64,000 nucleotides of DNA, from contig JALHRQ010000008.1 of NCBI GenBank assembly GCA_022841375.1, positions 62,001-126,000 on the forward strand, read 5' to 3'. Below, one piece after another: positions 1 to 64,000 of this stretch. The stretch is from Burkholderiales bacterium. Lineage in GTDB: Bacteria > Pseudomonadota > Gammaproteobacteria > Burkholderiales > SG8-41. Positions within the stretch are counted from its first letter, which is position 1, and every line of letters begins with the position of its first letter. The notes below the pieces were generated by a model. The model was not told where the DNA came from and searched no databases. It saw nothing but the letters and a program-made list of their open reading frames with translations. The position numbers were made by a program, and so were the translations under genes.

Positions 1-616
1 GCAGCCGCGGGCTGATGTGGCCGGACGTCGCCGGGTAACCTACGCAAAGGCCGGCGACCGGAAACACACCTTCCGGCAGTTCCAGTTCTCGGCTGACGGT
101 ATCAACGGCGTTGCGGATGGCGCTGATCGGGCAGGTGCCGAGACCGGCGGCTTCGGCGGCGCTGATGAAATTCATCATCACGATGCCGGCATCCACTGCC
201 GCATTCATGAAGTGATCGAGGTGTTCATTGGCGAAGGGTTTGCCGCGCCATTCCCCAATGTGGCGGATGCGCCGGTTGTTGCCGCAGAACACCAGGAACA
301 GCGGGGCATCAAGGATCCACGGCATTTCCGGAAGATGCGCGACGATGCGCTGGCGTTTAGCGGCGTCGGCGACATGGATGATGTCGGCCTGCTGCAGATC
401 GCTTTTGGTTGGTGCCGACAGCGCACAGGCGCAGAGCAGCTGCAGCAGGTCGGGACTGAGCGGATCCGGGCGGTAGCGGCGTAGCGACCGGTGTTCAGCG
501 ATGCGCGCCAGTTCGACTGCGCCGGGCTGCTCCGGCGGCACCGCGAAGTGGCTACCGAAGCGGGTGTTGAGGGCGCTGGTGATGCGGCTGGCCGGAGTTT
601 TTTCAAGCTTATTCAT
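1..616 (-). CDS. Nitroreductase-family flavoprotein, C-terminus cut by window edge
   Basis: The reverse strand is open from an ATG at 616 to the window edge, giving 205 residues with no stop. The N-terminal third carries the nitroreductase signature RSLRRYRPDPLS followed by LSAPTKSDLQQ. This arginine-rich segment plus the SAPT/S segment contact FMN in this family. A later GLGTCPIS and GVFPVAGLCVGYP fit the NfsA/FRP-like core. Such enzymes use NAD(P)H to reduce nitro compounds, quinones or free flavin in the cytoplasm; the substrate cannot be inferred. The start is supported by the extended N-terminus and by a conserved AT-rich motif ending about 10 bp upstream (626-644). The C-terminal residues lie outside the window. 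Confidence 0.8.
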   Translation of the reverse strand, partial: MNKLEKTPASRITSALNTRFGSHFAVPPEQPGAVELARIAEHRSLRRYRPDPLSPDLLQLLCACALSAPTKSDLQQADIIHVADAAKRQRIVAHLPEMPWILDAPLFLVFCGNNRRIRHIGEWRGKPFANEHLDHFMNAAVDAGIVMMNFISAAEAAGLGTCPISAIRNAVDTVSRELELPEGVFPVAGLCVGYPATSGHISPRL

Positions 617-625
617 AATTTTATT

Positions 626-644
626 ATTAAAAACAATCAGTTAT
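626..644 (-). promoter_or_regulatory. Dispersed AT-rich 19-bp motif, copy 1
   Basis: Read on the minus strand this is ATAACTGATTGTTTTTAAT. It matches the consensus ATAANNNWTTGTTTTTAWW shared with copies at 9561, 18304, 23564, 32201 and 54033. It lies immediately upstream of the nitroreductase start codon at 616, in gene orientation. The function is unknown; an operator or promoter element is the simplest reading. Confidence 0.6.
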
Positions 645-702
645 GTTGATTTTCTACAATTTCAGCGGTGTTTCGGGTATTTGCGCTGGACGTCATTAAA
701 CA

Positions 703-732
703 TTGCTTCGAGGGGTGAAAGTAACGTAAAAT
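703..732 (+). promoter_or_regulatory. Candidate sigma-70 promoter of the rpsP operon
   Basis: A -35-like TTGCTT (703-708) and a -10-like TAAAAT (727-732) are separated by 18 bp. They lie 40 bp before the rpsP start codon. Position and spacing fit a housekeeping promoter, but this is a pattern match only. Confidence 0.45.
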
Positions 733-771
733 CCGCCCCTTTCGACTTTTTCAGTCACCGGGAAATCCGTC

Positions 772-1029
772 ATGGTGGTGGTCCGTTTAGCTCGTGGTGG
801 CGCCAAGAAGCGCCCGTTTTTCAACCTCGTCGTTGCCGACTCGCGGTTTCCTCGCGACGGCCGCTTTATCGAGCGCCTGGGTTTTTACGATCCCAAAGCG
901 CCGGAAGGCCGCGAACGTCTGCGTATCAACAGTGAGCGCCTTGCATTCTGGCAAGACAAGGGTGCGCAACTGTCAGACACAGTCACCCGTCTCGTCAAGC
1001 AGGCTGGTGCCCAAAAAGCTGCTGCCTGA
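772..1029 (+). CDS. rpsP: 30S ribosomal protein S16
   Basis: This 85-residue protein has the S16 N-terminus [17 protein letters not shown] and the typical [22 protein letters not shown] segment. S16 binds 16S rRNA and helps assemble the small ribosomal subunit. It is the first gene of the conserved rpsP-rimM-trmD-rplS operon, which confirms the call. Length matches the family. The next frame, rimM, appears to begin before rpsP ends or very shortly after. Confidence 0.97.
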
Positions 1030-1552
1030 GCAGTCGGTTGCTGAACGACTGGTAATCATGGGGCGCGTGGTTGCGCCCTACGGTGTCAACGGGTGGATCA
1101 AGATTCAACCGTTTACGCAGGAAAGCCGGGGGTTGCTCGATTATTCGTTGTGGCAGGTCGGTCGCGAAGGCGACTGGCAGCCACGATCCGTGGAGTCTGC
1201 AAAAGTGCATGGCGCCACGGTGGTTGCAAAGTTGGCCGGCATCACCGACCGCGATCAGGCGGCAGTGCTGCAGGGAATGCGGATCGGGATTTCGCGCGAC
1301 GAATTTCCCGAGTCGGCGTCCGGAGAGTTTTACTGGGCTGACCTTGTCGGGCTGCGGGTGATGAATGTGGCCGGGGTTGATCTGGGAACAGTGTCCCGGG
1401 TGTTTGAAACCGGGGCCAATGATGTGCTGGTGGTGGAGGATAAGATGGCCGGTGGTGAGCGCGAACGGCTGCTTCCCTTCATCGAGACGGTGATCCTCAA
1501 TGTTGATCCCGCAGGCGGCAAGATAACCGTCGACTGGGAAGCGGATTACTGA
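1007..1552 (+). CDS. rimM: Ribosome maturation factor RimM
   Basis: RimM binds S19 and assists late 30S head assembly. The N-terminal RimM domain begins at [18 protein letters not shown] and the C-terminal PRC-barrel at [12 protein letters not shown], ending with [13 protein letters not shown] and DWEADY. The start is uncertain. A GTG at 1007 (181 residues) has AAGCAGG just upstream and overlaps rpsP by 23 bp. An ATG at 1058 would begin two residues before the conserved core but has no visible ribosome site. The stop codon overlaps the trmD start (TGATG), which suggests translational coupling. Confidence 0.93.
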
Positions 1553-2316
1553 TGTTGCAGTTTGATGTCGTCACGCTGTTTCCGGCGATGTTCGATGCGG
1601 TAACCGAGCTCGGGATTACCGGTCGCGCCCGGGAGCGTGGTCTGTATCAGTTTGTGGCGTGGAATCCACGGGATTTCACGACGAATGTGCACCGCACGGT
1701 GGACGACCGGCCTTACGGCGGCGGTCCCGGAATGGTGATGATGGCGGAACCGCTGGACCGTGCGTTGGCAGCAGCGCGGCAGCGGCAGGTGAGTGCAGGT
1801 GTGGAACGGCCACGGGTCGTGCATCTGACACCACAGGGAAGATTGCTGGATCATGCGCTGGTGGCGGAGTTGGCGCGTGAGCAGGGGTTGGTGCTTCTGG
1901 CAGGACGCTACGAAGGTGTGGACGAGCGCCTGATCGAGCACCAGGCCATCGAGGAAATCTCGATTGGTGATTATGTGTTGAGCGGCGGCGAACTGGCCGC
2001 GATGGTATTGATGGACAGTGTGGTGCGGCAGTTGCCCGGAGCGCTGGGTGATGCCGAATCAGCCAGCCAGGATTCGTTTGTCGACGGCCTGCTGGACCAC
2101 CCGCACTACACGCGCCCGGAAGTGTACGGGGACGCGACGGTGCCGGCGGTACTGCTGTCAGGCAACCACGCGGTAATCACGCGCTGGCGTTTGAAGCAGT
2201 CGCTGGCACGAACATGGCAGCGACGGCCGGATTTGCTGGAACGGCGGGTATTGACCGCAGAAGAGCGGGAACTGCTCGACGAGTATCGCCGCGAACAGGA
2301 CAGCGGCAGGGTTTAA
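1552..2316 (+). CDS. trmD: tRNA (guanine-37-N1)-methyltransferase
   Basis: This 254-residue SPOUT methyltransferase makes m1G37 in tRNAs that read CNN codons, preventing +1 frameshifting. Family hallmarks are visible: the start [14 protein letters not shown], the segment [28 protein letters not shown], and the knot region [16 protein letters not shown], where S-adenosylmethionine binds. [11 protein letters not shown] follows. Length is normal. It overlaps rimM by one base and lies 49 bp before rplS. Confidence 0.97.
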
Positions 2317-2365
2317 CCGCGAACGCCATGACGGCGGACGCAATAAAGTTTGAGGGAGTTACGAG

Positions 2366-2776
2366 ATGAACGTCATACAGCAGCTGGAACAGGAAGAAAT
2401 GAAACGTCTGGGTCGAAAGACCCCGGAATTTGTCGCCGGTGACACGGTCATCGTCAACGTCAACGTGGTCGAGGGCGAGCGCAAGCGCGTCCAGGCCTAC
2501 GAAGGCGTGGTGATTGCCAAGCGCAACCGGGGCATCAACTCCTCGTTCATCGTACGCAAGATTTCCTCGGGTGAGGGCGTCGAGCGGACGTTCCAGACCT
2601 ACTCGCCGTCAATCGCCAGCATCGAAGTGAAGCGTCGCGGCGATGTCGGCCGTTCTAAGCTTTACTACCTGCGCGGTCTGTCGGGCAAAGCTGCCCGCAT
2701 CAAGGAAAAGCTTACCGTCAGCACCGCGGTGGTTGCCGAGGTCGAAGCCGAAGCCGCCGCACCGGCCGGAAAGTAA
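2366..2776 (+). CDS. rplS: 50S ribosomal protein L19
   Basis: L19 lies at the 30S-50S interface. The protein starts [12 protein letters not shown] and contains the conserved [22 protein letters not shown] and [19 protein letters not shown] blocks, then [14 protein letters not shown]. At 136 residues it has a longer, Ala/Glu-rich C-terminal tail ([15 protein letters not shown]) than the compact forms. This is the last gene of the operon and is followed by a strong intrinsic terminator. A ribosome-binding site (GAGGGAGT) precedes the ATG. Confidence 0.97.
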
Positions 2777-2795
2777 GCGTTTTTGTATCCTTGGG

Positions 2796-2819
2796 AAAGG
2801 CGGCTGCTGCCGCCTTTTT
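2796..2819 (+). terminator. Rho-independent terminator of the rpsP-rplS operon
   Basis: Stem AAAGGCGG (2796-2803) pairs with CCGCCTTT (2810-2817) around a six-base loop and is followed by a T-run. It begins 20 bp after the rplS stop. Confidence 0.85.
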
Positions 2820-2884
2820 CTTTGTCCTTCTTCGGGTGACTGCCGCGACGAAGGGCTGCACGGGCGCACCGCTACAATAAGCGC

Positions 2885-4618
2885 ATGATTGCGCAACGTC
2901 TGACCGCCCCCCTTTTTGCGTGCACGCTTGTGACATCGGCGATGATCACGACCGCAGTGCATGGCGCCGACGAACTCGCGGCCACCCGCGCCTTGGCGGA
3001 AGCCGGTGCGGTCCAGCTCGCACTGCTACGCGTGGACATGCTGCAGCCGGCTGCAGCGACTGCCCCGTCCCAGAAGGGGGCTTCCCCGGGGGTGTCCGCC
3101 AAAGGGACTTCCTTCGGAACGAGCTGGACGGAATGGGAGCGCCTGCGGCTGCAATTGCTGATGACCCGAGGCACACATGACACGCTGCTGCAACGGGTGG
3201 CCACCCTGCCTGCCGGCATCGATGCGGCGGCGGCCGCCGATTTTCATGCCGCTGCGGCGCGTTCAGCGCTGGTCATCGGGCGCGGTGCAGCGGCACGTGA
3301 TCAGGCGGGGCGCGCGCTGTGGTCCCCAGGCACTGACGCGGCGCGTCTGCGCGAGTTGCGCCTGCTGGTGATCCGCAGTCTGGTTGATGATGGGAGGGCG
3401 GACGACGCTTATCGCAGCATGCTGCGTTTTCAGCAGGATTACCGGCCGCTGGATCCGACGACGGCAACGCAGTTTGTCGACGGTTTGCTGGATATGAAAC
3501 GGGTCAGGGAATCGGTGATCTGGCTGGGTCTTCTCGATGAGCGCGGCGCGACCAAGCTGCGCTTGCGCCTGCATACCGGCGTGCTGTCCGCCGCGGATGT
3601 GGCCGCACAGGCGCGTGCCGGCATCGCGCGAAGCGAAGATCCGGCCTGGTGGCGGGTATTGCTGGAAGCCGGTGAACGGCAGACGGCGTCGGCGCTGACA
3701 ATCGAGGCGTTGGAACAATTGCTCGACCGTGCGGATGCGTCTGCTGCCGATGCATCACGATTGTGGGAGGGTTACCTCACCTATGCGCGCAGTGCCGCGA
3801 ATACCCACCAGCTGCTTGCGGGGGATGAATCAAGCTGGCTGGAGTTTGCGCTGAAACGCAAAGACACCGAGCCGATCGTCGCGCGCGCATACCTGGCCTA
3901 CCTTGCGCGCGACGGGCGCGCTGAATCCTTGCGTCGCAGCGCACAGTCGCAGCTTGCATCGAGCCTGATCGCTGCGCGTCTGCCGCGTGCGGCGCTGCAG
4001 ATTTTCAGTGTGTGGCACGGTGATCCGGCGATGTTGACGACGGAAACGCGTTATCAGCTGGGCAGCGCGGCCGAGGCGCTGCAGCAGCATGAGCGCGCGC
4101 TGCAATACCGGCAGGGTTTGCCGGCGCCGGAAGGTACTGCCGCTGCGATATGGGATTTGCGCATGGCGGGGCTGGCGCTTCGCACCGGGCGGGGCGATGC
4201 CGTTGCCGGCATCACCCGCCAACTGGCGGCGGCGAACACGCCGATTGCGGCGGTGCAGTTGCCCGAGTGGATCGCATTGGCGACGCAGCTGGCCGATCAT
4301 GGCCTCGCCGACGAAACGCAGAGTGTGGCCGGGCGCGTCATGCCTTATGCCGATGTGGCGCAGCGACGTATGCTGCTTGCGGCAACAGCGCGCGCATTGG
4401 AGTCCGGCACTCAGCCCTTGCTGGCTGCCGAATATCACTTGCGTCACGTCATAAGCGCGCCGCAGGCCGATGCGGCGGCAGAGGCCAGGCTGCGTGCGGG
4501 ACTCAATCTGGTACGCGGCGGTTTGCGTGATGACGCCCGCGTGCAGTTTGAATGGCTGCTCAAAAATGCGCGTGAACCGGCGCAGATTGCGGTGGCGCGG
4601 CGCGAGCTCGGGTTTTAA
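2885..4618 (+). CDS. Secreted alpha-helical (TPR-like) repeat protein, unknown role
   Basis: This 577-residue protein begins with a plausible signal peptide (residues 1-27, ending AVHGA). The rest is Ala/Leu/Arg-rich and almost wholly helical in character, with repeated AxxxYLAYLARDGR and LGSAAEALQQHERALQYR-type segments typical of tetratricopeptide-like solenoids. No catalytic motif is visible. Such periplasmic scaffolds often support cell-envelope assembly, but nothing here shows a partner. The gene stands alone, between the ribosomal operon terminator and a convergent GntR gene. A TACAAT box ends only 6 bp before the ATG, so the transcript may be leaderless. Confidence 0.8.
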   Translation: MIAQRLTAPLFACTLVTSAMITTAVHGADELAATRALAEAGAVQLALLRVDMLQPAAATAPSQKGASPGVSAKGTSFGTSWTEWERLRLQLLMTRGTHDTLLQRVATLPAGIDAAAAADFHAAAARSALVIGRGAAARDQAGRALWSPGTDAARLRELRLLVIRSLVDDGRADDAYRSMLRFQQDYRPLDPTTATQFVDGLLDMKRVRESVIWLGLLDERGATKLRLRLHTGVLSAADVAAQARAGIARSEDPAWWRVLLEAGERQTASALTIEALEQLLDRADASAADASRLWEGYLTYARSAANTHQLLAGDESSWLEFALKRKDTEPIVARAYLAYLARDGRAESLRRSAQSQLASSLIAARLPRAALQIFSVWHGDPAMLTTETRYQLGSAAEALQQHERALQYRQGLPAPEGTAAAIWDLRMAGLALRTGRGDAVAGITRQLAAANTPIAAVQLPEWIALATQLADHGLADETQSVAGRVMPYADVAQRRMLLAATARALESGTQPLLAAEYHLRHVISAPQADAAAEARLRAGLNLVRGGLRDDARVQFEWLLKNAREPAQIAVARRELGF

Positions 4619-4633
4619 TCACAACACGCCGTG

Positions 4634-5392
4634 TTAACGCGCAGCACTTTTCCACAGGTCGCTCAGGTATTCGTGGTCGCTGGTGTTGATCCAGCTGTAG
4701 CGGTATTCCACCGGTGTGTCGTTGTAGGTGTAGGCGACGCGGCGGATCTGCAGCACCGGCTGGTCGGTGCGCATGCCGAGGATGGCGGCGATGTCGTTAG
4801 ACGGGTGCGCTGCCGACAAGCGTTCGCTGATGCGCACAACATTGACGCCATAACGCGCCTGATACAGGCCGTAGATGGTGCCTTCACGGTTGCGGAAGGT
4901 GGATTCATCAAGATGCGAAAACCGTTCGGTCGGCACCGTGATGTCGTCCAGCACCACCGGCTTGCCGGCGAGTTTCAGCAGATTACGCACCCGCGCCACG
5001 CGACTGCCGCGGATCAGCCCGAACTGGGTTTCATCATTGGCGTCAGCGCGTTCCTTGCGAAAATCCAGCAGTTCCGACACCGGAAACTCGCGGCTGCCGT
5101 TCTTGCCGACGACATGAAAAAAATAGAACAGTGTACGGTCTTCGGTGTGGGTGGCGACAAAAGTGCCGCGACCCTGCTGGCGCACCAGGATGCGGCCGGC
5201 GACCAGTTCGTCAATCGCGCGGCGGATGGTGCCGATCGACACGTTGAACTGGCGTGCCAGCCGCGATTCGCTGGGAATGGCTTCGCCCGGCTTCCATTCC
5301 CCGGCGGCCAAGGCGCGCGTAATCCGCCATTGCACTTCGCGGTACAGCGGTGCGGCGGCCAGGTTGTTGGCGATAGGGGCAGGGGTGTCCAT
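4634..5392 (-). CDS. GntR-family (HutC/UTRA-type) transcriptional regulator
   Basis: The first 80 residues form a GntR winged helix: LYREVQWRITRALAAGEWKPGEAIPSESRLARQ, then FNVSIGTIRRAIDELVAGR and LVRQQGRGTFVA. The remainder (about 95-245) resembles the UTRA ligand-binding domain, including PVLQIRRVAYTYNDTPVEYRYSW near the end. HutC-type members usually repress a divergent catabolic operon until a small metabolite binds. It is transcribed away from the sulfolactate-lyase-like operon, and a palindrome sits between them at 5435-5452. It is therefore the probable local repressor; the inducer is unknown. Length (252) is normal. Confidence 0.9.
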   Translation of the reverse strand: MDTPAPIANNLAAAPLYREVQWRITRALAAGEWKPGEAIPSESRLARQFNVSIGTIRRAIDELVAGRILVRQQGRGTFVATHTEDRTLFYFFHVVGKNGSREFPVSELLDFRKERADANDETQFGLIRGSRVARVRNLLKLAGKPVVLDDITVPTERFSHLDESTFRNREGTIYGLYQARYGVNVVRISERLSAAHPSNDIAAILGMRTDQPVLQIRRVAYTYNDTPVEYRYSWINTSDHEYLSDLWKSAAR

Positions 5393-5434
5393 GTCAGCGC
5401 GCGGCAGTCTATCACGCAGTTTCGCAATTCATAT

Positions 5435-5452
5435 AGGTCATATAGTTGACCT
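5435..5452. promoter_or_regulatory. Palindromic operator candidate for the GntR regulator
   Basis: AGGTCA and TGACCT form a perfect inverted repeat around TATAGT. An overlapping direct repeat CATATAG occurs at 5430 and 5439. The site lies between the divergent regulator (start 5392) and the first operon gene (start 5540). It is the only perfect long palindrome in that gap. Confidence 0.6.
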
Positions 5453-5539
5453 GCGGAAAGCCGCGGGGGTAGCATCTTCAGCCCTGCACACCCGTTTTCA
5501 TTCCGGCTGCATACACCCCGTATTTATCCAGGAGGCGCA

Positions 5540-5821
5540 ATGATTCACTTGTTGGTACACGACAAAAAGGACACGGTCGGCGTGGCCGTCATCGAAGGCA
5601 TCAAGGCTGGTCAGGAGATGGTCGGCTGGGTCATGGAAGACGATTCGACGATCAAGGTCAAGGCGCTCAACGACATCCCGATCGGGCACAAAGCCGCGCT
5701 GCGCGAGATCAAGAAGGGCGACACCATCATCAAATACGGTTTTGACATCGGCAAGGCCGTGGCTGACATCAAGCTCGGCGAGCACGCACACGTGCACAAC
5801 ATCAAAACCAAGCGTTGGTAA
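5540..5821 (+). CDS. suyA: UxaA-family small subunit, SuyA-like (sulfolactate sulfo-lyase alpha)
   Basis: This 93-residue protein is a single SAF-type domain. It begins IHLLVHDKKDTVGVAV and ends with the basic stretch HVHNIKTKRW. UxaA-family dehydratases and lyases are either one long chain (altronate, galactarate dehydratase) or split into small SAF and large catalytic subunits. The split form with about 93 plus 389 residues matches SuyA/SuyB, which cleaves (2R)-3-sulfolactate to pyruvate and sulfite. The next gene is the large subunit, 60 bp downstream. The start is backed by a strong AGGAGG. A split dehydratase for a sugar acid cannot be excluded. Confidence 0.65.
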   Translation: MIHLLVHDKKDTVGVAVIEGIKAGQEMVGWVMEDDSTIKVKALNDIPIGHKAALREIKKGDTIIKYGFDIGKAVADIKLGEHAHVHNIKTKRW

Positions 5822-5881
5822 GCCGCACCTGCCAACCCAGCACGAACCCGAACCCGATTCCGATCCAAAACGGAGAAACAA

Positions 5882-7051
5882 ATGATCGACAGCAAAACCA
5901 CATTCATGGGCTATCGCCGCGAGAACGGTCGCGTTGGTGTCCGCAACCACGTCCTGATCCTGCCGGTAGACGATCTGTCCAATGCCGCCGCTGAAGCCGT
6001 GGCCAACAACATCAAGGGCGCGATTGCGATTCCGCATCCCTACGGCCGCCTGCAGTTCGGCGCCGACCTGGACCTGCATTTCCGCACCATCATCGGCGCG
6101 GGCGCCAACCCCAACGTTGCCGCCGTGGTGGTGATCTGCATTGAGGAAGGCTGGGCCAAAAAAGTGGTCGATGGCATCGCCAAGACCGGCAAACCTGTCA
6201 CCGGCTTCGGCATCGAACTGCACGGCGACCACGACACCATCATGCGTGCGTCCAAAGTGGCCAAGGAATATGTGCAATGGGCATCCGAGCTGCAGCGCGT
6301 CGAATGTCCGATCAGCGATCTTTGGGTATCGACCAAGTGCGGCGAGTCCGATACGACTTCGGGTTGTGGTTCCAACCCGACCGTCGGCAGCGCCTTCGAC
6401 AAGCTCGAGCCGCTGGGTGTGACCATGTGCTTCGGTGAAACCACCGAAATCACCGGCGGCGAGAATATTGTTGCCGACCGTTGCGCAACCCCGGAAGTGC
6501 GCAAGGAATTCATGCGCATGTTTGATCGTTACCAGGAAATTGTCGAGAAAAACAAAACCAGCGACCTCTCCGATTCGCAGCCGACCAAGGGCAACATTGC
6601 CGGCGGCCTGACCACGATTGAGGAAAAAGCGCTGGGCAACATCCAGAAAATCGGCAAGAAGTGCAAAGTCATCGGCGTGCTCGACAAGGCTGAAGAGCCG
6701 ACCAAGCCCGGCTTGTGGTTCATGGATTCTTCCTCCGCCGCAGCGGAAATGGTCACGCTGTGCGCCGCATCCGGTTATGTGGTGCACCTGTTCCCGACCG
6801 GCCAGGGCAATGTCATCGGCAATCCGATCGTGCCGGTGGTGAAACTAACGGCGAATCCGCGCACCGTGCGTACCATGAGCGAACACGTCGACTACGATTG
6901 CTCGGGCCTGCTGCAGCGCGAGAAAAACCTTGACCAGACCGGTGATGAACTGATCGAAGTGATGCTGCGCACCTGCAACGGCCGGTTGACCGCCGCTGAA
7001 GCGCTGGGCCATCGCGAGTTTGTGCTGACCCGCCTCTACGAAAGCGCTTAA
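5882..7051 (+). CDS. suyB: UxaA-family large subunit, SuyB-like (sulfolactate sulfo-lyase beta)
   Basis: This 389-residue catalytic subunit contains the family landmarks [19 protein letters not shown] at the N-terminus, [18 protein letters not shown] in the middle, [12 protein letters not shown], and [17 protein letters not shown] near the C-terminus. Conserved cysteines in the KCGESD/SGCG region and elsewhere are expected to hold a metal or Fe-S centre. Length and pairing with a 93-residue SAF subunit match (2R)-sulfolactate sulfo-lyase, a cytoplasmic enzyme releasing sulfite. The Ldh2-type dehydrogenase at the end of the same run is another sulfolactate-pathway type. Family membership is firm; the exact substrate is inferred. 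Confidence 0.7.
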
Positions 7052-7161
7052 ACCGACAGGCCGCACGGATGCCGTAGTCCGGCTGCGACGTGATGTCCTG
7101 CGTAGCGACGGTCTGCGGATTCCGGGCGGCCGTTGTTTTTTCTGAACGGAAGAATCTGTCA

Positions 7162-8817
7162 ATGACATCTATGCGCGGTGCCGACATCCTGGCGCGCTCG
7201 CTCGCCGCCGCCGGATTGACGCGTGTGTTTTCACTGTCCGGCAATCACATCATGCCGGTGTATGACGCGGCGATCGAGGCGAAGCTGGAGATCACTCACG
7301 TGCGTTACGAAGGTGCGGCCGTGCACATGGCCGATGCCTGGGGGCGCCTGACCGGCGAACCGGGCATTGCGATGCTGACCGGAGGTCCCGGTCATGCCAA
7401 TGGCGTCGGCGCCTTGTACACCGCGCTCGCTTCAGAGTCGCCGATGGTGCTGTTGTCCGGGCATGCGCCCCTGAATGAACTGGGCCGTGGCTCATTCCAG
7501 GAGATGCGCCAGGCTGAAATTGCTGCGCCACTGGTGAAGGCGTCGTGGACTGCATCCAGTGCCGAATCGCTGGGGGCAGACATTGCCAAGGCCTGCCGTA
7601 TTGCGCGTTCCGGCCGCCCGGGTCCGGTGCATCTGAGTTTGCCGTTTGATGCGCTGGAAGCAAAAGTTGCCGACGGCGAAAGCGCGATGGCGCGTGCGGC
7701 GGATTTTCTGCCGCCACAACAAGGTCTGCAGGACAAGATGCTGACAGCGCTAACGGCGCTGCTGCAGTCGGCATCGCGGCCGTTGATCGTGCTCGGACCG
7801 GCAATGTCGCATGCGCCGGTGGCCGCCCTGACAGGGGAACTGGCCAAGGCCGCGGGTGTGCCGGCGGTTTGCATGGAAAGCCCGCGCGGCGTCAATGATC
7901 CTGCAATGGGTGCGTTTGCCGGTGTACTGGCGAAAGCCGATCTGGTGGTGTTGCTCGGCAAGCAGCCCGATTTCACGCTGCGCTTCGGCAAGGCCCCCGC
8001 GCTGGCTGCCGAATGCCGGTTTGCGGTCATCGATCCCGAAGCCGAGGTGCTGCGGCGTGCGGTGAAGAATCTGGGGGAATCGCGCGTGGTCTTGTCCGCC
8101 CAGGCGGATAGCGCTGCGACCGTGCGTGCGCTGATCAAAGCTGGCCAGCACAAGGCGGCGCCGGCGTGGTTTGATGAAGTAACCGCCGCAGTTGCATTCC
8201 GTCCGGCAGCATGGCGTGACATCAACAGCGGCGACGCCGGTCCGGTACATCCGGTCGAACTCGGCCGTGCCGTGCAGGAAGTGCTCAATGCTTCCCCGGA
8301 GGCGGTTTTTGTCGCTGACGGCGGCGAAATCGGTCAGTGGGCGCAGGCCTGCGTCAATGCGCCGACCCGCATCATTAACGGCCCCGGCGGTTCGATCGGC
8401 AGTGGCGTGCCGTTTGCGTTTGCCGCGCGAATGGCGCGGCCCCGGGCGCCGGTGGTTGCGGTCATGGGCGACGGCGCCTTCGGTTTTCATCTGATGGAGT
8501 TCGACACGGCGGCACGTGCCGGTGTGCCGATGGTCGTCGTTGTCGGCAACGATTCGTGCTGGAACGCCGAACACCAGATCCAACTGCGCACTTACGGCAA
8601 GGAACGCGCGCATGGCTGCGAGCTCGCCGGCGGTACGCGTTATGATCTGGCGGTGGCGGCGCTGGGTGGCCACGGTGAACTGGTGACCAAGGTTGCGGAT
8701 CTGCGGCCGGCATTGCAGCGGGCCATTGCCAGCGGCAAACCCGCCTGCGTCAATGTGATGATTCAGCGTCTTGCCGCGCCGACGGTCACCGCCGGCACAC
8801 CGGGCGCGGCGCACTAG
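7162..8817 (+). CDS. Thiamine-diphosphate-dependent enzyme (acetolactate synthase/2-keto-acid decarboxylase family)
   Basis: From the ATG at 7162 (GGAAGAA upstream) the protein has 551 residues and three domains: a PYR domain with the catalytic Glu in HVRYEGAAVHMADAWGR, a central domain (about 200-330), and a PP domain with the ThDP/Mg motif GDGAFGF ending at GNDSCWN. The family includes acetolactate synthase, oxalyl-CoA decarboxylase and benzoylformate decarboxylase. Sulfoacetaldehyde acetyltransferase and sulfopyruvate decarboxylase are related. This chain is a single full-length polypeptide, unlike two-subunit ComDE, and its N-terminus does not look like Xsc. In context it could act on the 2-keto acid made by the Ldh2-type enzyme. 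The substrate is unknown. Confidence 0.8.
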   Translation: MTSMRGADILARSLAAAGLTRVFSLSGNHIMPVYDAAIEAKLEITHVRYEGAAVHMADAWGRLTGEPGIAMLTGGPGHANGVGALYTALASESPMVLLSGHAPLNELGRGSFQEMRQAEIAAPLVKASWTASSAESLGADIAKACRIARSGRPGPVHLSLPFDALEAKVADGESAMARAADFLPPQQGLQDKMLTALTALLQSASRPLIVLGPAMSHAPVAALTGELAKAAGVPAVCMESPRGVNDPAMGAFAGVLAKADLVVLLGKQPDFTLRFGKAPALAAECRFAVIDPEAEVLRRAVKNLGESRVVLSAQADSAATVRALIKAGQHKAAPAWFDEVTAAVAFRPAAWRDINSGDAGPVHPVELGRAVQEVLNASPEAVFVADGGEIGQWAQACVNAPTRIINGPGGSIGSGVPFAFAARMARPRAPVVAVMGDGAFGFHLMEFDTAARAGVPMVVVVGNDSCWNAEHQIQLRTYGKERAHGCELAGGTRYDLAVAALGGHGELVTKVADLRPALQRAIASGKPACVNVMIQRLAAPTVTAGTPGAAH

Positions 8818-8841
8818 AGCGTCAGTCAAAGGAACAAGCGT

Positions 8842-9555
8842 ATGGAAACCCTGCAGGTCAGAATCTGGCGCGGCAAGGAAAACGGCGGCTTTCAGGAATT
8901 CGATGTGCCGCGACAGGAAAGCCAGACCGTGCTCGATGTGGTCACCTACGTGCAGCGCAAATGCGACCCGACGCTGTCTTACCGTTTTGCCTGCCGCGTC
9001 GGCGTCTGCGGTTCGTGCGCGATGACGGTCAACGGCGTATCGCGCTGGACCTGCCGCACGCATGTTTCGAAAGTCGCCGAAGACAACAAGGTCGAAATCG
9101 CGCCGCTGCGCAATCTGCCGGTGGTCAAGGACCTGGTCACCGACATGAGCGAGTTCTTCGACAAATGGGCAAGGGCGCGCGGCAGTTTTCAGGGCAGCAC
9201 CACACGCAAGGACGGTTTTGCGCAGGTGTCGCCGGAGTCCAAGGAACGCAAGCGCGTCGACGCCGGCATCGAATGCATCGGCTGCGGCGTGTGTTACAGC
9301 GCCTGCGACGTGGTGACCTGGAACAAGGATTATCTGGGACCGGCAGCGTTGAACCGCGCCTGGACGCTGGTCAACGATGTGCGTGATACCGGACGCGCAG
9401 AGCGTCTCGCGGCGGTGGCCGGTGACGCCGGATGTCTTGCCTGCCATACCCATCTGAACTGTACTGAACGTTGTCCCAAGGGCCTGTCGCCGACCGCCGG
9501 CATTGCCGGGCTGAAGCGCGCCGTATTGGCGGCAACCTTGTCCGGGGAAATATAA
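8842..9555 (+). CDS. Succinate dehydrogenase/fumarate reductase-like iron-sulfur subunit
   Basis: This 237-residue SdhB/FrdB homologue has all three cluster motifs: the plant-type [2Fe-2S] at Cys51, Cys56, Cys59 and Cys71 (CRVGVCGSC), a ferredoxin-type [4Fe-4S] at Cys145-Cys155 (CIGCGVCYSAC), and the third set at Cys198, Cys201, Cys207 and Cys211 (CLACHTHLNCTERCPKG). It would pass electrons from a flavoprotein to a membrane quinone site. The partners are SdhC/D-like genes directly downstream and an SdhA-like gene 5 kb further on. Identity to the housekeeping SdhB is clearly limited, and the setting is catabolic, so this is probably a dedicated complex. Confidence 0.88.
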   Translation: METLQVRIWRGKENGGFQEFDVPRQESQTVLDVVTYVQRKCDPTLSYRFACRVGVCGSCAMTVNGVSRWTCRTHVSKVAEDNKVEIAPLRNLPVVKDLVTDMSEFFDKWARARGSFQGSTTRKDGFAQVSPESKERKRVDAGIECIGCGVCYSACDVVTWNKDYLGPAALNRAWTLVNDVRDTGRAERLAAVAGDAGCLACHTHLNCTERCPKGLSPTAGIAGLKRAVLAATLSGEI

Positions 9556-9560
9556 AAATG

Positions 9561-9579
9561 TTTAAAAACAATAAGTTAT
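9561..9579 (-). promoter_or_regulatory. Dispersed AT-rich 19-bp motif, copy 2
   Basis: On the minus strand this reads ATAACTTATTGTTTTTAAA, matching the shared consensus. It fills the 52-bp gap between the SdhB-like stop and the SdhC-like start (9608), inside an otherwise compact operon. Confidence 0.6.
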
Positions 9580-9607
9580 ATGTAATTCCCAGGGGAGGCG
9601 GCTGTCT

Positions 9608-9958
9608 ATGAGCCGGCGCAGCGAAGTTTTGCTGTGGGGCGCGCAACGCATCAGCGCGATGGTGCTGGCGGTGTGCGTGATCGTGCATCTGATGACGATG
9701 ATCTATGCGGTGCGCAGCGGACTGAGCGGCTCTGAGATCCTCGGCCGCACGCAGGGCAACATCGGCTGGTTTGCGTTTTATGCGGTGTTTATCGCCGCTG
9801 TTTCGGTGCATGCACCGATTGGTCTGCGTACCATACTGGCCGAAACATTCAACTGGCGCGGTCGCGGCGCCGATGTATTTGCGGCGGTCGTCGGCCTGAG
9901 CCTGGCGATGTGGGGGCTGCGCGCGGTAATGGCCGTATTCGGCGGGTCGCCGGCATGA
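9608..9958 (+). CDS. SdhC/SdhD-like membrane anchor subunit
   Basis: This 116-residue protein has three hydrophobic helices: LLWGAQRISAMVLAVCVIVHLMTMI, a second around WFAFYAVFIAAVSVHAPIG, and a third near VGLSLAMWGLRAVMAVF. The QRISAMVL segment and the histidines in VIVHL and VHAP match the quinone/haem-binding pattern of succinate dehydrogenase anchors. It lies between the Fe-S subunit and a second anchor gene, whose ATG overlaps this stop (ATGA). An AGGGGAGG site precedes the start. It is probably part of a membrane complex feeding electrons to quinone. Confidence 0.75.
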   Translation: MSRRSEVLLWGAQRISAMVLAVCVIVHLMTMIYAVRSGLSGSEILGRTQGNIGWFAFYAVFIAAVSVHAPIGLRTILAETFNWRGRGADVFAAVVGLSLAMWGLRAVMAVFGGSPA

Positions 9959-10302
9959 AGAACGATTACCGTGCCCGCAATCATCCGGCGTACTGGGCGT
10001 TTATTGTCCATCGCGTATCGGGCCTGCTGCTGACTTTTTTCCTGCCGCTGCATTTCTGGGCGCTGGGCCAGGCTTTTCATGGCGCCGCCGGACTCGACCG
10101 TTTTCTCGAGTGGACGCACAACCCGCTGGTGAAGTTTGCCGAAACCGGTCTGGTGCTGCTGCTGGCAGCGCACATGGCCGGCGGCGTGCGCCTGCTGCTG
10201 ATCGAATTTCTCGATTGGCGTGAATGGCAGAAAACACTGCTCGCCGTTGCAGCAGGCGTCTCACTGGTGGTGGTTCTCGCCTTTCTATTGAATCTCGTCT
10301 AA
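9955..10302 (+). CDS. Second SdhC/SdhD-like membrane anchor subunit
   Basis: This is a 115-residue protein with three transmembrane segments. The first carries the diagnostic AFIVHRVSGLLLTFFLPLHF, resembling the HRxSG quinone-site motif and haem-ligand histidines of SdhC. A second histidine-bearing helix (LLLAAHMAGGVRLLLIEF) follows, then a C-terminal helix. The start ATG at 9955 overlaps the preceding stop by four bases, so the two anchors are almost certainly co-translated. With 8842-9555 and the flavoprotein at 14504 they complete a four-subunit succinate-dehydrogenase-type complex. Confidence 0.78.
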   Translation: MKNDYRARNHPAYWAFIVHRVSGLLLTFFLPLHFWALGQAFHGAAGLDRFLEWTHNPLVKFAETGLVLLLAAHMAGGVRLLLIEFLDWREWQKTLLAVAAGVSLVVVLAFLLNLV

Positions 10303-10324
10303 TGGCCCATACCGTGCGGAGTCG

Positions 10325-11734
10325 ATGCGTATGAAAAAACAAAAGAAGCCGAATATTCTGCTGATCCTGGTCGATGATCTGCGTTTCGACGAATTCGGCG
10401 CCGGCGGCCATCCGTACATGAAAACGCCGCACATCGACCGCATCGCCCGCGAAGGGGTGAAGTTTGATCGTGCGTTTCACACTACGTCGATCTGCTCGCC
10501 GAACCGGGCATCGATACTGACCGGACAATATGCCAGCCGCCACGGCATCATCGACAACGTCGCCCGCGACCTGGCCAGCCATCGTCTGCCCAATTACCAC
10601 CTTGAACTGCAGCGTCTCGGTTACGAAACCGCGCATATCGGCAAATGGCATATGGGCAACGACGGCAAGCCGCGCCCGGGTTACGACTTCTGGGTGGCTT
10701 ATGACGGCCACGGCAACCTGTACGATCCGAAGCTCAACGAGAACGGCAAATACGTACAGCACAAGGGCTATGTCACCGACATCATGAACACCATGGCGGT
10801 GGACTGGATCAAGAGCAAAAGCCGGCGCAAGGGCAAAAATGCCAACAAGCCGTGGTCGCTGTGGTTTGCGCACAAGGCGGTGCATCCCGATGCCGAACAG
10901 GCCGCTGACGGCTCATTCAGAATGGACGGATATCGCCCGGCCAAGCGCCACGAGGATCTGTACAAGGGCTGCGTGTTCCCGAAAAAACCGAACATGCAAA
11001 AACCCACCGAGTTTCTCAAGCACAAGCCGGTGTGGGCTGAAGCCGTGGAACTGCGCAAGACCGAAGCCTCGAAAATCATGCACGACGCCATCCACTCCGG
11101 CAAGCAGGAGGAGATTCGCTTGCGCGCGGCAATGATGGCGGCGGTGGACGAAGGTATCGGCATGCTGTTCAAAACGCTGGAGGAAACCGGCGAACTCGAC
11201 AACACGGTGATCCTGTTTCTCGGCGACAACGGCTATTTCTTCGGTGAGCACGGTCTTGGACCGGAGCGCCGTTTTCCGTACGAAGAGGGTATCCGCGCCC
11301 CCTTGCTGATCCGCTGGCCAAAATCGATCAAGCCGGGTTCCCAAGTGCGCGATCTGGTGATTCTGCAGGACATCGCGCCAACACTGCTTGAAATCGCTGG
11401 CGGTAAACCCGGCGCACATATCCAGGGGCGTTCGCTGTTGCCGGTGATCCGCGGCAAACGCGCCGGCTGGCGCAAGTCATTTCTGGTCGAATACTGGGCG
11501 GAGAATGCCTATCCGTGGCTGGTCGGCATGAGTTTCAGGGCGATTCGTACAAGCCGTTACAAATACATCCACTGGGTCAATCGCGCACGCAACGGCGAAC
11601 TCGACGAGTTGTATGACCTTGAAAAAGATCCTTACGAACTGATCAATGTGGCGAAAAAACCGGCTTACGCGGCGGTGCGCAAACAAATGACCCGGGATCT
11701 GCGGGTTCTGGCCGCGGAGGCGCTGGGACTTTAA
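10325..11734 (+). CDS. Cysteine-type sulfatase (alkaline phosphatase superfamily)
   Basis: The 469-residue protein opens with the metal-binding NILLILVDDLR and has the type I sulfatase signature CSPNRASILTG, with Cys57 the residue that would become formylglycine. Further landmarks are GKWHMGN and DNGYFFGEHGLGPERR. No signal peptide is visible, so it is likely cytoplasmic. Type I sulfatases hydrolyse sulfate esters, though some family members hydrolyse phosphonate or phosphate esters. It lies 22 bp after the second anchor gene in a catabolic run, implying the pathway substrate or an intermediate is esterified, or that the gene is a passenger. No formylglycine-generating enzyme gene is seen in the window. 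Confidence 0.85.
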   Translation: MRMKKQKKPNILLILVDDLRFDEFGAGGHPYMKTPHIDRIAREGVKFDRAFHTTSICSPNRASILTGQYASRHGIIDNVARDLASHRLPNYHLELQRLGYETAHIGKWHMGNDGKPRPGYDFWVAYDGHGNLYDPKLNENGKYVQHKGYVTDIMNTMAVDWIKSKSRRKGKNANKPWSLWFAHKAVHPDAEQAADGSFRMDGYRPAKRHEDLYKGCVFPKKPNMQKPTEFLKHKPVWAEAVELRKTEASKIMHDAIHSGKQEEIRLRAAMMAAVDEGIGMLFKTLEETGELDNTVILFLGDNGYFFGEHGLGPERRFPYEEGIRAPLLIRWPKSIKPGSQVRDLVILQDIAPTLLEIAGGKPGAHIQGRSLLPVIRGKRAGWRKSFLVEYWAENAYPWLVGMSFRAIRTSRYKYIHWVNRARNGELDELYDLEKDPYELINVAKKPAYAAVRKQMTRDLRVLAAEALGL

Positions 11735-11840
11735 CGGAAACAGTACATCGCTTGCCGCCCCCCTGGGGCGTCAGGTATCGTAAACCACAGGTTCCAGGTT
11801 CGTAGATCATCCAACAACAACACCAGACCGTGAGGAGAAA

Positions 11841-12806
11841 ATGATGAGCAAAGCAGGATTGATCGCCGCGGCATGCATGCTCGCCGCATCCACCGCATTT
11901 GCTGCGGATATTTATCCCATCCGACCGGTGCGCATTATTGTGCCGTTCGCGCCCGGTGGGGCCACCGATATCGTCGCGCGACTGGTCGGACAGAAGCTCA
12001 ATGAAGGCTGGGGACAGCCCGTAGTCATTGACAACCGTGCCGGCGCCGGCGGCAACATCGGCGGCGATATCGCGGCCAAATCGAACCCCGACGGTTACAC
12101 GCTGTTCATGACCTCCGGTTCCATCGTCACCGCCAACCAGCACATGTACGCCAAGATGCCGTTCAGCCCTGAAAAGGATCTGGTCGCGGTGACCAACGTT
12201 GCCAGCGGACCACAGGCCATTGTCGTCAATCCGAGCAATCCGGCGAAAACCCTGAAGGACTTCATCGCGCTCGCCAAGGCCAAGCCGAAGTCGATGACTT
12301 TCGGTTCAGCCGGCGTCGGCACCCAGACGCATCTGGCGGCGGAGAATTTCATTTACGCGTCCGGCATTGATGTCACCCACGTGCCGTACAAGGGCGAAGG
12401 CCCGGCAGTCAGCGATCTCGTCGGCGGGCAGATACAGTTCGTCACGCCCAACCTGTCGGCAGCCATTTCATTCGTCAACACCGGCAAGCTGCGTGCCCTG
12501 GCGGTGACCAGCAAGGAGCGTTCGGCACAACTGCCGAATGTGCCGGCGGTCGCCGAAACGCTGCCCGGCTTTGAAAACCTCGGCTGGTTCGGATTCATGG
12601 TTCCGACCGGTACGCCGAAAGCGGTAATCGCCAAGGTGCACGCCGACACGGTGAAGGCGCTGGGCGGCGCAGACCTGCGCAAACGCATCACCGAAATCGG
12701 TATGAACACCGTCGGCAATACGCCGGAAGAGTTCAGCCGTGACATCAAGGCGGAGTCGGGGCGCTGGGCCAAGATCATCAAGGAACGCAATCTGCAGGTG
12801 AAATAA
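11841..12806 (+). CDS. Tripartite tricarboxylate transporter substrate-binding protein (TctC/Bug family)
   Basis: This is a 321-residue periplasmic binding protein with a signal peptide (residues 1-22, ending AFAAD). Bug-family landmarks are YPIRPVRIIVPFAPGGATDIVAR, VVIDNRAGAGGNIGGD, and THVPYKGEGPAVSDLVGGQIQF. The family captures carboxylates and related anions for a TctAB permease; none is encoded in the window. Another copy lies at 16301 in the same run. TTT-type transporters are known to serve sulfolactate uptake in other bacteria, which fits the neighbouring SuyAB-like genes but does not prove it. Confidence 0.9.
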   Translation: MMSKAGLIAAACMLAASTAFAADIYPIRPVRIIVPFAPGGATDIVARLVGQKLNEGWGQPVVIDNRAGAGGNIGGDIAAKSNPDGYTLFMTSGSIVTANQHMYAKMPFSPEKDLVAVTNVASGPQAIVVNPSNPAKTLKDFIALAKAKPKSMTFGSAGVGTQTHLAAENFIYASGIDVTHVPYKGEGPAVSDLVGGQIQFVTPNLSAAISFVNTGKLRALAVTSKERSAQLPNVPAVAETLPGFENLGWFGFMVPTGTPKAVIAKVHADTVKALGGADLRKRITEIGMNTVGNTPEEFSRDIKAESGRWAKIIKERNLQVK

Positions 12807-12891
12807 AGCTTCGCAACACCGGCGGCCGGTCTGCGCGGGCGCAACGCCCCGCAGCGGCTCCCGGGTTTTTCATTCAAGTGAAGGTGCATTC

Positions 12892-13767
12892 GTGAAGGTC
12901 GATCTCAAACAGGTGGAAGAGTCGTGCAAGGAGCTGTACATCCGTGCGCTCAAGATGCTGCCGCCGGACATCAAGCAGGGTTTTCAGCGGCTCGATCGCA
13001 CTGAAACCAATGCCACCGGCAAAGCCATCCTCGGCACCATGATCCGCAACATCACTGTAGCGGAGGACAATACCAACCTGTTGTGCCAGGACACCGGTAT
13101 TCCGATCTACAACGTGGTCATCGGCAGCGGTGTCGAAGTGGACGGCCACGCACTGAAGCAGGCAATCGTCAGCGGCTGCACCCGGGCGACCCAGGAGCAT
13201 CCGCTGCGATCCTCGGTGGTGCATCCGACTACGCGCAAAAACCAGCACACCTCGGGCGGCCGCCATGTGCCGGTGATCAACATCGATTTTTCGTCGCTGG
13301 CCGAGACGCTGTCGATCGAGATGATTCCCAAGGGATCAGGCTCGGAAAACAATTCCTGGCTGAAAATGGCGATACCCGCCGACGGCATCGACGCGATCAA
13401 GACTTTTGTCATCGACTGTGTACTTGAGGCGGGCGGCAAGAGTTGCCCGCCGGTGATCGTCGGCGTCGGTGTCGGCGGTACGGCTGACCTTTGCGTGCAT
13501 CTGTCGAAAGTTGCAGCGACGCGGCCGCTGGGCAGCCAGTGTGAGGATCCAGAAGGCGCGAAACTTGAAGCCGAACTCAGCGCCGTGGTCAACAAGCTCG
13601 GTGTCGGCGCGCAGGGTCTGGGCGGCGATTCCACCGCGTTTGCGGTGCATGTCGAAACCGCAGCCACGCACATCACGATGAATCCGGTAGCCGTGAACAT
13701 GCAGTGCCATTCGGCGCGGCGTGCGCGCGCCACATTCACGCCGCAAGGCCTCAGCTACGGCTACTGA
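12892..13767 (+). CDS. Class I fumarase / tartrate dehydratase-like alpha subunit
   Basis: This 291-residue GTG-start protein matches the N-terminal catalytic part of class I Fe-S hydro-lyases. The three expected [4Fe-4S] ligands are visible: Cys65 in NLLCQDTGIPIYN, Cys185 in KSCPPVIVGVGVGG and Cys272 in MQCHSARRARA. GSGSENNSWLKM is the substrate region. The two-gene form resembles TtdA/TtdB or archaeal-type two-subunit fumarase. It would add water reversibly across a double bond of a fumarate-like diacid in the cytoplasm, using an oxygen-sensitive cluster. The beta subunit starts 15 bp downstream. Substrate is open: fumarate, mesaconate, tartrate or a sulfonate analogue. Confidence 0.87.
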   Translation: MKVDLKQVEESCKELYIRALKMLPPDIKQGFQRLDRTETNATGKAILGTMIRNITVAEDNTNLLCQDTGIPIYNVVIGSGVEVDGHALKQAIVSGCTRATQEHPLRSSVVHPTTRKNQHTSGGRHVPVINIDFSSLAETLSIEMIPKGSGSENNSWLKMAIPADGIDAIKTFVIDCVLEAGGKSCPPVIVGVGVGGTADLCVHLSKVAATRPLGSQCEDPEGAKLEAELSAVVNKLGVGAQGLGGDSTAFAVHVETAATHITMNPVAVNMQCHSARRARATFTPQGLSYGY

Positions 13768-13782
13768 ACGACGGATAAAGAC

Positions 13783-14394
13783 ATGGCGCATTACGAACTC
13801 AACATGCCGGTGACGGAAGAGCAGATCCGCAAACTGCGCATCAACGACACCGTGACGCTGCACCAGACGCTGTATGGCATCCGTGATGCCACGCAGATCC
13901 ACATGTTTGACCACGGCCGCAAGACCCGTTTCGACCTGAACGGACATGCGGTGGTGCACACCGCTCCCAACGTCAAATGGGTCGGCGAAACCCAGGCGCA
14001 TCCCTCGGGTTATGCGCCGATCTGCATCGGCACCACCACCAGCGCGCGCATGGAGCGTTTCACCCGCCCGCTGATGGAGCAGTATGGCGTGCGCATCATC
14101 ATCGGCAAGGGCGGACTGTTCGCCGCCTCAGCCAAGGCCTTCGCTGACCTGGGCGGCATCTACCTGGCGATCATCGGCGGCACCGCAGCGCTGGAGACCA
14201 CCTGGATCGAACAAATCGAGGAAGTTGACCTCGACGATCTCAATCCCGAATCGCTATGGAAATTCCGCATCAAGGGTTTCGGCCCGCTGTTGGTGGCAAT
14301 GGATTCCCACGGCGGCAGCCTTTATACGGCGGTCAATGCCGCGGCCAAAGATCAGCGCGCCGGCGTGCTCGCCGCGCTGGGTGTTAAAACCTGA
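13783..14394 (+). CDS. Class I fumarase / tartrate dehydratase-like beta subunit
   Basis: This 203-residue partner corresponds to the C-terminal domain of class I fumarases, or TtdB (about 200 residues). Visible motifs are GTTTSARMERFTRPLMEQYG, IIIGKGGLFAASAKAF, and GGIYLAIIGGTAALET, with a final FRIKGFGPLLVAMDSHGG. It supplies part of the substrate pocket. Its start is 15 bp after the alpha stop, so the two are co-translated. Downstream, an imperfect inverted repeat separates it from the SdhA-like gene. Confidence 0.87.
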   Translation: MAHYELNMPVTEEQIRKLRINDTVTLHQTLYGIRDATQIHMFDHGRKTRFDLNGHAVVHTAPNVKWVGETQAHPSGYAPICIGTTTSARMERFTRPLMEQYGVRIIIGKGGLFAASAKAFADLGGIYLAIIGGTAALETTWIEQIEEVDLDDLNPESLWKFRIKGFGPLLVAMDSHGGSLYTAVNAAAKDQRAGVLAALGVKT

Positions 14395-14409
14395 ACTTCA
14401 AACCCGTTT

Positions 14410-14490
14410 GCCACAGAGGACACAGAGATCACAGAGGAAACCCGGGGTATGACCTGAAGTTCTCTGTGCCCTCTGGGAACTCTGTGGCTA
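14410..14490. repeat. Imperfect inverted repeat built from CCACAGAGG / CTCTGTGG units
   Basis: The left arm (14410-14440) has CCACAGAGG, ACACAGAG and TCACAGAGG in series. The right arm (14460-14490) carries CTCTGTG, CCTCTGGG and CTCTGTGGC, so the arms fold into a long imperfect hairpin around a 19-bp centre. Similar CACAGAG-rich intergenic elements recur in many proteobacterial genomes, which points to a dispersed (MITE/REP-like) repeat. Here it lies inside an operon, 15 bp after the beta-subunit stop. Confidence 0.7.
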
Positions 14491-14503
14491 AGTTTTTGAC
14501 TTT

Positions 14504-16219
14504 ATGAAAACCATTAAAACCGACATTCTCATTCTCGGCTCCGGCGGCGCCGGCCTGTTTGCGGCGCTGCATGCGCATCAGCACAACCCCGACCTGTCCA
14601 TTACCGTCGCGGTCAAGGGCCTGCTCGGCAAAAGCGGTTGTACGCGCATGGTGCAGGGCGGCTACAACGTTGCGCTGGCCGAAGGCGATTCGGTCGAGCG
14701 CCATTTCATGGACACTATCGAAGGCGGCAAGTGGCTGCCCGACCAGGACTTGGCGTGGACGCTTGTGGAAAAAGCGATCGAGCGCATCCATGAACTGGAA
14801 AACGAACTCGGTTGTTTTTTCGACCGCAATCCCGACGGCACCATCCATCAGAAGGCTTTTGCCGGACAGACTTTCGACCGCACCGTGCACAAGGGTGACC
14901 TGACCGGTATTGAAATCATCAACCGCCTTGCCGAGCAGGTGTGGGCGCGCGGCATCAACCGCCTTGAGGAACACCGTGCCGTCGAGTTCATCCGCACCAA
15001 GGCCGGTGATGCCATTTCCGGCGTGCTGATGATCGACATGCGCAGCGGTGAGTTCACCTTCGTGCAGGCGCAGGCGGTGCTGTTGGCCACCGGCGGCGGG
15101 CCGACGATGTACAAGTATCACACGCCCTCCGGCGACAAGAGCTGCGATGGCATGGCGATGGCGTTGCGCGCCGGGCTGCAGCTGCGCGACATGGAAATGG
15201 TGCAGTTCCACCCGACCGGCCTGATTGCCGGCATGGACACGCGCATCACCGGCACCATCATCGAAGAAGGCCTGCGCGGCGCCGGCGGTTACCTGCTCAA
15301 CGGCGACGGCGAGCGCTTCATGCACAAATACGATCCGCGCAACGAACGTGCCACCCGCGACATCGTCAGCCGTGGCATGTTCGAGGAAATGCGCGCCGGC
15401 CGTGTCGGCCCGCGCGGCGGGTTGTACATCACCATGCGCCATCTCGATCCGGTGATGGTGCGCAAGGAATTCAAGGGCATGGTCGAGCGCTGTGCCGACT
15501 GCGGCTTTGATCTGGTCGGCGGTCTCGCCGATGTGGTGCCGACCGCGCATTACATGATGGGCGGGGTGGTATTCAAGACCGATTGCAGCACCGACCTGCA
15601 CGGCCTGTTTGTTGCCGGCGAAGACTCCGGCGGCGTGCATGGTGCCAACCGGCTCGGCGGCAACGGCGTGGCCAACTCCACGGTGTTCGGTGGCATCGCC
15701 GGGGACGTCATGCCCGGCTGGGTCAAGGCCAACGGCGAATTCCGCGCGCCGGACCAGGAAGCGATTGCTGCAGCGGTGGCCCTCTGTCAGGCGCCGTTGT
15801 CGCGCAAGGGCGGCGATATTAACGTCATTCGCGAGCAACTCTACAACGTGATGTGGGATGACGTCGGCATTGTGCGCGATGCCGTTTCGTTGACCCGCGC
15901 CGAAACTCAGCTTGATGAACTCGATGCGCAGCTGGATGCCCTTGGCATCAACGGCTCGACGCTCGCGTTCAACCTGACATGGCACGACTGGCTCAATCTG
16001 AAAAACCTGGTGATGGTGTCGAAATCGATCCGCTCTGCGGCGATGGCCCGCGAAGACTCGCGCGGCGCGCACTTCCGAGCCGATCATCCGGAGGTGCGAG
16101 ACCTTGAAAATTCGCGGTATACCTGCGTCGGCTGGCAGGACGGCCGGTTCAGCATCGAAACGAGGCCGGTTAAGTTCACCCGCGTCAAGCCGGGCGAGTC
16201 TTTGTTGACGACAGCCTGA
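14504..16219 (+). CDS. SdhA/FrdA-like flavoprotein lacking the covalent-FAD histidine
   Basis: This 571-residue protein is a fumarate-reductase-type flavoprotein: FAD-binding LGSGGAGLFAAL at 11-22, QFHPTG with His236, the RD pair at Arg285, PTAHYMMGG with His349, and GANRLGGN with Arg383. These match the substrate-binding and proton-transfer residues of SdhA, so a dianionic succinate-like substrate is expected. The histidine that covalently holds FAD in SdhA/FrdA aligns with Cys46 (SGCTRMVQGG), so FAD is probably not linked in the usual way. It most likely pairs with the B, C and D subunits encoded at 8842-10302, despite the unusual gene separation. Confidence 0.87.
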   Translation: MKTIKTDILILGSGGAGLFAALHAHQHNPDLSITVAVKGLLGKSGCTRMVQGGYNVALAEGDSVERHFMDTIEGGKWLPDQDLAWTLVEKAIERIHELENELGCFFDRNPDGTIHQKAFAGQTFDRTVHKGDLTGIEIINRLAEQVWARGINRLEEHRAVEFIRTKAGDAISGVLMIDMRSGEFTFVQAQAVLLATGGGPTMYKYHTPSGDKSCDGMAMALRAGLQLRDMEMVQFHPTGLIAGMDTRITGTIIEEGLRGAGGYLLNGDGERFMHKYDPRNERATRDIVSRGMFEEMRAGRVGPRGGLYITMRHLDPVMVRKEFKGMVERCADCGFDLVGGLADVVPTAHYMMGGVVFKTDCSTDLHGLFVAGEDSGGVHGANRLGGNGVANSTVFGGIAGDVMPGWVKANGEFRAPDQEAIAAAVALCQAPLSRKGGDINVIREQLYNVMWDDVGIVRDAVSLTRAETQLDELDAQLDALGINGSTLAFNLTWHDWLNLKNLVMVSKSIRSAAMAREDSRGAHFRADHPEVRDLENSRYTCVGWQDGRFSIETRPVKFTRVKPGESLLTTA

Positions 16220-16300
16220 TCGGTATCGGCTGTTTGATTTTTCCGGTCCGGCGGGCGAGACTGCGGGCCGGCATTACAACATCAGGCTTGAGGAGACACC

Positions 16301-17284
16301 ATGGATCGTTCCGTTGCATTGAGCATTGCCCTTGTTGGAGCAACCATTGGCGGTGTGTTTGTTGCCGCCAACCCGGTTGCAGCCCAGGAATTCCCGACCC
16401 GCAGCATCCGCATGGTGCTGCCGTTCCCGGCCGGCGGCGGCAGCGATCTGGTCGCGCGCATCATCGCGCAGAAGTATTCGCAGCAATTGGGCCAGCAGGT
16501 GATTGTGGATAACCGTGCCGGCGCCAGCGGCAACATCGCCGCTGACATTGTGGCCAAGGCGCCGGGCGATGGTTACACGGTGTTTTTTGCCAATTCCTCG
16601 ATCTCGATCAGCCCCGCGATCTACAAAAAACTGAGCTTCGACCCGGTCCGGGATTTCGCACCGATTTCGATGGCTTCATCGTACCCCTTCGTACTGGTTG
16701 CACATCCGGCGCTGCCGGTGAAGACGGTCAAGGATCTGGTCGCTCTCGCCAAGGGCAAGCCCAATACGCTGGACTATTCCTCGGCCGGCACCGGCACCAT
16801 GTCGCATATGGCGATGGAAATGCTGCGTGTCAAAACCGGTACCCGCATTACCCATCTGCCGTACAAGGGCGCAGCCCCGGCAACGGTGGCTTTGCTGACC
16901 GGTGAAGCGCAGGTGGCTTTTGTGGTGATGCCGGTGGCTGCGCCGCACATCGCCAGCAATCGTCTGCGCGGACTGGGTGTGGCTGACAAGGTCCGTTCTG
17001 CTGTGGCGCCGAACGTGCCGACGATGATTGAATCCGGCGTGGCCGATCACGTGGCTGTGCAGTGGAACGGCCTGCTGGTGCCGGCGAAAACACCGCAGTC
17101 CATTCAGGACAAGCTCTACAAGGAATGGGTCGCCGCAGTCAAAGCACCGGAAGTCGTGCAGCGCATCCGTGCCGAGGGCGCGGAACCCAGCGGCAACACA
17201 CCGGCGGAATTTACGGCGTTTTTCAGGGCTGAGGCTGCAAAGTGGGCGGATGTGGCCAAACAATCCGGCACCACGGTGGACTGA
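16301..17284 (+). CDS. TctC/Bug-family substrate-binding protein
   Basis: This 327-residue periplasmic protein has a signal peptide ending VAAQEF, followed by FPTRSIRMVLPFPAGGGSDLVAR, VIVDNRAGASGNIAAD and THLPYKGAAPATVALLTGEAQ. It is the second such protein in the run, so two ligands or one redundant receptor are possible. A strong GAGGAGA site precedes the ATG. The Ldh2-type gene begins 5 bp after its stop, so they are co-transcribed. Confidence 0.9.
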   Translation: MDRSVALSIALVGATIGGVFVAANPVAAQEFPTRSIRMVLPFPAGGGSDLVARIIAQKYSQQLGQQVIVDNRAGASGNIAADIVAKAPGDGYTVFFANSSISISPAIYKKLSFDPVRDFAPISMASSYPFVLVAHPALPVKTVKDLVALAKGKPNTLDYSSAGTGTMSHMAMEMLRVKTGTRITHLPYKGAAPATVALLTGEAQVAFVVMPVAAPHIASNRLRGLGVADKVRSAVAPNVPTMIESGVADHVAVQWNGLLVPAKTPQSIQDKLYKEWVAAVKAPEVVQRIRAEGAEPSGNTPAEFTAFFRAEAAKWADVAKQSGTTVD

Positions 17285-17288
17285 TCCG

Positions 17289-18302
17289 ATGCCGTTGCTG
17301 TCGATTGCGGAATTGACCGAACTCGCCGCGCGCGCGCTGAAGCGTGCGGGCGCGTCGAAGGCCATGGCTGATGCCACATCGCGGGCGCTGGTGGCGGCGG
17401 AAGCCGAGGGATTGTCCGGGCACGGCTTGTCCCGCGTTGCGCTGTATGCACAGCATTTGCGTGAGGGTCGTGCCAACGGCAAGGCCAAACCCAAAGCCAT
17501 TCGCAAGAATGGCGCCACCTGCCTGATCGACGCCGGTGGTGGACTGGCATTTCCCGCAGCGGCACTGGCGGTCAATGAGGCGATCAAACGCGCCCAAAAA
17601 TATGGCGTGGCGTTTGCCGGCATCACCAACAGCCATCATTTCGGTGCCGCCGCCTATCACCTCGCGGCGATTGCCGATGCCGGCATGACCGGCATCGCGC
17701 TGACCAATTCACCGTCGGCGATCAATGCCTGGGGTGGCAGCAAGGCGTTTTTCGGCACCAATCCGATTGCGGCGATTTTTCCGCGCAAGAATGCACAACC
17801 GATTGTGGTTGATCTGTCGCTGACCGAAGTCACGCGCGGCAAGATCATGCTCTACGCCAAGGAAAACAAACCGATTCCCCCGGGCTGGGCGGTGGATCGC
17901 GACGGCAATCCGACAACCAGCGCACAAGCGGCGCTGACCGGCAGTCTGACGGCTATTGGTGGTGTCAAAGGTACCGCGCTGGCGCTGATGGTGGAAGCCC
18001 TGTGTGTGGCGTTGACTGGCGCCGCACTGAGCTGCGAAAACGATTCGTATTTCGAGCCCGGCAACAAGCCGCGCATCGGCCACGCGCTGATCGTCATCAA
18101 TCCCGATGCGCTGGCCGGTGCCGAAACCTATTACTCCCGCATCGAAGACATGGTCGGGCACATGCTGGGTGATGCCGGCGTGCGTCTACCGGGCGCGCGG
18201 CGTCATCAAGCCGTCGCTAAAGCGCAAGCCGAGGGCATCACCCTGGCGGATGCACTGCATCAGGAGTTGCTGAAACTCGCCGGACGCAGTCGCAAGAAGT
18301 GA
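17289..18302 (+). CDS. Ldh2/ComC-type NAD(P)-dependent 2-hydroxyacid dehydrogenase
   Basis: The ATG at 17289 gives 337 residues, normal for the malate/L-lactate/sulfolactate dehydrogenase family, which is unrelated to Rossmann-fold lactate dehydrogenases. Characteristic segments are EAEGLSGHGLSR near residue 40, VAFAGITNSHHFGAAAYH with the catalytic His pair, ALTNSP, and FFGTNPIAAIFPR. ComC and SlcC/SlcD-type enzymes interconvert sulfolactate and sulfopyruvate, and ComC belongs to this family. Placement in the same run as SuyAB-like subunits favours that role. Malate or another 2-hydroxyacid remains possible. It closes the operon; no hairpin terminator follows. Confidence 0.82.
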   Translation: MPLLSIAELTELAARALKRAGASKAMADATSRALVAAEAEGLSGHGLSRVALYAQHLREGRANGKAKPKAIRKNGATCLIDAGGGLAFPAAALAVNEAIKRAQKYGVAFAGITNSHHFGAAAYHLAAIADAGMTGIALTNSPSAINAWGGSKAFFGTNPIAAIFPRKNAQPIVVDLSLTEVTRGKIMLYAKENKPIPPGWAVDRDGNPTTSAQAALTGSLTAIGGVKGTALALMVEALCVALTGAALSCENDSYFEPGNKPRIGHALIVINPDALAGAETYYSRIEDMVGHMLGDAGVRLPGARRHQAVAKAQAEGITLADALHQELLKLAGRSRKK

Positions 18303-18303
18303 A

Positions 18304-18322
18304 ATAAGTATTTGTTTTTAAA
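18304..18322 (+). promoter_or_regulatory. Dispersed AT-rich 19-bp motif, copy 3
   Basis: ATAAGTATTTGTTTTTAAA starts 2 bp after the Ldh2-type stop codon and 78 bp before recQ. It matches the shared consensus exactly at the fixed positions. Confidence 0.6.
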
Positions 18323-18399
18323 CAATATTTTTATGACCGCGACCGTCCCTTCGCGGCTGCGACAGCGTCAGCATTCCCGCCGCGTTGTTATTCATCACC

Positions 18400-20205
18400 A
18401 TGAACACCGACGCTGATCCACGCCCGCTGCACCTGTTACGCACGGTTTTCGGTCACCCCGCATTCCGCGGTGCGCAGGAAGATATCGTCACCCATGTCGC
18501 CGGGGGCGGTGATGCACTGGTGCTGATGCCCACCGGCGGCGGCAAATCGCTGTGTTACCAATTGCCGGCGCTGCTGCGCGAAGGCACCGCGCTGGTGGTG
18601 TCGCCGCTGATCGCGCTGATGCAGGACCAGGTGGCTGCGCTGAAGCAGCTTGGCGTGCGCGCGGCGTTTCTGAATTCGACAATGGATGGCCGAGCAGTGA
18701 ATGCCTGCGAAAGAGCCCTGCGCAACGGCGAACTCGACCTGCTGTATGTGGCGCCGGAACGGTTGATGATGCCGCGCATGCTGGATTGCCTGGCCGAATC
18801 AAATATTGCGTTGTTCGCGATTGATGAAGCGCACTGCGTATCGCAATGGGGCCACGATTTCCGTCCTGAATATCTGCAACTGTCGGTGTTGCATGAACAG
18901 TTCCCGGCGGTGCCTCGAATCGCACTGACCGCGACCGCTGATCCGCAGACCCGCGAAGAAATCATCCGGCGTCTGGCGCTGGATGACGCCCGCGTATTCA
19001 TCTCCAGCTTCGACCGGCCGAACATCCGCTACACCATTGTCGACAAGCAGGATGCGCGCAATCAGTTGCTGCGCTTCATCCGCGAGGAGCATGCGGGAGA
19101 GGCGGGCATTGTCTATTGTCTGTCGCGCAAGAAAGTCGATGAAACTGCCGCTTGGTTGGTCAGCCATGGCGTGCGCGCGCTGCCGTACCACGCCGGCATG
19201 GATGCCGAATCGCGCGCGGACCACCAGAACCGGTTTCAGCGTGAAGAAGGAGTGGTTGTTGTCGCGACCATTGCCTTTGGCATGGGCATCGACAAACCGG
19301 ACGTGAGATTTGTTGCCCATCTCGACTTACCGAAAAGCATCGAAGGTTATTATCAGGAAACCGGGCGCGCCGGGCGCGATGGCGTGCCGGCCGATGCGTG
19401 GATGACTTATGGCCTGGGTGACGTGGTGCAGCAGCGGCGGATGATCGACCACTCCGAGGGCAGCGAGGAATACCGGCGCGTGCTGGTGGTCAAGCTCGAT
19501 GCGCTGCTCGGACTTTGCGAGACTGCGGGTTGCCGGCGGGTGCGACTGCTCGATTATTTCGGCGAACCCAGCACGCCCTGCGGCAACTGCGACACCTGCC
19601 TCGAGCCGCCGCAGACCTGGGATGCCACCGAAGCCGCACGCAAGGCGCTGTCGTGCATGTATCGCACCGGCCAGCGTTTCGGCGCGGTGCATCTGATTGA
19701 TGTCTTGCGCGGACGTGCCACCGAGCGCACCGCGCAATGGGGACATGAGCAGCTCAATGTGTTCGGCATCGGCGCCGGTCTGGATGAACCGGCGTGGCGC
19801 AACGTGTTCCGCCAGCTGGTCGCGCTGGGTTATGCCGAGCCGGATCACGATGCTTTCGGTGCGCTGAAATTGACCGACGCCAGTCGTCCTGTGTTGAAGG
19901 GCGAGCAATCGGTTGAGATGCGCCATTTGCAGCCGCGCAAAGGCAAGGCGGCCAGGACCCGCAGCGCAGCCCTTTCGGGTTTATCGGCGGCCGAAGGCGG
20001 ATTACTGGACCAGCTCAAGGCCTGGCGGCTGGAGCAGGCGCGCCAACAGGCGGTGCCGGCTTACGTGATCCTGCACGACCGCACGCTGGCTGAAATCGCT
20101 GCATTGCGTCCCGGGGATATGAATGCGCTGGGAATGGTCAGCGGCATCGGCGCCAAAAAACTCGAACGCTACGGCGCTGCGTTGCTGGAGCTGGTGCGGA
20201 CCTAG
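18400..20205 (+). CDS. recQ: ATP-dependent DNA helicase RecQ
   Basis: This 601-residue superfamily 2 helicase acts in recombination and fork repair. Visible motifs are the Walker A MPTGGGKSLCYQ, the DEAH box IDEAHCVSQWGHDFRPEY, LTATADP, and motif VI YYQETGRAGRDG. The zinc-binding RQC region has CGNCDTC near residue 395-402. An HRDC domain occupies the last 80 residues (YVILHDRTLAEIA, then GIGAKKLERYG). Length matches bacterial RecQ. The ATG at 18400 is preferred over an in-frame TTG at 18385, since conserved sequence begins soon after. Confidence 0.96.
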   Translation: MNTDADPRPLHLLRTVFGHPAFRGAQEDIVTHVAGGGDALVLMPTGGGKSLCYQLPALLREGTALVVSPLIALMQDQVAALKQLGVRAAFLNSTMDGRAVNACERALRNGELDLLYVAPERLMMPRMLDCLAESNIALFAIDEAHCVSQWGHDFRPEYLQLSVLHEQFPAVPRIALTATADPQTREEIIRRLALDDARVFISSFDRPNIRYTIVDKQDARNQLLRFIREEHAGEAGIVYCLSRKKVDETAAWLVSHGVRALPYHAGMDAESRADHQNRFQREEGVVVVATIAFGMGIDKPDVRFVAHLDLPKSIEGYYQETGRAGRDGVPADAWMTYGLGDVVQQRRMIDHSEGSEEYRRVLVVKLDALLGLCETAGCRRVRLLDYFGEPSTPCGNCDTCLEPPQTWDATEAARKALSCMYRTGQRFGAVHLIDVLRGRATERTAQWGHEQLNVFGIGAGLDEPAWRNVFRQLVALGYAEPDHDAFGALKLTDASRPVLKGEQSVEMRHLQPRKGKAARTRSAALSGLSAAEGGLLDQLKAWRLEQARQQAVPAYVILHDRTLAEIAALRPGDMNALGMVSGIGAKKLERYGAALLELVRT

Positions 20206-20348
20206 CGCGCGGTCTGCAGTGGCCGGGTTGTTGCGACGCACCAGCCGTCAGTTGCACGAAATCCAGACGGGCAGTGGCGTTCCGCAGCGCGACGCGGTAA
20301 CGTAGCCGCCGCTGTACCAAACCGTCTGCGCCATCCTCAGGAGGGGTC

Positions 20349-21380
20349 ATGAGAATCACCGCCATTTGCTGCACACTAGTTGCTGTTTTTGGATTGCTCA
20401 CCGCCGCACCCGTGCTGGCGCAGAACGTGAAAATAACGCCGATCGGCTCCCACCCCGGAGAGCTGTGCGCAAACGATCGAGCGATCATTTTCGAGGATCC
20501 GACCGGTGTGCGCTTTCTCTATGACCCTGCGCACAATGTGACCGGCGGCGACGATCCGCGTCTGGGGGCTATTCACATGGTGCTGCTCAGTCACATGCAC
20601 GGCGATCACGTCGGCGACCTGAAGCTGACGGCGCCGGGTGCAGGGACCTGCGCAAACTCGGAACGCGTGCCTGCGCCGAATTCGACAACCGCCGAAGTGG
20701 TTGCCGCAAAGAATGCGGCGATGGTGATGACCCGTGCCATCGGCGGATTTGTCGGCAATAAAGTTGAAAAAATGACCGGCAGCAAACCGATCGGATTCTG
20801 CCCGCAAACCGGCGGTGCGACTACGGTGCCGGTTGCCACGGTGTGCGCATCGCAGACCGATCTCGGCGGTGTTTTTGTCGCCAAGACGGCCGGCGCCTCG
20901 CAGGGCGTGGAAATTTCCATTGTCTACGCCTCGCACGTCAACAACGCCCCGCCGGCGCTGCTGTCGGAGGCGCAACGTGCCTTGCTTAAATCGGATGGCG
21001 GAATCGTCGAATACGGCCCCGCCACCGGCTTTGTAGTCAGGTTCAGTAACGGGCTGGTCGCCTACCTCTCGGGTGACACCGGCATTCATTCGGAGATGAA
21101 AACCGTCGTCAACGAATTCCACAAGGCCAACCTCGCAGTGCTCAATCTCGGCCCGAACCCGGGGATCTTTTTCTCCGGCGGGCGCGTGATCAATGAACTG
21201 GTCCAGCCTGCATCGGTGATCCTCACCCATGCGAACGAGCCGGTGACCGAAGGCGGAAAGCTGCGCCCCGGTTCTCGCACAGCGGCGTTCATGAAACTGC
21301 TCAAGCCGGCCTCCCATCTGGCGCTCAGTGAACGCACGATGGAGTTCGACGGCAAGGGCAAGTGCGTGGCGGGTTGCTGA
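20349..21380 (+). CDS. Exported metallo-beta-lactamase-fold hydrolase
   Basis: This 343-residue protein starts with a signal peptide (MRITAICCTLVAVFG through VLAQNV). The metal-binding motif is LLSHMHGDHVGDLKL (HxHxDH), with later ligands plausible in VYASHVN, YLSGDTGIHSEM and ILTHANEP. The overall pattern is UlaG/RomA-like. It probably acts in the periplasm as a zinc or manganese hydrolase; the substrate is unknown. It has its own AGGAGGGG ribosome-binding site and stands between recQ and a convergent DUF1330 gene. Confidence 0.82.
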   Translation: MRITAICCTLVAVFGLLTAAPVLAQNVKITPIGSHPGELCANDRAIIFEDPTGVRFLYDPAHNVTGGDDPRLGAIHMVLLSHMHGDHVGDLKLTAPGAGTCANSERVPAPNSTTAEVVAAKNAAMVMTRAIGGFVGNKVEKMTGSKPIGFCPQTGGATTVPVATVCASQTDLGGVFVAKTAGASQGVEISIVYASHVNNAPPALLSEAQRALLKSDGGIVEYGPATGFVVRFSNGLVAYLSGDTGIHSEMKTVVNEFHKANLAVLNLGPNPGIFFSGGRVINELVQPASVILTHANEPVTEGGKLRPGSRTAAFMKLLKPASHLALSERTMEFDGKGKCVAGC

Positions 21381-21413
21381 TCCTGAAATTAAACCGCAGT
21401 CGCGGGCTCGCCG

Positions 21414-21710
21414 TCAGGCGATGCCCTCGACGATGCGCAGATCGCGCTCGACGGCGCCGCCCTCCAATTCTTTCAACGCGGCCTGATATGCCGGCGTGTC
21501 ATGCGCTGCCAGAGCCTGCGCCAGGCTGTCGAATTCGATAACCACGACGCGCTGCTGGATGCCGGCTTCGTACACCTTGGCAGCCATGCCGCGAATCAGA
21601 AAACGTCCGCCGCTGCCCTGGACGGCCGCCGGGGCAACGGCGGCATAACGCGCAAAGGCGTCCGGTGAGTGGATCGCGCGGTAGGTGACTACCCAGTAGG
21701 CTTTGGCCAT
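21414..21710 (-). CDS. DUF1330 family protein
   Basis: This 98-residue single-domain protein of the dimeric alpha/beta-barrel (ferredoxin-like) fold starts with AKAYWVVTYRAIHSPDAFARYAA. The family hallmark RFLIRG followed by VVVIEFDSLAQALAAHDTPAYQAAL fits DUF1330. Members are small cytoplasmic proteins of unclear role, often near hydrolases or oxidoreductases. It is convergent with the metallo-hydrolase gene at 20349 and divergent from the dioxygenase at 21934. Confidence 0.85.
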   Translation of the reverse strand: MAKAYWVVTYRAIHSPDAFARYAAVAPAAVQGSGGRFLIRGMAAKVYEAGIQQRVVVIEFDSLAQALAAHDTPAYQAALKELEGGAVERDLRIVEGIA

Positions 21711-21884
21711 CGTGTTTCTCCCCCTGAATTAATGGATGGCGGTGATGATACGCCACCGGCTTTTTCCCGGACGCTGATTGTGCATGAATTACCAAAACGA
21801 CCGCCATAATCCGGAATCAACCCCGCGAGGCCTGCGGAATAGCGTGTATGTTTGCTGTTGATGTGCGTGCGCAAACCCTTCAGC

Positions 21885-21903
21885 GAACATAACAATAAGT
21901 TGC
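21885..21903 (-). promoter_or_regulatory. Degenerate copy of the dispersed motif
   Basis: The minus strand shares the 11-mer AACTTATTGTT with copy 2 (9561-9579) but diverges outside it. It lies about 30 bp before the dioxygenase start, the same distance that copy 2 lies before the SdhC-like gene. Confidence 0.3.
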
Positions 21904-21933
21904 CCTGAGTGGTTTCCTCGGAGGAGTATTGGC

Positions 21934-22842
21934 ATGGCTATTACCATTGTTCCCGTGACGCCGGATTTTGTCGCCGAGGTTGGCGATGTCGATCTGGCCA
22001 AACCGTTGTCCGCAGAAGATTTTGAGGCAATTCGCCAGGCATTCTGGAAGTACGCCGTGCTGATTTTTCCGCAGCAGCAGTTGTCGACCGATCAGCAACT
22101 GGCATTTTCCGAGCGCTGGGGACCGGTGGAGAACGAGCGTACGCTGGATCCAAAGGCAACCCCTACCCGGTACAGCGGCGCGTTTTCAGACATTTCCAAT
22201 CTCGCGATCGACGGCAAGATCTGGGGCGGGGACAGCCGGCAGCGCATGTACAAGGCGGGCAACAAGCTGTGGCATACCGACAGTTCGTTCAAGCGCCTGC
22301 CCAGCCTGTGTTCGCTGCTGTATTCAGAGACCGTGGTGCCGATCGGCGGCCATACCGAATTTGCCGACCAGCGCGCCGCTTATGATGCACTTCCGTTTGC
22401 GATGAAAAAGCAATTGGAAGGACTGGTCGCCGAGCACTGGATTGCGACCTCGCGCCGGCGCAGCGGATTTCACGATTTCAATGAAGACGAACAGAAACGT
22501 TTGCCGCCGGTCCCGCAGATGCTGGTGCGCACGATCCCGCAAAACAAACGAAAATCCCTGTTTGTGGCATCCCATGCCGGGCGTATCTGGGGCATGCCGA
22601 ACGACGAGGGACGCGCACTGATTGACGAACTGCTTGCGCATGTCACGCAACGCCAGTTTGTTTACACCCACCGCTGGCGGCCGAACGAACTGGTGATGTG
22701 GGACAACCGCTGCACGATGCACCGCGGCACGGATTTCGATGACCTGCGCTGGGTGCGCGTGATGCGCCGGGTGACGATCAGCGATGTCGCCAACAGCTGC
22801 GAGCAGGCGGGAGTGCCTTTACCGGCGCCAATACCCGTCTGA
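21934..22842 (+). CDS. TfdA/TauD-family Fe(II)/2-oxoglutarate-dependent dioxygenase
   Basis: This 302-residue enzyme has the facial triad signature: LWHTDSSF (His and Asp) and, near the C-terminus, TMHRGTDFDDLRWVRVMRR with the distal His and the 2-oxoglutarate-binding Arg. The double-stranded beta-helix core between is conserved. Family members hydroxylate taurine (releasing sulfite), alkyl sulfates or aryloxyalkanoates. Nothing in the sequence separates these. It is an isolated gene with a GAGGAG site, and a degenerate copy of the dispersed motif lies just upstream. Confidence 0.87.
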   Translation: MAITIVPVTPDFVAEVGDVDLAKPLSAEDFEAIRQAFWKYAVLIFPQQQLSTDQQLAFSERWGPVENERTLDPKATPTRYSGAFSDISNLAIDGKIWGGDSRQRMYKAGNKLWHTDSSFKRLPSLCSLLYSETVVPIGGHTEFADQRAAYDALPFAMKKQLEGLVAEHWIATSRRRSGFHDFNEDEQKRLPPVPQMLVRTIPQNKRKSLFVASHAGRIWGMPNDEGRALIDELLAHVTQRQFVYTHRWRPNELVMWDNRCTMHRGTDFDDLRWVRVMRRVTISDVANSCEQAGVPLPAPIPV

Positions 22843-22887
22843 TCGTTATCGCGGGCATCCAGTCGCCTCGCGGCACTCTCGTTTGAG

Positions 22888-22913
22888 CAAAAAAATCCCC
22901 GCGGGGGCGGGGA
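22888..22913 (-). terminator. Rho-independent terminator of the OmpA-like gene
   Basis: TCCCCGC (22896-22902) and GCGGGGA (22907-22913) form the stem. On the minus strand the hairpin is followed by eight Ts (the A-run at 22888-22895). It lies 27 bp after the minus-strand stop at 22940. Confidence 0.85.
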
Positions 22914-22939
22914 AAACCTCCTCACTTCAGGCGCCGCTC

Positions 22940-23443
22940 TTAGTCGACGCAGAATTTTGTGACGGGTATCGGCTCGCGGGCGTCCTTGCCTTCCCAGAAC
23001 ATCAGCTTCGGATTCAGTCCTTTTGCCGTCAGATAGGACTGCACATTGCGGGCTCGCTCCTCATCTAGATCGGCCTTCCCGCTTTCAAGTTCGGTGCGAT
23101 CGGCATGTCCGGTAATAATGATCGAATTAACTTCTGTCGGACGCGGATCCTTTTTGACGCCGTTGTTGAGCAGATCTACCAGTTTGTCGAATTCAGCCTT
23201 GCCGCCGGCTTTCAACATGGCGCTGCCATGATCAAAGGCGGAATCGCCTTGCGCCATGGTTTTAAGCAACACATTTTCTTTGGCTGCCTTGCCGCCAGGT
23301 GTTGCCGGAGGCTTGATCTTGGCGCCGGTGACTTCAATTGCGACACGGCGGTTGGGTTGCAGGCAGCTGACCAGCTCCGGACTGACGGCGCAGCCGGTGA
23401 GCAGCGCCGTCATAGCGATGGCGCCCAGGGTTGATGGCTTCAT
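22940..23443 (-). CDS. OmpA-like peptidoglycan-associated lipoprotein
   Basis: This 167-residue protein has a lipobox LLTGC at residues 14-18, so Cys18 should be lipidated. The C-terminal two thirds resemble an OmpA C-terminal domain, with IIITGHADRTELE followed by DEERARNVQSYLTAKGLNP, the segment that binds diaminopimelate in peptidoglycan. It probably tethers the outer membrane to the wall. An AGGAGAA site precedes the ATG. A single gene with its own terminator; a dispersed-motif copy lies 120 bp upstream. Confidence 0.85.
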   Translation of the reverse strand: MKPSTLGAIAMTALLTGCAVSPELVSCLQPNRRVAIEVTGAKIKPPATPGGKAAKENVLLKTMAQGDSAFDHGSAMLKAGGKAEFDKLVDLLNNGVKKDPRPTEVNSIIITGHADRTELESGKADLDEERARNVQSYLTAKGLNPKLMFWEGKDAREPIPVTKFCVD

Positions 23444-23563
23444 GAAGTTCTCCTCGTTTGATTTGTTGGTTGTGCCCGGTGCAGAGCAAGCTGCGCCGCG
23501 GGGAAATTCTAGACCGCCTGGGTTATCGTTGACAATTTAAATTGACAATATGGACAAGTTAAT

Positions 23564-23582
23564 ATAAATATTTGTTTTTAAA
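23564..23582 (+). promoter_or_regulatory. Dispersed AT-rich 19-bp motif, copy 4
   Basis: ATAAATATTTGTTTTTAAA matches the consensus. It lies in the gap between the OmpA-like gene (starting at 23443, leftward) and the end of the hydroxyacid oxidase (23675). The surrounding 80 bp are strongly AT-rich against the window background. Confidence 0.6.
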
Positions 23583-23674
23583 CATATTTATTTAAAGGTC
23601 TGGTGGCGTAATCCCTGATTATTCAGGGATTACACGCGCCAACCGGCTATTGCCGGGGTGAGATGTTTATCGTG

Positions 23675-24931
23675 TCAGGCGTTGCCGAACCCGTCAAAAC
23701 TGCGGGCTGGCATCAGATACTGGCTGGAGACTTCGGTGATCGCATTGGTACCTAACATCGCCATGTCGCGATCCACTTCATCGCGCAGCAGCCGGATCGC
23801 ATGACTGACCCCGGTTTCGCCGGCGACAGCAGCCGCATAGAGCATGGGACGACCGACAAAGACAAACTTTGCGCCCAGCGCCAGCGCTTTCAGCACGTCG
23901 GTGCCACGGCGGAAGCCACTGTCGATCATCACCGGCATGTCGCCGGCCACGCCGACGATTCCGGGCAGCACACGCAGCGGCGAACTGGCTGAATCGAGTT
24001 GGCGGCCGCCATGGTTGGAAACGATGATGCCGTCGGCGCCGTGTTCGCGTGCGATCACTGCATCCTCCCTGGCGAGGATGCCCTTGATGATCAGTTTGCC
24101 TTTCCACAACCGGCGCATCAGCGCGACATGTTCCCAGTTCAGATGGTCGCGGTTGGCGCGTTCGCGCACCGCGGTGCTGGATACCAGCGGCGTGCGTTTG
24201 CCCATGTTTTCGAAATGCGGCATGCCGGTAGTGAAATACGTGCGCAGCGCAGTACCGATGAGCCAGCGCGGATGGGCCAGGCATTGCAGTGCAAGGCGCA
24301 GGCTGGGCCGCAGCGGTGCGTTGTAACCGTTGCGCACATTGTTCTCACGGTTGGAACCCACCGGAATGTCCACCGTCAGCACCAACGTGTCATAACCGGC
24401 TTTGGCAACACGCTCAACCAGTTCGGTGATGGCCTGTTCCTCGCCGGGCAGATAGGCCTGGAACCAGGTGTTGTGCGGACTTGCGGCGCGTACTTTTTCC
24501 AGCGGCGTCAGCGAGGCTCCGCTGAGGATCATCGGGATGTTGTTGGCTTTAGCGGCACGCGCCAGTGCGAGATCGCCCTCGTAACCGGCGAGCGATGTGC
24601 CGCCCATCGGCGCAATGCCGAACGGCGAATCGTAGCTGCGGCCGAACAGTTCGGTTTTCTGCGAGCGTTGCGAAACGCCGACCAGCATGCGCGGAACCAG
24701 CGCCAGATCGTCAAATACGGAGCGGTTCCAGGTGAGTGTTACGTTGCGTTCGACGCCGCCGCAAACATAACCGTAGATCGGGCGCGGGATGTAGCGGCTC
24801 GCCGGTGCTTCAAAATCCTCCAGCGCCAGCATCATGCGCAGCGCGGGAGGCGCATTGGCGCTGGTGATCTGTGGGGTTGCGCGGTCACCGGATGACACGG
24901 TGGGGGGGGCGTTCGAGGATGCAGTCGACAT
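23675..24931 (-). CDS. FMN-dependent alpha-hydroxyacid oxidase/dehydrogenase
   Basis: This belongs to the L-lactate dehydrogenase/glycolate oxidase family. From the ATG at 24931 (AGGAAA upstream) it has 418 residues, of which the first 30 are a variable low-complexity tail. Core motifs include SPFGIAPMGGTSL, YLPGEEQ, TVDIPVGSNRENN and the catalytic SNHGGRQLDSASSPLRVLP, with MIDSGFRRGTDVLKALALGA as the FMN-phosphate site. It oxidises a 2-hydroxyacid to the 2-keto acid, passing electrons to oxygen or the respiratory chain. Substrate unassigned; mandelate or lactate types are possible. Confidence 0.88.
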   Translation of the reverse strand: MSTASSNAPPTVSSGDRATPQITSANAPPALRMMLALEDFEAPASRYIPRPIYGYVCGGVERNVTLTWNRSVFDDLALVPRMLVGVSQRSQKTELFGRSYDSPFGIAPMGGTSLAGYEGDLALARAAKANNIPMILSGASLTPLEKVRAASPHNTWFQAYLPGEEQAITELVERVAKAGYDTLVLTVDIPVGSNRENNVRNGYNAPLRPSLRLALQCLAHPRWLIGTALRTYFTTGMPHFENMGKRTPLVSSTAVRERANRDHLNWEHVALMRRLWKGKLIIKGILAREDAVIAREHGADGIIVSNHGGRQLDSASSPLRVLPGIVGVAGDMPVMIDSGFRRGTDVLKALALGAKFVFVGRPMLYAAAVAGETGVSHAIRLLRDEVDRDMAMLGTNAITEVSSQYLMPARSFDGFGNA

Positions 24932-25007
24932 GGTGGTTTCATTTCCTGGCAGAGTAACGCGCGCAATGATAACTTGTTCGCAGACATGGCTCACCTGAGA
25001 GGTCGAC

Positions 25008-25529
25008 ATGAGTCCAACACCTGAATTCACCTCCAAACAGCGTGCAGCCATTGTGGATGAATGGCGGCGCATTGCCGCCGAACCGCCGCCGCGCAATCCG
25101 CGACCCTACGGTTGCCTGGTGGTGATAGCCGCTATCGCACTATTTCTGCTGATACCACAGCTTGGCATCAAATTGCCGCCGCCGTGGGGCACAGTGCTCG
25201 CCGGGGTGCTGGGCTTCGCGGTATTGGCGGGGGGATTTGTCGGGGTCTTCGCCGGCAGCGGCGTCCACGGCCGCGCTGCGCTACGTGCAGAACAAGCGCT
25301 GGCCGCGTTGACGGCGGTTCCGGCGGTTGAGGAGGACACGCGCTTGCGGCATGCCGTGGTGCTGATTGCGCATGCGGTGGTCAATGATGGGCCCACGATG
25401 TCCGGCACCATCGACATCGCTGCGGTGAAACAGCGCTTGGGTGCGAACCTGGGTTACGTCGTGGCGATAGAGCAGGTGCTGGCCGAAGAAGTCGGCACAG
25501 TGCATGTCTTCACTGAAACCGGCAGATAA
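25008..25529 (+). CDS. Small membrane protein, unknown
   Basis: The 173-residue protein has a charged N-terminal segment (SKQRAAIVDEWRRIAAE), then two hydrophobic helices (about 43-58 and 65-88), then a soluble Ala/Val-rich C-terminal domain. I do not recognise a family. It is divergent from the hydroxyacid oxidase, with only 76 bp between start codons. A GAGAGG site precedes the ATG. Confidence 0.6.
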   Translation: MSPTPEFTSKQRAAIVDEWRRIAAEPPPRNPRPYGCLVVIAAIALFLLIPQLGIKLPPPWGTVLAGVLGFAVLAGGFVGVFAGSGVHGRAALRAEQALAALTAVPAVEEDTRLRHAVVLIAHAVVNDGPTMSGTIDIAAVKQRLGANLGYVVAIEQVLAEEVGTVHVFTETGR

Positions 25530-25554
25530 GCACCCGCTGCAAGAGCGGTAGCGC

Positions 25555-25809
25555 TTAGCGTTTTTCCGCGGCGACCTTGCCCTGGGGGTTGAGGTAAATG
25601 CGGTAACGGTTTTTGTCGCTGCAGGTCGCGATGTAATCGCGGTTGCCCTGGGTCACGACATTCACGACCTGGCCGCAAGGTAAACCCATCAGGGTGATTG
25701 TTGAAGTCAGATCTTTGGCGAGAGCATCGTTTTCAGCCGCAAAGGCCGGGCCCGCGCTAACCATCATTGCCGCCAGGACTAACGTCCGGCTTCCTTTTTT
25801 GGAATTCAT
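25555..25809 (-). CDS. Small exported protein, unknown
   Basis: This 84-residue protein has a clear signal peptide (KKGSRTLVLAAMMVSAGPAFA). The mature part has two cysteines (LPCGQVV and ATCSDKNRYRIY) that could form a disulfide. No family recognised. It lies 23 bp after the lipoprotein gene at 25833 on the same strand, so the two are probably co-transcribed. Confidence 0.6.
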   Translation of the reverse strand: MNSKKGSRTLVLAAMMVSAGPAFAAENDALAKDLTSTITLMGLPCGQVVNVVTQGNRDYIATCSDKNRYRIYLNPQGKVAAEKR

Positions 25810-25832
25810 GTTGCAGGGTTCCTTTACCAGAA

Positions 25833-26600
25833 TCAGAGTTTGGCAAACTTTACCGGATCGGCGAGTACGCCCCAGATCGCCTCGCGTGACCCCATGATCT
25901 CGCGAGCCAGGGACGGGTCACCTTCTTTCAGCACATCATTTACTTTCAGCAACAACTGATCATAACTCTGACGCAATTGCGCGAGTGCAGACTTGCCATC
26001 GCTATCGTGGTGCGCCTTGAAGCGTTTCAGCAAATCGTCAACCTGGTTTTTCAGGGCAATCTTGGTGAATACGCCGATGGCGTCGGTGTCCTTGAGCCGT
26101 TGTTCAAGCGCATTCAGATCCAGAGTCGACGGGGAGATCCGCGCTGCGGCGACGGGTTTCTGCGGCGGCGGCACCCGGACCGCAGGCGCGGTTACTTTGA
26201 CCGGCGGTTTTGCCGCAGGTTTGTCTGCTGTGCCGTTACTTGCAGCGTTTTCGGGAATTACGGTTGCGGCCGTGGCTGGCGGCGGTGTTTTTTCAGGGGT
26301 CGCAACTGCGGGAGCCGTGGGCGGGATTACGGGTGAAATCGGCTGCGCTGCGGCAACCGGTACTTGCGGAACCTCTTCGGGCAGGGGAGGGAGCCGCTCA
26401 ATAATCAACGTTCCGCCGGGCATCTCCATACGCTGCAATAATTCTGCCGGGCTGGACTGATCTTGCGTCGCAGCGGAAGGCAGTCGCTCCACGACGACAG
26501 TGCCGCCCTGCAAGGGTTCGCTGACCGGCTCAGAGCCCATGGCGGCGCAACCCGCCACCTGGAGCAGAACAAGGATTCCGATAATGTATGTTGCGGGCAT
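25833..26600 (-). CDS. Proline-rich lipoprotein, unknown
   Basis: From the ATG at 26600 the 255-residue protein has a lipobox VAGC, with lipidated Cys18. An in-frame TTG at 26642 would add 14 residues including a lysine, and may be the real start. The middle is low-complexity Pro/Ala/Lys-rich, and the last 95 residues form a helical domain beginning LDLNALEQRLKDTDAIG. Two copies of a GGT-ERLP unit (GGTVVVERLP, GGTLIIERLP) follow the lipobox. No known domain recognised. It is probably an envelope linker protein. Confidence 0.6.
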   Translation of the reverse strand: MPATYIIGILVLLQVAGCAAMGSEPVSEPLQGGTVVVERLPSAATQDQSSPAELLQRMEMPGGTLIIERLPPLPEEVPQVPVAAAQPISPVIPPTAPAVATPEKTPPPATAATVIPENAASNGTADKPAAKPPVKVTAPAVRVPPPQKPVAAARISPSTLDLNALEQRLKDTDAIGVFTKIALKNQVDDLLKRFKAHHDSDGKSALAQLRQSYDQLLLKVNDVLKEGDPSLAREIMGSREAIWGVLADPVKFAKL

Positions 26601-26784
26601 AAATGACTTGATAACGGGGTGGTGCGCTGCGGGCGCGGGCAAATAATGTCTCTGTGGTACTGGTTACCTCATTTCGAACGCGGTGCCGGCATATGGTTCC
26701 CCGCATCCGGGTTCCAGTATCATGTTTCCGATTGTTTCCGAATTTTCAGTATTCGTATATTCCGTATTAATACCCAGGAATCCC

Positions 26785-27006
26785 GTGGAAACCCGCCATT
26801 TTCAATTGAAAGACGAACATGTCCGTCTGTGCGATCTGCTGAAGCTCGCCGGCCTTGCCGATAGCGGCGGCCGCGGCAAGCAGCTGGTTGCCGCGGGTGC
26901 GGTTACCGTCGATGGTCAGTCCGAGAGCCGCAAAACCGCGAAAATCCGTGCCGGACAGCAGATCGAATGCCAGGGTGTACGCATTCTTGTGCGCGCGCCG
27001 GAATAA
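26785..27006 (+). CDS. S4-domain RNA-binding protein (YbcJ-like)
   Basis: The GTG at 26785, preceded by CAGGAA, gives a 73-residue protein made of a single S4 fold: LCDLLKLAGLADSGGRGKQLVAAGAVTVDGQ and RKTAKIRAGQQIE. The pattern matches E. coli YbcJ, a small RNA-binding protein of uncertain role. An ATG further upstream at 26683 would add an unlikely tail. The next gene, slyX, starts 8 bp downstream, so they form an operon. Confidence 0.82.
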   Translation: METRHFQLKDEHVRLCDLLKLAGLADSGGRGKQLVAAGAVTVDGQSESRKTAKIRAGQQIECQGVRILVRAPE

Positions 27007-27014
27007 GGCCCGCC

Positions 27015-27218
27015 ATGGATGAATCCCGCTTCGCAGAAATCGAAATCAAGCTGAGCTTCAATGAGGATCTGCTGGAGGAACTGAATCGCACGGTGGCGCA
27101 ACAGCAGCAGCGCCTCACCGAACTCGAGCAGCAGGTGCGCGACCTTCGTCTGCAGTTGCAGCGCAGTCTGCCCCCCGAGTCCGAAGCCCCGACCCATGAA
27201 ATTCCGCCGCATTACTAG
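27015..27218 (+). CDS. slyX: SlyX-like coiled-coil protein
   Basis: This 67-residue protein is a continuous coiled coil (AEIEIKLSFNEDLLEELN, QQQQRLTELEQQVRDL) ending in a flexible PPHY tail, the typical SlyX ending. Family length is about 70. Role in the cell is unknown. It lies 8 bp after the S4 gene and 8 bp before the serine hydrolase. Confidence 0.85.
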   Translation: MDESRFAEIEIKLSFNEDLLEELNRTVAQQQQRLTELEQQVRDLRLQLQRSLPPESEAPTHEIPPHY

Positions 27219-27226
27219 GACAGCGC

Positions 27227-28453
27227 ATGAACAAACCTGAAATCACCGCTCCGTCACCACTGCCGCGTGCCGAACCACAGGCGCTGGGATTATCCGCCGA
27301 CCGGTTGCCGCGCATCGCGGCTGCGCTGCAGGCAGAAGTGGTGCGCAATGCATTGCCGGGCGCGGTGCTGATGATTGCGCGCCGCGGCAAGCTGGCGTAT
27401 TGCGAAACCTTCGGCCATCTTGATCCGGCTGCAGGGGTCGCGATGCCCGCCGATGCCCTGTTCAGCATTGCTTCGATGACCAAACCGCTGGTCACCGTCG
27501 GCGCGCTGATGTTGTGTGAAGAGGGCCGCATGGCGGTCAACCAGCCGGTGCGCCATTACCTGCCGCAACTTGCCGGCATGCGCGTCAATCCACCGCAGTG
27601 CGATGGCGCCCCGGGTGGTCCCACCGAAGCCGCGTTGCGTGAAATGACCATCGAAGACCTGATGCGCCACACCGCGGGACTCAGCTACGGCCGCGGCGAC
27701 AAGGCCTTGTATGCGCGGTATCCGTTTTCATCCGATGTTGCATCGACGAAATGGACGGGCCCGGAATTTCTGGCCCAGCTCGCATCGCTGCCGCTGCATT
27801 ACCAGCCGGGATCGAGCTGGGAATACAGCCTGGGTCTGGATGTTCTGGGACTGGCAATTGAGGCCGTCGCCGGCATGCCACTTTCACGCTTCCTCGATGA
27901 ACGTCTGTTCAGGCCGCTGGGAATGCGCGATACCGCATTCACCGTACCCGCCGGTCAGGTGGCGCGTTATGCACGGGCGCTGGCGCGAGATCCTGTAACG
28001 GGCGAAGCGCAAACGTTGCGCGACGGCACCACGCCGCACAAGTTCGACTGCGGCGGTGGCTGTGCCGTATCCACCGCCGCTGACTATCTGCGCTTTGCAC
28101 AGATGCTGCTCAATCGCGGGGAACTCGACGGCGTGCGCGTGTTGTCGCGCAAGACCGTTGAATTCATGACCAGCGACCATCTCGGGCCCGAGGTAGATCT
28201 CGGCAAACTCAATGATTACCCGAACATCCGCGGTTACGGGTTCGGACTCGGTGTTGCGGTTCGGCGCAGCAGCGGGCGCGGCGGCATGCCCAGCACTGCG
28301 GGTGAATTTCACTGGGCGGGTTCCACCGGAACCTATTTCTGGGTCGACCCTGCCGAGGAACTGGTGACGGTGTTTATGGCCCACGCCCCCGGCGCTATTC
28401 GCTATTACCACCGGCAGCTATTGCACACCCTGATACTGCAAGCGCTGGCCTAG
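27227..28453 (+). CDS. Serine hydrolase, class C beta-lactamase family (EstB-like)
   Basis: The 408-residue protein carries the SxxK nucleophile motif as Ser83-Met-Thr-Lys86 (FSIASMTKP), the Tyr motif in SSWEYSLGLDVLG, and a third box HWAGSTGTYFWVDP. HTAGLSYGRGDKALY is typical of EstB-type esterases. No signal peptide is visible, so a cytoplasmic esterase or amidase is likelier than a lactamase. It is the third gene of a short operon with the S4 and SlyX genes. Confidence 0.87.
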   Translation: MNKPEITAPSPLPRAEPQALGLSADRLPRIAAALQAEVVRNALPGAVLMIARRGKLAYCETFGHLDPAAGVAMPADALFSIASMTKPLVTVGALMLCEEGRMAVNQPVRHYLPQLAGMRVNPPQCDGAPGGPTEAALREMTIEDLMRHTAGLSYGRGDKALYARYPFSSDVASTKWTGPEFLAQLASLPLHYQPGSSWEYSLGLDVLGLAIEAVAGMPLSRFLDERLFRPLGMRDTAFTVPAGQVARYARALARDPVTGEAQTLRDGTTPHKFDCGGGCAVSTAADYLRFAQMLLNRGELDGVRVLSRKTVEFMTSDHLGPEVDLGKLNDYPNIRGYGFGLGVAVRRSSGRGGMPSTAGEFHWAGSTGTYFWVDPAEELVTVFMAHAPGAIRYYHRQLLHTLILQALA

Positions 28454-28507
28454 GCCACACAAAATCAACGGCTTGGCGGCGATCAGTACGCTAACTTGTT
28501 GTTTTAA

Positions 28508-28536
28508 TTGAAGGTTGCCGCGTACAGTGCGATAAT
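28508..28536 (+). promoter_or_regulatory. Candidate promoter, near-leaderless, with degenerate motif upstream
   Basis: TTGAAG (28508-28513) and GATAAT (28531-28536) are 17 bp apart. The start codon is at 28545, so transcription would begin about 2 bp before it. A degenerate copy of the dispersed motif (CTAACTTGTTGTTTTAATT, 28491-28509) abuts the -35. Confidence 0.45.
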
Positions 28537-28544
28537 GACAGCTT

Positions 28545-28931
28545 ATGAACGATTCGCTACCCCCCCAACCCCCCGTTTCACCGCGCCAGCGCATGCAGGA
28601 ACTGCTGGCCATCCCCGATCGCAATCGGACAGATGCCGAGTGGGATGAACTCAATGAGCTTGAGATCGCGCTCGCATCTGGCAATCGTCCCGGCGCGCCC
28701 GATCCTCAACAACAGCGCCGCAGCATGGGCGTGATGTCCAGCGGCAGCGGCCAGCCCAAAATGGGCGGCGGCCGCCCGCAGGGTCAGGGTAAAAACCCTG
28801 GCGGCGGTGGTGGAGGCGGCAAGAAATTCCATAAACGTCCCGGCAAACGTCGGGGCGGTGGTGGTGGAGGCGGCGGAGGCGGCGGCAACGGTAATGTGGG
28901 TGGCGGCGGGCCGCAGCAACCCCCGCAGTAA
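28545..28931 (+). CDS. Glycine/lysine-rich low-complexity protein, unknown
   Basis: The 128-residue protein has an ordered N-terminus (QRMQELLAIPDRNRTDAEWDELNELEI). The second half is disordered, with long glycine runs broken by KKFHKRPGKRRGG. The basic glycine-rich tail suggests nucleic-acid binding or a condensate-forming segment. No homologue recognised. It has its own promoter and terminator. Confidence 0.65.
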   Translation: MNDSLPPQPPVSPRQRMQELLAIPDRNRTDAEWDELNELEIALASGNRPGAPDPQQQRRSMGVMSSGSGQPKMGGGRPQGQGKNPGGGGGGGKKFHKRPGKRRGGGGGGGGGGGNGNVGGGGPQQPPQ

Positions 28932-28951
28932 ACGCCAATATTAGTTTCCAG

Positions 28952-28977
28952 GGCCGCGCAGTTCGCGCGGCCTTTTT
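28952..28977 (+). terminator. Rho-independent terminator
   Basis: GGCCGCGC (28952-28959) pairs with GCGCGGCC (28965-28972) around a five-base loop, followed by TTTTTA. It begins 20 bp after the glycine-rich gene. Confidence 0.88.
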
Positions 28978-29018
28978 ATTTCTGATTCTGCACAGTACTG
29001 AACCGGGAGCCCGCAATC

Positions 29019-29288
29019 ATGGCCATGAAACCGTCCGAACTGCAAAAGTACAACGCGCTGAAGATCGTCAACAAAATGAAAAAAGCCGCGACGCCGGATC
29101 GATTCGGCGGCACGGCGGCACCCGATCGCCGTGAGCAGCGCCGCCTCGATCAGGCGGCGGGGCTGATTCCGTTTGCCGTCAAACTGAACCGCGATCTGGT
29201 TGCGCAGGTGAATGCGTTGGCGCAGGAGCGCAAGATAGCGGTCAATGAAGTGGTCGCAGATCTGTTGCAGGCTGCGCTGAAAAAATAA
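29019..29288 (+). CDS. Small basic protein, unknown
   Basis: This 89-residue protein is Lys/Arg-rich. Its C-terminal half, FAVKLNRDLVAQVNALAQERKIAVNEVVADLLQAALKK, resembles a ribbon-helix-helix-type DNA-binding segment, with a beta strand followed by two helices. This is a suggestion from pattern only. It follows a terminator, so it has its own promoter. The following 225 bp (29289-29513) hold nothing I can recognise. Confidence 0.6.
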   Translation: MAMKPSELQKYNALKIVNKMKKAATPDRFGGTAAPDRREQRRLDQAAGLIPFAVKLNRDLVAQVNALAQERKIAVNEVVADLLQAALKK

Positions 29289-29513
29289 ACCAGGGCCTTT
29301 GCTCAGCGGCCTTCAGGCGTGATCGCCTAACGGCGCCCGGTTTTGTATTCATCATATCCGGGTTGGCGCTGCGCGGGCTGGCCGCTCGCTGGCGGATTTT
29401 TGATCGCTTGCAGCTGCTGCATCCCCTCTTAGACCCCGCGTGAAGTGCATCCCGCGAGCCCTGCTGCCGCGATGGTTAATAAAATGAGCCATGACTTTCG
29501 GCGCATGATGGGC

Positions 29514-29933
29514 TCAGTCGTGGTGCGCGCCGCCGGCTGGCAGTTCCGCCAGTTCGATCAGACAGTTTTCCGTCGCTGACGGGTCGAGGAACGCGATGCG
29601 GCATCCGGCATGACCGATGCGCGGTACCGGGTCGAGCAGCGGGATGCCCTTGGCTTTTAATTCCGCCAGGGCCTCATCGATGTTTTCGACTTCGAGGCAG
29701 ACGTGATTGAGCCCGCCCTTGCCTTCGGCAATCATTTTGGACTGCTTGCTGTCGGGTGTCAGGCCAGCGATCAGTTCCACCATGGAATCGCCGACCGGGT
29801 ACAGCGCCAGCCGCCGCGTGGCGTTGTCTTCGGTGCCGCCGAGCTTGATGCCGAAACAGCCTTCCCATAACTTGCGGCTGGCTTCGACGTCACGGACGAC
29901 GATGCCGACATGTTCGATGCGTTTGATTTTCAT
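29514..29933 (-). CDS. VOC-family protein, methylmalonyl-CoA epimerase-like
   Basis: This 139-residue protein is a vicinal-oxygen-chelate fold with two beta-alpha-beta modules. The N-terminus KIKRIEHVGIVVRDVEASRKLWE holds the first metal-binding His. GLNHVCLEVENIDEALAELKAKG holds the second, and CLIELAEL the final Glu. This arrangement is typical of methylmalonyl-CoA epimerase. No propionate-pathway genes are adjacent, so the substrate is not certain. Confidence 0.82.
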   Translation of the reverse strand: MKIKRIEHVGIVVRDVEASRKLWEGCFGIKLGGTEDNATRRLALYPVGDSMVELIAGLTPDSKQSKMIAEGKGGLNHVCLEVENIDEALAELKAKGIPLLDPVPRIGHAGCRIAFLDPSATENCLIELAELPAGGAHHD

Positions 29934-30042
29934 GGGCCTCCCCCGATGCGTTGACGGCGCATCATGCGCCTGGCAAGTCGTGGACTCAAGCCCGCGGCGG
30001 CAGGCGGCGCCGGTGTAACATCGGCAGACCGCTCAAATTCTG

Positions 30043-30480
30043 ATGATCATGACTGCAAAAACATCACCGGCGCCGCAATGGCGTTCTTCGGTTCCGCTCT
30101 ACAAGCACCTCGGGTTCCACCTCGACGGTCTCGAAGATGGCCGCTCCCAAGTGCGTTTGTCGTTCCAGCCCCATCTCGGCAACAGCCGCGGCGAAGTGCA
30201 CGGCGGAACCGTGGCTGCGATCATCGATGCGGCGATGTCGCAGGCCGTGCGTTCGCTGGTCGACATGGAAATGGGCGTGGCGACGATGACCATGACCCTC
30301 AATTACCTCGCGCCGGCGAAAGGCGAGATCACCTGCAAAGGCAGCGTGATCAAACGCGGCCGCAGTGTGATGTTCACCGAAGCCGAAGTCTATGGCGAGG
30401 ATGGTGTGCTGGCCTGTCGCGCCAGTGCCAATTACCGTATTCTGCCCAAGACGGTTTATGACAAAAAATCACCAACCTGA
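30043..30480 (+). CDS. PaaI-family hotdog-fold thioesterase
   Basis: The 145-residue hotdog protein shows GEVHGGTVAAIIDAAMSQAV, the helix with the active-site segment, and the strand MTLNYLAPAKGEITCKGSVIKRGRSVMFTEAEVYG. It should hydrolyse an acyl-CoA in the cytoplasm. The TctC gene starts 13 bp after its stop, so the two form an operon. A second ATG at 30049 is possible. Confidence 0.87.
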   Translation: MIMTAKTSPAPQWRSSVPLYKHLGFHLDGLEDGRSQVRLSFQPHLGNSRGEVHGGTVAAIIDAAMSQAVRSLVDMEMGVATMTMTLNYLAPAKGEITCKGSVIKRGRSVMFTEAEVYGEDGVLACRASANYRILPKTVYDKKSPT

Positions 30481-30493
30481 ACGGAGACGCAGC

Positions 30494-31495
30494 ATGACCA
30501 TTGCAACCCGATACAACGGCGGTCTGGTCGTTGTCCTGAGCGCTGTCGTCTGCGCAATGCCTGCACTGGCTGCGCAACCGAAGTCCGCGGATGGCGCATC
30601 CGGATTTCCCAGCAGACCGCTGCGCATGATCGTGCCTTTTGCGCCGCAGGGCCCCAATGATCAACTGGCGCGCATGGTTGGCGTCAAGCTGACTGAGTTG
30701 TGGGGCCAGCAGGTCGTCATCGACAACCGTCCCGGCGGCGGCACCGTGATCGGCACTGAACTGGCCGTGCGCGCGCCGGCTGACGGCCACACCATGCTGA
30801 TGGTTTCATTGAGCACCGCGGTCAACCCCATGCTGCAGAAAAAACTGCCGTACAACACCGCGAAAGACCTGCAGCCGCTGGTCAACCTGGCGTTTTCACC
30901 GAACCTGCTGGTGACCCATCCCGCCGTTGCAGCCAACAATGTTGCGCAACTGCTGGCGCTGGCCAAGGCCAAGCCGGGCAGCATCATTTATGCCTCCGGC
31001 GGCAACGGATCGACAACGCATCTCGCCGCGGAACTGCTGGCCAATATGGGCGGCGTCAAAATGACGCATGTGCCGTACAAGGGTGCCAATCCGGCGACGC
31101 TGGATCTGCTCGGCGGCCGCGTGTCCTGCATGTTCGGTACCATCCTGCCGACGCTGCCGCACGTGAAAGCCGGCAAGCTGCGTGCGCTGGGCGTCAGCGC
31201 ACTCAAGCGCACCGCGGCCCTGCCGGAAGTCCCGGCGATTGCCGAGACGCTGCCCGGATTCGAGGCGGTGTCATTTTATGGCGTGGCAGTACCGTCGGGC
31301 GTACCCAAGCCGGTGATGGCCAAACTCAATGCCGAGATCGCACGCATCATCACCGCGCCCGATGCCCGCGAACAACTGCGGCAGCAGGGCGCCGATGCGG
31401 TGGGCGATACGCAGGCGGAATTCACGGCGTTTTTCAACACCCAGATGAACAAGTGGGCGAAGCTGATCCGCGAGGCAGGCATACAGCCGGAATAA
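30494..31495 (+). CDS. TctC/Bug-family substrate-binding protein
   Basis: This is a 333-residue periplasmic protein with a signal peptide (about 1-27, ending ALAAQ). It has PSRPLRMIVPFAPQGPNDQLAR, VVIDNRPGGGTVIGTELAV and THVPYKGANPATLDLLGG. It is preceded by CGGAGAC and follows the thioesterase by 13 bp. No permease is adjacent. The ligand is unknown. Confidence 0.9.
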   Translation: MTIATRYNGGLVVVLSAVVCAMPALAAQPKSADGASGFPSRPLRMIVPFAPQGPNDQLARMVGVKLTELWGQQVVIDNRPGGGTVIGTELAVRAPADGHTMLMVSLSTAVNPMLQKKLPYNTAKDLQPLVNLAFSPNLLVTHPAVAANNVAQLLALAKAKPGSIIYASGGNGSTTHLAAELLANMGGVKMTHVPYKGANPATLDLLGGRVSCMFGTILPTLPHVKAGKLRALGVSALKRTAALPEVPAIAETLPGFEAVSFYGVAVPSGVPKPVMAKLNAEIARIITAPDAREQLRQQGADAVGDTQAEFTAFFNTQMNKWAKLIREAGIQPE

Positions 31496-31560
31496 ACCTG
31501 CCCGGGGCTCACCCCGCGCAGCCCTACAGATGCACCGCCACCAAACAAATGACCGCGACG

Positions 31561-32181
31561 TTATTTATTTAGCGGTGGCAGCGGCAGCGGGGTGCCCGGC
31601 GGCACCGGCGTGCGGTCGACGTTCAGGCACATCGACACCAGCACATAGAAGCCATTGACCGAAATCAGGTCGACCACGCCGCGTTCTCCGAAGCGGGCAG
31701 CCGCGCGCGCATACATCGCGTCGCTGACGCCTTGTGTTTGCTGCAGTTCCGATGAGAATTCGTAGACCAGTGTTTCGTCGGCATCCATGCCGGCGGGACG
31801 GCGGCCCTGAGCAATGGCCTCGGCAATCTTCGGATCAAGGCCGCCTTCCAACGCGAGCTTGTGATGGGCAACCCATTCGTATTGCGAGGTCCAGTTTCTC
31901 GCGGTGACGAGGATGGCGAGTTCATTGAGCTTGCCGGCGAGCGAACTGCGAAAGCGGATTTCTTCGCCGAGTTGTTGCACCAGATTGCCGATGCCCGGGC
32001 TGCGCAGCCAGACGTTGAACGGTCCGCCCAGAGGCCCGGGTTTCGATGCGCCGGAGCTGGCGAGTTTTGCGCGCGGACCGGATTTGATCGCATCGGTCAG
32101 CGCCTGCTGTTCCGGCGTCAGTTGGTCGACGGGAATCAGCTTGAAGCGGCGGGTGTCGGCGGACTGCGCATCGTTGCTCAT
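31561..32181 (-). CDS. Carboxymuconolactone decarboxylase (AhpD-like) family protein
   Basis: The ATG at 32181 gives 206 residues. The family core is FRSSLAGKLNELAILVTARNWTSQYEWVAHHKLALEGGL, followed by an all-helical C-terminus with FGERGVVDLISVNGFYVLVSMCLN. The AhpD CxxC disulfide is absent: no Cys pair precedes the conserved His (EWVAHHK). The protein therefore belongs to the CMD-like group rather than the peroxidase-reducing one. Substrate unknown. The dispersed motif (32201-32219) lies 19 bp before the start, in gene orientation. Confidence 0.82.
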   Translation of the reverse strand: MSNDAQSADTRRFKLIPVDQLTPEQQALTDAIKSGPRAKLASSGASKPGPLGGPFNVWLRSPGIGNLVQQLGEEIRFRSSLAGKLNELAILVTARNWTSQYEWVAHHKLALEGGLDPKIAEAIAQGRRPAGMDADETLVYEFSSELQQTQGVSDAMYARAAARFGERGVVDLISVNGFYVLVSMCLNVDRTPVPPGTPLPLPPLNK

Positions 32182-32200
32182 GGAGGCCTTTAAAAATGTT

Positions 32201-32219
32201 AATAAAAACAAATGCTTAT
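32201..32219 (-). promoter_or_regulatory. Dispersed AT-rich 19-bp motif, copy 5
   Basis: On the minus strand it reads ATAAGCATTTGTTTTTATT. It lies 19 bp before the start codon of the CMD-family gene, the same setting as copy 1 before the nitroreductase. ATAA at one end and TTAT near the other form an imperfect dyad. Confidence 0.6.
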
Positions 32220-32245
32220 AACTATTCGGCTGAAGGGTGCCACAT

Positions 32246-32839
32246 TCAGGTGAAGTCGAGGCGGGCGTCGCGCAATACGCCAAACAACTGCACCGGGTCG
32301 CGGCGCGGAATTTCCAGCGGCGGCAGCGGTTCAGCATCCAGCGCAGTGCGGTTGTCGCCGAGCGCATCCATCACCGGCGCGGAAATGACGAACTCTCCGG
32401 CACGTGCCCGATGCAGCAGGCGCGTCGCAATGCTGATGCTGTCGCCGATGATCATCATCGGCGCATTGCCGGGGATGCCGATGACCGCGTCGCCGGCATG
32501 CAGGCCCATCGCGACCGCGGCACGGATACCGAAATCGCGAGTCCATGACTCTTCAATGACGTCGAAACCGCGCTGGATTTCCTGAGCAGCCTGCACCGCT
32601 TGATGCGCACGGTCGGGGCCCACGAAAAAGGCCATCAGCGTGTCATTGAGCACGTTGTGCACGGTGCCGCCGTTGCGCTCACTGGCGGTGCTGACCATTT
32701 CAAAAAAAACCGCCGCCTGGCTCAGCACCACTTCCGCCTGCAACATGGACGAGGTGCGCGTGAAGCCACGGGTTTCCGCGAACAGGATGACTGCGGGCAG
32801 TCTTGCCGGTTTGGTCAGCGCCGTGATCTTTGCAGCCAT
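32246..32839 (-). CDS. Stand-alone class III adenylate/guanylate cyclase-like domain
   Basis: The ATG at 32839 gives 197 residues, essentially a single cyclase homology domain. The first metal region reads LFAETRGFT, where catalytic cyclases normally have Asp in FxDxxGFT; here it is Glu. The second, LNDTLMAFF, keeps an Asp. GLHAGDAVIGIPG and GDSISIATRLLHRARAGEFVIS are conserved. It may make cyclic nucleotide weakly or be a degenerate regulatory domain. The SulP transporter at 34172 ends in a cNMP-binding domain, but a link is speculative. Confidence 0.78.
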   Translation of the reverse strand: MAAKITALTKPARLPAVILFAETRGFTRTSSMLQAEVVLSQAAVFFEMVSTASERNGGTVHNVLNDTLMAFFVGPDRAHQAVQAAQEIQRGFDVIEESWTRDFGIRAAVAMGLHAGDAVIGIPGNAPMMIIGDSISIATRLLHRARAGEFVISAPVMDALGDNRTALDAEPLPPLEIPRRDPVQLFGVLRDARLDFT

Positions 32840-32909
32840 GCGGTCATTGTCCTGTCTGGAGGTGGTGCCGTGTGCGAAGTTATTATAGCGGCCGCCGCCG
32901 TTGCGTTTT

Positions 32910-33968
32910 TCAGTCGAGCAGCGAGAAACCCAGGCCCGGAACGTCCGGAACGTGCAGCTTGCCGTCGTGGAAGTCCGGATGCGTCGCAAAACGGCTGCGC
33001 AGCGCGGCGTGTGCGCCGTGCACTTCGAGCATGCCGCCGTGCGCGTGGCCGGCCATCGCCGGAAGGTTTGCCGCCTCATAGCCGCCGGCACCGGTGACCG
33101 CGATGCCGTGCGCTTCGGCCATTGCGAGGATGCGCAGCATGGCGCTGAGACCACCGCAGAAGGCCGCGTTGGGCTGCAGAATATCGAGCGCGCCGGTGGT
33201 CAGAACGTCACGGAACCAGGTGATCGACTGAATCATCTGACCCGACGCCAGAGGAATGGATGTCGCACGCCGCAGTTCCGCCAGCGAGGCGATATCGTTG
33301 CCGCGCACCGGTTCCTCAAAAAATGCGATATCGCAATCCGCAACCAGCGTCGCCAAACGTTTGGCCTCGGCCACGGTGTAGGCGCAGTTGGCGTCGAGCA
33401 TCAGCGGCGCCCGTCCAATGGCGTCGCGCACCGCGCGAATGCGCTGCGCATCCTCGGTGATGCTGCGGCCGGCGCCGACGAGAATTTTTGCGCCGTGAAA
33501 TCCCGAGCTGAGCGCAGTAGTGCAGGCGTTGATCAGTTCGCTTTCTGTGAAGGCGGGCAGCCCGACGGTGGCATAGGCGGGCACGGCAGTCCGCGCGCCG
33601 CCGATCAGCCGCGCAACGGGTTGATTGAACTGCTTGCCCTTGATGTCCCACAGCGCAAGATCCAGAGCGGACATTGCCGATATGAATACGCCGGTGGACT
33701 GCCGCGGATTGAATTTTTTCGCCAGCGCCAGGGTCACGGCTTCGATGTCCAACGGATCAAGACCTTTTACCGTTTCTGCAATGCCGCCATTGAGCAGGTG
33801 CGCGACCTCGGCAGAAAGGAAGCGACCGGTGACGCCGATGCCGGTGACGCCGTCGCCGGTGGTGACCTTGCAGCGCACATAGCTAAGGCTTTCCTGACCT
33901 GCATACGCGTCGGCGGCGCGTACCGGTTTGATGTGTTCAACGGCGGCGTGGATGCTGGCAATCGTCAT
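32910..33968 (-). CDS. Enolase-superfamily protein (mandelate racemase/muconate lactonizing family)
   Basis: The ATG at 33968 gives 352 residues: a capping domain, then a beta/alpha barrel. The family LALWDIKGKQFNQPVARLIGG is clear. Metal-ligand positions read Asp (LMLDANCAYT), Glu (AFFEEPV) and then ASGQ, where Glu is usual. The KxK catalytic pair reads KIL, and the usual barrel-end His is not seen in VTGAGGYEAANLP. It may act on an acid sugar or be a dehydratase of a less common subgroup. Function cannot be assigned. Confidence 0.8.
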   Translation of the reverse strand: MTIASIHAAVEHIKPVRAADAYAGQESLSYVRCKVTTGDGVTGIGVTGRFLSAEVAHLLNGGIAETVKGLDPLDIEAVTLALAKKFNPRQSTGVFISAMSALDLALWDIKGKQFNQPVARLIGGARTAVPAYATVGLPAFTESELINACTTALSSGFHGAKILVGAGRSITEDAQRIRAVRDAIGRAPLMLDANCAYTVAEAKRLATLVADCDIAFFEEPVRGNDIASLAELRRATSIPLASGQMIQSITWFRDVLTTGALDILQPNAAFCGGLSAMLRILAMAEAHGIAVTGAGGYEAANLPAMAGHAHGGMLEVHGAHAALRSRFATHPDFHDGKLHVPDVPGLGFSLLD

Positions 33969-34171
33969 GAGTTCAACCTGTGGCGTGCGACGGAGGCTGG
34001 AGTTTACCCGCCCGCAGCCCCGTCTGTAATCCGCCCGGGCGCGCGTCGGCATTACCGGGGTAACTTGTGTTTATACTGCCGGCAGGGTTCAAGCAGAGGC
34101 CATACGCAGGTCGGAAGCTATATCTTCCCATGGCCCCAATAACAGCCTTATGCAGTAACAGGGTGAAGTGA

Positions 34172-36424
34172 TTGTCTTTCAATAAAAACCAAGCTGTTGC
34201 CGGCGTAAGCAGCCTATCGGCCGGGAAAACGCTGCGCGTTTTGATGGGTGATCTTGCGGGCGGATTCACTGCCGCACTGATTGCCATTCCCCATGCGATG
34301 GGGCTGGGGCTGCTGGCCTTCGCCGCGCTCGGACCAGCCTGGGCGCCGGTGGGCGTGGTTGCCGGGCTGTTATCGGTTGTCGTCGGCAGCTTTGTATCGG
34401 GCGTGATTCCCGCCGGCACCTGCATGATGATGGGTACCCGGACTTCGGTGACGATGGTTTTTGCCGGCATTCTGTCGGCATTAGTCGCGCATCCACAATT
34501 GCAGACGCCCCAGGGTCCTGATGTGCCGCAAGTGCTTACGCTCGCGTTCATTGCGGTGTTCCTGTCCGGCCTTCTCCAGATGGGTTTTGGAGCGCTTCGG
34601 CTGGGGCGCGCCATCAAATTTGTACCGTACCCGGTCATTGCGGGGTTCATGAACGGCATTGCCATTTTGATGATCGTGTCGCAGATCGGACCGATGCTGG
34701 GCGTTGAAGCGAGCATGCCGCTGGGTGACCTGATTACGCATGCCGGGGTGATCCGGCCCGCCAGTCTGCTGGTCACGGTAGTGGTTATCGCGGTGATTTT
34801 TCTGGCGCCGCGGATGACCAAAGTCCCGGTCATGCTTTGCGGATTGCTCGCAGGCGTGCTTCTGCATTATCTGATTGCTGCCATGGCGCCCGATGCCGTC
34901 GGCGCGCTGGTCAGCGAGCTGCCGGCCACGTCATTTGCGCCGCGCGAACTGGTCTCGATGATGCATATTGCAGTGCGCGAGGATTTTTTAGACTGGCTGG
35001 CTTTTCTTCTACCGAGTGCGTTGTTGTTGGCGGCCGTGGCGGCACTGGATGGTTTGCTGGCAGCAGTGGTTATCGACCCGGTGACCCGAAGCCGTCATAA
35101 CAGCGATCGCTTGCTCAAGGGACAGGGCGCCGCCGCCGCGCTCGCCGCCGCATTCGGCGCCATACCACCGGCTGCCAGCACGCACACCCGGGCTGCGGGG
35201 TATCTCAGCGGGGGGCGGACCTCGCGCTGCTCACTGTTTCACGCCCTGTTCATGCTGCTGTCGCTGTTTGCGCTCAGCCCATTGATTGCGCGCGTGCCGG
35301 TGGCTGCGCTGGCCGGCGTCATCATTTATACCGCGCTGACGCTGGTTGACCGCTGGACGCGGGATCTCGTCCGGCGACTGGGTATGGAAGGCGCGGACCG
35401 TCGTGAAATCCTTCTGAACCTGGCGGTGGTGCTGGCCGTTACCCTGTCGATGCTGGTGTTGAACCTGATGGCGGCGTTTGCCGTCGGTATTGCAGCCGCG
35501 GTGTTTCTGCTGCTGATTAAATTGAGCGGTTCTCCGGTTCGCAGGATGCTCGACGGCACGGTCCGCGCTTCGCTGAAGATACGCAGCGGGGAAGAACGGG
35601 CGATGCTGCGTCCGCTGGGCCGACTAATCCGCATTTTCGAGCTTGAGGGCACCATTTTTTTTGGTACCGCCGATCACCTGCAGATGGAGGTTGAAAATCT
35701 GCCCGATGAAGTCCGCTATGTCGTTCTCGATTTTCGCCGCGTAACCGAGGTCGATGCCAGCGGCGCGCGGGCGCTGGAAACCATCTGCCTTACGGCAGCC
35801 CGCCGCAACATCCGGGTGCTGATGAGCCACCTGCAAGTTGATGCGGGCCAAGGGCGATATTTGCGGGCCATGGGCGTTGCTGCGGTTGTCGCTACTGAAT
35901 ACTGGTTTGCTGATCTCGACCGCGCGCTGGAGTGGACCGAGGATCAGTTGCTGGAGCGCGACCGCTTCGAAGATAGCCCTGAGCTCAACCCCCGAGACAT
36001 GGCGCTGCTTGCCGGACTTGATGAACATGAAATGATTACGCTGTGCTCGATGCTGCAGCGTCAGGAACTGGCGCATGGTGACGTGGTGTTCCGCGAAGGC
36101 GACGCCGGCGACAGGATTTATCTGATTGCGCGGGGATCGGTCAGTATCAAGTTGCAACTCACCGATCAGAACCGGGCGCGGCGGCTCGCAACTTTTGTGC
36201 CGGGCGTGTTTTTCGGAGAAATGGCAATGCTCGAGGGGGAACGTCGTTCAGCCGATGCTTTCGCCAAGGGCGAGAGCGTCGTGTTGTATACGCTGGGTGC
36301 GGAAGAAGTTGCACGGATTGTGCGCGAATATCCCCAGCTCGGTGTAAAGCTGTATCGGAATCTAGGCCGGGAGCTGGCGACACGGCTGCGCGTGACCAGC
36401 GGCGCGTTGCGCGCGCTGGAATAA
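34172..36424 (+). CDS. SulP-family anion transporter with STAS and cyclic-nucleotide-binding domains
   Basis: This is a 750-residue inner-membrane protein. Residues about 20-430 contain 10-12 hydrophobic helices with SulP features (IPHAMGLGLLAFAALGP, GFMNGIAILMI). A STAS domain follows (VVLDFRRVTEVDASGARALETI, about 520-545), then a cNMP-binding domain (VVFREGDAGDRIYLIARGSVSI, FFGEMAMLEGERRSADAFA, to the end). SulP proteins carry sulfate, bicarbonate or dicarboxylates. The start appears to be TTG at 34172 with AGGGTGAAG upstream. Substrate not determinable. Confidence 0.88.
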   Translation: MSFNKNQAVAGVSSLSAGKTLRVLMGDLAGGFTAALIAIPHAMGLGLLAFAALGPAWAPVGVVAGLLSVVVGSFVSGVIPAGTCMMMGTRTSVTMVFAGILSALVAHPQLQTPQGPDVPQVLTLAFIAVFLSGLLQMGFGALRLGRAIKFVPYPVIAGFMNGIAILMIVSQIGPMLGVEASMPLGDLITHAGVIRPASLLVTVVVIAVIFLAPRMTKVPVMLCGLLAGVLLHYLIAAMAPDAVGALVSELPATSFAPRELVSMMHIAVREDFLDWLAFLLPSALLLAAVAALDGLLAAVVIDPVTRSRHNSDRLLKGQGAAAALAAAFGAIPPAASTHTRAAGYLSGGRTSRCSLFHALFMLLSLFALSPLIARVPVAALAGVIIYTALTLVDRWTRDLVRRLGMEGADRREILLNLAVVLAVTLSMLVLNLMAAFAVGIAAAVFLLLIKLSGSPVRRMLDGTVRASLKIRSGEERAMLRPLGRLIRIFELEGTIFFGTADHLQMEVENLPDEVRYVVLDFRRVTEVDASGARALETICLTAARRNIRVLMSHLQVDAGQGRYLRAMGVAAVVATEYWFADLDRALEWTEDQLLERDRFEDSPELNPRDMALLAGLDEHEMITLCSMLQRQELAHGDVVFREGDAGDRIYLIARGSVSIKLQLTDQNRARRLATFVPGVFFGEMAMLEGERRSADAFAKGESVVLYTLGAEEVARIVREYPQLGVKLYRNLGRELATRLRVTSGALRALE

Positions 36425-36515
36425 ACCACGAACCGGCATCGTCGGGGGTGCGTACTGATGATGACGGGCGTAAAATCGTGCGGGTTCAATCTTACCCAAT
36501 CCGCTGAGGAAATTA

Positions 36516-37520
36516 ATGATGACCGCCTTCCCCAACCGCTGCGCTGTGGTACTTGCGGCCTGTGTCGCTTCCCTGCTGCCGGCTATCGCGTCCGCAGCCG
36601 CGGCCACCGAAGATCCCGCCAGATATCCCAGCAAGGCCATCCGATTCGTCGTGCCGTTTCCCCCGGGAGGCGGCAACGACACCATTGCGCGGCTTGTCGG
36701 CCAGCAGATGGCGGCATCGCTCGGCCAGCAGGTGGCCATCGATAACCGCCCCGGCGCCGCGGGTGCGCTGGGAGCGCAGATTGCCGCTGCCGCACCTGCC
36801 GATGGTTACACGATTTTCCTCGCTGGCGTCGGCAGCCATGGTCTCAATCCCAACCTGACGAAAAAGCCACTGTACGATCCGATCAAGGATTTTGATGCGA
36901 TCAGCCTGATCGCCTCGGCGCCGCTGCTGGTGGTGGTTCATCCGTCATTACCGGCAAAATCAGTGAAGGATCTGATCACGCTGGCCAAAGCCCGACCCGG
37001 TGCGATCAACTATGCCTCCAACGGCGCCGGCGGTTCTTCGCATATGGCCGTAGAATTATTTGACATGATGGCCGGTACCAAAATGACCCATATCCCGTAC
37101 AAGGGACTGGCCCCCGCCTTGACCGAATTGATGGCGGGTGAGGTGCAGGTAATGTTCTCCAGCGCAGTGGCGATGCTGCCCCAGGTGAAAGCGGGTCGGC
37201 TGCGCGCGATCGCGATGACTGGTGGCAAACGTTCGGCGGCGATTCCTGATGTGCCGACCGTGGCGGAGTCCGGCCTGAAGGGTTATGAAACCGGTTCCTG
37301 GTACGGCGTGGTGGCGCCGGCGGGCACACCCAAATACGCGATCGAAAAACTGTCTTCCGAAATCATCCGCATCACCAAGTCTCCCGCGATCACCAACAAG
37401 CTTGTCGAGGAAGCGGTCATTCCGGTAGGTAGTACGCCGGCGGAATTTACCGCATACATCAAGTCCGAGATCGCGCGTTGGGGCAAGGTCATCAAGCAGG
37501 CCGGTCTCAAGGTCGAATAA
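36516..37520 (+). CDS. TctC/Bug-family substrate-binding protein
   Basis: The 334-residue protein has a signal peptide (ending AAAATED), then YPSKAIRFVVPFPPGGGNDTIAR, VAIDNRPGAAGALGAQIAA and THIPYKGLAPALTELMAGEVQ. GAGGAAAT precedes the start. It is monocistronic, with a terminator about 37 bp after the stop. This is the fourth of its family in the window. Confidence 0.9.
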   Translation: MMTAFPNRCAVVLAACVASLLPAIASAAAATEDPARYPSKAIRFVVPFPPGGGNDTIARLVGQQMAASLGQQVAIDNRPGAAGALGAQIAAAAPADGYTIFLAGVGSHGLNPNLTKKPLYDPIKDFDAISLIASAPLLVVVHPSLPAKSVKDLITLAKARPGAINYASNGAGGSSHMAVELFDMMAGTKMTHIPYKGLAPALTELMAGEVQVMFSSAVAMLPQVKAGRLRAIAMTGGKRSAAIPDVPTVAESGLKGYETGSWYGVVAPAGTPKYAIEKLSSEIIRITKSPAITNKLVEEAVIPVGSTPAEFTAYIKSEIARWGKVIKQAGLKVE

Positions 37521-37557
37521 ACCGGTTAAAGGACGCGCTGCAACCTGCAACGAACGT

Positions 37558-37590
37558 AAAAAAGTGCACTGTGTATGAGCGCACTTTTTT
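37558..37590. terminator. Bidirectional intrinsic terminator
   Basis: AAAAAAGTGC (37558-37567) and GCACTTTTTT (37581-37590) form a perfect 10-bp stem flanked by T-runs on both strands. It serves the TctC gene and the convergent PEP-CTERM gene at 37618. Confidence 0.85.
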
Positions 37591-37617
37591 ATCAACGAGC
37601 GGGCTTCTGTCGAACGA

Positions 37618-38226
37618 TTATTGCTTGCGCCGTCGCCCCACCCATCCCAGCAGTCCCAGACCGGCAACCAGCATGCCGTAGGTGCCAGGTTCGGGTGCGG
37701 GGCTGGCAAAATTGACACCAACCGCAAAGTCATCCCAGTCACCCAAGTTGGCCAGTCCGGCGCTGTCGTTATAACCGAGCACAAAAGAATAATTGTTGCC
37801 CAGAACATTCATGTTCTGCCCAATCAGGCCGATTGAAGTGTTGGGGCTCCAGGGGCCGCCATTGGCCGCGGACGCGAGTGCCGGGCTGACGATTTCCCTG
37901 AAGCTGAAGGGCACAACGCCGAGCGCCGTTACGAGCAAGCTGATCGATGTCCCGATGGCATTGCTTTCAAACAGATTGGACCCGTTGGGCAGATGCAGGG
38001 AGTTGATGTAACCCGATTCCTGGCCGAGATAAGTGAACGTCGCAGTTCCAAGTTCCGAGGTGACCAGTTGACCAACCGGCACCGCACTGCCGACGGCAAA
38101 AGCGGGGAACCCTGCGACATCAAAGACCTCGGTGCGGTTTTCCGTCGCAGACGGTACGAACGATAGGCCGGCATTGGCAAAACCAGATGCGACCATCAGG
38201 ATGCTGGCAATCAGTGTGCGATTCAT
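37618..38226 (-). CDS. PEP-CTERM sorting-domain exported protein
   Basis: This 202-residue protein has a signal peptide (ILMVASGFANAGLSF). The C-terminal sorting tag begins APEPGTYGMLVAGLGLLGW and ends in basic RRRKQ, the recognised PEP-CTERM arrangement of a Pro-Glu-Pro motif, hydrophobic helix and basic end. An exosortase (EpsH-type) is expected to process the tag; none lies in the window. The mature part is low in cysteine and likely extracellular or in biofilm matrix. No further function is visible. Confidence 0.88.
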   Translation of the reverse strand: MNRTLIASILMVASGFANAGLSFVPSATENRTEVFDVAGFPAFAVGSAVPVGQLVTSELGTATFTYLGQESGYINSLHLPNGSNLFESNAIGTSISLLVTALGVVPFSFREIVSPALASAANGGPWSPNTSIGLIGQNMNVLGNNYSFVLGYNDSAGLANLGDWDDFAVGVNFASPAPEPGTYGMLVAGLGLLGWVGRRRKQ

Positions 38227-38471
38227 GAGTTATCCAAAATTAGTGGTTGCAAAGGTTTTTCGTCGGGTGTCTGACCAGAGCCGGATATTCCCTGCGCAGA
38301 GAATCTTTGTATGTGTGGCGCCGTACATAGCAATTTTTCCAGCCGGCTTATTATCGGACCGGGTTCAGCGTTGTAACGGTGCTGTAAACATGCAGGCGCT
38401 TGCCGCCACGCTATTCGAAAAACCGCCGTGGAATCCCCGGTTTCCATCGATCCTGCAACGGGAGAATGACC

Positions 38472-38963
38472 ATGAGCCAACCACAGCAATTTTCCTATCT
38501 GCCTTTGTCGGGTACTTTGGCGACTGAGACTTGCAGCACCAATGCCAGTACCCATTTCCAGGACCCGGCGACTTCCGCTCGCAGTGGCAATGCATCCCCT
38601 ACGCCGAGAATGCACTGCTACGAATTCAGCACACTGCTGCAAGCAAAACGCAGACAGTTGCTGGAAAAAGTGCGCGAGCAGATCGCTGATGTCGGTGGGA
38701 GGAAAGCCGCTACTTTAGCGTTGCAGGATCCGATGGGTGGCCCCTGCGTTGCAGATCATGAGATGGTGCTGGTGATACGACGCAGCCAGGAGCTGCGCGA
38801 GATCGAGGTGGCGCTCGACCGGATTGCTGATGGCAGTTATGGTCTGTGCGCTGACTGCGGCGGTGATATGGACCGTATGCTGCTCAAAGCTGAACCAACA
38901 GCTATCCGCTGCCCTTTGTGCCGGACGCGGGTGTTGCCCGGTTTGCTGATTAGCGAACAATGA
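38472..38963 (+). CDS. DksA/TraR-type zinc-finger protein
   Basis: The ATG at 38472 (CGGGAGAATG upstream) gives 163 residues. A coiled-coil segment (SQELREIEVALDRIADGSYG) leads into the C4 zinc finger CADCG...CPLC. The DksA-family coil-tip acidic residues are not obvious. The N-terminal 60 residues are disordered. It probably binds RNA polymerase through the secondary channel or acts as a smaller TraR-like regulator. A prenyltransferase-like gene starts 40 bp downstream. Confidence 0.75.
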   Translation: MSQPQQFSYLPLSGTLATETCSTNASTHFQDPATSARSGNASPTPRMHCYEFSTLLQAKRRQLLEKVREQIADVGGRKAATLALQDPMGGPCVADHEMVLVIRRSQELREIEVALDRIADGSYGLCADCGGDMDRMLLKAEPTAIRCPLCRTRVLPGLLISEQ

Positions 38964-39003
38964 ACAACTGCAAACCTGGTGTTCGGGGGCACTGAGGAGT
39001 TCG

Positions 39004-39618
39004 ATGGCAAGAAAATCCTTGCCGCGCCACGTCGGTTTTATACCCGACGGCAATCGTCGCTGGGCCAGCGATCATGGTCTGCCCAAAGGCGCGGGTTATG
39101 CCTACGGCATCAGTCCGGGGCTCCAGCTTTACGAGAAATGCCGGGATTGCGGGATCAGTGAAATCTCGATTTACGGATTTACCCAGGATAACACCCGCCG
39201 CCCTTCCATCCAGAAGCAGGCATTCAGTGACGCCTGTGTCGCATTCGGTCTTGATGTGGCAAGCCGGGGCGCCGCATTGCTGGTGGTCGGCGACGAGACC
39301 TCTGCCCAGTTTCCGTCTGCGCTGAAGCCGTTCCGGCAGCGCCAGGGCGAAGGCATGAAAGTGAATCTGCTTGTCAACTATGGCTGGGAATGGGATCTCG
39401 CCGGCCTGAAAAACGGTGGACTTCGTTCTGACGCCGTCTCGCGCCTCGATCTGATCGTGCGCTGGGGCGGCGGACGGCGCCTGAGTGGTTTTCTGCCGGT
39501 GCAGTCGGTATATGCGGATTTTTATGTTCGCGATGAATACTGGCCGGACTTTGACGCGCAGCATTTCGATCATGCGCTGGCATGGTTCAGCAAGCAGGAT
39601 CAGTCGCTCGGCGGTTAA
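39004..39618 (+). CDS. Cis-prenyltransferase (undecaprenyl-diphosphate synthase)-like protein
   Basis: This 204-residue protein is shorter than housekeeping UppS (about 240-250). The catalytic N-terminus reads HVGFIPDGNRRWA, keeping the essential Asp but with GNRRW in place of GNGRW. YGFTQDNTRRP replaces the usual FSxEN-RP. The C-terminal RWGGGRRLSGFLPVQSVYADFYV and WPDF match the diphosphate- and dimer-contact regions. It probably makes a short or different polyprenyl diphosphate, or is a specialised paralogue. The ordinary uppS is expected elsewhere in the genome. Confidence 0.82.
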   Translation: MARKSLPRHVGFIPDGNRRWASDHGLPKGAGYAYGISPGLQLYEKCRDCGISEISIYGFTQDNTRRPSIQKQAFSDACVAFGLDVASRGAALLVVGDETSAQFPSALKPFRQRQGEGMKVNLLVNYGWEWDLAGLKNGGLRSDAVSRLDLIVRWGGGRRLSGFLPVQSVYADFYVRDEYWPDFDAQHFDHALAWFSKQDQSLGG

Positions 39619-39665
39619 ACCGGCCATGTCCGGCTATGAAGTCGAGGAATACCCGGGAACGTTGC

Positions 39666-39956
39666 CTACTGCAGTGACGGGTCCGGCTCGTCGTCCCGGA
39701 TCGTGGCCAGCGCCATGGCCAGCACTTCAAGACCGTCGGCGACGCGGTCAGCCTGCATTTCAGTCAGGCCCTTGCTTTCCAGCAGATCAATATTTTCGTC
39801 CATCGGCAGCGCCCCGTGCAGCCGCTGGTAAGTGGATACCTGCAGTGCCAACAGCCGCGTTGCGGTTATCAGTGCGTCCTGCGACGCATCGTTTATCATT
39901 CTGTCCGTCAGCGTGGTCAGTTTGGCGAGGCGTCCATATCCGGTGAGGTCGAGCAT
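39666..39956 (-). CDS. Small helical protein, unknown
   Basis: The ATG at 39956 gives 96 residues, all helical in character (MLDLTGYGRLAKLTTLTDRM...). No family recognised. CCAGGAAC lies upstream as a ribosome-binding site. Its start codon overlaps the start of the opposing DUF1499 gene (the two share CATG). The gene ends 47 bp from the cis-prenyltransferase stop. Confidence 0.55.
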   Translation of the reverse strand: MLDLTGYGRLAKLTTLTDRMINDASQDALITATRLLALQVSTYQRLHGALPMDENIDLLESKGLTEMQADRVADGLEVLAMALATIRDDEPDPSLQ

Positions 39957-40467
39957 GGTGAGGTTCCTGGTGGTATGCGCGGCTTTGATCGTACTGCCGC
40001 AGGCGATAATGGCCAAGACTGTAGCTCCCGGAGCGGTTGCCGTCCATGATGCGGCGCGCACATCACCTGTTATGGAATCATTTTTCAAAAACCTGCAAAG
40101 ACCGGGCTCGCCGAATCACTGGCTGGCTGCGCCCGCAGACTATGCCGTCAAACCGGATGCCGTAGCGCCCCATTTTGCGGTGCCAGCCGCTGCATTGCAT
40201 GCAGCCGTGAAGACGGTCGTGCAGCAGACCGGGGGTGCCGCCGTCAACTCTGAAACCGCGGATGGCCTGCACATCGTGTTTACTTCGGCAGTCTTCGGTT
40301 TCAAGGATGATGTCCGCGTTCACATCATTGCGCTGTCGCCGCAGCAATCGACACTGGCCCTGTATTCGGCGTCCCGTGTGGGTTATTGGGACCTCGGCGC
40401 CAACCGGCGGCGGGTCGAAGACTGGCTTGCCCGGCTGCAGATGGTAATCTCCGCAGCCAAACCTTAA
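39955..40467 (+). CDS. DUF1499 family exported protein
   Basis: The ATG at 39955 gives 170 residues with a signal peptide (MVRFLVVCAALIVLPQAIMA). The DUF1499 core spans SNxW-like PGSPNHWLAAP through DGLHIVFTSAVFGFKDDVRVHI to the diagnostic YSASRVGYWDLGANRRRVEDW. Members are envelope-associated proteins of unknown function. GGTGAGGTCG serves as a ribosome-binding site. The next gene, ycaO, starts 76 bp downstream. Confidence 0.78.
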   Translation: MVRFLVVCAALIVLPQAIMAKTVAPGAVAVHDAARTSPVMESFFKNLQRPGSPNHWLAAPADYAVKPDAVAPHFAVPAAALHAAVKTVVQQTGGAAVNSETADGLHIVFTSAVFGFKDDVRVHIIALSPQQSTLALYSASRVGYWDLGANRRRVEDWLARLQMVISAAKP

Positions 40468-40543
40468 TTCAGGGTGCTGCCGCAGGCGCGGAGGGGCACC
40501 GGCAGGCACCACTACCGCGCCCTACATTACGACTGATTACCCC

Positions 40544-42265
40544 ATGCATACCGAAAGCTTCATTCCCGGCAAAGACGCCTCGCTCGAATCCACAATTGCC
40601 ACCATGCAGGCCAAACTGGCGGCCCGCGGTTTTCATCTCGATGAATCGTCCTGGCTCAATCCCGTGGAATCCATCTGGTCGGTCCATGTCCGCGACCGCG
40701 AATGCCCGATGCTGTTTGCCAACGGCAAGGGCGCGACCCGGCTCGCTGCCCGGGCCAGCGCGCTTGGTGAATTTTTTGAGCGACTCGGCACCCATTACTT
40801 CTGGACCCATTTTCACCTCGGCACCACCCGCGCCAACGCGCCGTTCGTACATTACCCGCAGGAGCGCTGGTTTGCGCCGACCGCTGACGGCCACTGGCCG
40901 AAAGAGTTGCTCAATCCCGAACTGCACGCGTTCTACAACCCGGACGGCGACATTGACAGCGAAGTGCTGGTCGATCTCAATTCCGGCAATGTCGATCGGG
41001 GGATCTGCGCGCTGCCCTATAAACGACTGCATGACGGCGCCGAGACCTGGATACCCGTCAACATCATCGGCAATCTTTATGTCAGCAATGGCATGGCCGC
41101 AGGCAACACGCCGCTGGAAGCGCGCGCCCAGGCGCTGTCGGAAATTTTCGAGCGCCATATCAAGTACCGCATCATTCGCGAAGGCCAGTGCCTGCCCGAA
41201 GTCCCGGAAGCCGTGATCGCGCGTTATCCCGGCATCGCCGCCGGCATCAAGGGGCTGCGCGAGGCCGGTTTCGGTATTCTGGTACGGGACGCATCGCTGG
41301 GCGGCCGTTACCCGGTGATGAACGTGACCATGCTGCACCCCGGGGACCAGGGCGTATTCGCCAGTTTCGGCGCACATCCTCGTTTCGAGATTGCGCTCGA
41401 GCGCGCGCTCACCGAACTGCTGCAGGGCCGTGCGCTGGATGCGCTGGCGGGGTTTCCAGAACCGGGTTTCGACATGGAGGAAATCACCCTCGCGTCCAAC
41501 CTCGAAATCCACTTCGTCGATTCCAGCGGCGTTATCAGCTGGAATTTCCTCGGCGACCAGCCCGACCACCCGTTTGTTGATTGGAACTTCAGTAACACCA
41601 CTGCCGAAGATTATGAATGGCTGTGCGATTGCATCAGGGCCGAAGGCCACGATATTTACATCGCTGATTTTGCCGAGCAGGGCGCCTACAGCTGTCGCAT
41701 CCTGGTGCCGGGCATGTCCGAAATCTATCCGGTCGAAGACCTCGCCTGGGAAAACAACAGCATCGGCAACCGCATTCGCCCGGCGCTGGTGAAACTGCCG
41801 GATCTGAGCGATGACGAATCCCGGGCGCTGCTCGACGACCTGCAGACCATGAACCTCAATGATGAGCGGCCGTTGTGGGAAATTCTCGGCCTTGCGGTGC
41901 CGATGGATACGGTGTGGAAGGAGTTGCGCATCGGCGAACTGAAAACGCTGCTGGCGCTGGCGATCGGCGACGACGAAGCCACGCGCGAAGGCTGCGACTG
42001 GATCCGTCATTTTCAGGAAATGAATCCTGCCCGCCATCTGGTTTACCGCTGTATCGAAAGCCTGCTCAATCTCGACGAAGTGGATAACTACCGGCGTTCG
42101 CTGACATTGCTCTACGGCGCAGAGACCGTCCGCCAGGCACAGGCGCTGCTCGACCGAAGCGAACGGTTCTTCGGGCTCGACACCCTTGGCGCCGACATGC
42201 AGGGCAGTGCCATGCATCAGACGCTGCTCAAGGCCTATGACAAACTGTTTGCCGCGGCAACATAA
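40544..42265 (+). CDS. ycaO: YcaO-family protein
   Basis: The 573-residue protein matches the long YcaO of E. coli (about 586). The YcaO core includes FANGKGATRLAARASALGEFFERL and AQALSEIFERHIKYRII, with the ATP-binding glutamates, and MAAGNTPLEARAQAL. A C-terminal TPR-like region (residues about 420-573) distinguishes YcaO from azoline-forming cyclodehydratases. E. coli YcaO has been linked to RimO-dependent methylthiolation of ribosomal protein S12. No RiPP precursor or partner is adjacent. yajD follows 20 bp downstream. Confidence 0.92.
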   Translation: MHTESFIPGKDASLESTIATMQAKLAARGFHLDESSWLNPVESIWSVHVRDRECPMLFANGKGATRLAARASALGEFFERLGTHYFWTHFHLGTTRANAPFVHYPQERWFAPTADGHWPKELLNPELHAFYNPDGDIDSEVLVDLNSGNVDRGICALPYKRLHDGAETWIPVNIIGNLYVSNGMAAGNTPLEARAQALSEIFERHIKYRIIREGQCLPEVPEAVIARYPGIAAGIKGLREAGFGILVRDASLGGRYPVMNVTMLHPGDQGVFASFGAHPRFEIALERALTELLQGRALDALAGFPEPGFDMEEITLASNLEIHFVDSSGVISWNFLGDQPDHPFVDWNFSNTTAEDYEWLCDCIRAEGHDIYIADFAEQGAYSCRILVPGMSEIYPVEDLAWENNSIGNRIRPALVKLPDLSDDESRALLDDLQTMNLNDERPLWEILGLAVPMDTVWKELRIGELKTLLALAIGDDEATREGCDWIRHFQEMNPARHLVYRCIESLLNLDEVDNYRRSLTLLYGAETVRQAQALLDRSERFFGLDTLGADMQGSAMHQTLLKAYDKLFAAAT

Positions 42266-42285
42266 AATTCGCGCGGGAGGGAGAC

Positions 42286-42675
42286 ATGGCTCAAAACAAT
42301 GACCGGCTCGACAAGGTGGTTCTCGACGCGCGCCGCGCGGCTGATAAACGCGACGCCGGCTATCGTGCGCAGGCGCTGAAGCTTTATCCGTGGGTGTGCG
42401 GGCGCTGCGCCCGCACCTTTACCCACGCCAATCTGCAACTGCTTGAAGTTCATCATAAAAACAGCGATCACAACGACAATCCGCCGGACGGCAGCAACTG
42501 GGAGCTGCTGTGCACCTATTGCCACGAGCACGAGCATTCCAAGATCAAGGACGGTGCGGGGCGTACGGTAGGGGTGGATGATTTGCCTGTGGCCACCTTC
42601 AATCCGTTTGCCGACCTGAAGGCCAGGCTGGACGCCAAGCTGCCGCTCAAAGACACGCCTGACACCGAGCGCTGA
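42286..42675 (+). CDS. yajD: HNH nuclease family protein YajD
   Basis: This 129-residue protein has the HNH fold with zinc-type cysteines CGRCARTF and CTYCHEHEHSKI, and the active strand LEVHHKNSDHNDNP. The pattern matches E. coli YajD. Biological role unknown. GGGAGGGAG precedes the ATG. It is the second gene of a probable ycaO-yajD-CadD transcript. Confidence 0.9.
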   Translation: MAQNNDRLDKVVLDARRAADKRDAGYRAQALKLYPWVCGRCARTFTHANLQLLEVHHKNSDHNDNPPDGSNWELLCTYCHEHEHSKIKDGAGRTVGVDDLPVATFNPFADLKARLDAKLPLKDTPDTER

Positions 42676-42706
42676 TGCGCGGCGCAGCCCCATCGCAGGA
42701 ATTCGC

Positions 42707-43324
42707 GTGAGCGCTGCCCTGCTGGCGGACATCGGTATCGCCATCGCGGTGTACGCCTCGACCAACATCGACGATCTGCTGATCCTGGCAGTGTTTTTCG
42801 CCAATCCGCAGGTGCGCGCCGGCGCAGTTGTTGCCGGACATTTCCTCGGCCTTGCCGTGCTGGTGCTGGCGAGTGCGGGCGCCGCGATGCTGGCGCTGGC
42901 AGTGCCGGGGGAATGGATTGCCCTGCTCGGCCTGGTGCCTCTGGCGCTGGGCTTGCGTCTGCTGCCAGCGCTGTTCGTCAGAGGCGGCCACGCGGATGAT
43001 CAAAGAGGAGAGGCGCTCGGCGCGCAGCCGGTCCGCAGTGGATTCTTTGCGCAGAGCCTGACCGTGGCCGGGGTGACCGTGGCCAACGGCGGCGACAATC
43101 TCGGTGCCTATATTCCGCTGTTCGCCAGTGCACCGCAGACCCTTGGCACCTACGTCGCGGTGTTCGCAGTGATGATTGCAGTCTGGTGCGCGCTGGGTTA
43201 CCTGACGGTTAACAACCCGCTGATCGGAGAGCGCATCCGCCGCCACGGCCATGTGCTGATGCCATTGGTATTGATCGCGCTCGGGCTGTACATACTCGCG
43301 GATGCCGTCAGACTGATCCGCTGA
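42707..43324 (+). CDS. CadD-family cadmium-resistance/transport protein
   Basis: This GTG-start, 205-residue inner-membrane protein has six hydrophobic segments. YASTNIDDLLILAVFFANPQV at the N-terminus and VTVANGGDNLGAYIPLFAS in the middle are two related NxDD/GGDN motifs, consistent with an inverted repeat of three helices each. Family members export or transport cadmium or other cations. Metal specificity cannot be told. It overlaps no other gene and is followed by an intrinsic terminator serving the opposite strand. Confidence 0.85.
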   Translation: MSAALLADIGIAIAVYASTNIDDLLILAVFFANPQVRAGAVVAGHFLGLAVLVLASAGAAMLALAVPGEWIALLGLVPLALGLRLLPALFVRGGHADDQRGEALGAQPVRSGFFAQSLTVAGVTVANGGDNLGAYIPLFASAPQTLGTYVAVFAVMIAVWCALGYLTVNNPLIGERIRRHGHVLMPLVLIALGLYILADAVRLIR

Positions 43325-43367
43325 TGCCGGCCGACGCTGCACAGTCTATGCGTTCGTGGTGGGCTGT

Positions 43368-43400
43368 AAAAAAATAAAAAAGCCGGACCCCGGTCCGGCT
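43368..43400 (-). terminator. Rho-independent terminator for the minus-strand amidohydrolase operon
   Basis: AGCCGGAC and GTCCGGCT (43381-43388 / 43393-43400) form a hairpin with a CCCG loop. On the minus strand it is followed by a T-rich run (A-rich 43368-43380). It lies 18 bp after the metallo-hydrolase stop. It may also weakly serve the CadD gene. Confidence 0.8.
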
Positions 43401-43418
43401 GTTCGGCTTCTCTCAAAC

Positions 43419-44372
43419 TCAAGGATATGCGTTCTCGGCGCGGCCCGTGGTCAAAAAATGGTAATAGCTGCTGATAAACAGGTTCATCCGGTAGTAGTTA
43501 CGCACATCGCGGTACTGCTCGAATTTGACGTTTTTGACGATGTCGTCGCGGCTCATGCCTTTGGCCACGGCCTCACGCATGCCGCGGTCAAAGTCCTCGA
43601 GCATTTTCGCTTCGTGCAACACGTCGGTCTTGGCGCCGATGTCGCCATGGCCGCCGAGGTAGACGTCAACATCCATCACCGCTAGCTTGCGCAGGACATC
43701 GACCCAGTTGGTCATCGACGGTGTGAACGACGGGTTCGGCCAACTGTTCTTGGAGAACGGTCCGCCGGCAAAAATTACTTTTTCTTTCGGAAAGCGCACG
43801 AAAGTATCGCCGGGGTTCTGGCCAGCTCCCATATAGAGCAGTTCGACCGTGCGGCCGCCCAGATTCAGGGTCACTGTGGAATCGAAGGTGACATCGGGCA
43901 GCACCAGCTTCACTTCCTCGGGGTCAAACTTGCGCTGCCTGAAATAGCCCTGGCGACGTTTCATTTCCAGCCCATAAAGGTTCTGCATCATGCCGTAAGT
44001 GTCGCGATGGGCGATGATGGTTGCGCCTTCTCGTTTGAACACCGAGTTGCCGAAGTAATGGTCGCCGTGGGCGTGGGTGTTAACCACCCAGCGGATCGGC
44101 TTGTCCGTGGTTTTGCGGATCGCGGCCAGCAGTTCCTCGCCGCGCCGCGGGTGTTGGCGCGTGTCGATGACCAGCACGCCGGCGTCAGTCACCAGCCAGG
44201 CGTTGTTCGACTCTTCATGGTGATACTGGAAGTACAGGCCGGGTGCGACTTCGGTGACCTTGATCGGGATGTTTTTTTCTTCAACTTCGCCCGCGCCGCT
44301 GGCCTGGGCCCCGACGCCGCCCGAAATGGGCATCAGCATCGCCGCGCAGAGTGTAATCAATAATCGTTTCAT
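43419..44372 (-). CDS. Exported metallo-beta-lactamase-fold hydrolase (B3-like)
   Basis: The ATG at 44372 gives 317 residues with a signal peptide (LLITLCAAMLMPISGGVGAQA). The metal motif WVVNTHAHGDHYFGN is canonical HxHxDH. A later ligand position is GGHGD. The protein also carries VIDTRQHPRRGEELLAAIRK, typical of glyoxalase-II/quorum-quencher-like exported MBLs. It is the last gene of a three-gene unit after the DoxX and amidohydrolase genes. Confidence 0.88.
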   Translation of the reverse strand: MKRLLITLCAAMLMPISGGVGAQASGAGEVEEKNIPIKVTEVAPGLYFQYHHEESNNAWLVTDAGVLVIDTRQHPRRGEELLAAIRKTTDKPIRWVVNTHAHGDHYFGNSVFKREGATIIAHRDTYGMMQNLYGLEMKRRQGYFRQRKFDPEEVKLVLPDVTFDSTVTLNLGGRTVELLYMGAGQNPGDTFVRFPKEKVIFAGGPFSKNSWPNPSFTPSMTNWVDVLRKLAVMDVDVYLGGHGDIGAKTDVLHEAKMLEDFDRGMREAVAKGMSRDDIVKNVKFEQYRDVRNYYRMNLFISSYYHFLTTGRAENAYP

Positions 44373-44407
44373 CAGTAAAACCCCTTGAAGGTGGTGGTGC
44401 GGTGAGA

Positions 44408-44827
44408 TCAGTGGCTGTCCGGCTTGTCGATGCTCATGCCGCCCGAACCCATGCCCATGAACACGAACAGCGTGCCAATGATTGCGAGGTTTTTGAAGAA
44501 ATGATGAAACTGATTGACGAACTGCGCCTCCGGATAGGTCCAGAAACTGTGGAAGTACAGCGTCGACGGGATCATGAATATGATCAGCGCCAGGGCCGCC
44601 CAGCGCGCCTTCCAGCCGACCAGCAGCATCACGCCGCAAACAAGCAGGATCACAATCGCCGGCACCAGAAGAATCTCCGGGATCGGAATTGCCTTGGACG
44701 TCATCAGCTTGACCGTCTTGTCGAAGTTGAAGAGTTTGTCGATGCCGGACTGCAGAAAAATGGCGGCGATCAGAGCGCGGCCGAACAGTACGCCCCAGGT
44801 TTGCGACAGCGTGCACAAATTGTTCAT
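44408..44827 (-). CDS. DoxX-family membrane protein
   Basis: The ATG at 44827 gives 139 residues with four transmembrane segments. GRALIAAIFLQSGIDKLFNFDKT is the DoxX N-terminal helix. DoxX proteins occur in oxidoreductase or thiosulfate:quinone systems and as general redox-homeostasis membrane proteins; here the family tells only that. It lies 35 bp before the metallo-hydrolase and 46 bp after the amidohydrolase. Confidence 0.85.
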   Translation of the reverse strand: MNNLCTLSQTWGVLFGRALIAAIFLQSGIDKLFNFDKTVKLMTSKAIPIPEILLVPAIVILLVCGVMLLVGWKARWAALALIIFMIPSTLYFHSFWTYPEAQFVNQFHHFFKNLAIIGTLFVFMGMGSGGMSIDKPDSH

Positions 44828-44873
44828 GTTGTTTTCACCTTGATCTGGATAAGTGGGAAATTCAGCACTGCAG

Positions 44874-46535
44874 TCAGAATCTGTCCTGATACGCCACGCG
44901 GCCACCGACCATGGTCATCAGCGGTTTGATGTCCTTGATCTGATCGGCAGGCACCGTGAAGTAATCGCGGTCCAGTACCAGCAGGTCGGCGTATTTGCCC
45001 GGCGCCAGCGAGCCGATATTGTTTTCCTGGAACAGGATGTAGGCGTTGTTGCGGGTATGCGCGATCAACGCTTCCTCGCGGGTGATCGACTGCCGATTGA
45101 CGTGATGGCCGCCGATCATTTTCCCGGTCACTGCAAATGACAGTGTGTAGAACGGATTCGACGTCGTCACTGCGGTGGCATCAGAACCCAGCCCCCACAG
45201 GATGCCGCTGTCCTGCACACGACGGAACGGCGGCATGTCCCATGCGGCCTCGCCATGCACACGATGCATCAGCACGCCCTGGATCAACGGCCGGCTGTGG
45301 ATTTGCGCGTTCATTCCCAGGCGCTTCATTCGCGCCAGTTGCGCGTCGGTGATCTGGTCAAGGTGCGACAGCGACCAGCGCAAGCCGCGGATGGGCGCCT
45401 CCCTGTTCAACGCCTCGTACTGTTCAAGAAAGGCATCAATGACGTTGACCATCTCGACGTGCGAGTTCAGGTAGATGCCTTTCTCCGCCAGCGCGCGCAC
45501 GATGCGCATCATCTGCGCCAGGTCTTCAGGCTTGGTGTTGCCGCCGCGCGCCAGCAGTTGCGTGGTCAGCGGCCGGTAAACCGTCTCGCCCCAGCCGATA
45601 TGGTCGAAATAGTCATTCCCCTGGAACGGCTTCAGCGAGGGAATTTCCAGCAGCACCTTGTCCACTTCGGCCGGGTTAACCGGCTGGCGGATCGTGGTCC
45701 AGAACACGCGCACGTTCAGTTCGTCGCGGTCTGCAAGATTCTGATACGGCTCGTAATGTTTCGGCCCCATGCCGCGGCCGCCGGCGTCACCCCAGGCGGT
45801 GATGCCCAGGCTGTTGAGATAAGTGGCGAGCTTGCGCGTGTTATCGAGCCAGGCTTCACGGTCTTTGAGCGGCACCTTGCCGGCTACAAACGCAACACCG
45901 CCAGCGCCGCGGACCAGACCGGTGATTTTTCCGGCGGCGTCCTTCTCGATGGTTCCGCCCGGGGGATTGGGTGTGTTTTCATCGATTTTTGCCATCTTCA
46001 GCGCGCTGCTGTTCAGATAGCTGTGGCGGTAGATCGATTGCAGCGCCACCGGATTGTTGGGCGCGATGGCGTCAAGTTCTGCCAGCGGGAAGCCGCGAAC
46101 CTCGTCGGTGAACTGCTCTTCCGACCAGCCGCCGAGCACCACCACCCATTCGCCCGGTTTTTTGGTGGCGAGGCGTTCGCCGAGCATTTTGATGGCCTGG
46201 GCCCGGGTGGTGACGCCGTCGAAACGCAGTTCGTCGTGTTCAGCCGCGCGGATCCAGTGCGAGTGGTTGTCGATCAGGCCCGGGATCACAGTGCGGCCTT
46301 TGAGGTCGATCACCCGGGTCGAACTCCCCGCATGCTTGCGCACGGCGTCGTTGCTGCCGCTGGCGATGACGCGTCGGTCTTTGATCGCCAACGCCTGCGC
46401 CATCGTGAACCGGTCATCGACTGTGGCGATCTTGCCGTTGACCATTATGATGTCGGCCGTTGCGGGCCCCTGTGCCGCTACGGACAGCGACAGCAATGCC
46501 AATACCAGCAGACCAGCTGCTTGAAGATGTTTCAT
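44874..46535 (-). CDS. Exported amidohydrolase (YtcJ/NfdA-like)
   Basis: From the ATG at 46535 the protein has 553 residues and a signal peptide (LLVLALLSLSVAAQG). Metal-binding motifs are VIPGLIDNHSHWIRA (HxH-type), then HVEMVNVIDAFLEQ and LSHLDQI, and near the end GLGSDATAV. The amidohydrolase superfamily hydrolyses amide or ester C-N/C-O bonds. The exported YtcJ-type includes N-substituted formamide deformylases. A GGGGGGG run lies upstream as the ribosome-binding region. It leads an operon with DoxX and an MBL hydrolase. Confidence 0.88.
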   Translation of the reverse strand: MKHLQAAGLLVLALLSLSVAAQGPATADIIMVNGKIATVDDRFTMAQALAIKDRRVIASGSNDAVRKHAGSSTRVIDLKGRTVIPGLIDNHSHWIRAAEHDELRFDGVTTRAQAIKMLGERLATKKPGEWVVVLGGWSEEQFTDEVRGFPLAELDAIAPNNPVALQSIYRHSYLNSSALKMAKIDENTPNPPGGTIEKDAAGKITGLVRGAGGVAFVAGKVPLKDREAWLDNTRKLATYLNSLGITAWGDAGGRGMGPKHYEPYQNLADRDELNVRVFWTTIRQPVNPAEVDKVLLEIPSLKPFQGNDYFDHIGWGETVYRPLTTQLLARGGNTKPEDLAQMMRIVRALAEKGIYLNSHVEMVNVIDAFLEQYEALNREAPIRGLRWSLSHLDQITDAQLARMKRLGMNAQIHSRPLIQGVLMHRVHGEAAWDMPPFRRVQDSGILWGLGSDATAVTTSNPFYTLSFAVTGKMIGGHHVNRQSITREEALIAHTRNNAYILFQENNIGSLAPGKYADLLVLDRDYFTVPADQIKDIKPLMTMVGGRVAYQDRF

Positions 46536-46834
46536 GACCCCCCCCTTGTGAAACATTGAAATTGCGGATGCCGCGGTAATACCGGTCAATGCATGCCATA
46601 CCGTTTTTTTTGTGAGGCTACATTAAATCAATGCATACGGGCTTGCAACGAGGCTTTGTAGTGGCTGCTGCGGCAACGCGCAATCCCGTTGCACGCCAGT
46701 GACACCCGCGGTTTTATTGCGTTGCAATGTCCGTGTGCACCGGCCGAAAGGCAAGTAAAGTAACGCCTGTCACGCAAGACGAACGCGAAACGGTGCCCGT
46801 TTCCCTCAGTTTCCCTATACCCACCTTCCGAACC
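46536..46834. other. Divergent promoter region, about 300 bp without a gene
   Basis: The gap separates the amidohydrolase operon (leftward) and the MazG-like gene (rightward). A 9-bp direct repeat TCAATGCAT occurs at 46586 and 46628. An 8-base T-run lies between them. No small gene is convincing here. Confidence 0.4.
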
Positions 46835-47269
46835 ATGCCCATGACCAAAACATTCGCCCAGCGTATCTCCGCCATGAACGCCATGTACAGCCTCCCTGCC
46901 AGTGAGCGTCCGGTGTTGCCGGAAGATGTCGTCGGCCGGTTGACCAAATTCAAGGCCACGCTGATGGATGAAGTGCATGAAATCGACGAAATTGTTGCGC
47001 TCGCGCAAAAAGGGGCGCCTTCCGCCGACATCCTCGTCGCCATGGCTGATCTGCTCGGCGACGTCATCGTCTACTGCCGTTCAGAAGCGCTGAAATACGG
47101 TCTTCCGCTGGAGGATGTGCTCGACATCATCATGGAAAGTAACGAAAGTAAACTGGGCGCCGACGGCAAGCCGATTTACGACGCCAATGGCAAATTCCTC
47201 AAAGGCCCGAATTACTGGAAGCCCGAACCGAAGATCAAGGCGCTGCTCGAAAAAGCGGCGTCACGCTGA
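46835..47269 (+). CDS. MazG-like nucleotide pyrophosphohydrolase
   Basis: The ATG at 46835 gives 144 residues (a second ATG at 46841 is equally plausible). The all-alpha NTP-PPase metal motif is LMDEVHEIDEIVAL (ExxE) then MADLLGDVIVYCRSEA (D). The C-terminal SNESKLGADGKPIYDANGKFLKGPNYWKPEP is typical of stand-alone phage/bacterial MazG-like proteins. It would hydrolyse a nucleoside triphosphate to monophosphate plus pyrophosphate. A DUF1993 gene follows 35 bp downstream. Confidence 0.82.
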   Translation: MPMTKTFAQRISAMNAMYSLPASERPVLPEDVVGRLTKFKATLMDEVHEIDEIVALAQKGAPSADILVAMADLLGDVIVYCRSEALKYGLPLEDVLDIIMESNESKLGADGKPIYDANGKFLKGPNYWKPEPKIKALLEKAASR

Positions 47270-47304
47270 AACCCCACGCGCATTTCAAACCTCAGGACAC
47301 CACC

Positions 47305-47811
47305 ATGCCCCTCACCATGTATGCCGCCAGCACGCCGCGATTTGTGCACATGCTCAACAATCTCTCCGCACTGCTCGACAAGGCGCAGGGACATATCGAC
47401 GTACGCAAACTGGATCCGGCGGCGCTGACGACGGCGCGGCTTTTTCCCGATATGTTCCATCTCGCGCGTCAGGTGCAGGTGGCCTGTGACATTGCCAAAG
47501 GCGCCGTGGCGCGGCTGGGCGGTGTCGAGGTGCCCAAACACGAAGACACCGAGCAGACCATCGAAGAGCTGAAAGTGCGCATCGCCAAAACCGTGGCCTT
47601 CATCGAAAGCGTGCCGCAGTCGCCCATCGACTCCAGCGCCGATCGCGACATCACGCTGAAGCTCGGCAAGCAGGATTACACCTTCAAGGGCATGGATTAC
47701 CTGCTCAAGTTCGCCCAGCCCAATTTTTATTTCCATGTCACCACCGCGTACAACATCCTGCGCCACAACGGCGTTGAACTGGTCAAGAAAGACTACGTCG
47801 GCAAATTCTGA
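47305..47811 (+). CDS. DUF1993 family protein
   Basis: The 168-residue helical protein has LTMYAASTPRFVHMLNNLSALLDKAQ at the start and the family HVTTAYNILRHNGVELVKKDY at the end. DUF1993 belongs to the DinB-like helical bundle group. The C-terminal His-x-x-x-Tyr-x-x-x-Arg-His region could bind metal. Function unknown. Its stop overlaps the next start (TGATGG). Confidence 0.85.
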   Translation: MPLTMYAASTPRFVHMLNNLSALLDKAQGHIDVRKLDPAALTTARLFPDMFHLARQVQVACDIAKGAVARLGGVEVPKHEDTEQTIEELKVRIAKTVAFIESVPQSPIDSSADRDITLKLGKQDYTFKGMDYLLKFAQPNFYFHVTTAYNILRHNGVELVKKDYVGKF

Positions 47812-49319
47812 TGGCAACTCCCGAACCGACGCCGGTCTACGGCGAACTGACCCGCGTCTATACACGGCTTTACCGGTATTTCCATCTGTCATCCATCGTT
47901 GGCTGGGATCGCAATGCGATGATGCCGCCCAAGGGCAACGAGGCGCGCGCGGCGGCCGAGGGTGAACTCTCCGCGCTGATCCACCGCACACGCACCGACC
48001 CGCAGCTCAAGGGCTGGCTCGACGCGGCGGCACGGGAGCCGTTGGACGACGTCGCCCGTGCCAACCTGCGTGAAATCGGTCGCGACTGGCGCGACGCCAA
48101 TGCGCTGCCTGAATCGCTGGTTGAAGCAAAAACTCTGGCCGGCGCGCGTTGCGAACATGCCTGGCGCAGCCAGCGGCATGCCAATGACTGGAAAGGTTTC
48201 CTCGGGAATTTCCGCGAAGTGGTCAAACTCGCGCGCCAGGAAGCGCAGCTGCTGGCCGATGACACGGGGCTGTCGCGCTACGACGCGTTGATGGACCGCT
48301 TTGAGCCCGGTGTGCGCGCGGCGGAGATCGACCGTATTTTCGGCGACGTCAAAACCTGGCTGCCCGATCTGATCAACCGCGCGCAGGCGAAACAGGCGGT
48401 GGAAAAAGTCATCGTCCCGTCTGGCCCGTTCCCGGTGGCGGCGCAGCGCGCGCTGAATGTCGAAGTGATGACACTGCTCGGCTTTGATTTCGCCGGCGGG
48501 CGGCTTGACGAAAGCACGCATCCGTTCAGCGGCGGCGTGCCCGAAGACGTGCGCCTGACCACGCGTTACAGCGAAGACGATTTTGCGCGCAGCCTGCTTG
48601 GCACCATCCACGAGACCGGGCACGCGCGTTACGAACAGAATCTGCCGCGCGCCTGGCTGGGTCAGCCGGTCGGCACCGCACGTTCCTACGGCGTGCATGA
48701 AAGCCAGAGCCTGTCGTTTGAAATGCAGCTTGCGCGCAGCCGGGCTTTTGCCGGCGTGCTTGCACCGCTGCTGGGCAGGCACTTTGGTGACCAGCCGGCG
48801 TTCGACCCGGACAATCTCTACCGCTTATGGACCCGGGTGAGGCGCGGCTTGATCCGCGTCGATGCCGATGAAGTGACTTATCCGGCGCACGTGATCCTGC
48901 GTTACGAAATCGAACGCGCGCTGGTTGAAGGGGCGATCGAGCCCGACGACATTCCGGCGTTATGGGATGAAAAGATGCAGTCCCTGCTCGGTCTGGATAC
49001 GCAAGGCAACTACAAGGACGGCTGCCTGCAGGACGTGCACTGGCCGGAAGGCGCTTTCGGGTATTTTCCCAGCTACACGCTGGGCGCGATGTATGCTGCG
49101 CAGTGGTTTGCGACGATTGGGCGGGAGACCCCGGATCTGGATGCGCGCATTGCGCAGGGCGATCTCAAACCGGTGTTCGACTGGATGGGCAGCAACATCT
49201 GGTCTCAGGCCAGTCTGTGGCCGACGCCGGAACTGGTGCAGCGGGCCAGTGGCGAGGCCTTGAATCCCAATCATTTCCGCCGGCACCTCGAAAAACGGTA
49301 TCTCACCCCGGCGGATTAA
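47811..49319 (+). CDS. M32-family metallocarboxypeptidase
   Basis: This 502-residue cytoplasmic enzyme removes C-terminal residues using a metal (zinc or cobalt). The zinc site is His267-Glu-Thr-Gly-His271 (TIHETGHARYEQN). ESQSLSFEMQLARS follows with the third ligand Glu. N-terminal helices include the SIVGWDRNAMMPPKGNEAR block. M32 length is about 500. The ATG overlaps the DUF1993 stop by one base. Confidence 0.93.
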   Translation: MATPEPTPVYGELTRVYTRLYRYFHLSSIVGWDRNAMMPPKGNEARAAAEGELSALIHRTRTDPQLKGWLDAAAREPLDDVARANLREIGRDWRDANALPESLVEAKTLAGARCEHAWRSQRHANDWKGFLGNFREVVKLARQEAQLLADDTGLSRYDALMDRFEPGVRAAEIDRIFGDVKTWLPDLINRAQAKQAVEKVIVPSGPFPVAAQRALNVEVMTLLGFDFAGGRLDESTHPFSGGVPEDVRLTTRYSEDDFARSLLGTIHETGHARYEQNLPRAWLGQPVGTARSYGVHESQSLSFEMQLARSRAFAGVLAPLLGRHFGDQPAFDPDNLYRLWTRVRRGLIRVDADEVTYPAHVILRYEIERALVEGAIEPDDIPALWDEKMQSLLGLDTQGNYKDGCLQDVHWPEGAFGYFPSYTLGAMYAAQWFATIGRETPDLDARIAQGDLKPVFDWMGSNIWSQASLWPTPELVQRASGEALNPNHFRRHLEKRYLTPAD

Positions 49320-49518
49320 ACACGCCGGACCTCCGGGGTTCCGGTTTCCATGCCCTGAGCATTTGACAGGCCGTCCGGTTCCGCGCGGAGTGATGGGGCC
49401 TGGGTATGTTTGCGAACGAACAGATGTTCCGGTGTGACATGGAAATACTGTCGGTGAAACAGGGCGCTGCAACAGTCGCTTGTGTCGCAACGCGCCTTGC
49501 CGACAGAGGAGCAGCAAA

Positions 49519-49983
49519 ATGCATATCGGAATGGATTGGCTGGTGATCGTCGCAAATCGCCGGGAAGCCGCATTTCTGCAAAATCAGGCCGCAGGTTCCG
49601 CGATAAAGCTGAACAGTCTTCACGTCATGACAATCGACGATGAAGCCAGCCAGCAACTGGATATCAATGCGCCTGTCGCGCCGCCCGTCGGCATTGAGGC
49701 GCGTAAAACGTATTACGAGCAAACCAATTTGGAGCAGGCCAAAGAAAACCGGTTTCTTGAAAAGGCCGCAGTTAATGCGCAGGAATTGTTCAAAATCCAT
49801 TCATTCAAGAATGTTGCACTGATTGCCGAACCCAAGGCGCTCGGCATTCTGCGTCAGGAAATGGGCGGCGTCATCCAGGCGGCGACCAATGTGGAAATTG
49901 CGAGCGACCACACAATGACATCGGTGGAAGACCTTGAATTACTTTTGGCGACATACCGAAGCGAACTTCGACTCGTCGGTTGA
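49519..49983 (+). CDS. Host-attachment-protein family (baeRF-like)
   Basis: The ATG at 49519 (AGAGGAGC upstream) gives 154 residues. DWLVIVANRREAAFL at the N-terminus, AKENRFLEKAAVN and FKNVALIAEPKALGILRQEM match the protein family first named for attachment to host cells, now linked to the release-factor-like RNase H fold. The molecular function is unproven. The 200 bp before it (49320-49518) hold no gene. Confidence 0.78.
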   Translation: MHIGMDWLVIVANRREAAFLQNQAAGSAIKLNSLHVMTIDDEASQQLDINAPVAPPVGIEARKTYYEQTNLEQAKENRFLEKAAVNAQELFKIHSFKNVALIAEPKALGILRQEMGGVIQAATNVEIASDHTMTSVEDLELLLATYRSELRLVG

Positions 49984-50042
49984 ACCTCGTGCAGCGCATG
50001 CTGCACGGTGAGATCTGCAATCCGAGACGGTTGGCTGGTTCG

Positions 50043-50528
50043 TTAGGACTTGCGTCGCTCCGTCGCGCCAGGAGGCTGTTCCAGCGGCAGTCGTTTGTCT
50101 GCGGACTGTTTGGAAAAGCGCAGCGTGTGCGTTGCCAGCAGTGTTTCTGCAAGGAAGCAGATCAGCGCGCAGGCAAAACAAATAATGCCTCCGAGAAAAC
50201 TCCAGCGCACGAAATTGTCAGTGACTGAGTTCGTTGTCACGTCGAGAAACAGCCCGGCGACGGTGACGCCGATAAACAGCGCACAGAACACCAGAAATCC
50301 GATCGACCAGTTGACTACGCTGCCGCGCAGGCCGAGCCGGCGCAATTCCCAGTAGGCGGCATCTTCATTCTCAATACGCTGGGTATCCAGCCGCTCTTCG
50401 ATCCAGCGCGCCCGGTCGATGATTCGTGACAGCCGGGTGGCCAGCGCGCCGATCATCGCGGCGACGGCGGTCAGCATAAATACGGGGGCGACGGCAGCCT
50501 GTATGCCTTGAACGATGGTGTTATTCAT
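50043..50528 (-). CDS. DUF2721 family membrane protein
   Basis: The ATG at 50528 gives 161 residues and three hydrophobic segments (VAPVFMLTAVAAMIGALATRL, then two helices at about 70-95 and 110-135). A soluble central segment RIIDRARWIEERLDTQRIENEDAAYWELRRLGLR is the family signature. Role unknown; inner membrane. A YjbR-like gene lies 32 bp upstream on the same strand. Confidence 0.82.
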   Translation of the reverse strand: MNNTIVQGIQAAVAPVFMLTAVAAMIGALATRLSRIIDRARWIEERLDTQRIENEDAAYWELRRLGLRGSVVNWSIGFLVFCALFIGVTVAGLFLDVTTNSVTDNFVRWSFLGGIICFACALICFLAETLLATHTLRFSKQSADKRLPLEQPPGATERRKS

Positions 50529-50560
50529 GGTGGTGGCGTTCCGTGTGAGTGGGAGACCGG

Positions 50561-50917
50561 CTATCGCGACCGCGCGGCCTTCACATAATCCAGCGAAGTC
50601 TGGAACAGCTCCAGATCTTTCACGTAATCGGCGGCGTCGGCGCGGGTGATCTGTATCCATTCGCGCGTCGCCGCGATGCCGCCCGGCTGGAACGCGCTGA
50701 CATGGTCGCGTGAAAAATGCAGCTCTGTCGCTGTAGCAGCCGGCAGGCGCAGGCCGACGCCGCTGCCGCTGATGCAAGCGAACATCTTGTCGCTGACAAA
50801 GTAGGCGTCGAGGCCGTTGATGGTACGCGCGCTGACCCCCGGGAGTTTCAGCAGCAGTGCATCGAGCTGCGCTTTGGGGCCGGACTTCGCAGGATCTTTA
50901 GTCGAATCAGTGCTCAA
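50561..50917 (-). CDS. Small MmcQ/YjbR-like or TfoX-N-like protein
   Basis: This 118-residue protein has LPGVSARTINGLDAYFVSDKMFACISGSGVGLRLPAATATEL and then a FQPGGIAATREWIQI region. The pattern is close to small MmcQ/TfoX-N-like domains, with moderate certainty. The 230 bp after it on the plus strand (50918-51151) hold only a doubtful short ORF at 50946. Confidence 0.55.
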   Translation of the reverse strand: MSTDSTKDPAKSGPKAQLDALLLKLPGVSARTINGLDAYFVSDKMFACISGSGVGLRLPAATATELHFSRDHVSAFQPGGIAATREWIQITRADAADYVKDLELFQTSLDYVKAARSR

Positions 50918-51151
50918 GAGGGCTCGCTGTGGAAGTGAAAGAGAAATGGGGGATTTTATACACGAAGTCAGCTACGACCGCCGCAATTGTTACGAAGGTT
51001 TATTGGCGGACATGCATGCCGGATTCGGACGGGTGGAATGGCTTGGCATTACAATGCCCGGAGCCTTTTGCCTTGCACATAAGGACAAAGGGGCAAGTGA
51101 GCTAAGGTGGTAAGGGACGCCGGCATCAAAGCCAATTGACTGAGGAGTTGC

Positions 51152-51355
51152 ATGATGGCTGAAGACCCGAGAAACTGCGGCAGCGCCGCCTGCATTGTTA
51201 ACCCTGAGGGCTATTGCTGGTGCGGACTGAAATGGGATGGCCGCAAAATGTCGCGTGCGTCGCCGCAGCCTTTGCCTGAGCCGCCAAGCGCAAAACCACC
51301 GGTCAGAAAAGCGGCCCGGAAAAAGGCCGGGAAAACCGTCAGTAGAACGAAGTAA
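51152..51355 (+). CDS. Small cysteine-containing basic protein, unknown
   Basis: The 67-residue protein has a good ribosome site (GAGGAGTTGC) just before two adjacent start codons. The N-terminal half has a Cys-rich block (NCGSAAC, CWCGLKWDG), and the C-terminal half is a Pro/Lys-rich tail (RKAARKKAGK). Four cysteines may bind metal. No family recognised. It ends only 6 bp from the convergent PAP2 gene. Confidence 0.55.
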   Translation: MMAEDPRNCGSAACIVNPEGYCWCGLKWDGRKMSRASPQPLPEPPSAKPPVRKAARKKAGKTVSRTK

Positions 51356-51361
51356 AAGCAG

Positions 51362-52111
51362 TTATCGCACTGGCGCTGGATTTTCGGGCAAGGCAGCCAC
51401 CTTGCCGGTGTATTTGAATATCAAATGATTGATCAACGCCACCACCCAGCAGATCAGGCCGGTCCATAACACATGGCTCGGGTAATGCGCGCCGCGCAAC
51501 ACCTGCGCCGCGCCGCAGATCAGGCCGAAAACCAGTACGGCATAAATAATGCGCCGGCCGCGTTGATGCGTCGCGGCTGATGACGCAAACAGAAACGGCA
51601 GCGCGACGGGAAAGAATGCATAACCCGCCGAAGCGTGGCCACTGGGAAAGCATCGTCCCGGTCCGCCGTCAGCCAGTCCCCAGGCCCAGTGCGACACATA
51701 TCGCGCGATGCTGCCAAACTGCGCCAGATCCCAGGGGCAACTGGTCAGGCTGGAATTTTTAATCGAGTTGACCGCAAGCAGCGCAGCCGTAACGCCGACA
51801 AGCATTTCCACGAGTTGCAGCCGCGTGGCCGCACGCAGGAACCAGTAAGGCTTCCACACCGCAATGATCAGCGCGGCAAAAGCCAGCGTGGAAACCCAGC
51901 GCAGTCCGTCATGCAGCACCACACGCAGCCACCAGTTGTTTTGCAGCGCGAAGCCGCGGCTGTCGGCGAGTTGGTTCATGACCCAGCGATCGCTGCCCGA
52001 GTATTCCCAACACAGGATGAGACTGATCCCGATCCCGCTGAGGATTGCGGTCGTTAACGCGGGTCCGGCGGATGCGCCAGACTCGCTGAGGACTGCAGTG
52101 CGCGTGCTCAT
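51362..52111 (-). CDS. PAP2-family membrane phosphatase (lipid A phosphatase-like)
   Basis: The 249-residue inner-membrane protein has six hydrophobic helices and the three PAP2 motifs: KNSSLTSCPW, CFPSGHASAGY and RGAHYPSHV. These form a periplasm-facing phosphatase active site. It starts 7 bp after the eptA-like stop on the same strand, so the pair is co-transcribed. The arrangement recalls lipid A modifying loci, where a PAP2 enzyme adjusts lipid A or recycles undecaprenyl phosphate. Substrate not established. Confidence 0.85.
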   Translation of the reverse strand: MSTRTAVLSESGASAGPALTTAILSGIGISLILCWEYSGSDRWVMNQLADSRGFALQNNWWLRVVLHDGLRWVSTLAFAALIIAVWKPYWFLRAATRLQLVEMLVGVTAALLAVNSIKNSSLTSCPWDLAQFGSIARYVSHWAWGLADGGPGRCFPSGHASAGYAFFPVALPFLFASSAATHQRGRRIIYAVLVFGLICGAAQVLRGAHYPSHVLWTGLICWVVALINHLIFKYTGKVAALPENPAPVR

Positions 52112-52118
52112 CAGGATG

Positions 52119-53744
52119 TCACGGCGTTTTCGGTGTTCTCGCCTGGCTCAGGATGTCCATTTCCCGGCGGTACGTCGCCGACTGGATTTCGAATAAACCG
52201 AGGACGGTGTGAAACACGTTGTCGTGGCTGAAGCGCATTTTGCTTTTGGCGAAAAGCGCCGGCGTGTTTGCCGCATGAAACCTCGAGCCGAACCACAGCA
52301 CTGCGGGCACATGCAGCTGGGCCGCGGGCGCGATGGATTTGGGCAGGCCGTGCAGATAAATCCCGTTTTCGCCCAGCGATTCGCCGTGATCGCTGACATA
52401 AAACAGGCCGGTCTCGAATTTGCTGTCGTTTTTCTGCAGCAGTTCGATGGCCTTGGCGAGGAAATGATCGGTGTACAGAATGGCGTTGTCGTAGGCATTG
52501 ACGATTTCGTCGCGGCTGCACCGGCTGAGATCGCTTTCCCTGCAGGCGGGTTTGAACTTCTCGAAGGCTGGCGGATAACGCTTGTGATAGGCGGGGCCGT
52601 GGTTGCCCATCTGGTGCAGCACGATCAGGATGTCGCCTCGGGGGTGCAGGTCGATATAGTTCTGCAGGCCCACGAGCATGCCTTCGTCGCGGCACTCGAT
52701 GTCGCACACCGTATTGATTTTCGGCGAGCGGAAATCCTCGTATTGCACGCGGCTGGCGACGCCCTTGGAGTCCGAGTTGTTGTCGCGCCATAACACGTTG
52801 ACGCTGCCATGCTGCAGCACATCGAGCAGGTTTTCCTGCTTGTTGATTTCCAGCGAGTTTTTGGTTTCTCCGTCGAGCATGAACATGCACGGCACCGACA
52901 CTGCGGTGGAAGTGCCGCAGGCCTGGAAATCGGCAAAGCTGATGACATTTTTCTGGCGCAGCTGCGGGTTGGTGTCGCGGTCGTAACCGTTCAGCGAAAA
53001 GTGATCCGCGCGTGCGGTTTCGCCCACTACCAGGATGACCAGTTCGCGGCTGACATCGGTAACCGGGATCCTGGCGTCGGCGCCGACGGTGGCGATGGGA
53101 CTGATGGATACAGACTGAAAAGACTGCGTGGCGAACTTGATCGTCGAATGCAGGAAATAGACCGGGTTCGCGCGCTGCCGCAGTTCCTTGTGCTCGCGCA
53201 AAAACGACGCATAGAAACTGCCGAACAGCAGCACCGTGCCGATGACCAGCAGCAGCGTGGCGACCGTCAGCTTCAGGCGCGCCGCGGTTTCAGTGCGCCA
53301 GCCGCGCCATCGCACCGGCACCCAGGCCACGGCGAGCGCAGGGGCGATGCCGAGCAGGCCGAGATAAACCAGCAGCTTGGGACTGAACAGATCCAGCGCT
53401 TCCGCCGGATTGGTGTTTGCGACATTGCGCAGCATGTCGTCGCTGATGATCACGCCGTAGCTGTCCATGAAATACGCGGCCAGCGAAGACAGCAGCAGGA
53501 TAGTGACCAGAACCGGTTTTGTACTGCGCTTGAAGCACAACAGGCTCAGCACCAGCACCGTCACGCCACCGATCACCACGGCCAGCGACAGCACCGCAGG
53601 CACCTGCGCGCCGCTCAGCGGATAGGTTTGCAGCACATTGGCGACCAATGTGCGGTTGCAGAATGCGAGCAGGAACGCGGTGACTGCCAGAATCAGCATG
53701 TTGCCGGAGAGACTGTGCCTGACAGCGGTCGAACGTTCTTGCAT
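52119..53744 (-). CDS. eptA: Phosphoethanolamine-lipid A transferase (EptA-like)
   Basis: From the ATG at 53744 (ACAGGAAT upstream) the protein has 541 residues, close to EptA (547). Five hydrophobic helices fill the first 190 residues. The periplasmic domain carries LVILVVGETARADHFSLNGY and the catalytic Thr in GTSTAVSVPCMFM. Further metal sites include YVSDHGESLGENGIYLHG. It transfers phosphoethanolamine onto lipid A phosphates, lowering the negative charge. The upstream 128 residues of open frame are not used. Confidence 0.9.
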   Translation of the reverse strand: MQERSTAVRHSLSGNMLILAVTAFLLAFCNRTLVANVLQTYPLSGAQVPAVLSLAVVIGGVTVLVLSLLCFKRSTKPVLVTILLLSSLAAYFMDSYGVIISDDMLRNVANTNPAEALDLFSPKLLVYLGLLGIAPALAVAWVPVRWRGWRTETAARLKLTVATLLLVIGTVLLFGSFYASFLREHKELRQRANPVYFLHSTIKFATQSFQSVSISPIATVGADARIPVTDVSRELVILVVGETARADHFSLNGYDRDTNPQLRQKNVISFADFQACGTSTAVSVPCMFMLDGETKNSLEINKQENLLDVLQHGSVNVLWRDNNSDSKGVASRVQYEDFRSPKINTVCDIECRDEGMLVGLQNYIDLHPRGDILIVLHQMGNHGPAYHKRYPPAFEKFKPACRESDLSRCSRDEIVNAYDNAILYTDHFLAKAIELLQKNDSKFETGLFYVSDHGESLGENGIYLHGLPKSIAPAAQLHVPAVLWFGSRFHAANTPALFAKSKMRFSHDNVFHTVLGLFEIQSATYRREMDILSQARTPKTP

Positions 53745-54256
53745 GGGTTTATTCCTGTTGCCTGTTTCCATTGAACTGCTCTGGTGACCTGCCATCAGCG
53801 CCATCCAAAATCTTGCGCGGCCTGTTGCAGGCGCGATTTTCACAATGGCGAATGTCGGAACTACGGCGCACAGCATACAAAGCTGTTTGTGAAGAATGAG
53901 TTAACCGCGGTCAGCGCTGGGGGTTGCCGTTGCCAAACCTCAGCAGCCGGGTCGTTTTGCGAATCAACGTAATGACCTGTGAGTGCGATGGTGCGTTGCC
54001 GGTTGGCGACAGTCCTGCACCCAAGAATGAATATAAGTATTTGTTTTTATTGATAATTAGTAATGGCCTGATTCGTGCTGCACTAATGGATGTGCTATCA
54101 GGCCGCGGCGTTCGTCGCCAGTCCGCAATGGCGGGAAGGCCTGATCAAGCCAATACCGCAAGCGCCGTTTCCGAAGGGCCAAACCGTTGTTGCTATGGCC
54201 CGGCGCCGCCGCATTTATTTTTCAATTCATTTTCATTTCATCAGGGTCTTCACTAC
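53745..54256. other. Intergenic region of about 510 bp
   Basis: No convincing gene lies between the eptA-like start and the PLD-like start. Copy 6 of the dispersed motif is at 54033-54051. The rest shows no clear promoter or repeat that I can name. Confidence 0.5.
54033..54051 (+). promoter_or_regulatory. Dispersed AT-rich 19-bp motif, copy 6
   Basis: ATAAGTATTTGTTTTTATT, in the direction of the downstream gene but about 205 bp before its start. It matches the consensus at all fixed positions. Confidence 0.6.
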
Positions 54257-55180
54257 ATGAACAATGCCTTTCCCATCCGGCAGGCCGGACGCCGCATGCA
54301 CATCCTGCGTCAGGTGCTGATGCACGCACTGGTCACCGTGCTTGCCGTTGTGATCGCCTTCTCGCTGCCAAAAATTGCCGAGTACGTGCTGTTCCAGTGG
54401 TGGCCGAGGGTTGCCGAAGATTCCAATCTGCTGATTGCCACCGAGATCGGCCTGGCAGCTTCACTGGTGCTGCTGTTTAACACCGTGCATCTGGCGTGGC
54501 AGGATCGCTTCAAGGTGCGCGCCGCGGACATGGCCTCGCTGGTCTATGCCAGCCATCGCAAGAACTGGCTCGCGCGCTGGCGCGAACGCAAGTTGTCCAG
54601 CCAGTTTCACGCCACCCGTGATGCGTTCATCCTGACGCTGACCGGATATGACACCTTCACCGGGAAAACCAGCCTGCTGCGTGACCAACTCGCCACCGCG
54701 TATGAAATCCGCGTGCTGCTGATGAACCCCTACGCGAGCAACGCCGAGAAACATGTCAACACGCTCCCCGACGGCGTGACGCTGTGCGCGTTTTCCGACG
54801 AAGTGGAAGCCAGCCTCGGCTGCCTGCGCGCCCTGATCACGCAAGGCAAAAAAGTCACGGTGAAGTTTTACGAGCACAAACCATTCTGGAAAGTTGCGGT
54901 GCTTGGCGATCATGTCTGGGTGCAGTACTGCCACAGCGGCGTGGAAATCAAGCACGAACCGGAGTTTGTCTTCGCACTCAACCGCAGCAACCCGCGTCTT
55001 GGTCTGTTCGTGCCGTTTTATATGTATTTTCTTGACCGGTGGGAAGACTCGCGCCACCCCGAATATGACTTTGCAACACGGGAACTGGTTTATCGCGACG
55101 TGGCGGGTTTGGAAATCAGGCGGGAAGCTTTTGGCGGCGGAGTGAACGCTACCGAGGTATTGCCAGTGGCGATGGCCTGA
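54257..55180 (+). CDS. Membrane protein with a phospholipase-D-like domain lacking HKD
   Basis: The ATG at 54257 gives 307 residues. Two transmembrane helices (about 20-45 and 58-77) are followed by a soluble domain of PLD-like pattern: YEIRVLLMNPYASNAEKHV, then KKVTVKFYEHKPFWKVAVLGDHVWVQYCHSG. The catalytic HxKxxxxD motif is not seen, so enzymatic activity is doubtful. Longer open frame upstream to 53924 lacks coding character. Function unknown. Confidence 0.65.
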   Translation: MNNAFPIRQAGRRMHILRQVLMHALVTVLAVVIAFSLPKIAEYVLFQWWPRVAEDSNLLIATEIGLAASLVLLFNTVHLAWQDRFKVRAADMASLVYASHRKNWLARWRERKLSSQFHATRDAFILTLTGYDTFTGKTSLLRDQLATAYEIRVLLMNPYASNAEKHVNTLPDGVTLCAFSDEVEASLGCLRALITQGKKVTVKFYEHKPFWKVAVLGDHVWVQYCHSGVEIKHEPEFVFALNRSNPRLGLFVPFYMYFLDRWEDSRHPEYDFATRELVYRDVAGLEIRREAFGGGVNATEVLPVAMA

Positions 55181-55193
55181 CCCATTTCAGGCC
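55174..55193. terminator. Hairpin between convergent genes, possible terminator
   Basis: GGCCTGA and TCAGGCC pair perfectly around CCCATT, overlapping the stop of the PLD-like gene. There is no T-run, so it may be a weak or Rho-assisted terminator for either convergent gene. Confidence 0.35.
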
Positions 55194-55207
55194 GGCAGCG
55201 CGGTGCT

Positions 55208-56773
55208 TCAGCGCTTGCGCCGGCTCTCGCTGATGATTTCCTGGCGCACATCGGTGATTTCGCGGGCACGCGAATTGCCGACGCCGTTGCAATGTTCGGT
55301 TCGCGGACAGTTGGTGCTGCGCGGGCAAATCACGCGGGCGGGGCGTAGCAGCGCATCCTCCACCCATGCGATGTTGAGCACCCGTGCAACCGCGCGTATC
55401 GCTTCGGCTGCAGCGTGGGGAATTTTGCCTTCGCCGCGATGGCGCACGCATTCGTCGGTGATTTCCGCGACCAGGCTGTCGGCGTCTGCAGTATGTGAAC
55501 GCAGCGCCGGCACCAGGTCGATGCCCACCGACAGCACATGCGGATTGCCTGCCATGTCCGCGGTACGCCGTGAGTGGCAGCAATAGAGCATCGAGTGCTC
55601 GCCGTCGCGCAGCACCGAAATCTGCGAGCCGCGGTCCGGACCGCGCGATTCATCGAGCATGCGGAACACCGCCCAGTTCGGGCAGGGGTCGGTGACCTGT
55701 GCCATGTTGCCCCAGGGCAGCGGGATGCCGTTGCCGCGATATACCGCGCGCAGATAGCCCGGTGGATAGGCGTCGAAAAAATGCCAGTACGGATATGGCG
55801 ATACCTTGGTCATGCGCCGCATCACCGCCGCCGGCGTGAGCTGAATTTTTTCCCCGGCCTCGATGCGGTACGACTCGCGAGTCAGGAAACGCCGGAACGG
55901 CACCTTGGGGCACAACAGCGCACCGGCGAAAAAGCTGCACTCGAAATCGCGCCAGGCATGCAGCACGTCCTGCGGGCTCATGCCGCCGCTGACGCCGCCG
56001 ACGCCTTCCGGGCTCCCGCCCATCTCGCCGCCGGTGGCGTGGGCTGCCTTCAATCCGTCGCCGCCGTGCAGTATTTTGTGGCCAAGGTGTGAGGCGAGAT
56101 CGAACTTCAGACGCGCCGGATCGGATTCCAGCGAGCGGTTGAGGTAAATCGTGTTCGGCGCTTCGTAGAACGAACGCACCATACTGCGCAGTTCGCGGTC
56201 GTTGTCGCGCGCGAGTACCGGCTTGCGCTCAAACCAGTGCAGCTTCAGACCGTGGTGTTTGCACAACGCCTTCAGGTCATCGACATCCAGCGGAAATTTG
56301 CGCTGACCGACGTTTTCAGCGGCGCGTTCGAGATCGGGAAAATCGTTCCGCGACATTTCCTGGTGCGAGCGGATCAGCAGATGCGCGAACTGTCGCCCGG
56401 TGGTGCCGGTCTGCGCCAGCAGTTCCGGTATTGCCGCCTGCAGCAGTTCCTTCGAAAACAGGAACGCCGGTTCCAGCGGCACGCTCGCCGCGCCGCCGCT
56501 GCGCTGCTGTGTCACGGCGGTATCGGTTTCCGGATTGTTGTCGAGAAACCATTTCGGCTCGCGCTGAAAGAGCGTCGACAGCAGATCCAGCACTTCCGCC
56601 GAAGGCACACGTTTGCCGCTCTCGATCATGCTCAAGTACGACACCGAGGGCGCCTTCTCAGCATCCTGCTGGCTGCAGCGCGCCGACAGTTCTTCGAGCG
56701 TCAGGCCGTTGCGTTTGCGCAGCGCGCGCAGTTTGGTGCCGAGAAAGTGGCTTTGGCGGGTGTGCTGGCTCAT
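55208..56773 (-). CDS. XRE-family regulator with IrrE-like and C-terminal cysteine domain
   Basis: This 521-residue protein has an N-terminal XRE helix-turn-helix (LGTKLRALRKRNGLTLEELSARC, SYLSMIESGKRVPS). A middle domain (about 170-330) resembles the M78/IrrE segment of the ScfR/RamB family, but the metal site reads HKILH instead of HExxH. The C-terminal 100 residues contain Cys-rich CPRSTNCPRTEHC. Such regulators of short-chain-acyl metabolism sense a metabolite and activate an adjacent gene. It is divergent from a ketopantoate-reductase-like gene across a region of repeated TTGTGAA boxes. Confidence 0.82.
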   Translation of the reverse strand: MSQHTRQSHFLGTKLRALRKRNGLTLEELSARCSQQDAEKAPSVSYLSMIESGKRVPSAEVLDLLSTLFQREPKWFLDNNPETDTAVTQQRSGGAASVPLEPAFLFSKELLQAAIPELLAQTGTTGRQFAHLLIRSHQEMSRNDFPDLERAAENVGQRKFPLDVDDLKALCKHHGLKLHWFERKPVLARDNDRELRSMVRSFYEAPNTIYLNRSLESDPARLKFDLASHLGHKILHGGDGLKAAHATGGEMGGSPEGVGGVSGGMSPQDVLHAWRDFECSFFAGALLCPKVPFRRFLTRESYRIEAGEKIQLTPAAVMRRMTKVSPYPYWHFFDAYPPGYLRAVYRGNGIPLPWGNMAQVTDPCPNWAVFRMLDESRGPDRGSQISVLRDGEHSMLYCCHSRRTADMAGNPHVLSVGIDLVPALRSHTADADSLVAEITDECVRHRGEGKIPHAAAEAIRAVARVLNIAWVEDALLRPARVICPRSTNCPRTEHCNGVGNSRAREITDVRQEIISESRRKR

Positions 56774-56809
56774 GGCGACAGTAAAACTCCGATAACCGGT
56801 GGGGCGGAA

Positions 56810-56867
56810 TTGTGAATATTATTGTGAAATTAACATTGTGAAATTTCCATTGTCAAATTTTTCACAA
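56810..56867. promoter_or_regulatory. Operator array: TTGTGAA direct repeats with inverted TTCACAA
   Basis: TTGTGAA occurs at 56810, 56822 and 56836, and TTGTCAA at 56850, spaced 12, 14 and 14 bp. An inverted TTCACAA follows at 56861-56867. They lie between the divergent XRE/IrrE-like regulator (start 56773) and the gene at 56940. A TATGAT at 56876-56881 could be the -10 of the rightward gene. The regular spacing suggests cooperative binding by the neighbouring regulator. Confidence 0.55.
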
Positions 56868-56939
56868 GTTTCACCTATGATGCACTGCAAGACGGCAAAA
56901 CAGAGGCCGTAACCAGGCTAGTAACAGACGGAGGTTCAC

Positions 56940-58052
56940 ATGCAATACAACATTCTGATACTCGGCGCGTCCTACGGCTCGCTGTTCGGCACCAAACTGC
57001 TGATGGGCGGACACCGGGTCTCGCTGGTGTGCACCGCACCCACCGCCCGCCTGATCAACCGCGAAGGCACCCGTGTGCGGTTTCCGATACGCGACCGGGC
57101 GGAGCCGGTCGAAATCGCCTCGCGCGATCTGCCGGGCCGGCTTCAGGCCGCCACGCCCGATGAGGTCGATCTTGGTGACTACGACCTGATCGTGCTCGGC
57201 ATGCAGGAAGCGCAGTACGGCAGCGAGGGCGTGCGTGAGCTGATGCGCCGCATCGCACGTTCGCGCAAACCCTGCCTCGCGATCATGAATATGCCGCCGC
57301 TGACTTACCTGCGGCGTTTGCCCGGCATCGTCGCCGAGGCGCTGAAGGGTAGTTACACCGATCCCTCGGTGTGGGAAGGTTTTGATCCGGCGCTGATGAC
57401 GCTGGCCAGCCCCGATCCGCAGGCCTTCCGGCCGCCGGACGCGCAGAAAAATGTGCTGCAGGTCGGCCTGCCGACCAATTTCAAGGCGGCGAGGTTTGAA
57501 TCCGAAGAATCCACCGCCATCCTGCGTCGTCTAGAATTGGATATCGACGCCGCGCGTTATGTCGTCGACGGCGTGGAAATCGAAATCCCGGTCCGGCTGA
57601 AAGTGCACGAATCCATCTTCGTGCCGCTGGCGAAGTGGCCGATGCTGATCGCGGGCAACTACCGTTGCGTGCGCCAGAACGACATGATCCCCATCCGTGA
57701 AGCGGTACACGGCGATCTTGATGCTTCACGGCGGATTTATCAGTGGGTGGCCAACCTGTGCATCGGGCTCGGCGCCGACGCTGAGGATCTGGTGCCCTTT
57801 GAAAAATACGCCAACGCCGCCCGCAGCCTTGGCAAGCCGTCATCGGCCGCGCGCGCGTTGTTCGGCGGCGCGGAACACATCGAACGTGTCGATAGCCTGG
57901 TGCGGCGCATCGCCGGCCAATGCGGACTAGAAAGTGCTGCGCTGGACGGGGTCGTTGCACGGGTCGACGAACGTCTCGGCAAAAACCGGGCAAAGCACGA
58001 ACAGCCGGCAGCGCCGGTGTTTGGCTTCGAAGCGGTGCCGAGTATGGCCTGA
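56940..58052 (+). CDS. Ketopantoate-reductase-like oxidoreductase (ApbA/PanE family)
   Basis: The 370-residue protein has the Rossmann start YNILILGASYGSLFGTKLLMGGHRVSLV and the DYDLIVLGMQEAQYG segment. The C-terminal helical domain contains KVHESIFVPLAKWPMLIAGNYRC. The usual GxGxxG is changed to GASYGS, and the chain is 70 residues longer than PanE. It may reduce or oxidise a hydroxy/keto acid, or be a related dehydrogenase. A GGAGGTTC site precedes the ATG. It is probably controlled by the divergent XRE regulator. Confidence 0.7.
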   Translation: MQYNILILGASYGSLFGTKLLMGGHRVSLVCTAPTARLINREGTRVRFPIRDRAEPVEIASRDLPGRLQAATPDEVDLGDYDLIVLGMQEAQYGSEGVRELMRRIARSRKPCLAIMNMPPLTYLRRLPGIVAEALKGSYTDPSVWEGFDPALMTLASPDPQAFRPPDAQKNVLQVGLPTNFKAARFESEESTAILRRLELDIDAARYVVDGVEIEIPVRLKVHESIFVPLAKWPMLIAGNYRCVRQNDMIPIREAVHGDLDASRRIYQWVANLCIGLGADAEDLVPFEKYANAARSLGKPSSAARALFGGAEHIERVDSLVRRIAGQCGLESAALDGVVARVDERLGKNRAKHEQPAAPVFGFEAVPSMA

Positions 58053-58075
58053 CGGTTTCCCTGGAGGGGGTTTGA

Positions 58076-58099
58076 ACGGGGCCTGCGGGCCCTGTTTTT
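58076..58099 (+). terminator. Rho-independent terminator
   Basis: ACGGGGCC (58076-58083) and GGCCCTGT (58088-58095) form a stem with one G-T pair and loop TGCG, followed by TTTT. It lies 24 bp after the ketopantoate-reductase-like stop. Confidence 0.78.
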
Positions 58100-58185
58100 A
58101 TTGGGCATTCGACCCCGGCCCCTTTAACCCCTAAGATGCTTCACATTCCCGAACAGCTTGGCCGGGAGTTTTACAGGAGGCGGCA

Positions 58186-58827
58186 ATGGAATTTCTGAAC
58201 ATGATGACCCATCCGGTCGTCCGGTTGTGGCTGGCGCAGGCGATGGTGGTGTTTTTTCTGGTCTGCGGCGTCACGTTGTTGGCCTTCGGCGTCAGCCTGA
58301 TCGTCAACAGCGCAGGCGCATTGCGGCTCATTGCCGGAATGAACCGCTGGGTGTCAATGCGCGAAGCTACCAAACCGCTGGAAGTGCCCCGCGACACGCG
58401 GCACGTGGTGCAGAAATACCACTACGCCTTCGCTGCGGTGTTCGTGATCGGCGGCGCCTATGTGATATACGGCTTGCTTACCCATTTCAGCACCGACGCA
58501 ATGATCCGGTTGCTGGGTCTCAATACCTTCAGCCGGGATGCCGCACTCTGGCTCGCCGACAGCCTGCGTTGGCTGTTGATCGTCGGCAACCTGTTCGCAA
58601 TCATTGCCGGCGTCATGCTCGCGCTGTTTCCCGGTTACGTCGCGACGCTGGAAGAACGCGCCGGGCGCTGGGTTTCAATGCGGCGTATCACCAAGGGTGC
58701 CGACAATATGAACATCAAACTCGACAGCTGGGTGGCGGTTTACCCGCGCGCCATCGGTACGGTTATCGTTTTCGCTGCCCTGTTGCTGATCGGCACTTTC
58801 GGGATGATGGTGCCGCGGGTCTGGTAA
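58186..58827 (+). CDS. Membrane protein with internal duplication, unknown
   Basis: The 213-residue protein has four hydrophobic helices. A segment following the first (MNRWVSMREATKPLE) recurs after the third (AGRWVSMRRITKGAD), so the protein appears to be a tandem of two two-helix units. AGGAGGCGGC precedes the ATG. No family recognised. A strong terminator follows. Confidence 0.65.
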   Translation: MEFLNMMTHPVVRLWLAQAMVVFFLVCGVTLLAFGVSLIVNSAGALRLIAGMNRWVSMREATKPLEVPRDTRHVVQKYHYAFAAVFVIGGAYVIYGLLTHFSTDAMIRLLGLNTFSRDAALWLADSLRWLLIVGNLFAIIAGVMLALFPGYVATLEERAGRWVSMRRITKGADNMNIKLDSWVAVYPRAIGTVIVFAALLLIGTFGMMVPRVW

Positions 58828-58846
58828 GCAGACAGCATCGCAGGCG

Positions 58847-58876
58847 AAGCCGGCTTCAAAGCCGGCTTTTCTTTTT
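58847..58876 (+). terminator. Rho-independent terminator
   Basis: AAGCCGGC (58847-58854) pairs with GCCGGCTT (58861-58868) around TTCAAA, followed by a T-rich tract. The 200 bp beyond it hold no gene. Confidence 0.88.
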
Positions 58877-59077
58877 GTGGCGCCACTTCCTGCGCACCTG
58901 TAACCAGCTGTCGCCACACGGCAACACGCCGCAGCCGATGCAGGTGGTGTTAATACGCCATTAGTGACTGCGCGGGTATTTATTGAGCGTGCATGCGACC
59001 CCATTAACAAACTCTTACAAAATGCATGAGGAATCCGGCTGCCGCTTCGTGTCCAATATCACGAGGAGAAAGCCAAC

Positions 59078-59323
59078 ATGAAAAAACCAGTACGAGTGTT
59101 ATTGATGGTGTCCGCATTCGCTGCCCTGGGCGGCTGTGTGGCGGTTCCGGTGCAGCCCGGCTACTACGAGCCGGCACCGGTGGTGTATGGACCCCCGGCG
59201 CCCGTGTATTACGGCCCGCCGGTTTATTACGGGCCGTCGATCAGTTTCGGATTCTTCGGCAGGAATGGGGGGCATGGCGGTCACGGTTATCGCGGTGGCG
59301 GGCGCGGTCATGGCCGCCGTTAA
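59078..59323 (+). CDS. Small Tyr/Pro- and Gly/His-rich lipoprotein
   Basis: This 81-residue protein has a lipobox (ALGGC, lipidated Cys20). After it comes a repetitive Pro/Tyr region (VVYGPPAPVYYGPP, VYYGPS) and a Gly/His/Arg tail (NGGHGGHGYRGGGRGHGRR). The composition is typical of small envelope proteins next to YXWGXW proteins. GAGGAGAA lies upstream. It overlaps the next gene by 14 bp. Confidence 0.7.
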   Translation: MKKPVRVLLMVSAFAALGGCVAVPVQPGYYEPAPVVYGPPAPVYYGPPVYYGPSISFGFFGRNGGHGGHGYRGGGRGHGRR

Positions 59324-60419
59324 GCTTGCGCTGCGCCACGTTCTTCTGGCCGTGTCGGTGGCGCTGGGTACGGTGATGGTCGCCGCGCCGGCCGCGGCCC
59401 AGGTTAACGTCGAGATCGCAATACCCGGCGTAAACATCGGCATCTATCAACCGGTCTATCCCGAACTGGTGCTGGTGCCCGGTTACCCGGTGTATTACGC
59501 GCCTCAGGCGCGGGCGAACACCTTTTTTTACGACGGCTATTACTGGGTGTTCCATGAGGACCGTTGGTACATGAGCGACTGGTACGACGGTCCCTGGGAT
59601 CTGGTTGATCCGTACTCCGTGCCGTTGTTCGTGCTGCGGGTGCCAGTGCGCTATTACGTCAATCCGCCGGTGTATTTCAACGGTTGGATACTGGCGGCGC
59701 CGCCGCGCTGGGACCTGCACTGGGGCCCGCGCTGGGTGCAGCACCGCCATGGCTGGAATCACTGGGACCACCGTTCTGTGCCGCGGGCTGCACCGCCGCC
59801 GGTGTATCAGCGGCACTATGCCGGCGAGCGTTATCCACGCCGCGAATACCAGCATGAACTGCGCGACCGGCATTACCGTTATCAGCCGCGCGACTCAGGG
59901 GTGCGCCAGCAGGCACAGGAACAACCATTGCCACGGACATCAATTCCGCCGCAATCTGGGGCGCAGGGCCATAGCGAGGCGCCGCGTTCGCAGTATCCGC
60001 AACACCAGCGCAATGAAGTACCGCGATACGTGCTGACCCCGGCCCCTCCGCAAGTCCGAGAACCGGTGGCGCAGGAACAGCGGCATTCGCCACGGCAGGA
60101 ATCCGAACGTGAGCGGCGTATCCAACCGGCGCCGCAGACCCAACCGGCAGTTCCGTCCGTGCAGGCGCCGCAACTGCCGCATAATCAGCCGCGTGAGGCA
60201 CGTGAAGAAAGACCACGGCCAGCACCTGTGCATGTTGCGCCTCAATCCCGAGCGCCAGTGATATTCGAGTCGCGGCAATCTGCGCGGTTGGACGCAGGCC
60301 CCCGCGAACCGCGTGAATCCCGGCCCCAGCAAAACCCGCGGCGCGAACCGCAGGGCCGGGGGGATGATCGGGGCCGGGGCCAGGTCGAGCGCGGCCGCGG
60401 ACAGGAACGGGGGCATTAA
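59310..60419 (+). CDS. YXWGXW-repeat-like exported protein
   Basis: The ATG at 59310 gives 369 residues with a signal peptide ending PAAAQV. The first mature 140 residues are Tyr/Trp/Pro-rich (YYAPQARANTFFYDGYYWVFHEDRWYM, RWDLHWGPRWVQHRHGWNHWDHRS), close to the YXWGXW family. The rest is a disordered Pro/Gln/Arg tail. It overlaps the lipoprotein gene, so the two are translationally coupled and probably act together in the envelope. Function unknown. Confidence 0.7.
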   Translation: MAAVKLALRHVLLAVSVALGTVMVAAPAAAQVNVEIAIPGVNIGIYQPVYPELVLVPGYPVYYAPQARANTFFYDGYYWVFHEDRWYMSDWYDGPWDLVDPYSVPLFVLRVPVRYYVNPPVYFNGWILAAPPRWDLHWGPRWVQHRHGWNHWDHRSVPRAAPPPVYQRHYAGERYPRREYQHELRDRHYRYQPRDSGVRQQAQEQPLPRTSIPPQSGAQGHSEAPRSQYPQHQRNEVPRYVLTPAPPQVREPVAQEQRHSPRQESERERRIQPAPQTQPAVPSVQAPQLPHNQPREAREERPRPAPVHVAPQSRAPVIFESRQSARLDAGPREPRESRPQQNPRREPQGRGDDRGRGQVERGRGQERGH

Positions 60420-60538
60420 AGCCACCCGCATTGCACCATAGCGGCGACTTCTGGTGTTTAGAAGGCGCTTGGCCTGAAAGAAATCGTTGCCTTGCCTTGC
60501 AGCTTGTATGATCAGCCGTAGAATCAACGCAGGCTTCC

Positions 60539-61597
60539 ATGTCGGACGGATCATTGATCAACACGCGCAAGTTACGGCTGCTGCTGGAGGCGGTGGCGCT
60601 GGCCATCGCCTGCAGTGCTTATGCCCAGGTCAACGTCGGTCGTGTGCATCTGCCCTATCCCAACGGCAATATCGATCTTTACGCCACGACCGGTCAGTGC
60701 GTGCTGGTTATCGACGGATTGATGGACGATGGCGCGATCAAGGTCCTCAATGAGGCAATGCGGCAGGTGCAGCGCCTGCGCTGTGCCGAACGGATCATGG
60801 TCCTCAACTCGGCCGGCGGCGCACCGGTGTTTGCCTACAGCGTGGCGGATTTTCTCGGAAAGTATGAATTCGATACCGAGATTTTGGACGGCAGCATCTG
60901 CTTTTCCGCGTGCAGCTATGTTTTTCTCGGCGGCCGCAAACGGGTGATCGGTGAACGGGGGAAATTCGGCGTTCACCAGCATTCGCGCGACGGCGTCTGC
61001 GCACTGGCGTTCAGTGACGGTGAAGAAAAACGGATGCGCACCATCATTGGGAAAGCGCTGCCGGCACCGGCGACGAACCGGTTGATCGGCATCATTCTCG
61101 GCACCGACTGCAATACGATGAATCTGCTGTCACGTGAAGATCTCGGTGCGATGTCCATTGCCAACGCGCAGGATTCGCGCATCGACCCGGCCATCCGGCA
61201 GGCGATCGACGCGCGCGAGGCGCAGGTGTTCGAACAGTTCAGAAACGCGGCACGCGGATCATGGACCCGCGCTGCCGGCGACAGGGTGCTGACGGTGTTT
61301 ACGCGCGAGCGTGCGGATCCCACACCCGGCGCTAACCCGACCCTCTGGGCGATGATCAATTATTCCGCGGACAAGGCTGAAATCATCTCCGGAGAAAACT
61401 ACAGGTCGCATGAAATACTCAATGAAATCGACTGCGAACGGCAGACGATTTCGGTGATCCGCAGCGTGTATACACGCGAGCCGATGGGCGCAGGCCCGGT
61501 GGTCTGGAAAACCGGAAGGCTCTCGGCTGTGCCGGTACGGGCCAAAACGCCGACCGAAGCTTTTTACAAGGCGGCTTGCGGACGGCCCCTGCAATGA
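60539..61597 (+). CDS. Exported ClpP/crotonase-like serine protease with surface-adhesin-E-like domain
   Basis: This 352-residue protein has an N-terminal hydrophobic segment (residues 13-29). The middle domain is ClpP-like: LNSAGGAPVFAYSVADFL, ICFSACSYVFLGG with the candidate Ser nucleophile, and KFGVHQHSRD with the candidate His. The C-terminal 90 residues (ILNEIDCERQTISVIRSVYTREPM, PTEAFYKAAC) resemble the surface-adhesin E family. Role unknown; probably a periplasmic hydrolase or binding protein. Confidence 0.72.
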   Translation: MSDGSLINTRKLRLLLEAVALAIACSAYAQVNVGRVHLPYPNGNIDLYATTGQCVLVIDGLMDDGAIKVLNEAMRQVQRLRCAERIMVLNSAGGAPVFAYSVADFLGKYEFDTEILDGSICFSACSYVFLGGRKRVIGERGKFGVHQHSRDGVCALAFSDGEEKRMRTIIGKALPAPATNRLIGIILGTDCNTMNLLSREDLGAMSIANAQDSRIDPAIRQAIDAREAQVFEQFRNAARGSWTRAAGDRVLTVFTRERADPTPGANPTLWAMINYSADKAEIISGENYRSHEILNEIDCERQTISVIRSVYTREPMGAGPVVWKTGRLSAVPVRAKTPTEAFYKAACGRPLQ

Positions 61598-61678
61598 GCG
61601 GCATACAATGGCATCGGAGCCGCTGCTGCTGATCGATCAGAGTATCCGGACTCCATTGAATTCTCACCGGAGGTGGCG

Positions 61679-62653
61679 GTGCAGACACGTGATTGTCGGA
61701 TAGCGGCTTGGAATTTGACTTCTGCGCTGGTGATCGCGGTCAGCGGCTTGGTTCTGGCAGCCGGACTGGCGCATGCGCAAGTCAAATCCGCCAAACCCCC
61801 GCGCAGCGTGGCGGCAAAGCCGCCCAGTCCCCAGCTGCAAAAAGAACTCAGCGAGCAGACCAAAATCTATCAAAGCCGCGGCGAACAGGTGCCTTCCGAT
61901 TACGTGACGGACCGTTCGCTGCTGTCGTATTCGATGACGCTGCTGCCGGAGTTTGACCAGTCACTGGCGAAACTCGGTCCCGCAGACCGCTGGCTGGATG
62001 TCGGCGCAGGCCAGGGTCGGGCAATCCTCGATTATTATGGTGACCGGTTTGACGCGATGCACGCAGAAGGGCGCGAGCAGCGCGGCAGCAAGGCGCGGTC
62101 GGTTGCGTTGTCGATTGAAGATCGCCGCGATGCCCGCTGGCATCAAACCGCGGCGAACCTCGAGCCGGGAAAAATCGAATATCGTTTCGGCAAGCGCATC
62201 CGCGAGTACGCGCCGGATGAACTCGGCCGCTTCAAGCTGGCGACCGATGTTTACGGCGGGTTTTCATATACCGCGCAACTCTCGAACTTTATGGAAAAAC
62301 TGCTGGCCATGCTTGAGGTCAACGGCAGTTTTTACACAGTGCTGATCGACGTCAGTCCGGAACACTGGACCAATCGCCCGGCGACGCCCCGGGTGAACTT
62401 CCAGACCGAAATCATCAATGCCGCGGGTGCAGAAGTCAAAGTCTGCGCCTGGTTGAAGCGCATCAGCTGTGTCGAAGTGAGCTGCGAAGCCGATGCGCGT
62501 TCGACAACCCCCATCGAGCGATACCGCGTCAAAAAAGTCTGCGACAACACGACGGTTCCGGCGCTGGAGTCCACTCACTTTGTCGCCGGCACACCGCCGG
62601 CGCGGCAATTTCAGCTGATTGAGCCCGCGCCTGTTGCGCCGGTTGCGAAATAA
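61679..62653 (+). CDS. Exported methyltransferase-like protein
   Basis: The GTG at 61679, six bases after CGGAGG, gives 324 residues; a GTG two codons earlier is also possible. A signal-like segment (LTSALVIAVSGLVLAAGLAHAQ) is followed by a Rossmann methyltransferase core, with motif I WLDVGAGQGRAILDYY. The following SAM-type motifs are less clear. SAM is not expected in the periplasm, so a true methyltransferase there would be odd; the N-terminal helix could instead be a membrane anchor with the domain in the cytoplasm. Function unknown. Confidence 0.65.
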   Translation: MQTRDCRIAAWNLTSALVIAVSGLVLAAGLAHAQVKSAKPPRSVAAKPPSPQLQKELSEQTKIYQSRGEQVPSDYVTDRSLLSYSMTLLPEFDQSLAKLGPADRWLDVGAGQGRAILDYYGDRFDAMHAEGREQRGSKARSVALSIEDRRDARWHQTAANLEPGKIEYRFGKRIREYAPDELGRFKLATDVYGGFSYTAQLSNFMEKLLAMLEVNGSFYTVLIDVSPEHWTNRPATPRVNFQTEIINAAGAEVKVCAWLKRISCVEVSCEADARSTTPIERYRVKKVCDNTTVPALESTHFVAGTPPARQFQLIEPAPVAPVAK

Positions 62654-62700
62654 CGCAGTTTGCAGGTCTTGTGCATGGCATCAACGAATTTCTCAAACAC

Positions 62701-62728
62701 CGTTCGTCCCTGAGCCTTGTCGAAGGGC
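62701..62728. repeat. Dispersed-repeat fragment (CTGAGCCTTGTCGAAGGG type)
   Basis: The core CCTGAGCCTTGTCGAAGG resembles a short intergenic repeat that recurs in many proteobacterial genomes. Only one copy is seen here, so mobility cannot be judged from the window. Confidence 0.5.
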
Positions 62729-62776
62729 AATTGGCGTAACGGGGTTGGAAGGGCCAAATCCGAACGGTTTTTGATT

Positions 62777-63046
62777 TCAGCGAAAGCGGATTTTCGCCAC
62801 CAGGATGGTCGCTGCCAGCACCAGCGTCACCGCATTGGCGACGATCAGCGGCATGTCGCTGATCAATATGCCGTAGGCCAGCCACAGCATGACGCCCGAC
62901 ACCATCATCAGAAACATCGCGAGCGACACATCGCGGGTTGAACGCGTCTGCCAGACCTTGAAGGCCTGAGGTGCGAATGCAGCAGTGGTCAGCAGGGCGG
63001 CAGCCATGCCGATCCAGGCGGGGGAGAAGGTGAGTTCAGTCATCAT
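62777..63046 (-). CDS. SemiSWEET-family small transporter
   Basis: The ATG at 63046 gives 89 residues with three helices. The PQ-loop signature reads FAPQAFKVWQTRSTRDVSLAMF, and GVMLWLAYGILISDMPLIVANA follows. SemiSWEETs function as dimers and pass sugars across the inner membrane. GTG at 63049 and ATG at 63043 are alternative starts. Confidence 0.85.
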   Translation of the reverse strand: MMTELTFSPAWIGMAAALLTTAAFAPQAFKVWQTRSTRDVSLAMFLMMVSGVMLWLAYGILISDMPLIVANAVTLVLAATILVAKIRFR

Positions 63047-63089
63047 CACTCAAGTTTACCCAATTCCAATTAGAGCTTCAGTGCGCTGG

Positions 63090-63935
63090 TCAACGCTGAG
63101 CCGGAATGGCATCGGGGAAAAAGTCGCGCATCATGAAATCCTCCAGCCCGGAGTTGTCCCGGGCGCGCGCCGAGAGCGTGACTGTGCGCCCCATACGCTG
63201 TGAAACCCAATGGAAGTCCTCCTGGGTGTTTTCGCGAATAAGCGCAATCATCTTGCGCACCACCGCCAGCTGGATGTTGCTGTTGTTGCCGCGGCGGACC
63301 ACGATCAGCTGTTTGGTGTTGCGGTTGATGTTGCTGTTCCAGCCGTAAAAAATGAATTCTGCGTAGTCGTAGCTCATTTGCTCGATCTGGAACATGCCGC
63401 CGCCCTGCCGCGGGTCGTAGCCGAAGGTGCGGTCCCGCTGCGAAGGCAGATTGCCGGCGATGATGCGTCGTGATCGGGATTCGTCATCTTCTACCGCGGG
63501 CGCCGGGACTGGCGTGGTCTCACTGCGGGCGCGGCGCCGTGCTTCGATATAAGAATCCATATCGCCTTCAGCCACTGGGCGCGGGGGTGACGTCACTACC
63601 GGCGCAGGTATGGCCTTGTCGGGTGCGGTTTTGTTCAGGGCGATGACCGGGGGCGCAGGCTGTGGCGGCGGGGTCGCTGGCGGGCGCTGCGCCCGCGGTG
63701 CCGGTGGCGCGGGTGCGGGGCTCAAGCGCCGCACCGCGGGTGCCGACGGTGCCAGTCGCAGCGTCAAAGCGGGGGACTGATCCGAGAGTTCACCGATTTT
63801 CGGCAACTGCACCTTGATTGGCGGCAGTTCCCATAGTGCGAGCAGGTGGAAGAGGACCGACAGCGCAATCATCACCCAGATTCTGGGGATGACCACGTTA
63901 TTACAGCTGCGGTATGCGTCGATCCGGTTGTTCAT
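63090..63935 (-). CDS. Membrane-anchored proline-rich protein, unknown (TonB-like architecture)
   Basis: The ATG at 63935 gives 281 residues. A single N-terminal helix (VIPRIWVMIALSVLFHLLALWEL) is followed by a Pro/Ala-rich linker (about 75-110) and a C-terminal folded domain (RTFGYDPRQGGGMFQIEQMSYDYAEFIFYGW, onwards). The architecture is like TonB/TolA-type periplasmic proteins, but no TonB signature is visible. The last 62 bp of the window hold no gene. Confidence 0.65.
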   Translation of the reverse strand: MNNRIDAYRSCNNVVIPRIWVMIALSVLFHLLALWELPPIKVQLPKIGELSDQSPALTLRLAPSAPAVRRLSPAPAPPAPRAQRPPATPPPQPAPPVIALNKTAPDKAIPAPVVTSPPRPVAEGDMDSYIEARRRARSETTPVPAPAVEDDESRSRRIIAGNLPSQRDRTFGYDPRQGGGMFQIEQMSYDYAEFIFYGWNSNINRNTKQLIVVRRGNNSNIQLAVVRKMIALIRENTQEDFHWVSQRMGRTVTLSARARDNSGLEDFMMRDFFPDAIPAQR

Positions 63936-64000
63936 CAATCTATCGTTACAATGCGACGTTTCGTTTGAACGCGAGGCGGGATTACGGGGTAGCGATAATC

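Follow-up and report, generated by a model that had tools for sequence, protein, structure and literature searches.

SuyAB, a sulfo-lyase, is reported to cleave the (R) enantiomer of sulfolactate. For Cupriavidus pinatubonensis, the relevant passage of one report describes an hpsRNOUP-suyAB cluster (PMC11382572), and strain HN-2 has a similar layout. 3-Sulfopropanoate, the sulfonate analogue of succinate, is made from DHPS by Enterococcus gilvus and from homotaurine by other bacteria, and the passages of the 2024 paper that state this report no bacterial degradation of it apart from that in a thesis (PMC11489063). As cited there, the thesis proposed a route in Roseovarius nubinhibens from homotaurine through 3-sulfopropanoate and sulfoacrylate to sulfolactate. 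In the literature searched we found no gene assignment for 3-sulfopropanoate breakdown, and the passages on bacterial coenzyme M pathways that were searched make no mention of sulfoacrylate. The original prediction for the locus analysed here knew of no described pathway with its gene set; the idea of the route had in part been described, its intermediates having been proposed in that thesis.

Operon layout

The window is a 64,000-nucleotide stretch from a Burkholderiales bacterium, examined to about position 24000. It carries an operon of 13 genes (5540-18302), all open and all on the plus strand, with intergenic gaps of -4 to about 110 bp. The features, with the regulator that precedes them, are as follows.

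4634..5392, minus strand: GntR/UTRA-family regulator, divergent from suyA (Pfam GntR and UTRA)
5540..5821, plus strand: SuyA-like small subunit of putative (R)-sulfolactate sulfo-lyase, 93 aa (62% identity to HN-2 hps-cluster counterpart)
5882..7051, plus strand: SuyB-like large subunit of the same enzyme (PF04295, PF20629; 82% identity to HN-2 SuyB)
7162..8817, plus strand: TPP enzyme of the 2-hydroxyacyl-CoA lyase / oxalyl-CoA decarboxylase / acetolactate synthase group (profile matches; ORF opens at 7090, likelier start ATG 7162)
8842..9555, plus strand: SdhB-like iron-sulfur subunit (Fer2_3, 4Fe-4S dicluster; TIGR00384, 199.6 bits, cut-off 88)
9608..9958, plus strand: SdhD-like membrane anchor (PF01127)
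9955..10302, plus strand: SdhC-like cytochrome b subunit, 4-bp overlap (ORF opens 9910; PF01127; TIGR02970, 60.3 bits, cut-off 52.3)
10325..11734, plus strand: S1-type sulfatase with CSPNR motif, accessory (PF00884, PF16347)
11841..12806, plus strand: TctC-type solute-binding protein 1 (PF03401)
12892..13767, plus strand: class I fumarase-type hydratase, alpha, FumA (PF05681)
13783..14394, plus strand: class I fumarase-type hydratase, beta, FumB (PF05683)
14504..16219, plus strand: SdhA-like flavoprotein (PF00890, PF02910)
16301..17284, plus strand: TctC-type solute-binding protein 2 (PF03401)
17289..18302, plus strand: Ldh2/ComC-type dehydrogenase, likely start 17289 (PF02615)

ORFs and family profile matches confirm the gene set originally read on one strand, with the same families; the regulator was absent from that list, and the TPP enzyme, the sulfatase and a Thr-to-Glu change in the SdhA-like protein lay outside the scheme then proposed. 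Four relatives (L045, L047, L048, and L052) among the 80 fetched have the full set of 13 genes arranged as in the window, these 80 being the best of 588 and biased towards the window; with the wide recurrence of the core, this excludes chance assembly of the genes. Of the 51 fetched stretches with suyA, 28 have a GntR/UTRA homolog oriented divergently and less than 900 bp away from that gene, and the window's GntR/UTRA protein probably regulates the operon.

The sulfonate link and its distribution

The window SuyB is 82% identical to the SuyB of the HN-2 hps cluster, which adjoins hpsN and hpsO, and groups with it in our tree (support 100/97), outside the sugar-acid dehydratases; only two haloarchaeal SuyB-like proteins fail to resolve. 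SuyA has no Pfam match and a weak NCBIfam match to galactarate dehydratase, and shares 62% identity with the small protein of the UxaA family that adjoins the HN-2 SuyB. A conserved Cys set serves as a criterion for UxaA/GarD dehydratases in the relevant passage of PMC6336799. In an alignment of 53 SuyB rows with 8 UxaA-like rows, SuyB has Leu/Ile, Arg or a gap at three of the four Cys columns of the UxaA-like proteins and keeps the fourth (Cys153) in 53/53 rows. SuyAB consists of two separate subunits and branches within the SuyB clade, apart from the UxaA-like proteins; the tree and the Cys pattern thus rule out a UxaA/GarD sugar-acid dehydratase and uphold the original SuyA/SuyB call, within a small reference set. 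That the window SuyAB would split (R)-sulfolactate into pyruvate and sulfite is strongly supported by orthology.

We compared 59 stretches carrying the window-type set (V1), 16 carrying another hydratase (V2) and 40 control stretches of 20 kb. suyB lies inside 40/59 V1 stretches and 0/40 controls, and an ortholog is found elsewhere in 17 of the 19 remaining V1 genomes, giving 57/59; genome searches found no SuyB in the other two (L077 and L082). Other genes present in V1 and in none of the 40 controls were comC (35/59), TauE (18/59), slcC (18/59), and a sulfonate-type ABC ATPase (13/59). Sulfite oxidase occurred in 6/59 V1 stretches and 1/40 controls, and at least one of TauE, a sulfate exporter and sulfite oxidase in only 25/59 (2/40 controls). 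TctC is not specific, being present in 40/59 V1 stretches but in 7/40 controls too. Among 369 genomes of the class, nine have the SDH-like protein, 13 a near-full SuyB ortholog and six both (Fisher 4e-8, or 8e-7 without the window's own genome, relatedness being ignored). Linkage to suyAB recurs in Alpha-, Beta- and Gammaproteobacteria, in Rhodococcus (RHA1 has a separate version of the set) and in haloarchaea. Two haloarchaea carry SDH-like A and B, SuyAB, TauE, and an ArgH-superfamily lyase, with no fumarase pair annotated at these loci. The lyase scores 256.9 bits against XcbC (cut-off 575) and 323.3 bits against argH (cut-off 279.5); it is weak evidence for a sulfoacrylate enzyme, since the genome's ordinary ArgH likewise gives an XcbC match (198.2 bits). 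Judged by sequence, the operon, which couples SuyAB with altered SDH and fumarase copies of its own, has relatives among many bacteria and in some archaea. The conserved synteny that the original prediction proposed to search for is therefore widespread, and the SuyB tree, synteny, co-occurrence and recurrent sulfite exporters lend its sulfonate reading strong support.

The Ldh2/ComC-type gene is a probable sulfolactate dehydrogenase: its best NCBIfam match is L-sulfolactate dehydrogenase (NF040650, 202.8 bits against a cut-off of 500), which ranks second among PDB matches, behind a piperideine-carboxylate reductase / ureidoglycolate dehydrogenase entry. The TPP gene, found at 40% identity or more in 23/59 V1 and 3/16 V2 stretches, is not Xsc (161.6 bits, cut-off 676.4), a true copy of which lies elsewhere in the genome (893 bits); it perhaps encodes a sulfopyruvate decarboxylase. 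The sulfatase gene accompanies 11/59 V1 and 0/16 V2 stretches, and inspection by eye revealed no signal peptide in its product. The operon contains neither TauE nor an enzyme making 3-sulfopropanoate, and a profile search of the genome for a PF00174 sulfite oxidase found none.

Altered SDH-like and fumarase-like enzymes

Family profiles place SdhA-, SdhB-, SdhC-, and SdhD-like subunits in the operon. In the SdhA-like family, F119, H242, E255, R286, H354, and R399 are kept in 102/102 members, while Thr254 is Glu in 102/102. Cys stands in place of the flavin-linking His, and Arg in place of the Val two positions further on, in 96/96; both rest on motif counts and a separate alignment, MAFFT having misplaced a gap at positions 44-47. 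We take the flavin-linking His and Thr254 to serve in flavin attachment and substrate binding, respectively. The flavoprotein is filed, on its sequence, as SDH-like rather than as succinate dehydrogenase because it lacks both. The genome retains an ordinary SdhA, read separately from the 102-row alignment, without the Cys at the flavin-linking position or Glu254. Identity to E. coli SdhA is only 34%, and the best NCBIfam match is fumarate reductase TfrA (501.8 bits, below the cut-off of 718).

FumA scores 280.6 bits against TIGR00722 (cut-off 100.65) and 296.7 against the NCBIfam fumarate hydratase profile, above its cut-off of 276, which makes ordinary fumarase activity possible. FumB matches PF05683 (103, cut-off 22.2) and falls below cut-off for TIGR00723 (135.5 against 145.15). 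In a tree with nine reference rows, only two of them TtdA, and a very long FumA branch, V1 FumA forms a separate clade (99/99), to which neither the tartrate dehydratases nor the other class I fumarases used belong, and V2 joins TtdA weakly (86/66). On this small set tartrate dehydratase identity is ruled out, in favour of the original fumarase-like reading. The FumB loop is GTTTS in 71/71 V1 rows, its second position being Pro in 7/7 references; Gly61 and Pro84 (window numbering), conserved in the seven references, are replaced in 71/71 V1 rows, and the loop's second Thr and its Arg are kept. The pocket changes in SdhA and FumB indicate a substrate that probably differs from succinate and fumarate.

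In V2 the FumB loop is TATAS in 16/16, with loss of the conserved second Thr, and suyB is missing from 15/16 stretches. Nine V2 genomes were searched: a near-full SuyB ortholog lies elsewhere in four (G093, G214, G388, and G389), a fragment in one (G391), and none was found in four (G265, G361, G295, and G390). A route that never uses SuyAB is thus not borne out. A full malonate-semialdehyde-type dehydrogenase (TIGR01722) occurs in 3/16 V2 and 0/59 V1 stretches, directly behind fumB in L131 and 1.4-3 kb before sdhB in L138 and L137; the latter two are related Cupriavidus plasmids. V2 stretch L130 holds a 75-aa fragment, and L070, a stretch without fumarase genes, has such a gene near its edge. 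As a whole-genome V2 marker MMSDH is uninformative, being present in 11/11 genomes. Xsc was found in 9/11 genomes tested (7/8 V2 and 2/3 V1); V2 may therefore feed into Xsc, and G390 alone lacks SuyB as well as Xsc. Growth of Paracoccus wurundjeri on sulfofucose raises the levels of nine proteins from a "fumarate and tartrate" cluster, which includes a TauE homolog (PMC12421959).

Proposed route, alternatives and known systems

We consider it reasonably probable that the operon encodes the entire breakdown route of a C3 sulfonate, which is most likely 3-sulfopropanoate, converted via sulfoacrylate and (R)-sulfolactate to pyruvate and sulfite; the substrate and both middle reactions are what we infer from the gene set. 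Following uptake, perhaps helped by TctC-type binding proteins, the membrane-anchored complex II paralogue, proposed as 3-sulfopropanoate dehydrogenase, would form 3-sulfoacrylate and pass electrons to the quinone pool. The class I pair, proposed as sulfoacrylate hydratase, would add water to C2, as fumarase does with fumarate. By CIP rules the L-malate geometry is named (R) in sulfolactate, so no racemase would be needed before SuyAB. ComC, with SlcC in relatives, may link sulfolactate with sulfopyruvate, and the TPP enzyme might decarboxylate the latter to sulfoacetaldehyde for Xsc. Glu254 puts a negative charge beside the expected dianion site, which counts against 3-sulfopropanoate. Moreover, E. 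coli FrdA without the flavin-linking His reportedly loses succinate oxidation while fumarate reduction is spared, which weakens the case for 3-sulfopropanoate oxidation by a family lacking that residue.

That same reported FrdA behavior, with the sub-threshold TfrA match, would suit a reductive or detoxifying branch running from sulfolactate through sulfoacrylate to 3-sulfopropanoate; we regard this as highly improbable, given that SdhC/D anchors, sulfite oxidases in some relatives and Xsc fit aerobic use and that SuyAB already removes sulfolactate. Sulfite reacts with flavins, and the sets go with sulfite release, so the enzymes might be TCA isoenzymes replacing sulfite-inhibited housekeeping forms during growth on sulfonates. 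FumA's fumarate hydratase score agrees with this, as does the Krebs-cycle link that the P. wurundjeri authors proposed for their cluster (PMC12421959), but the low identity to E. coli SdhA, the invariant change at the substrate-binding Thr254 and the V1 FumB loop leave it with little probability. Another sulfonate, such as sulfosuccinate degraded via sulfofumarate and a sulfomalate, with sulfite released by SuyAB or the hydratase, seems unlikely: the enzymes would suit a C4 diacid bearing a sulfonate, and the altered pockets are compatible, showing only that the substrate is probably neither succinate nor fumarate, but SuyB is inseparable from that of a C3 (DHPS/sulfolactate) cluster, and slcC and comC recur. 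Some family members adjoin aconitase X (L112 and L129) or MmgE/PrpD genes in stretches that contain no suyAB, so substrates may vary within the family; that the genes serve a non-sulfonate diacid, suyAB being a lineage-specific neighbor only, is improbable in view of the linkage across distant groups and the genome-level co-occurrence. A broader version of the 3-sulfopropanoate reading, in which a sulfonate-specific complex-II-type enzyme opens a widespread pathway with two endings (C2 hydration and SuyAB in V1; in V2, a hydratase acting on the sulfonate-bearing carbon to give malonate semialdehyde and sulfite without a sulfo-lyase), is doubtful.

The operon offers a concrete, testable gene set, whose counterparts occur in Proteobacteria, one Rhodococcus and two haloarchaea. 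If the 3-sulfopropanoate reading is true, the complex II family would gain a member that oxidises a sulfonate. In the annotated plasmid records examined, genes of this kind go by the names succinate dehydrogenase, FAD-binding protein, and fumarate hydratase; such TCA-cycle labels can conceal the pathway.

Orthologous SuyA/SuyB and a ComC-type gene are common to the window and the sulfolactate pathway of Paracoccus pantotrophus and C. pinatubonensis, and relatives of the window also share SlcC and, in some cases, TauE and sulfite oxidase. That pathway enters via hpsN or cysteate transamination, whereas the window operon would enter via the SDH-like and fumarase-like enzymes. The R. nubinhibens homotaurine route has the same proposed intermediates, with no genes named in the citing passage of PMC11489063. 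The P. wurundjeri cluster resembles the P. versutus V2 cluster by description alone, its growth substrate being sulfofucose, not 3-sulfopropanoate. With complex II the set shares four subunits, catalytic residues and membrane anchors, and differs in the flavin-linking His, residue 254 and overall SdhA identity. The hydratase belongs to the same family as two-subunit class I fumarase and L-tartrate dehydratase TtdAB, with the Thr and Arg of the beta loop in common, but stands in its own clade with Gly61 and Pro84 replaced.

Operon layout and assignment of SuyAB

The operon at 5540..18302 is real: it holds thirteen genes, all on the + strand and spaced by -4 to about 110 bp, and sequence and domain searches returned the family assignments of the original prediction. 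RimM, TrmD and ribosomal protein L19 are encoded upstream and RecQ downstream.

2885-4618: 577-aa ORF without a Pfam match, between the L19 and GntR genes
5392-4634, divergent from the operon: GntR/UTRA regulator
7162..8817, + strand: TPP enzyme
10325-11734, + strand: S1 sulfatase with CSPNR
17289..18302, + strand: Ldh2/ComC-type dehydrogenase (ComC)

The regulator was absent from the original prediction; homologs lie divergent from suyA, at most 900 bp away, in 28 of 51 fetched suyA-bearing stretches. The 577-aa ORF has relatives of 33-35% identity in two fetched stretches (L061 and L085). The sulfatase, apparently cytoplasmic (no signal peptide by eye), recurs in 11 of the 59 stretches carrying the SDH-like set with the window's type of fumarase-like pair (V1); V2 denotes the same SDH-like complex paired with a different fumarase-like pair.

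Window SuyB and SuyA are 82 and 62% identical, respectively, to plasmid proteins of Cupriavidus pinatubonensis HN-2 encoded beside hpsN and hpsO. Membership of a sugar-acid dehydratase (UxaA-like) clade would have spoken against the predicted function, and in a 42-row tree window SuyB fell outside the UxaA-like rows, within a starred 16-row set that includes HN-2 SuyB (100/97); only two haloarchaeal SuyB-like proteins were not firmly placed. Of the four Cys columns seen in the UxaA-like rows, three are missing from the aligned SuyB, in agreement with the Cys-pattern criterion given in PMC6336799.

The fumarase-like pair and the SDH-like complex

The alpha subunit of the operon's class I fumarase-type hydratase is the genome's single copy, and six Lyase_1 proteins, any fumarase C and others counted together, are also encoded. 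The window pair belongs to a 26-row V1 clade (99/99), the V2 pairs form a 16-row clade (100/99), and both are separate from the nine references used (two TtdA, seven others), which argues against the tartrate dehydratase alternative. The loop of the beta subunit, FumB, reads GTTTS in 71/71 V1 rows and TATAS in 16/16 V2 rows; it is GPTTS in four of seven references, all seven having Pro at the second position.

At least 588 SdhA-like relatives appeared in the genome_contigs scan, and the sample leans towards the window because only the best 80 were kept. Among these 80, the closest reach 95% identity and come from MAGs whose record titles name Burkholderiales, Betaproteobacteria or, doubtfully, Bordetella. 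Four records titled Bordetella parapertussis (L045, L055, L056, L057; SdhA-like 83-95% identical) look like misassigned environmental MAGs.

The window SdhA-like protein is 34% identical to E. coli SdhA, whose numbering is used here. The site of the flavin-linking His reads GCTRMVQGG in all 96 fetched members of at least 450 aa; the genome's own ordinary SdhA reads SHTVAAQGG and retains the His. Across 102 aligned rows (those 96, the window and five V2 rows), Thr254 is replaced by Glu and H242, E255, R286, H354, R399 and F119 are invariant, all of which are known functional positions of E. coli SdhA. Given these invariant and changed sites, the protein looks, from its sequence, like a functional dehydrogenase of its family with a different substrate. 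The Glu at the Thr254 position is a puzzle, as a dianionic substrate gives no explanation for it.

Genomic neighbourhoods of the two variants

Neighbours were counted in fetched stretches 11 kb or longer, with 20-kb controls at regular coordinates in three genomes themselves carrying V1.

Neighbouring genes, as stretches with the gene in V1; V2; stretches without a recognised fumarase; controls
suyB: 40/59; 1/16; 0/7; 0/40
comC: 35/59; 1/16; 0/7; 0/40
slcC: 18/59; 1/16; 0/7; 0/40
TauE: 18/59; 6/16; 2/7; 0/40
Sulfonate-type ABC ATPase: 13/59; 2/16; 0/7; 0/40
Sulfite oxidase: 6/59; 3/16; 0/7; 1/40
Sulfate exporter: 4/59; 5/16; 0/7; 1/40
At least one of TauE, sulfate exporter, sulfite oxidase: 25/59; 7/16; 2/7; 2/40
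TctC: 40/59; 7/16; 1/7; 7/40

The synteny recurs, suyB being present in 40 of 59 V1 stretches versus none of 40 controls. Among the 19 V1 genomes searched for want of suyB in the stretch, 17 encode an ortholog elsewhere (68-95% identity) and none was found in two (L077, L082); 12 other genomes gave seven near-full orthologs, one fragment and four without. Across 369 sampled genomes of the class, nine had the SDH-like protein, 13 a SuyB ortholog and six both (Fisher 4e-8, kinship ignored).

A true Xsc is encoded in the genome. Of 11 other genomes that carry the SDH-like set, 9 have an Xsc above the cut-off; in none of 14 control genomes did it reach the search's reporting threshold or pass the cut-off. 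Eight TauE-family proteins are encoded, none within the operon, and their presence alone says little because matches occur in all 14 control genomes. PF00174 sulfite oxidase was not found in the genome.

Annotated plasmids fit these counts for the most part. V1 occurs with suyAB on a Methylobacterium radiotolerans plasmid, and SuyB, SDH-like and fumarase-like genes lie inside 25 kb in Rhodococcus jostii RHA1. A Paracoccus versutus plasmid carries V2, suyAB, sulfite oxidase and an hpsN-like gene within the same 40 kb. Plasmids of Pseudomonas sp. MPC6 and Pseudorhizobium NT-26 pair V2 with TauE and a sulfate exporter, and their stretches lack suyAB; on those of Sulfitobacter sp. S190 and Paracoccus seriniphilus, by contrast, V2 has few or no sulfonate-type neighbours. 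V2 was seen in fetched stretches L127, L128, L129, L130, L131, L132, L135, L137, L138, L158-L162, L079, L114 and L124.

L131:18409-19896: CoA-acylating (methyl)malonate-semialdehyde dehydrogenase, directly behind the V2 SDH/fumarase genes
L137:9094-10569 and L138:10681-12156 (the latter by tblastn only): the same enzyme, 1.4-3 kb before the V2 SDH/fumarase genes
L128:5214-9915: aminotransferase and TPP enzyme beside V2, Sulfitobacter THAF37
L133:13203-14705 and L134:13284-14786: ArgH-superfamily lyase flanked by SDH-like genes and suyAB, haloarchaeal plasmids
L112:3763-7676 and L129:10093-11738: aconitase X beside the SDH-like set, no suyAB in the stretch

The nearby dehydrogenase genes hint at malonate semialdehyde as a V2 intermediate, and V2 is possibly a second ending of the pathway. 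The L128 pair would suit decarboxylation of a sulfonated 2-oxo acid, e.g., 2-oxo-4-sulfobutanoate; 9 kb past fumB there is a gene with the annotation 3-sulfinopropanoyl-CoA desulfinase. In both haloarchaea, SDH-like A and B, SuyAB, TauE and the lyase occur together and no fumarase pair is annotated there; the lyase is possibly a non-orthologous replacement of that pair.

Proposed route and known sulfonate pathways

This is a genuine sulfonate operon with wide conservation. The SDH-like complex would oxidize 3-sulfopropanoate to sulfoacrylate, passing electrons to quinone, and the FumAB-like pair would convert this to (R)-sulfolactate, as family chemistry and context suggest. Were water added as in L-malate formation, the geometry would be named (R) in sulfolactate under CIP rules, and (R)-sulfolactate is the isomer reported, in PMC12890257 and PMC12421959, to be cleaved by SuyAB. 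Orthology supports SuyAB as the probable source of pyruvate and sulfite from it. ComC, plus SlcC in relatives, may handle the other sulfolactate isomer or provide a route to sulfopyruvate, which the TPP enzyme might convert to sulfoacetaldehyde for Xsc; this last step is a guess because the TPP gene also lies beside V2 (3/16 stretches). The SDH-like sets beside aconitase X, with no suyAB in the stretch, suggest that the family may have other substrates. DUF3604 is also present in L112, and L088 shows the layout of SDH-like sets beside a putative aconitase X. The originally predicted route through 3-sulfopropanoate stands as the best available reading, well supported by context, with 3-sulfopropanoate as the putative substrate.

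In the largely open-access literature searched, no gene assignment for a 3-sulfopropanoate/sulfoacrylate/sulfolactate route was recognised. PMC12421959 describes a cluster with "fumarate and tartrate metabolism" proteins and a TauE homolog that rises on sulfofucose, tentatively tied there to the Krebs cycle; by its description, it sounds like V2. The operon represents a new branch leading into a known pathway. The HN-2 plasmid layout, suyAB beside hpsN and hpsO, is similar to that of hpsRNOUP-suyAB, a cluster that PMC11382572 describes in its introduction.
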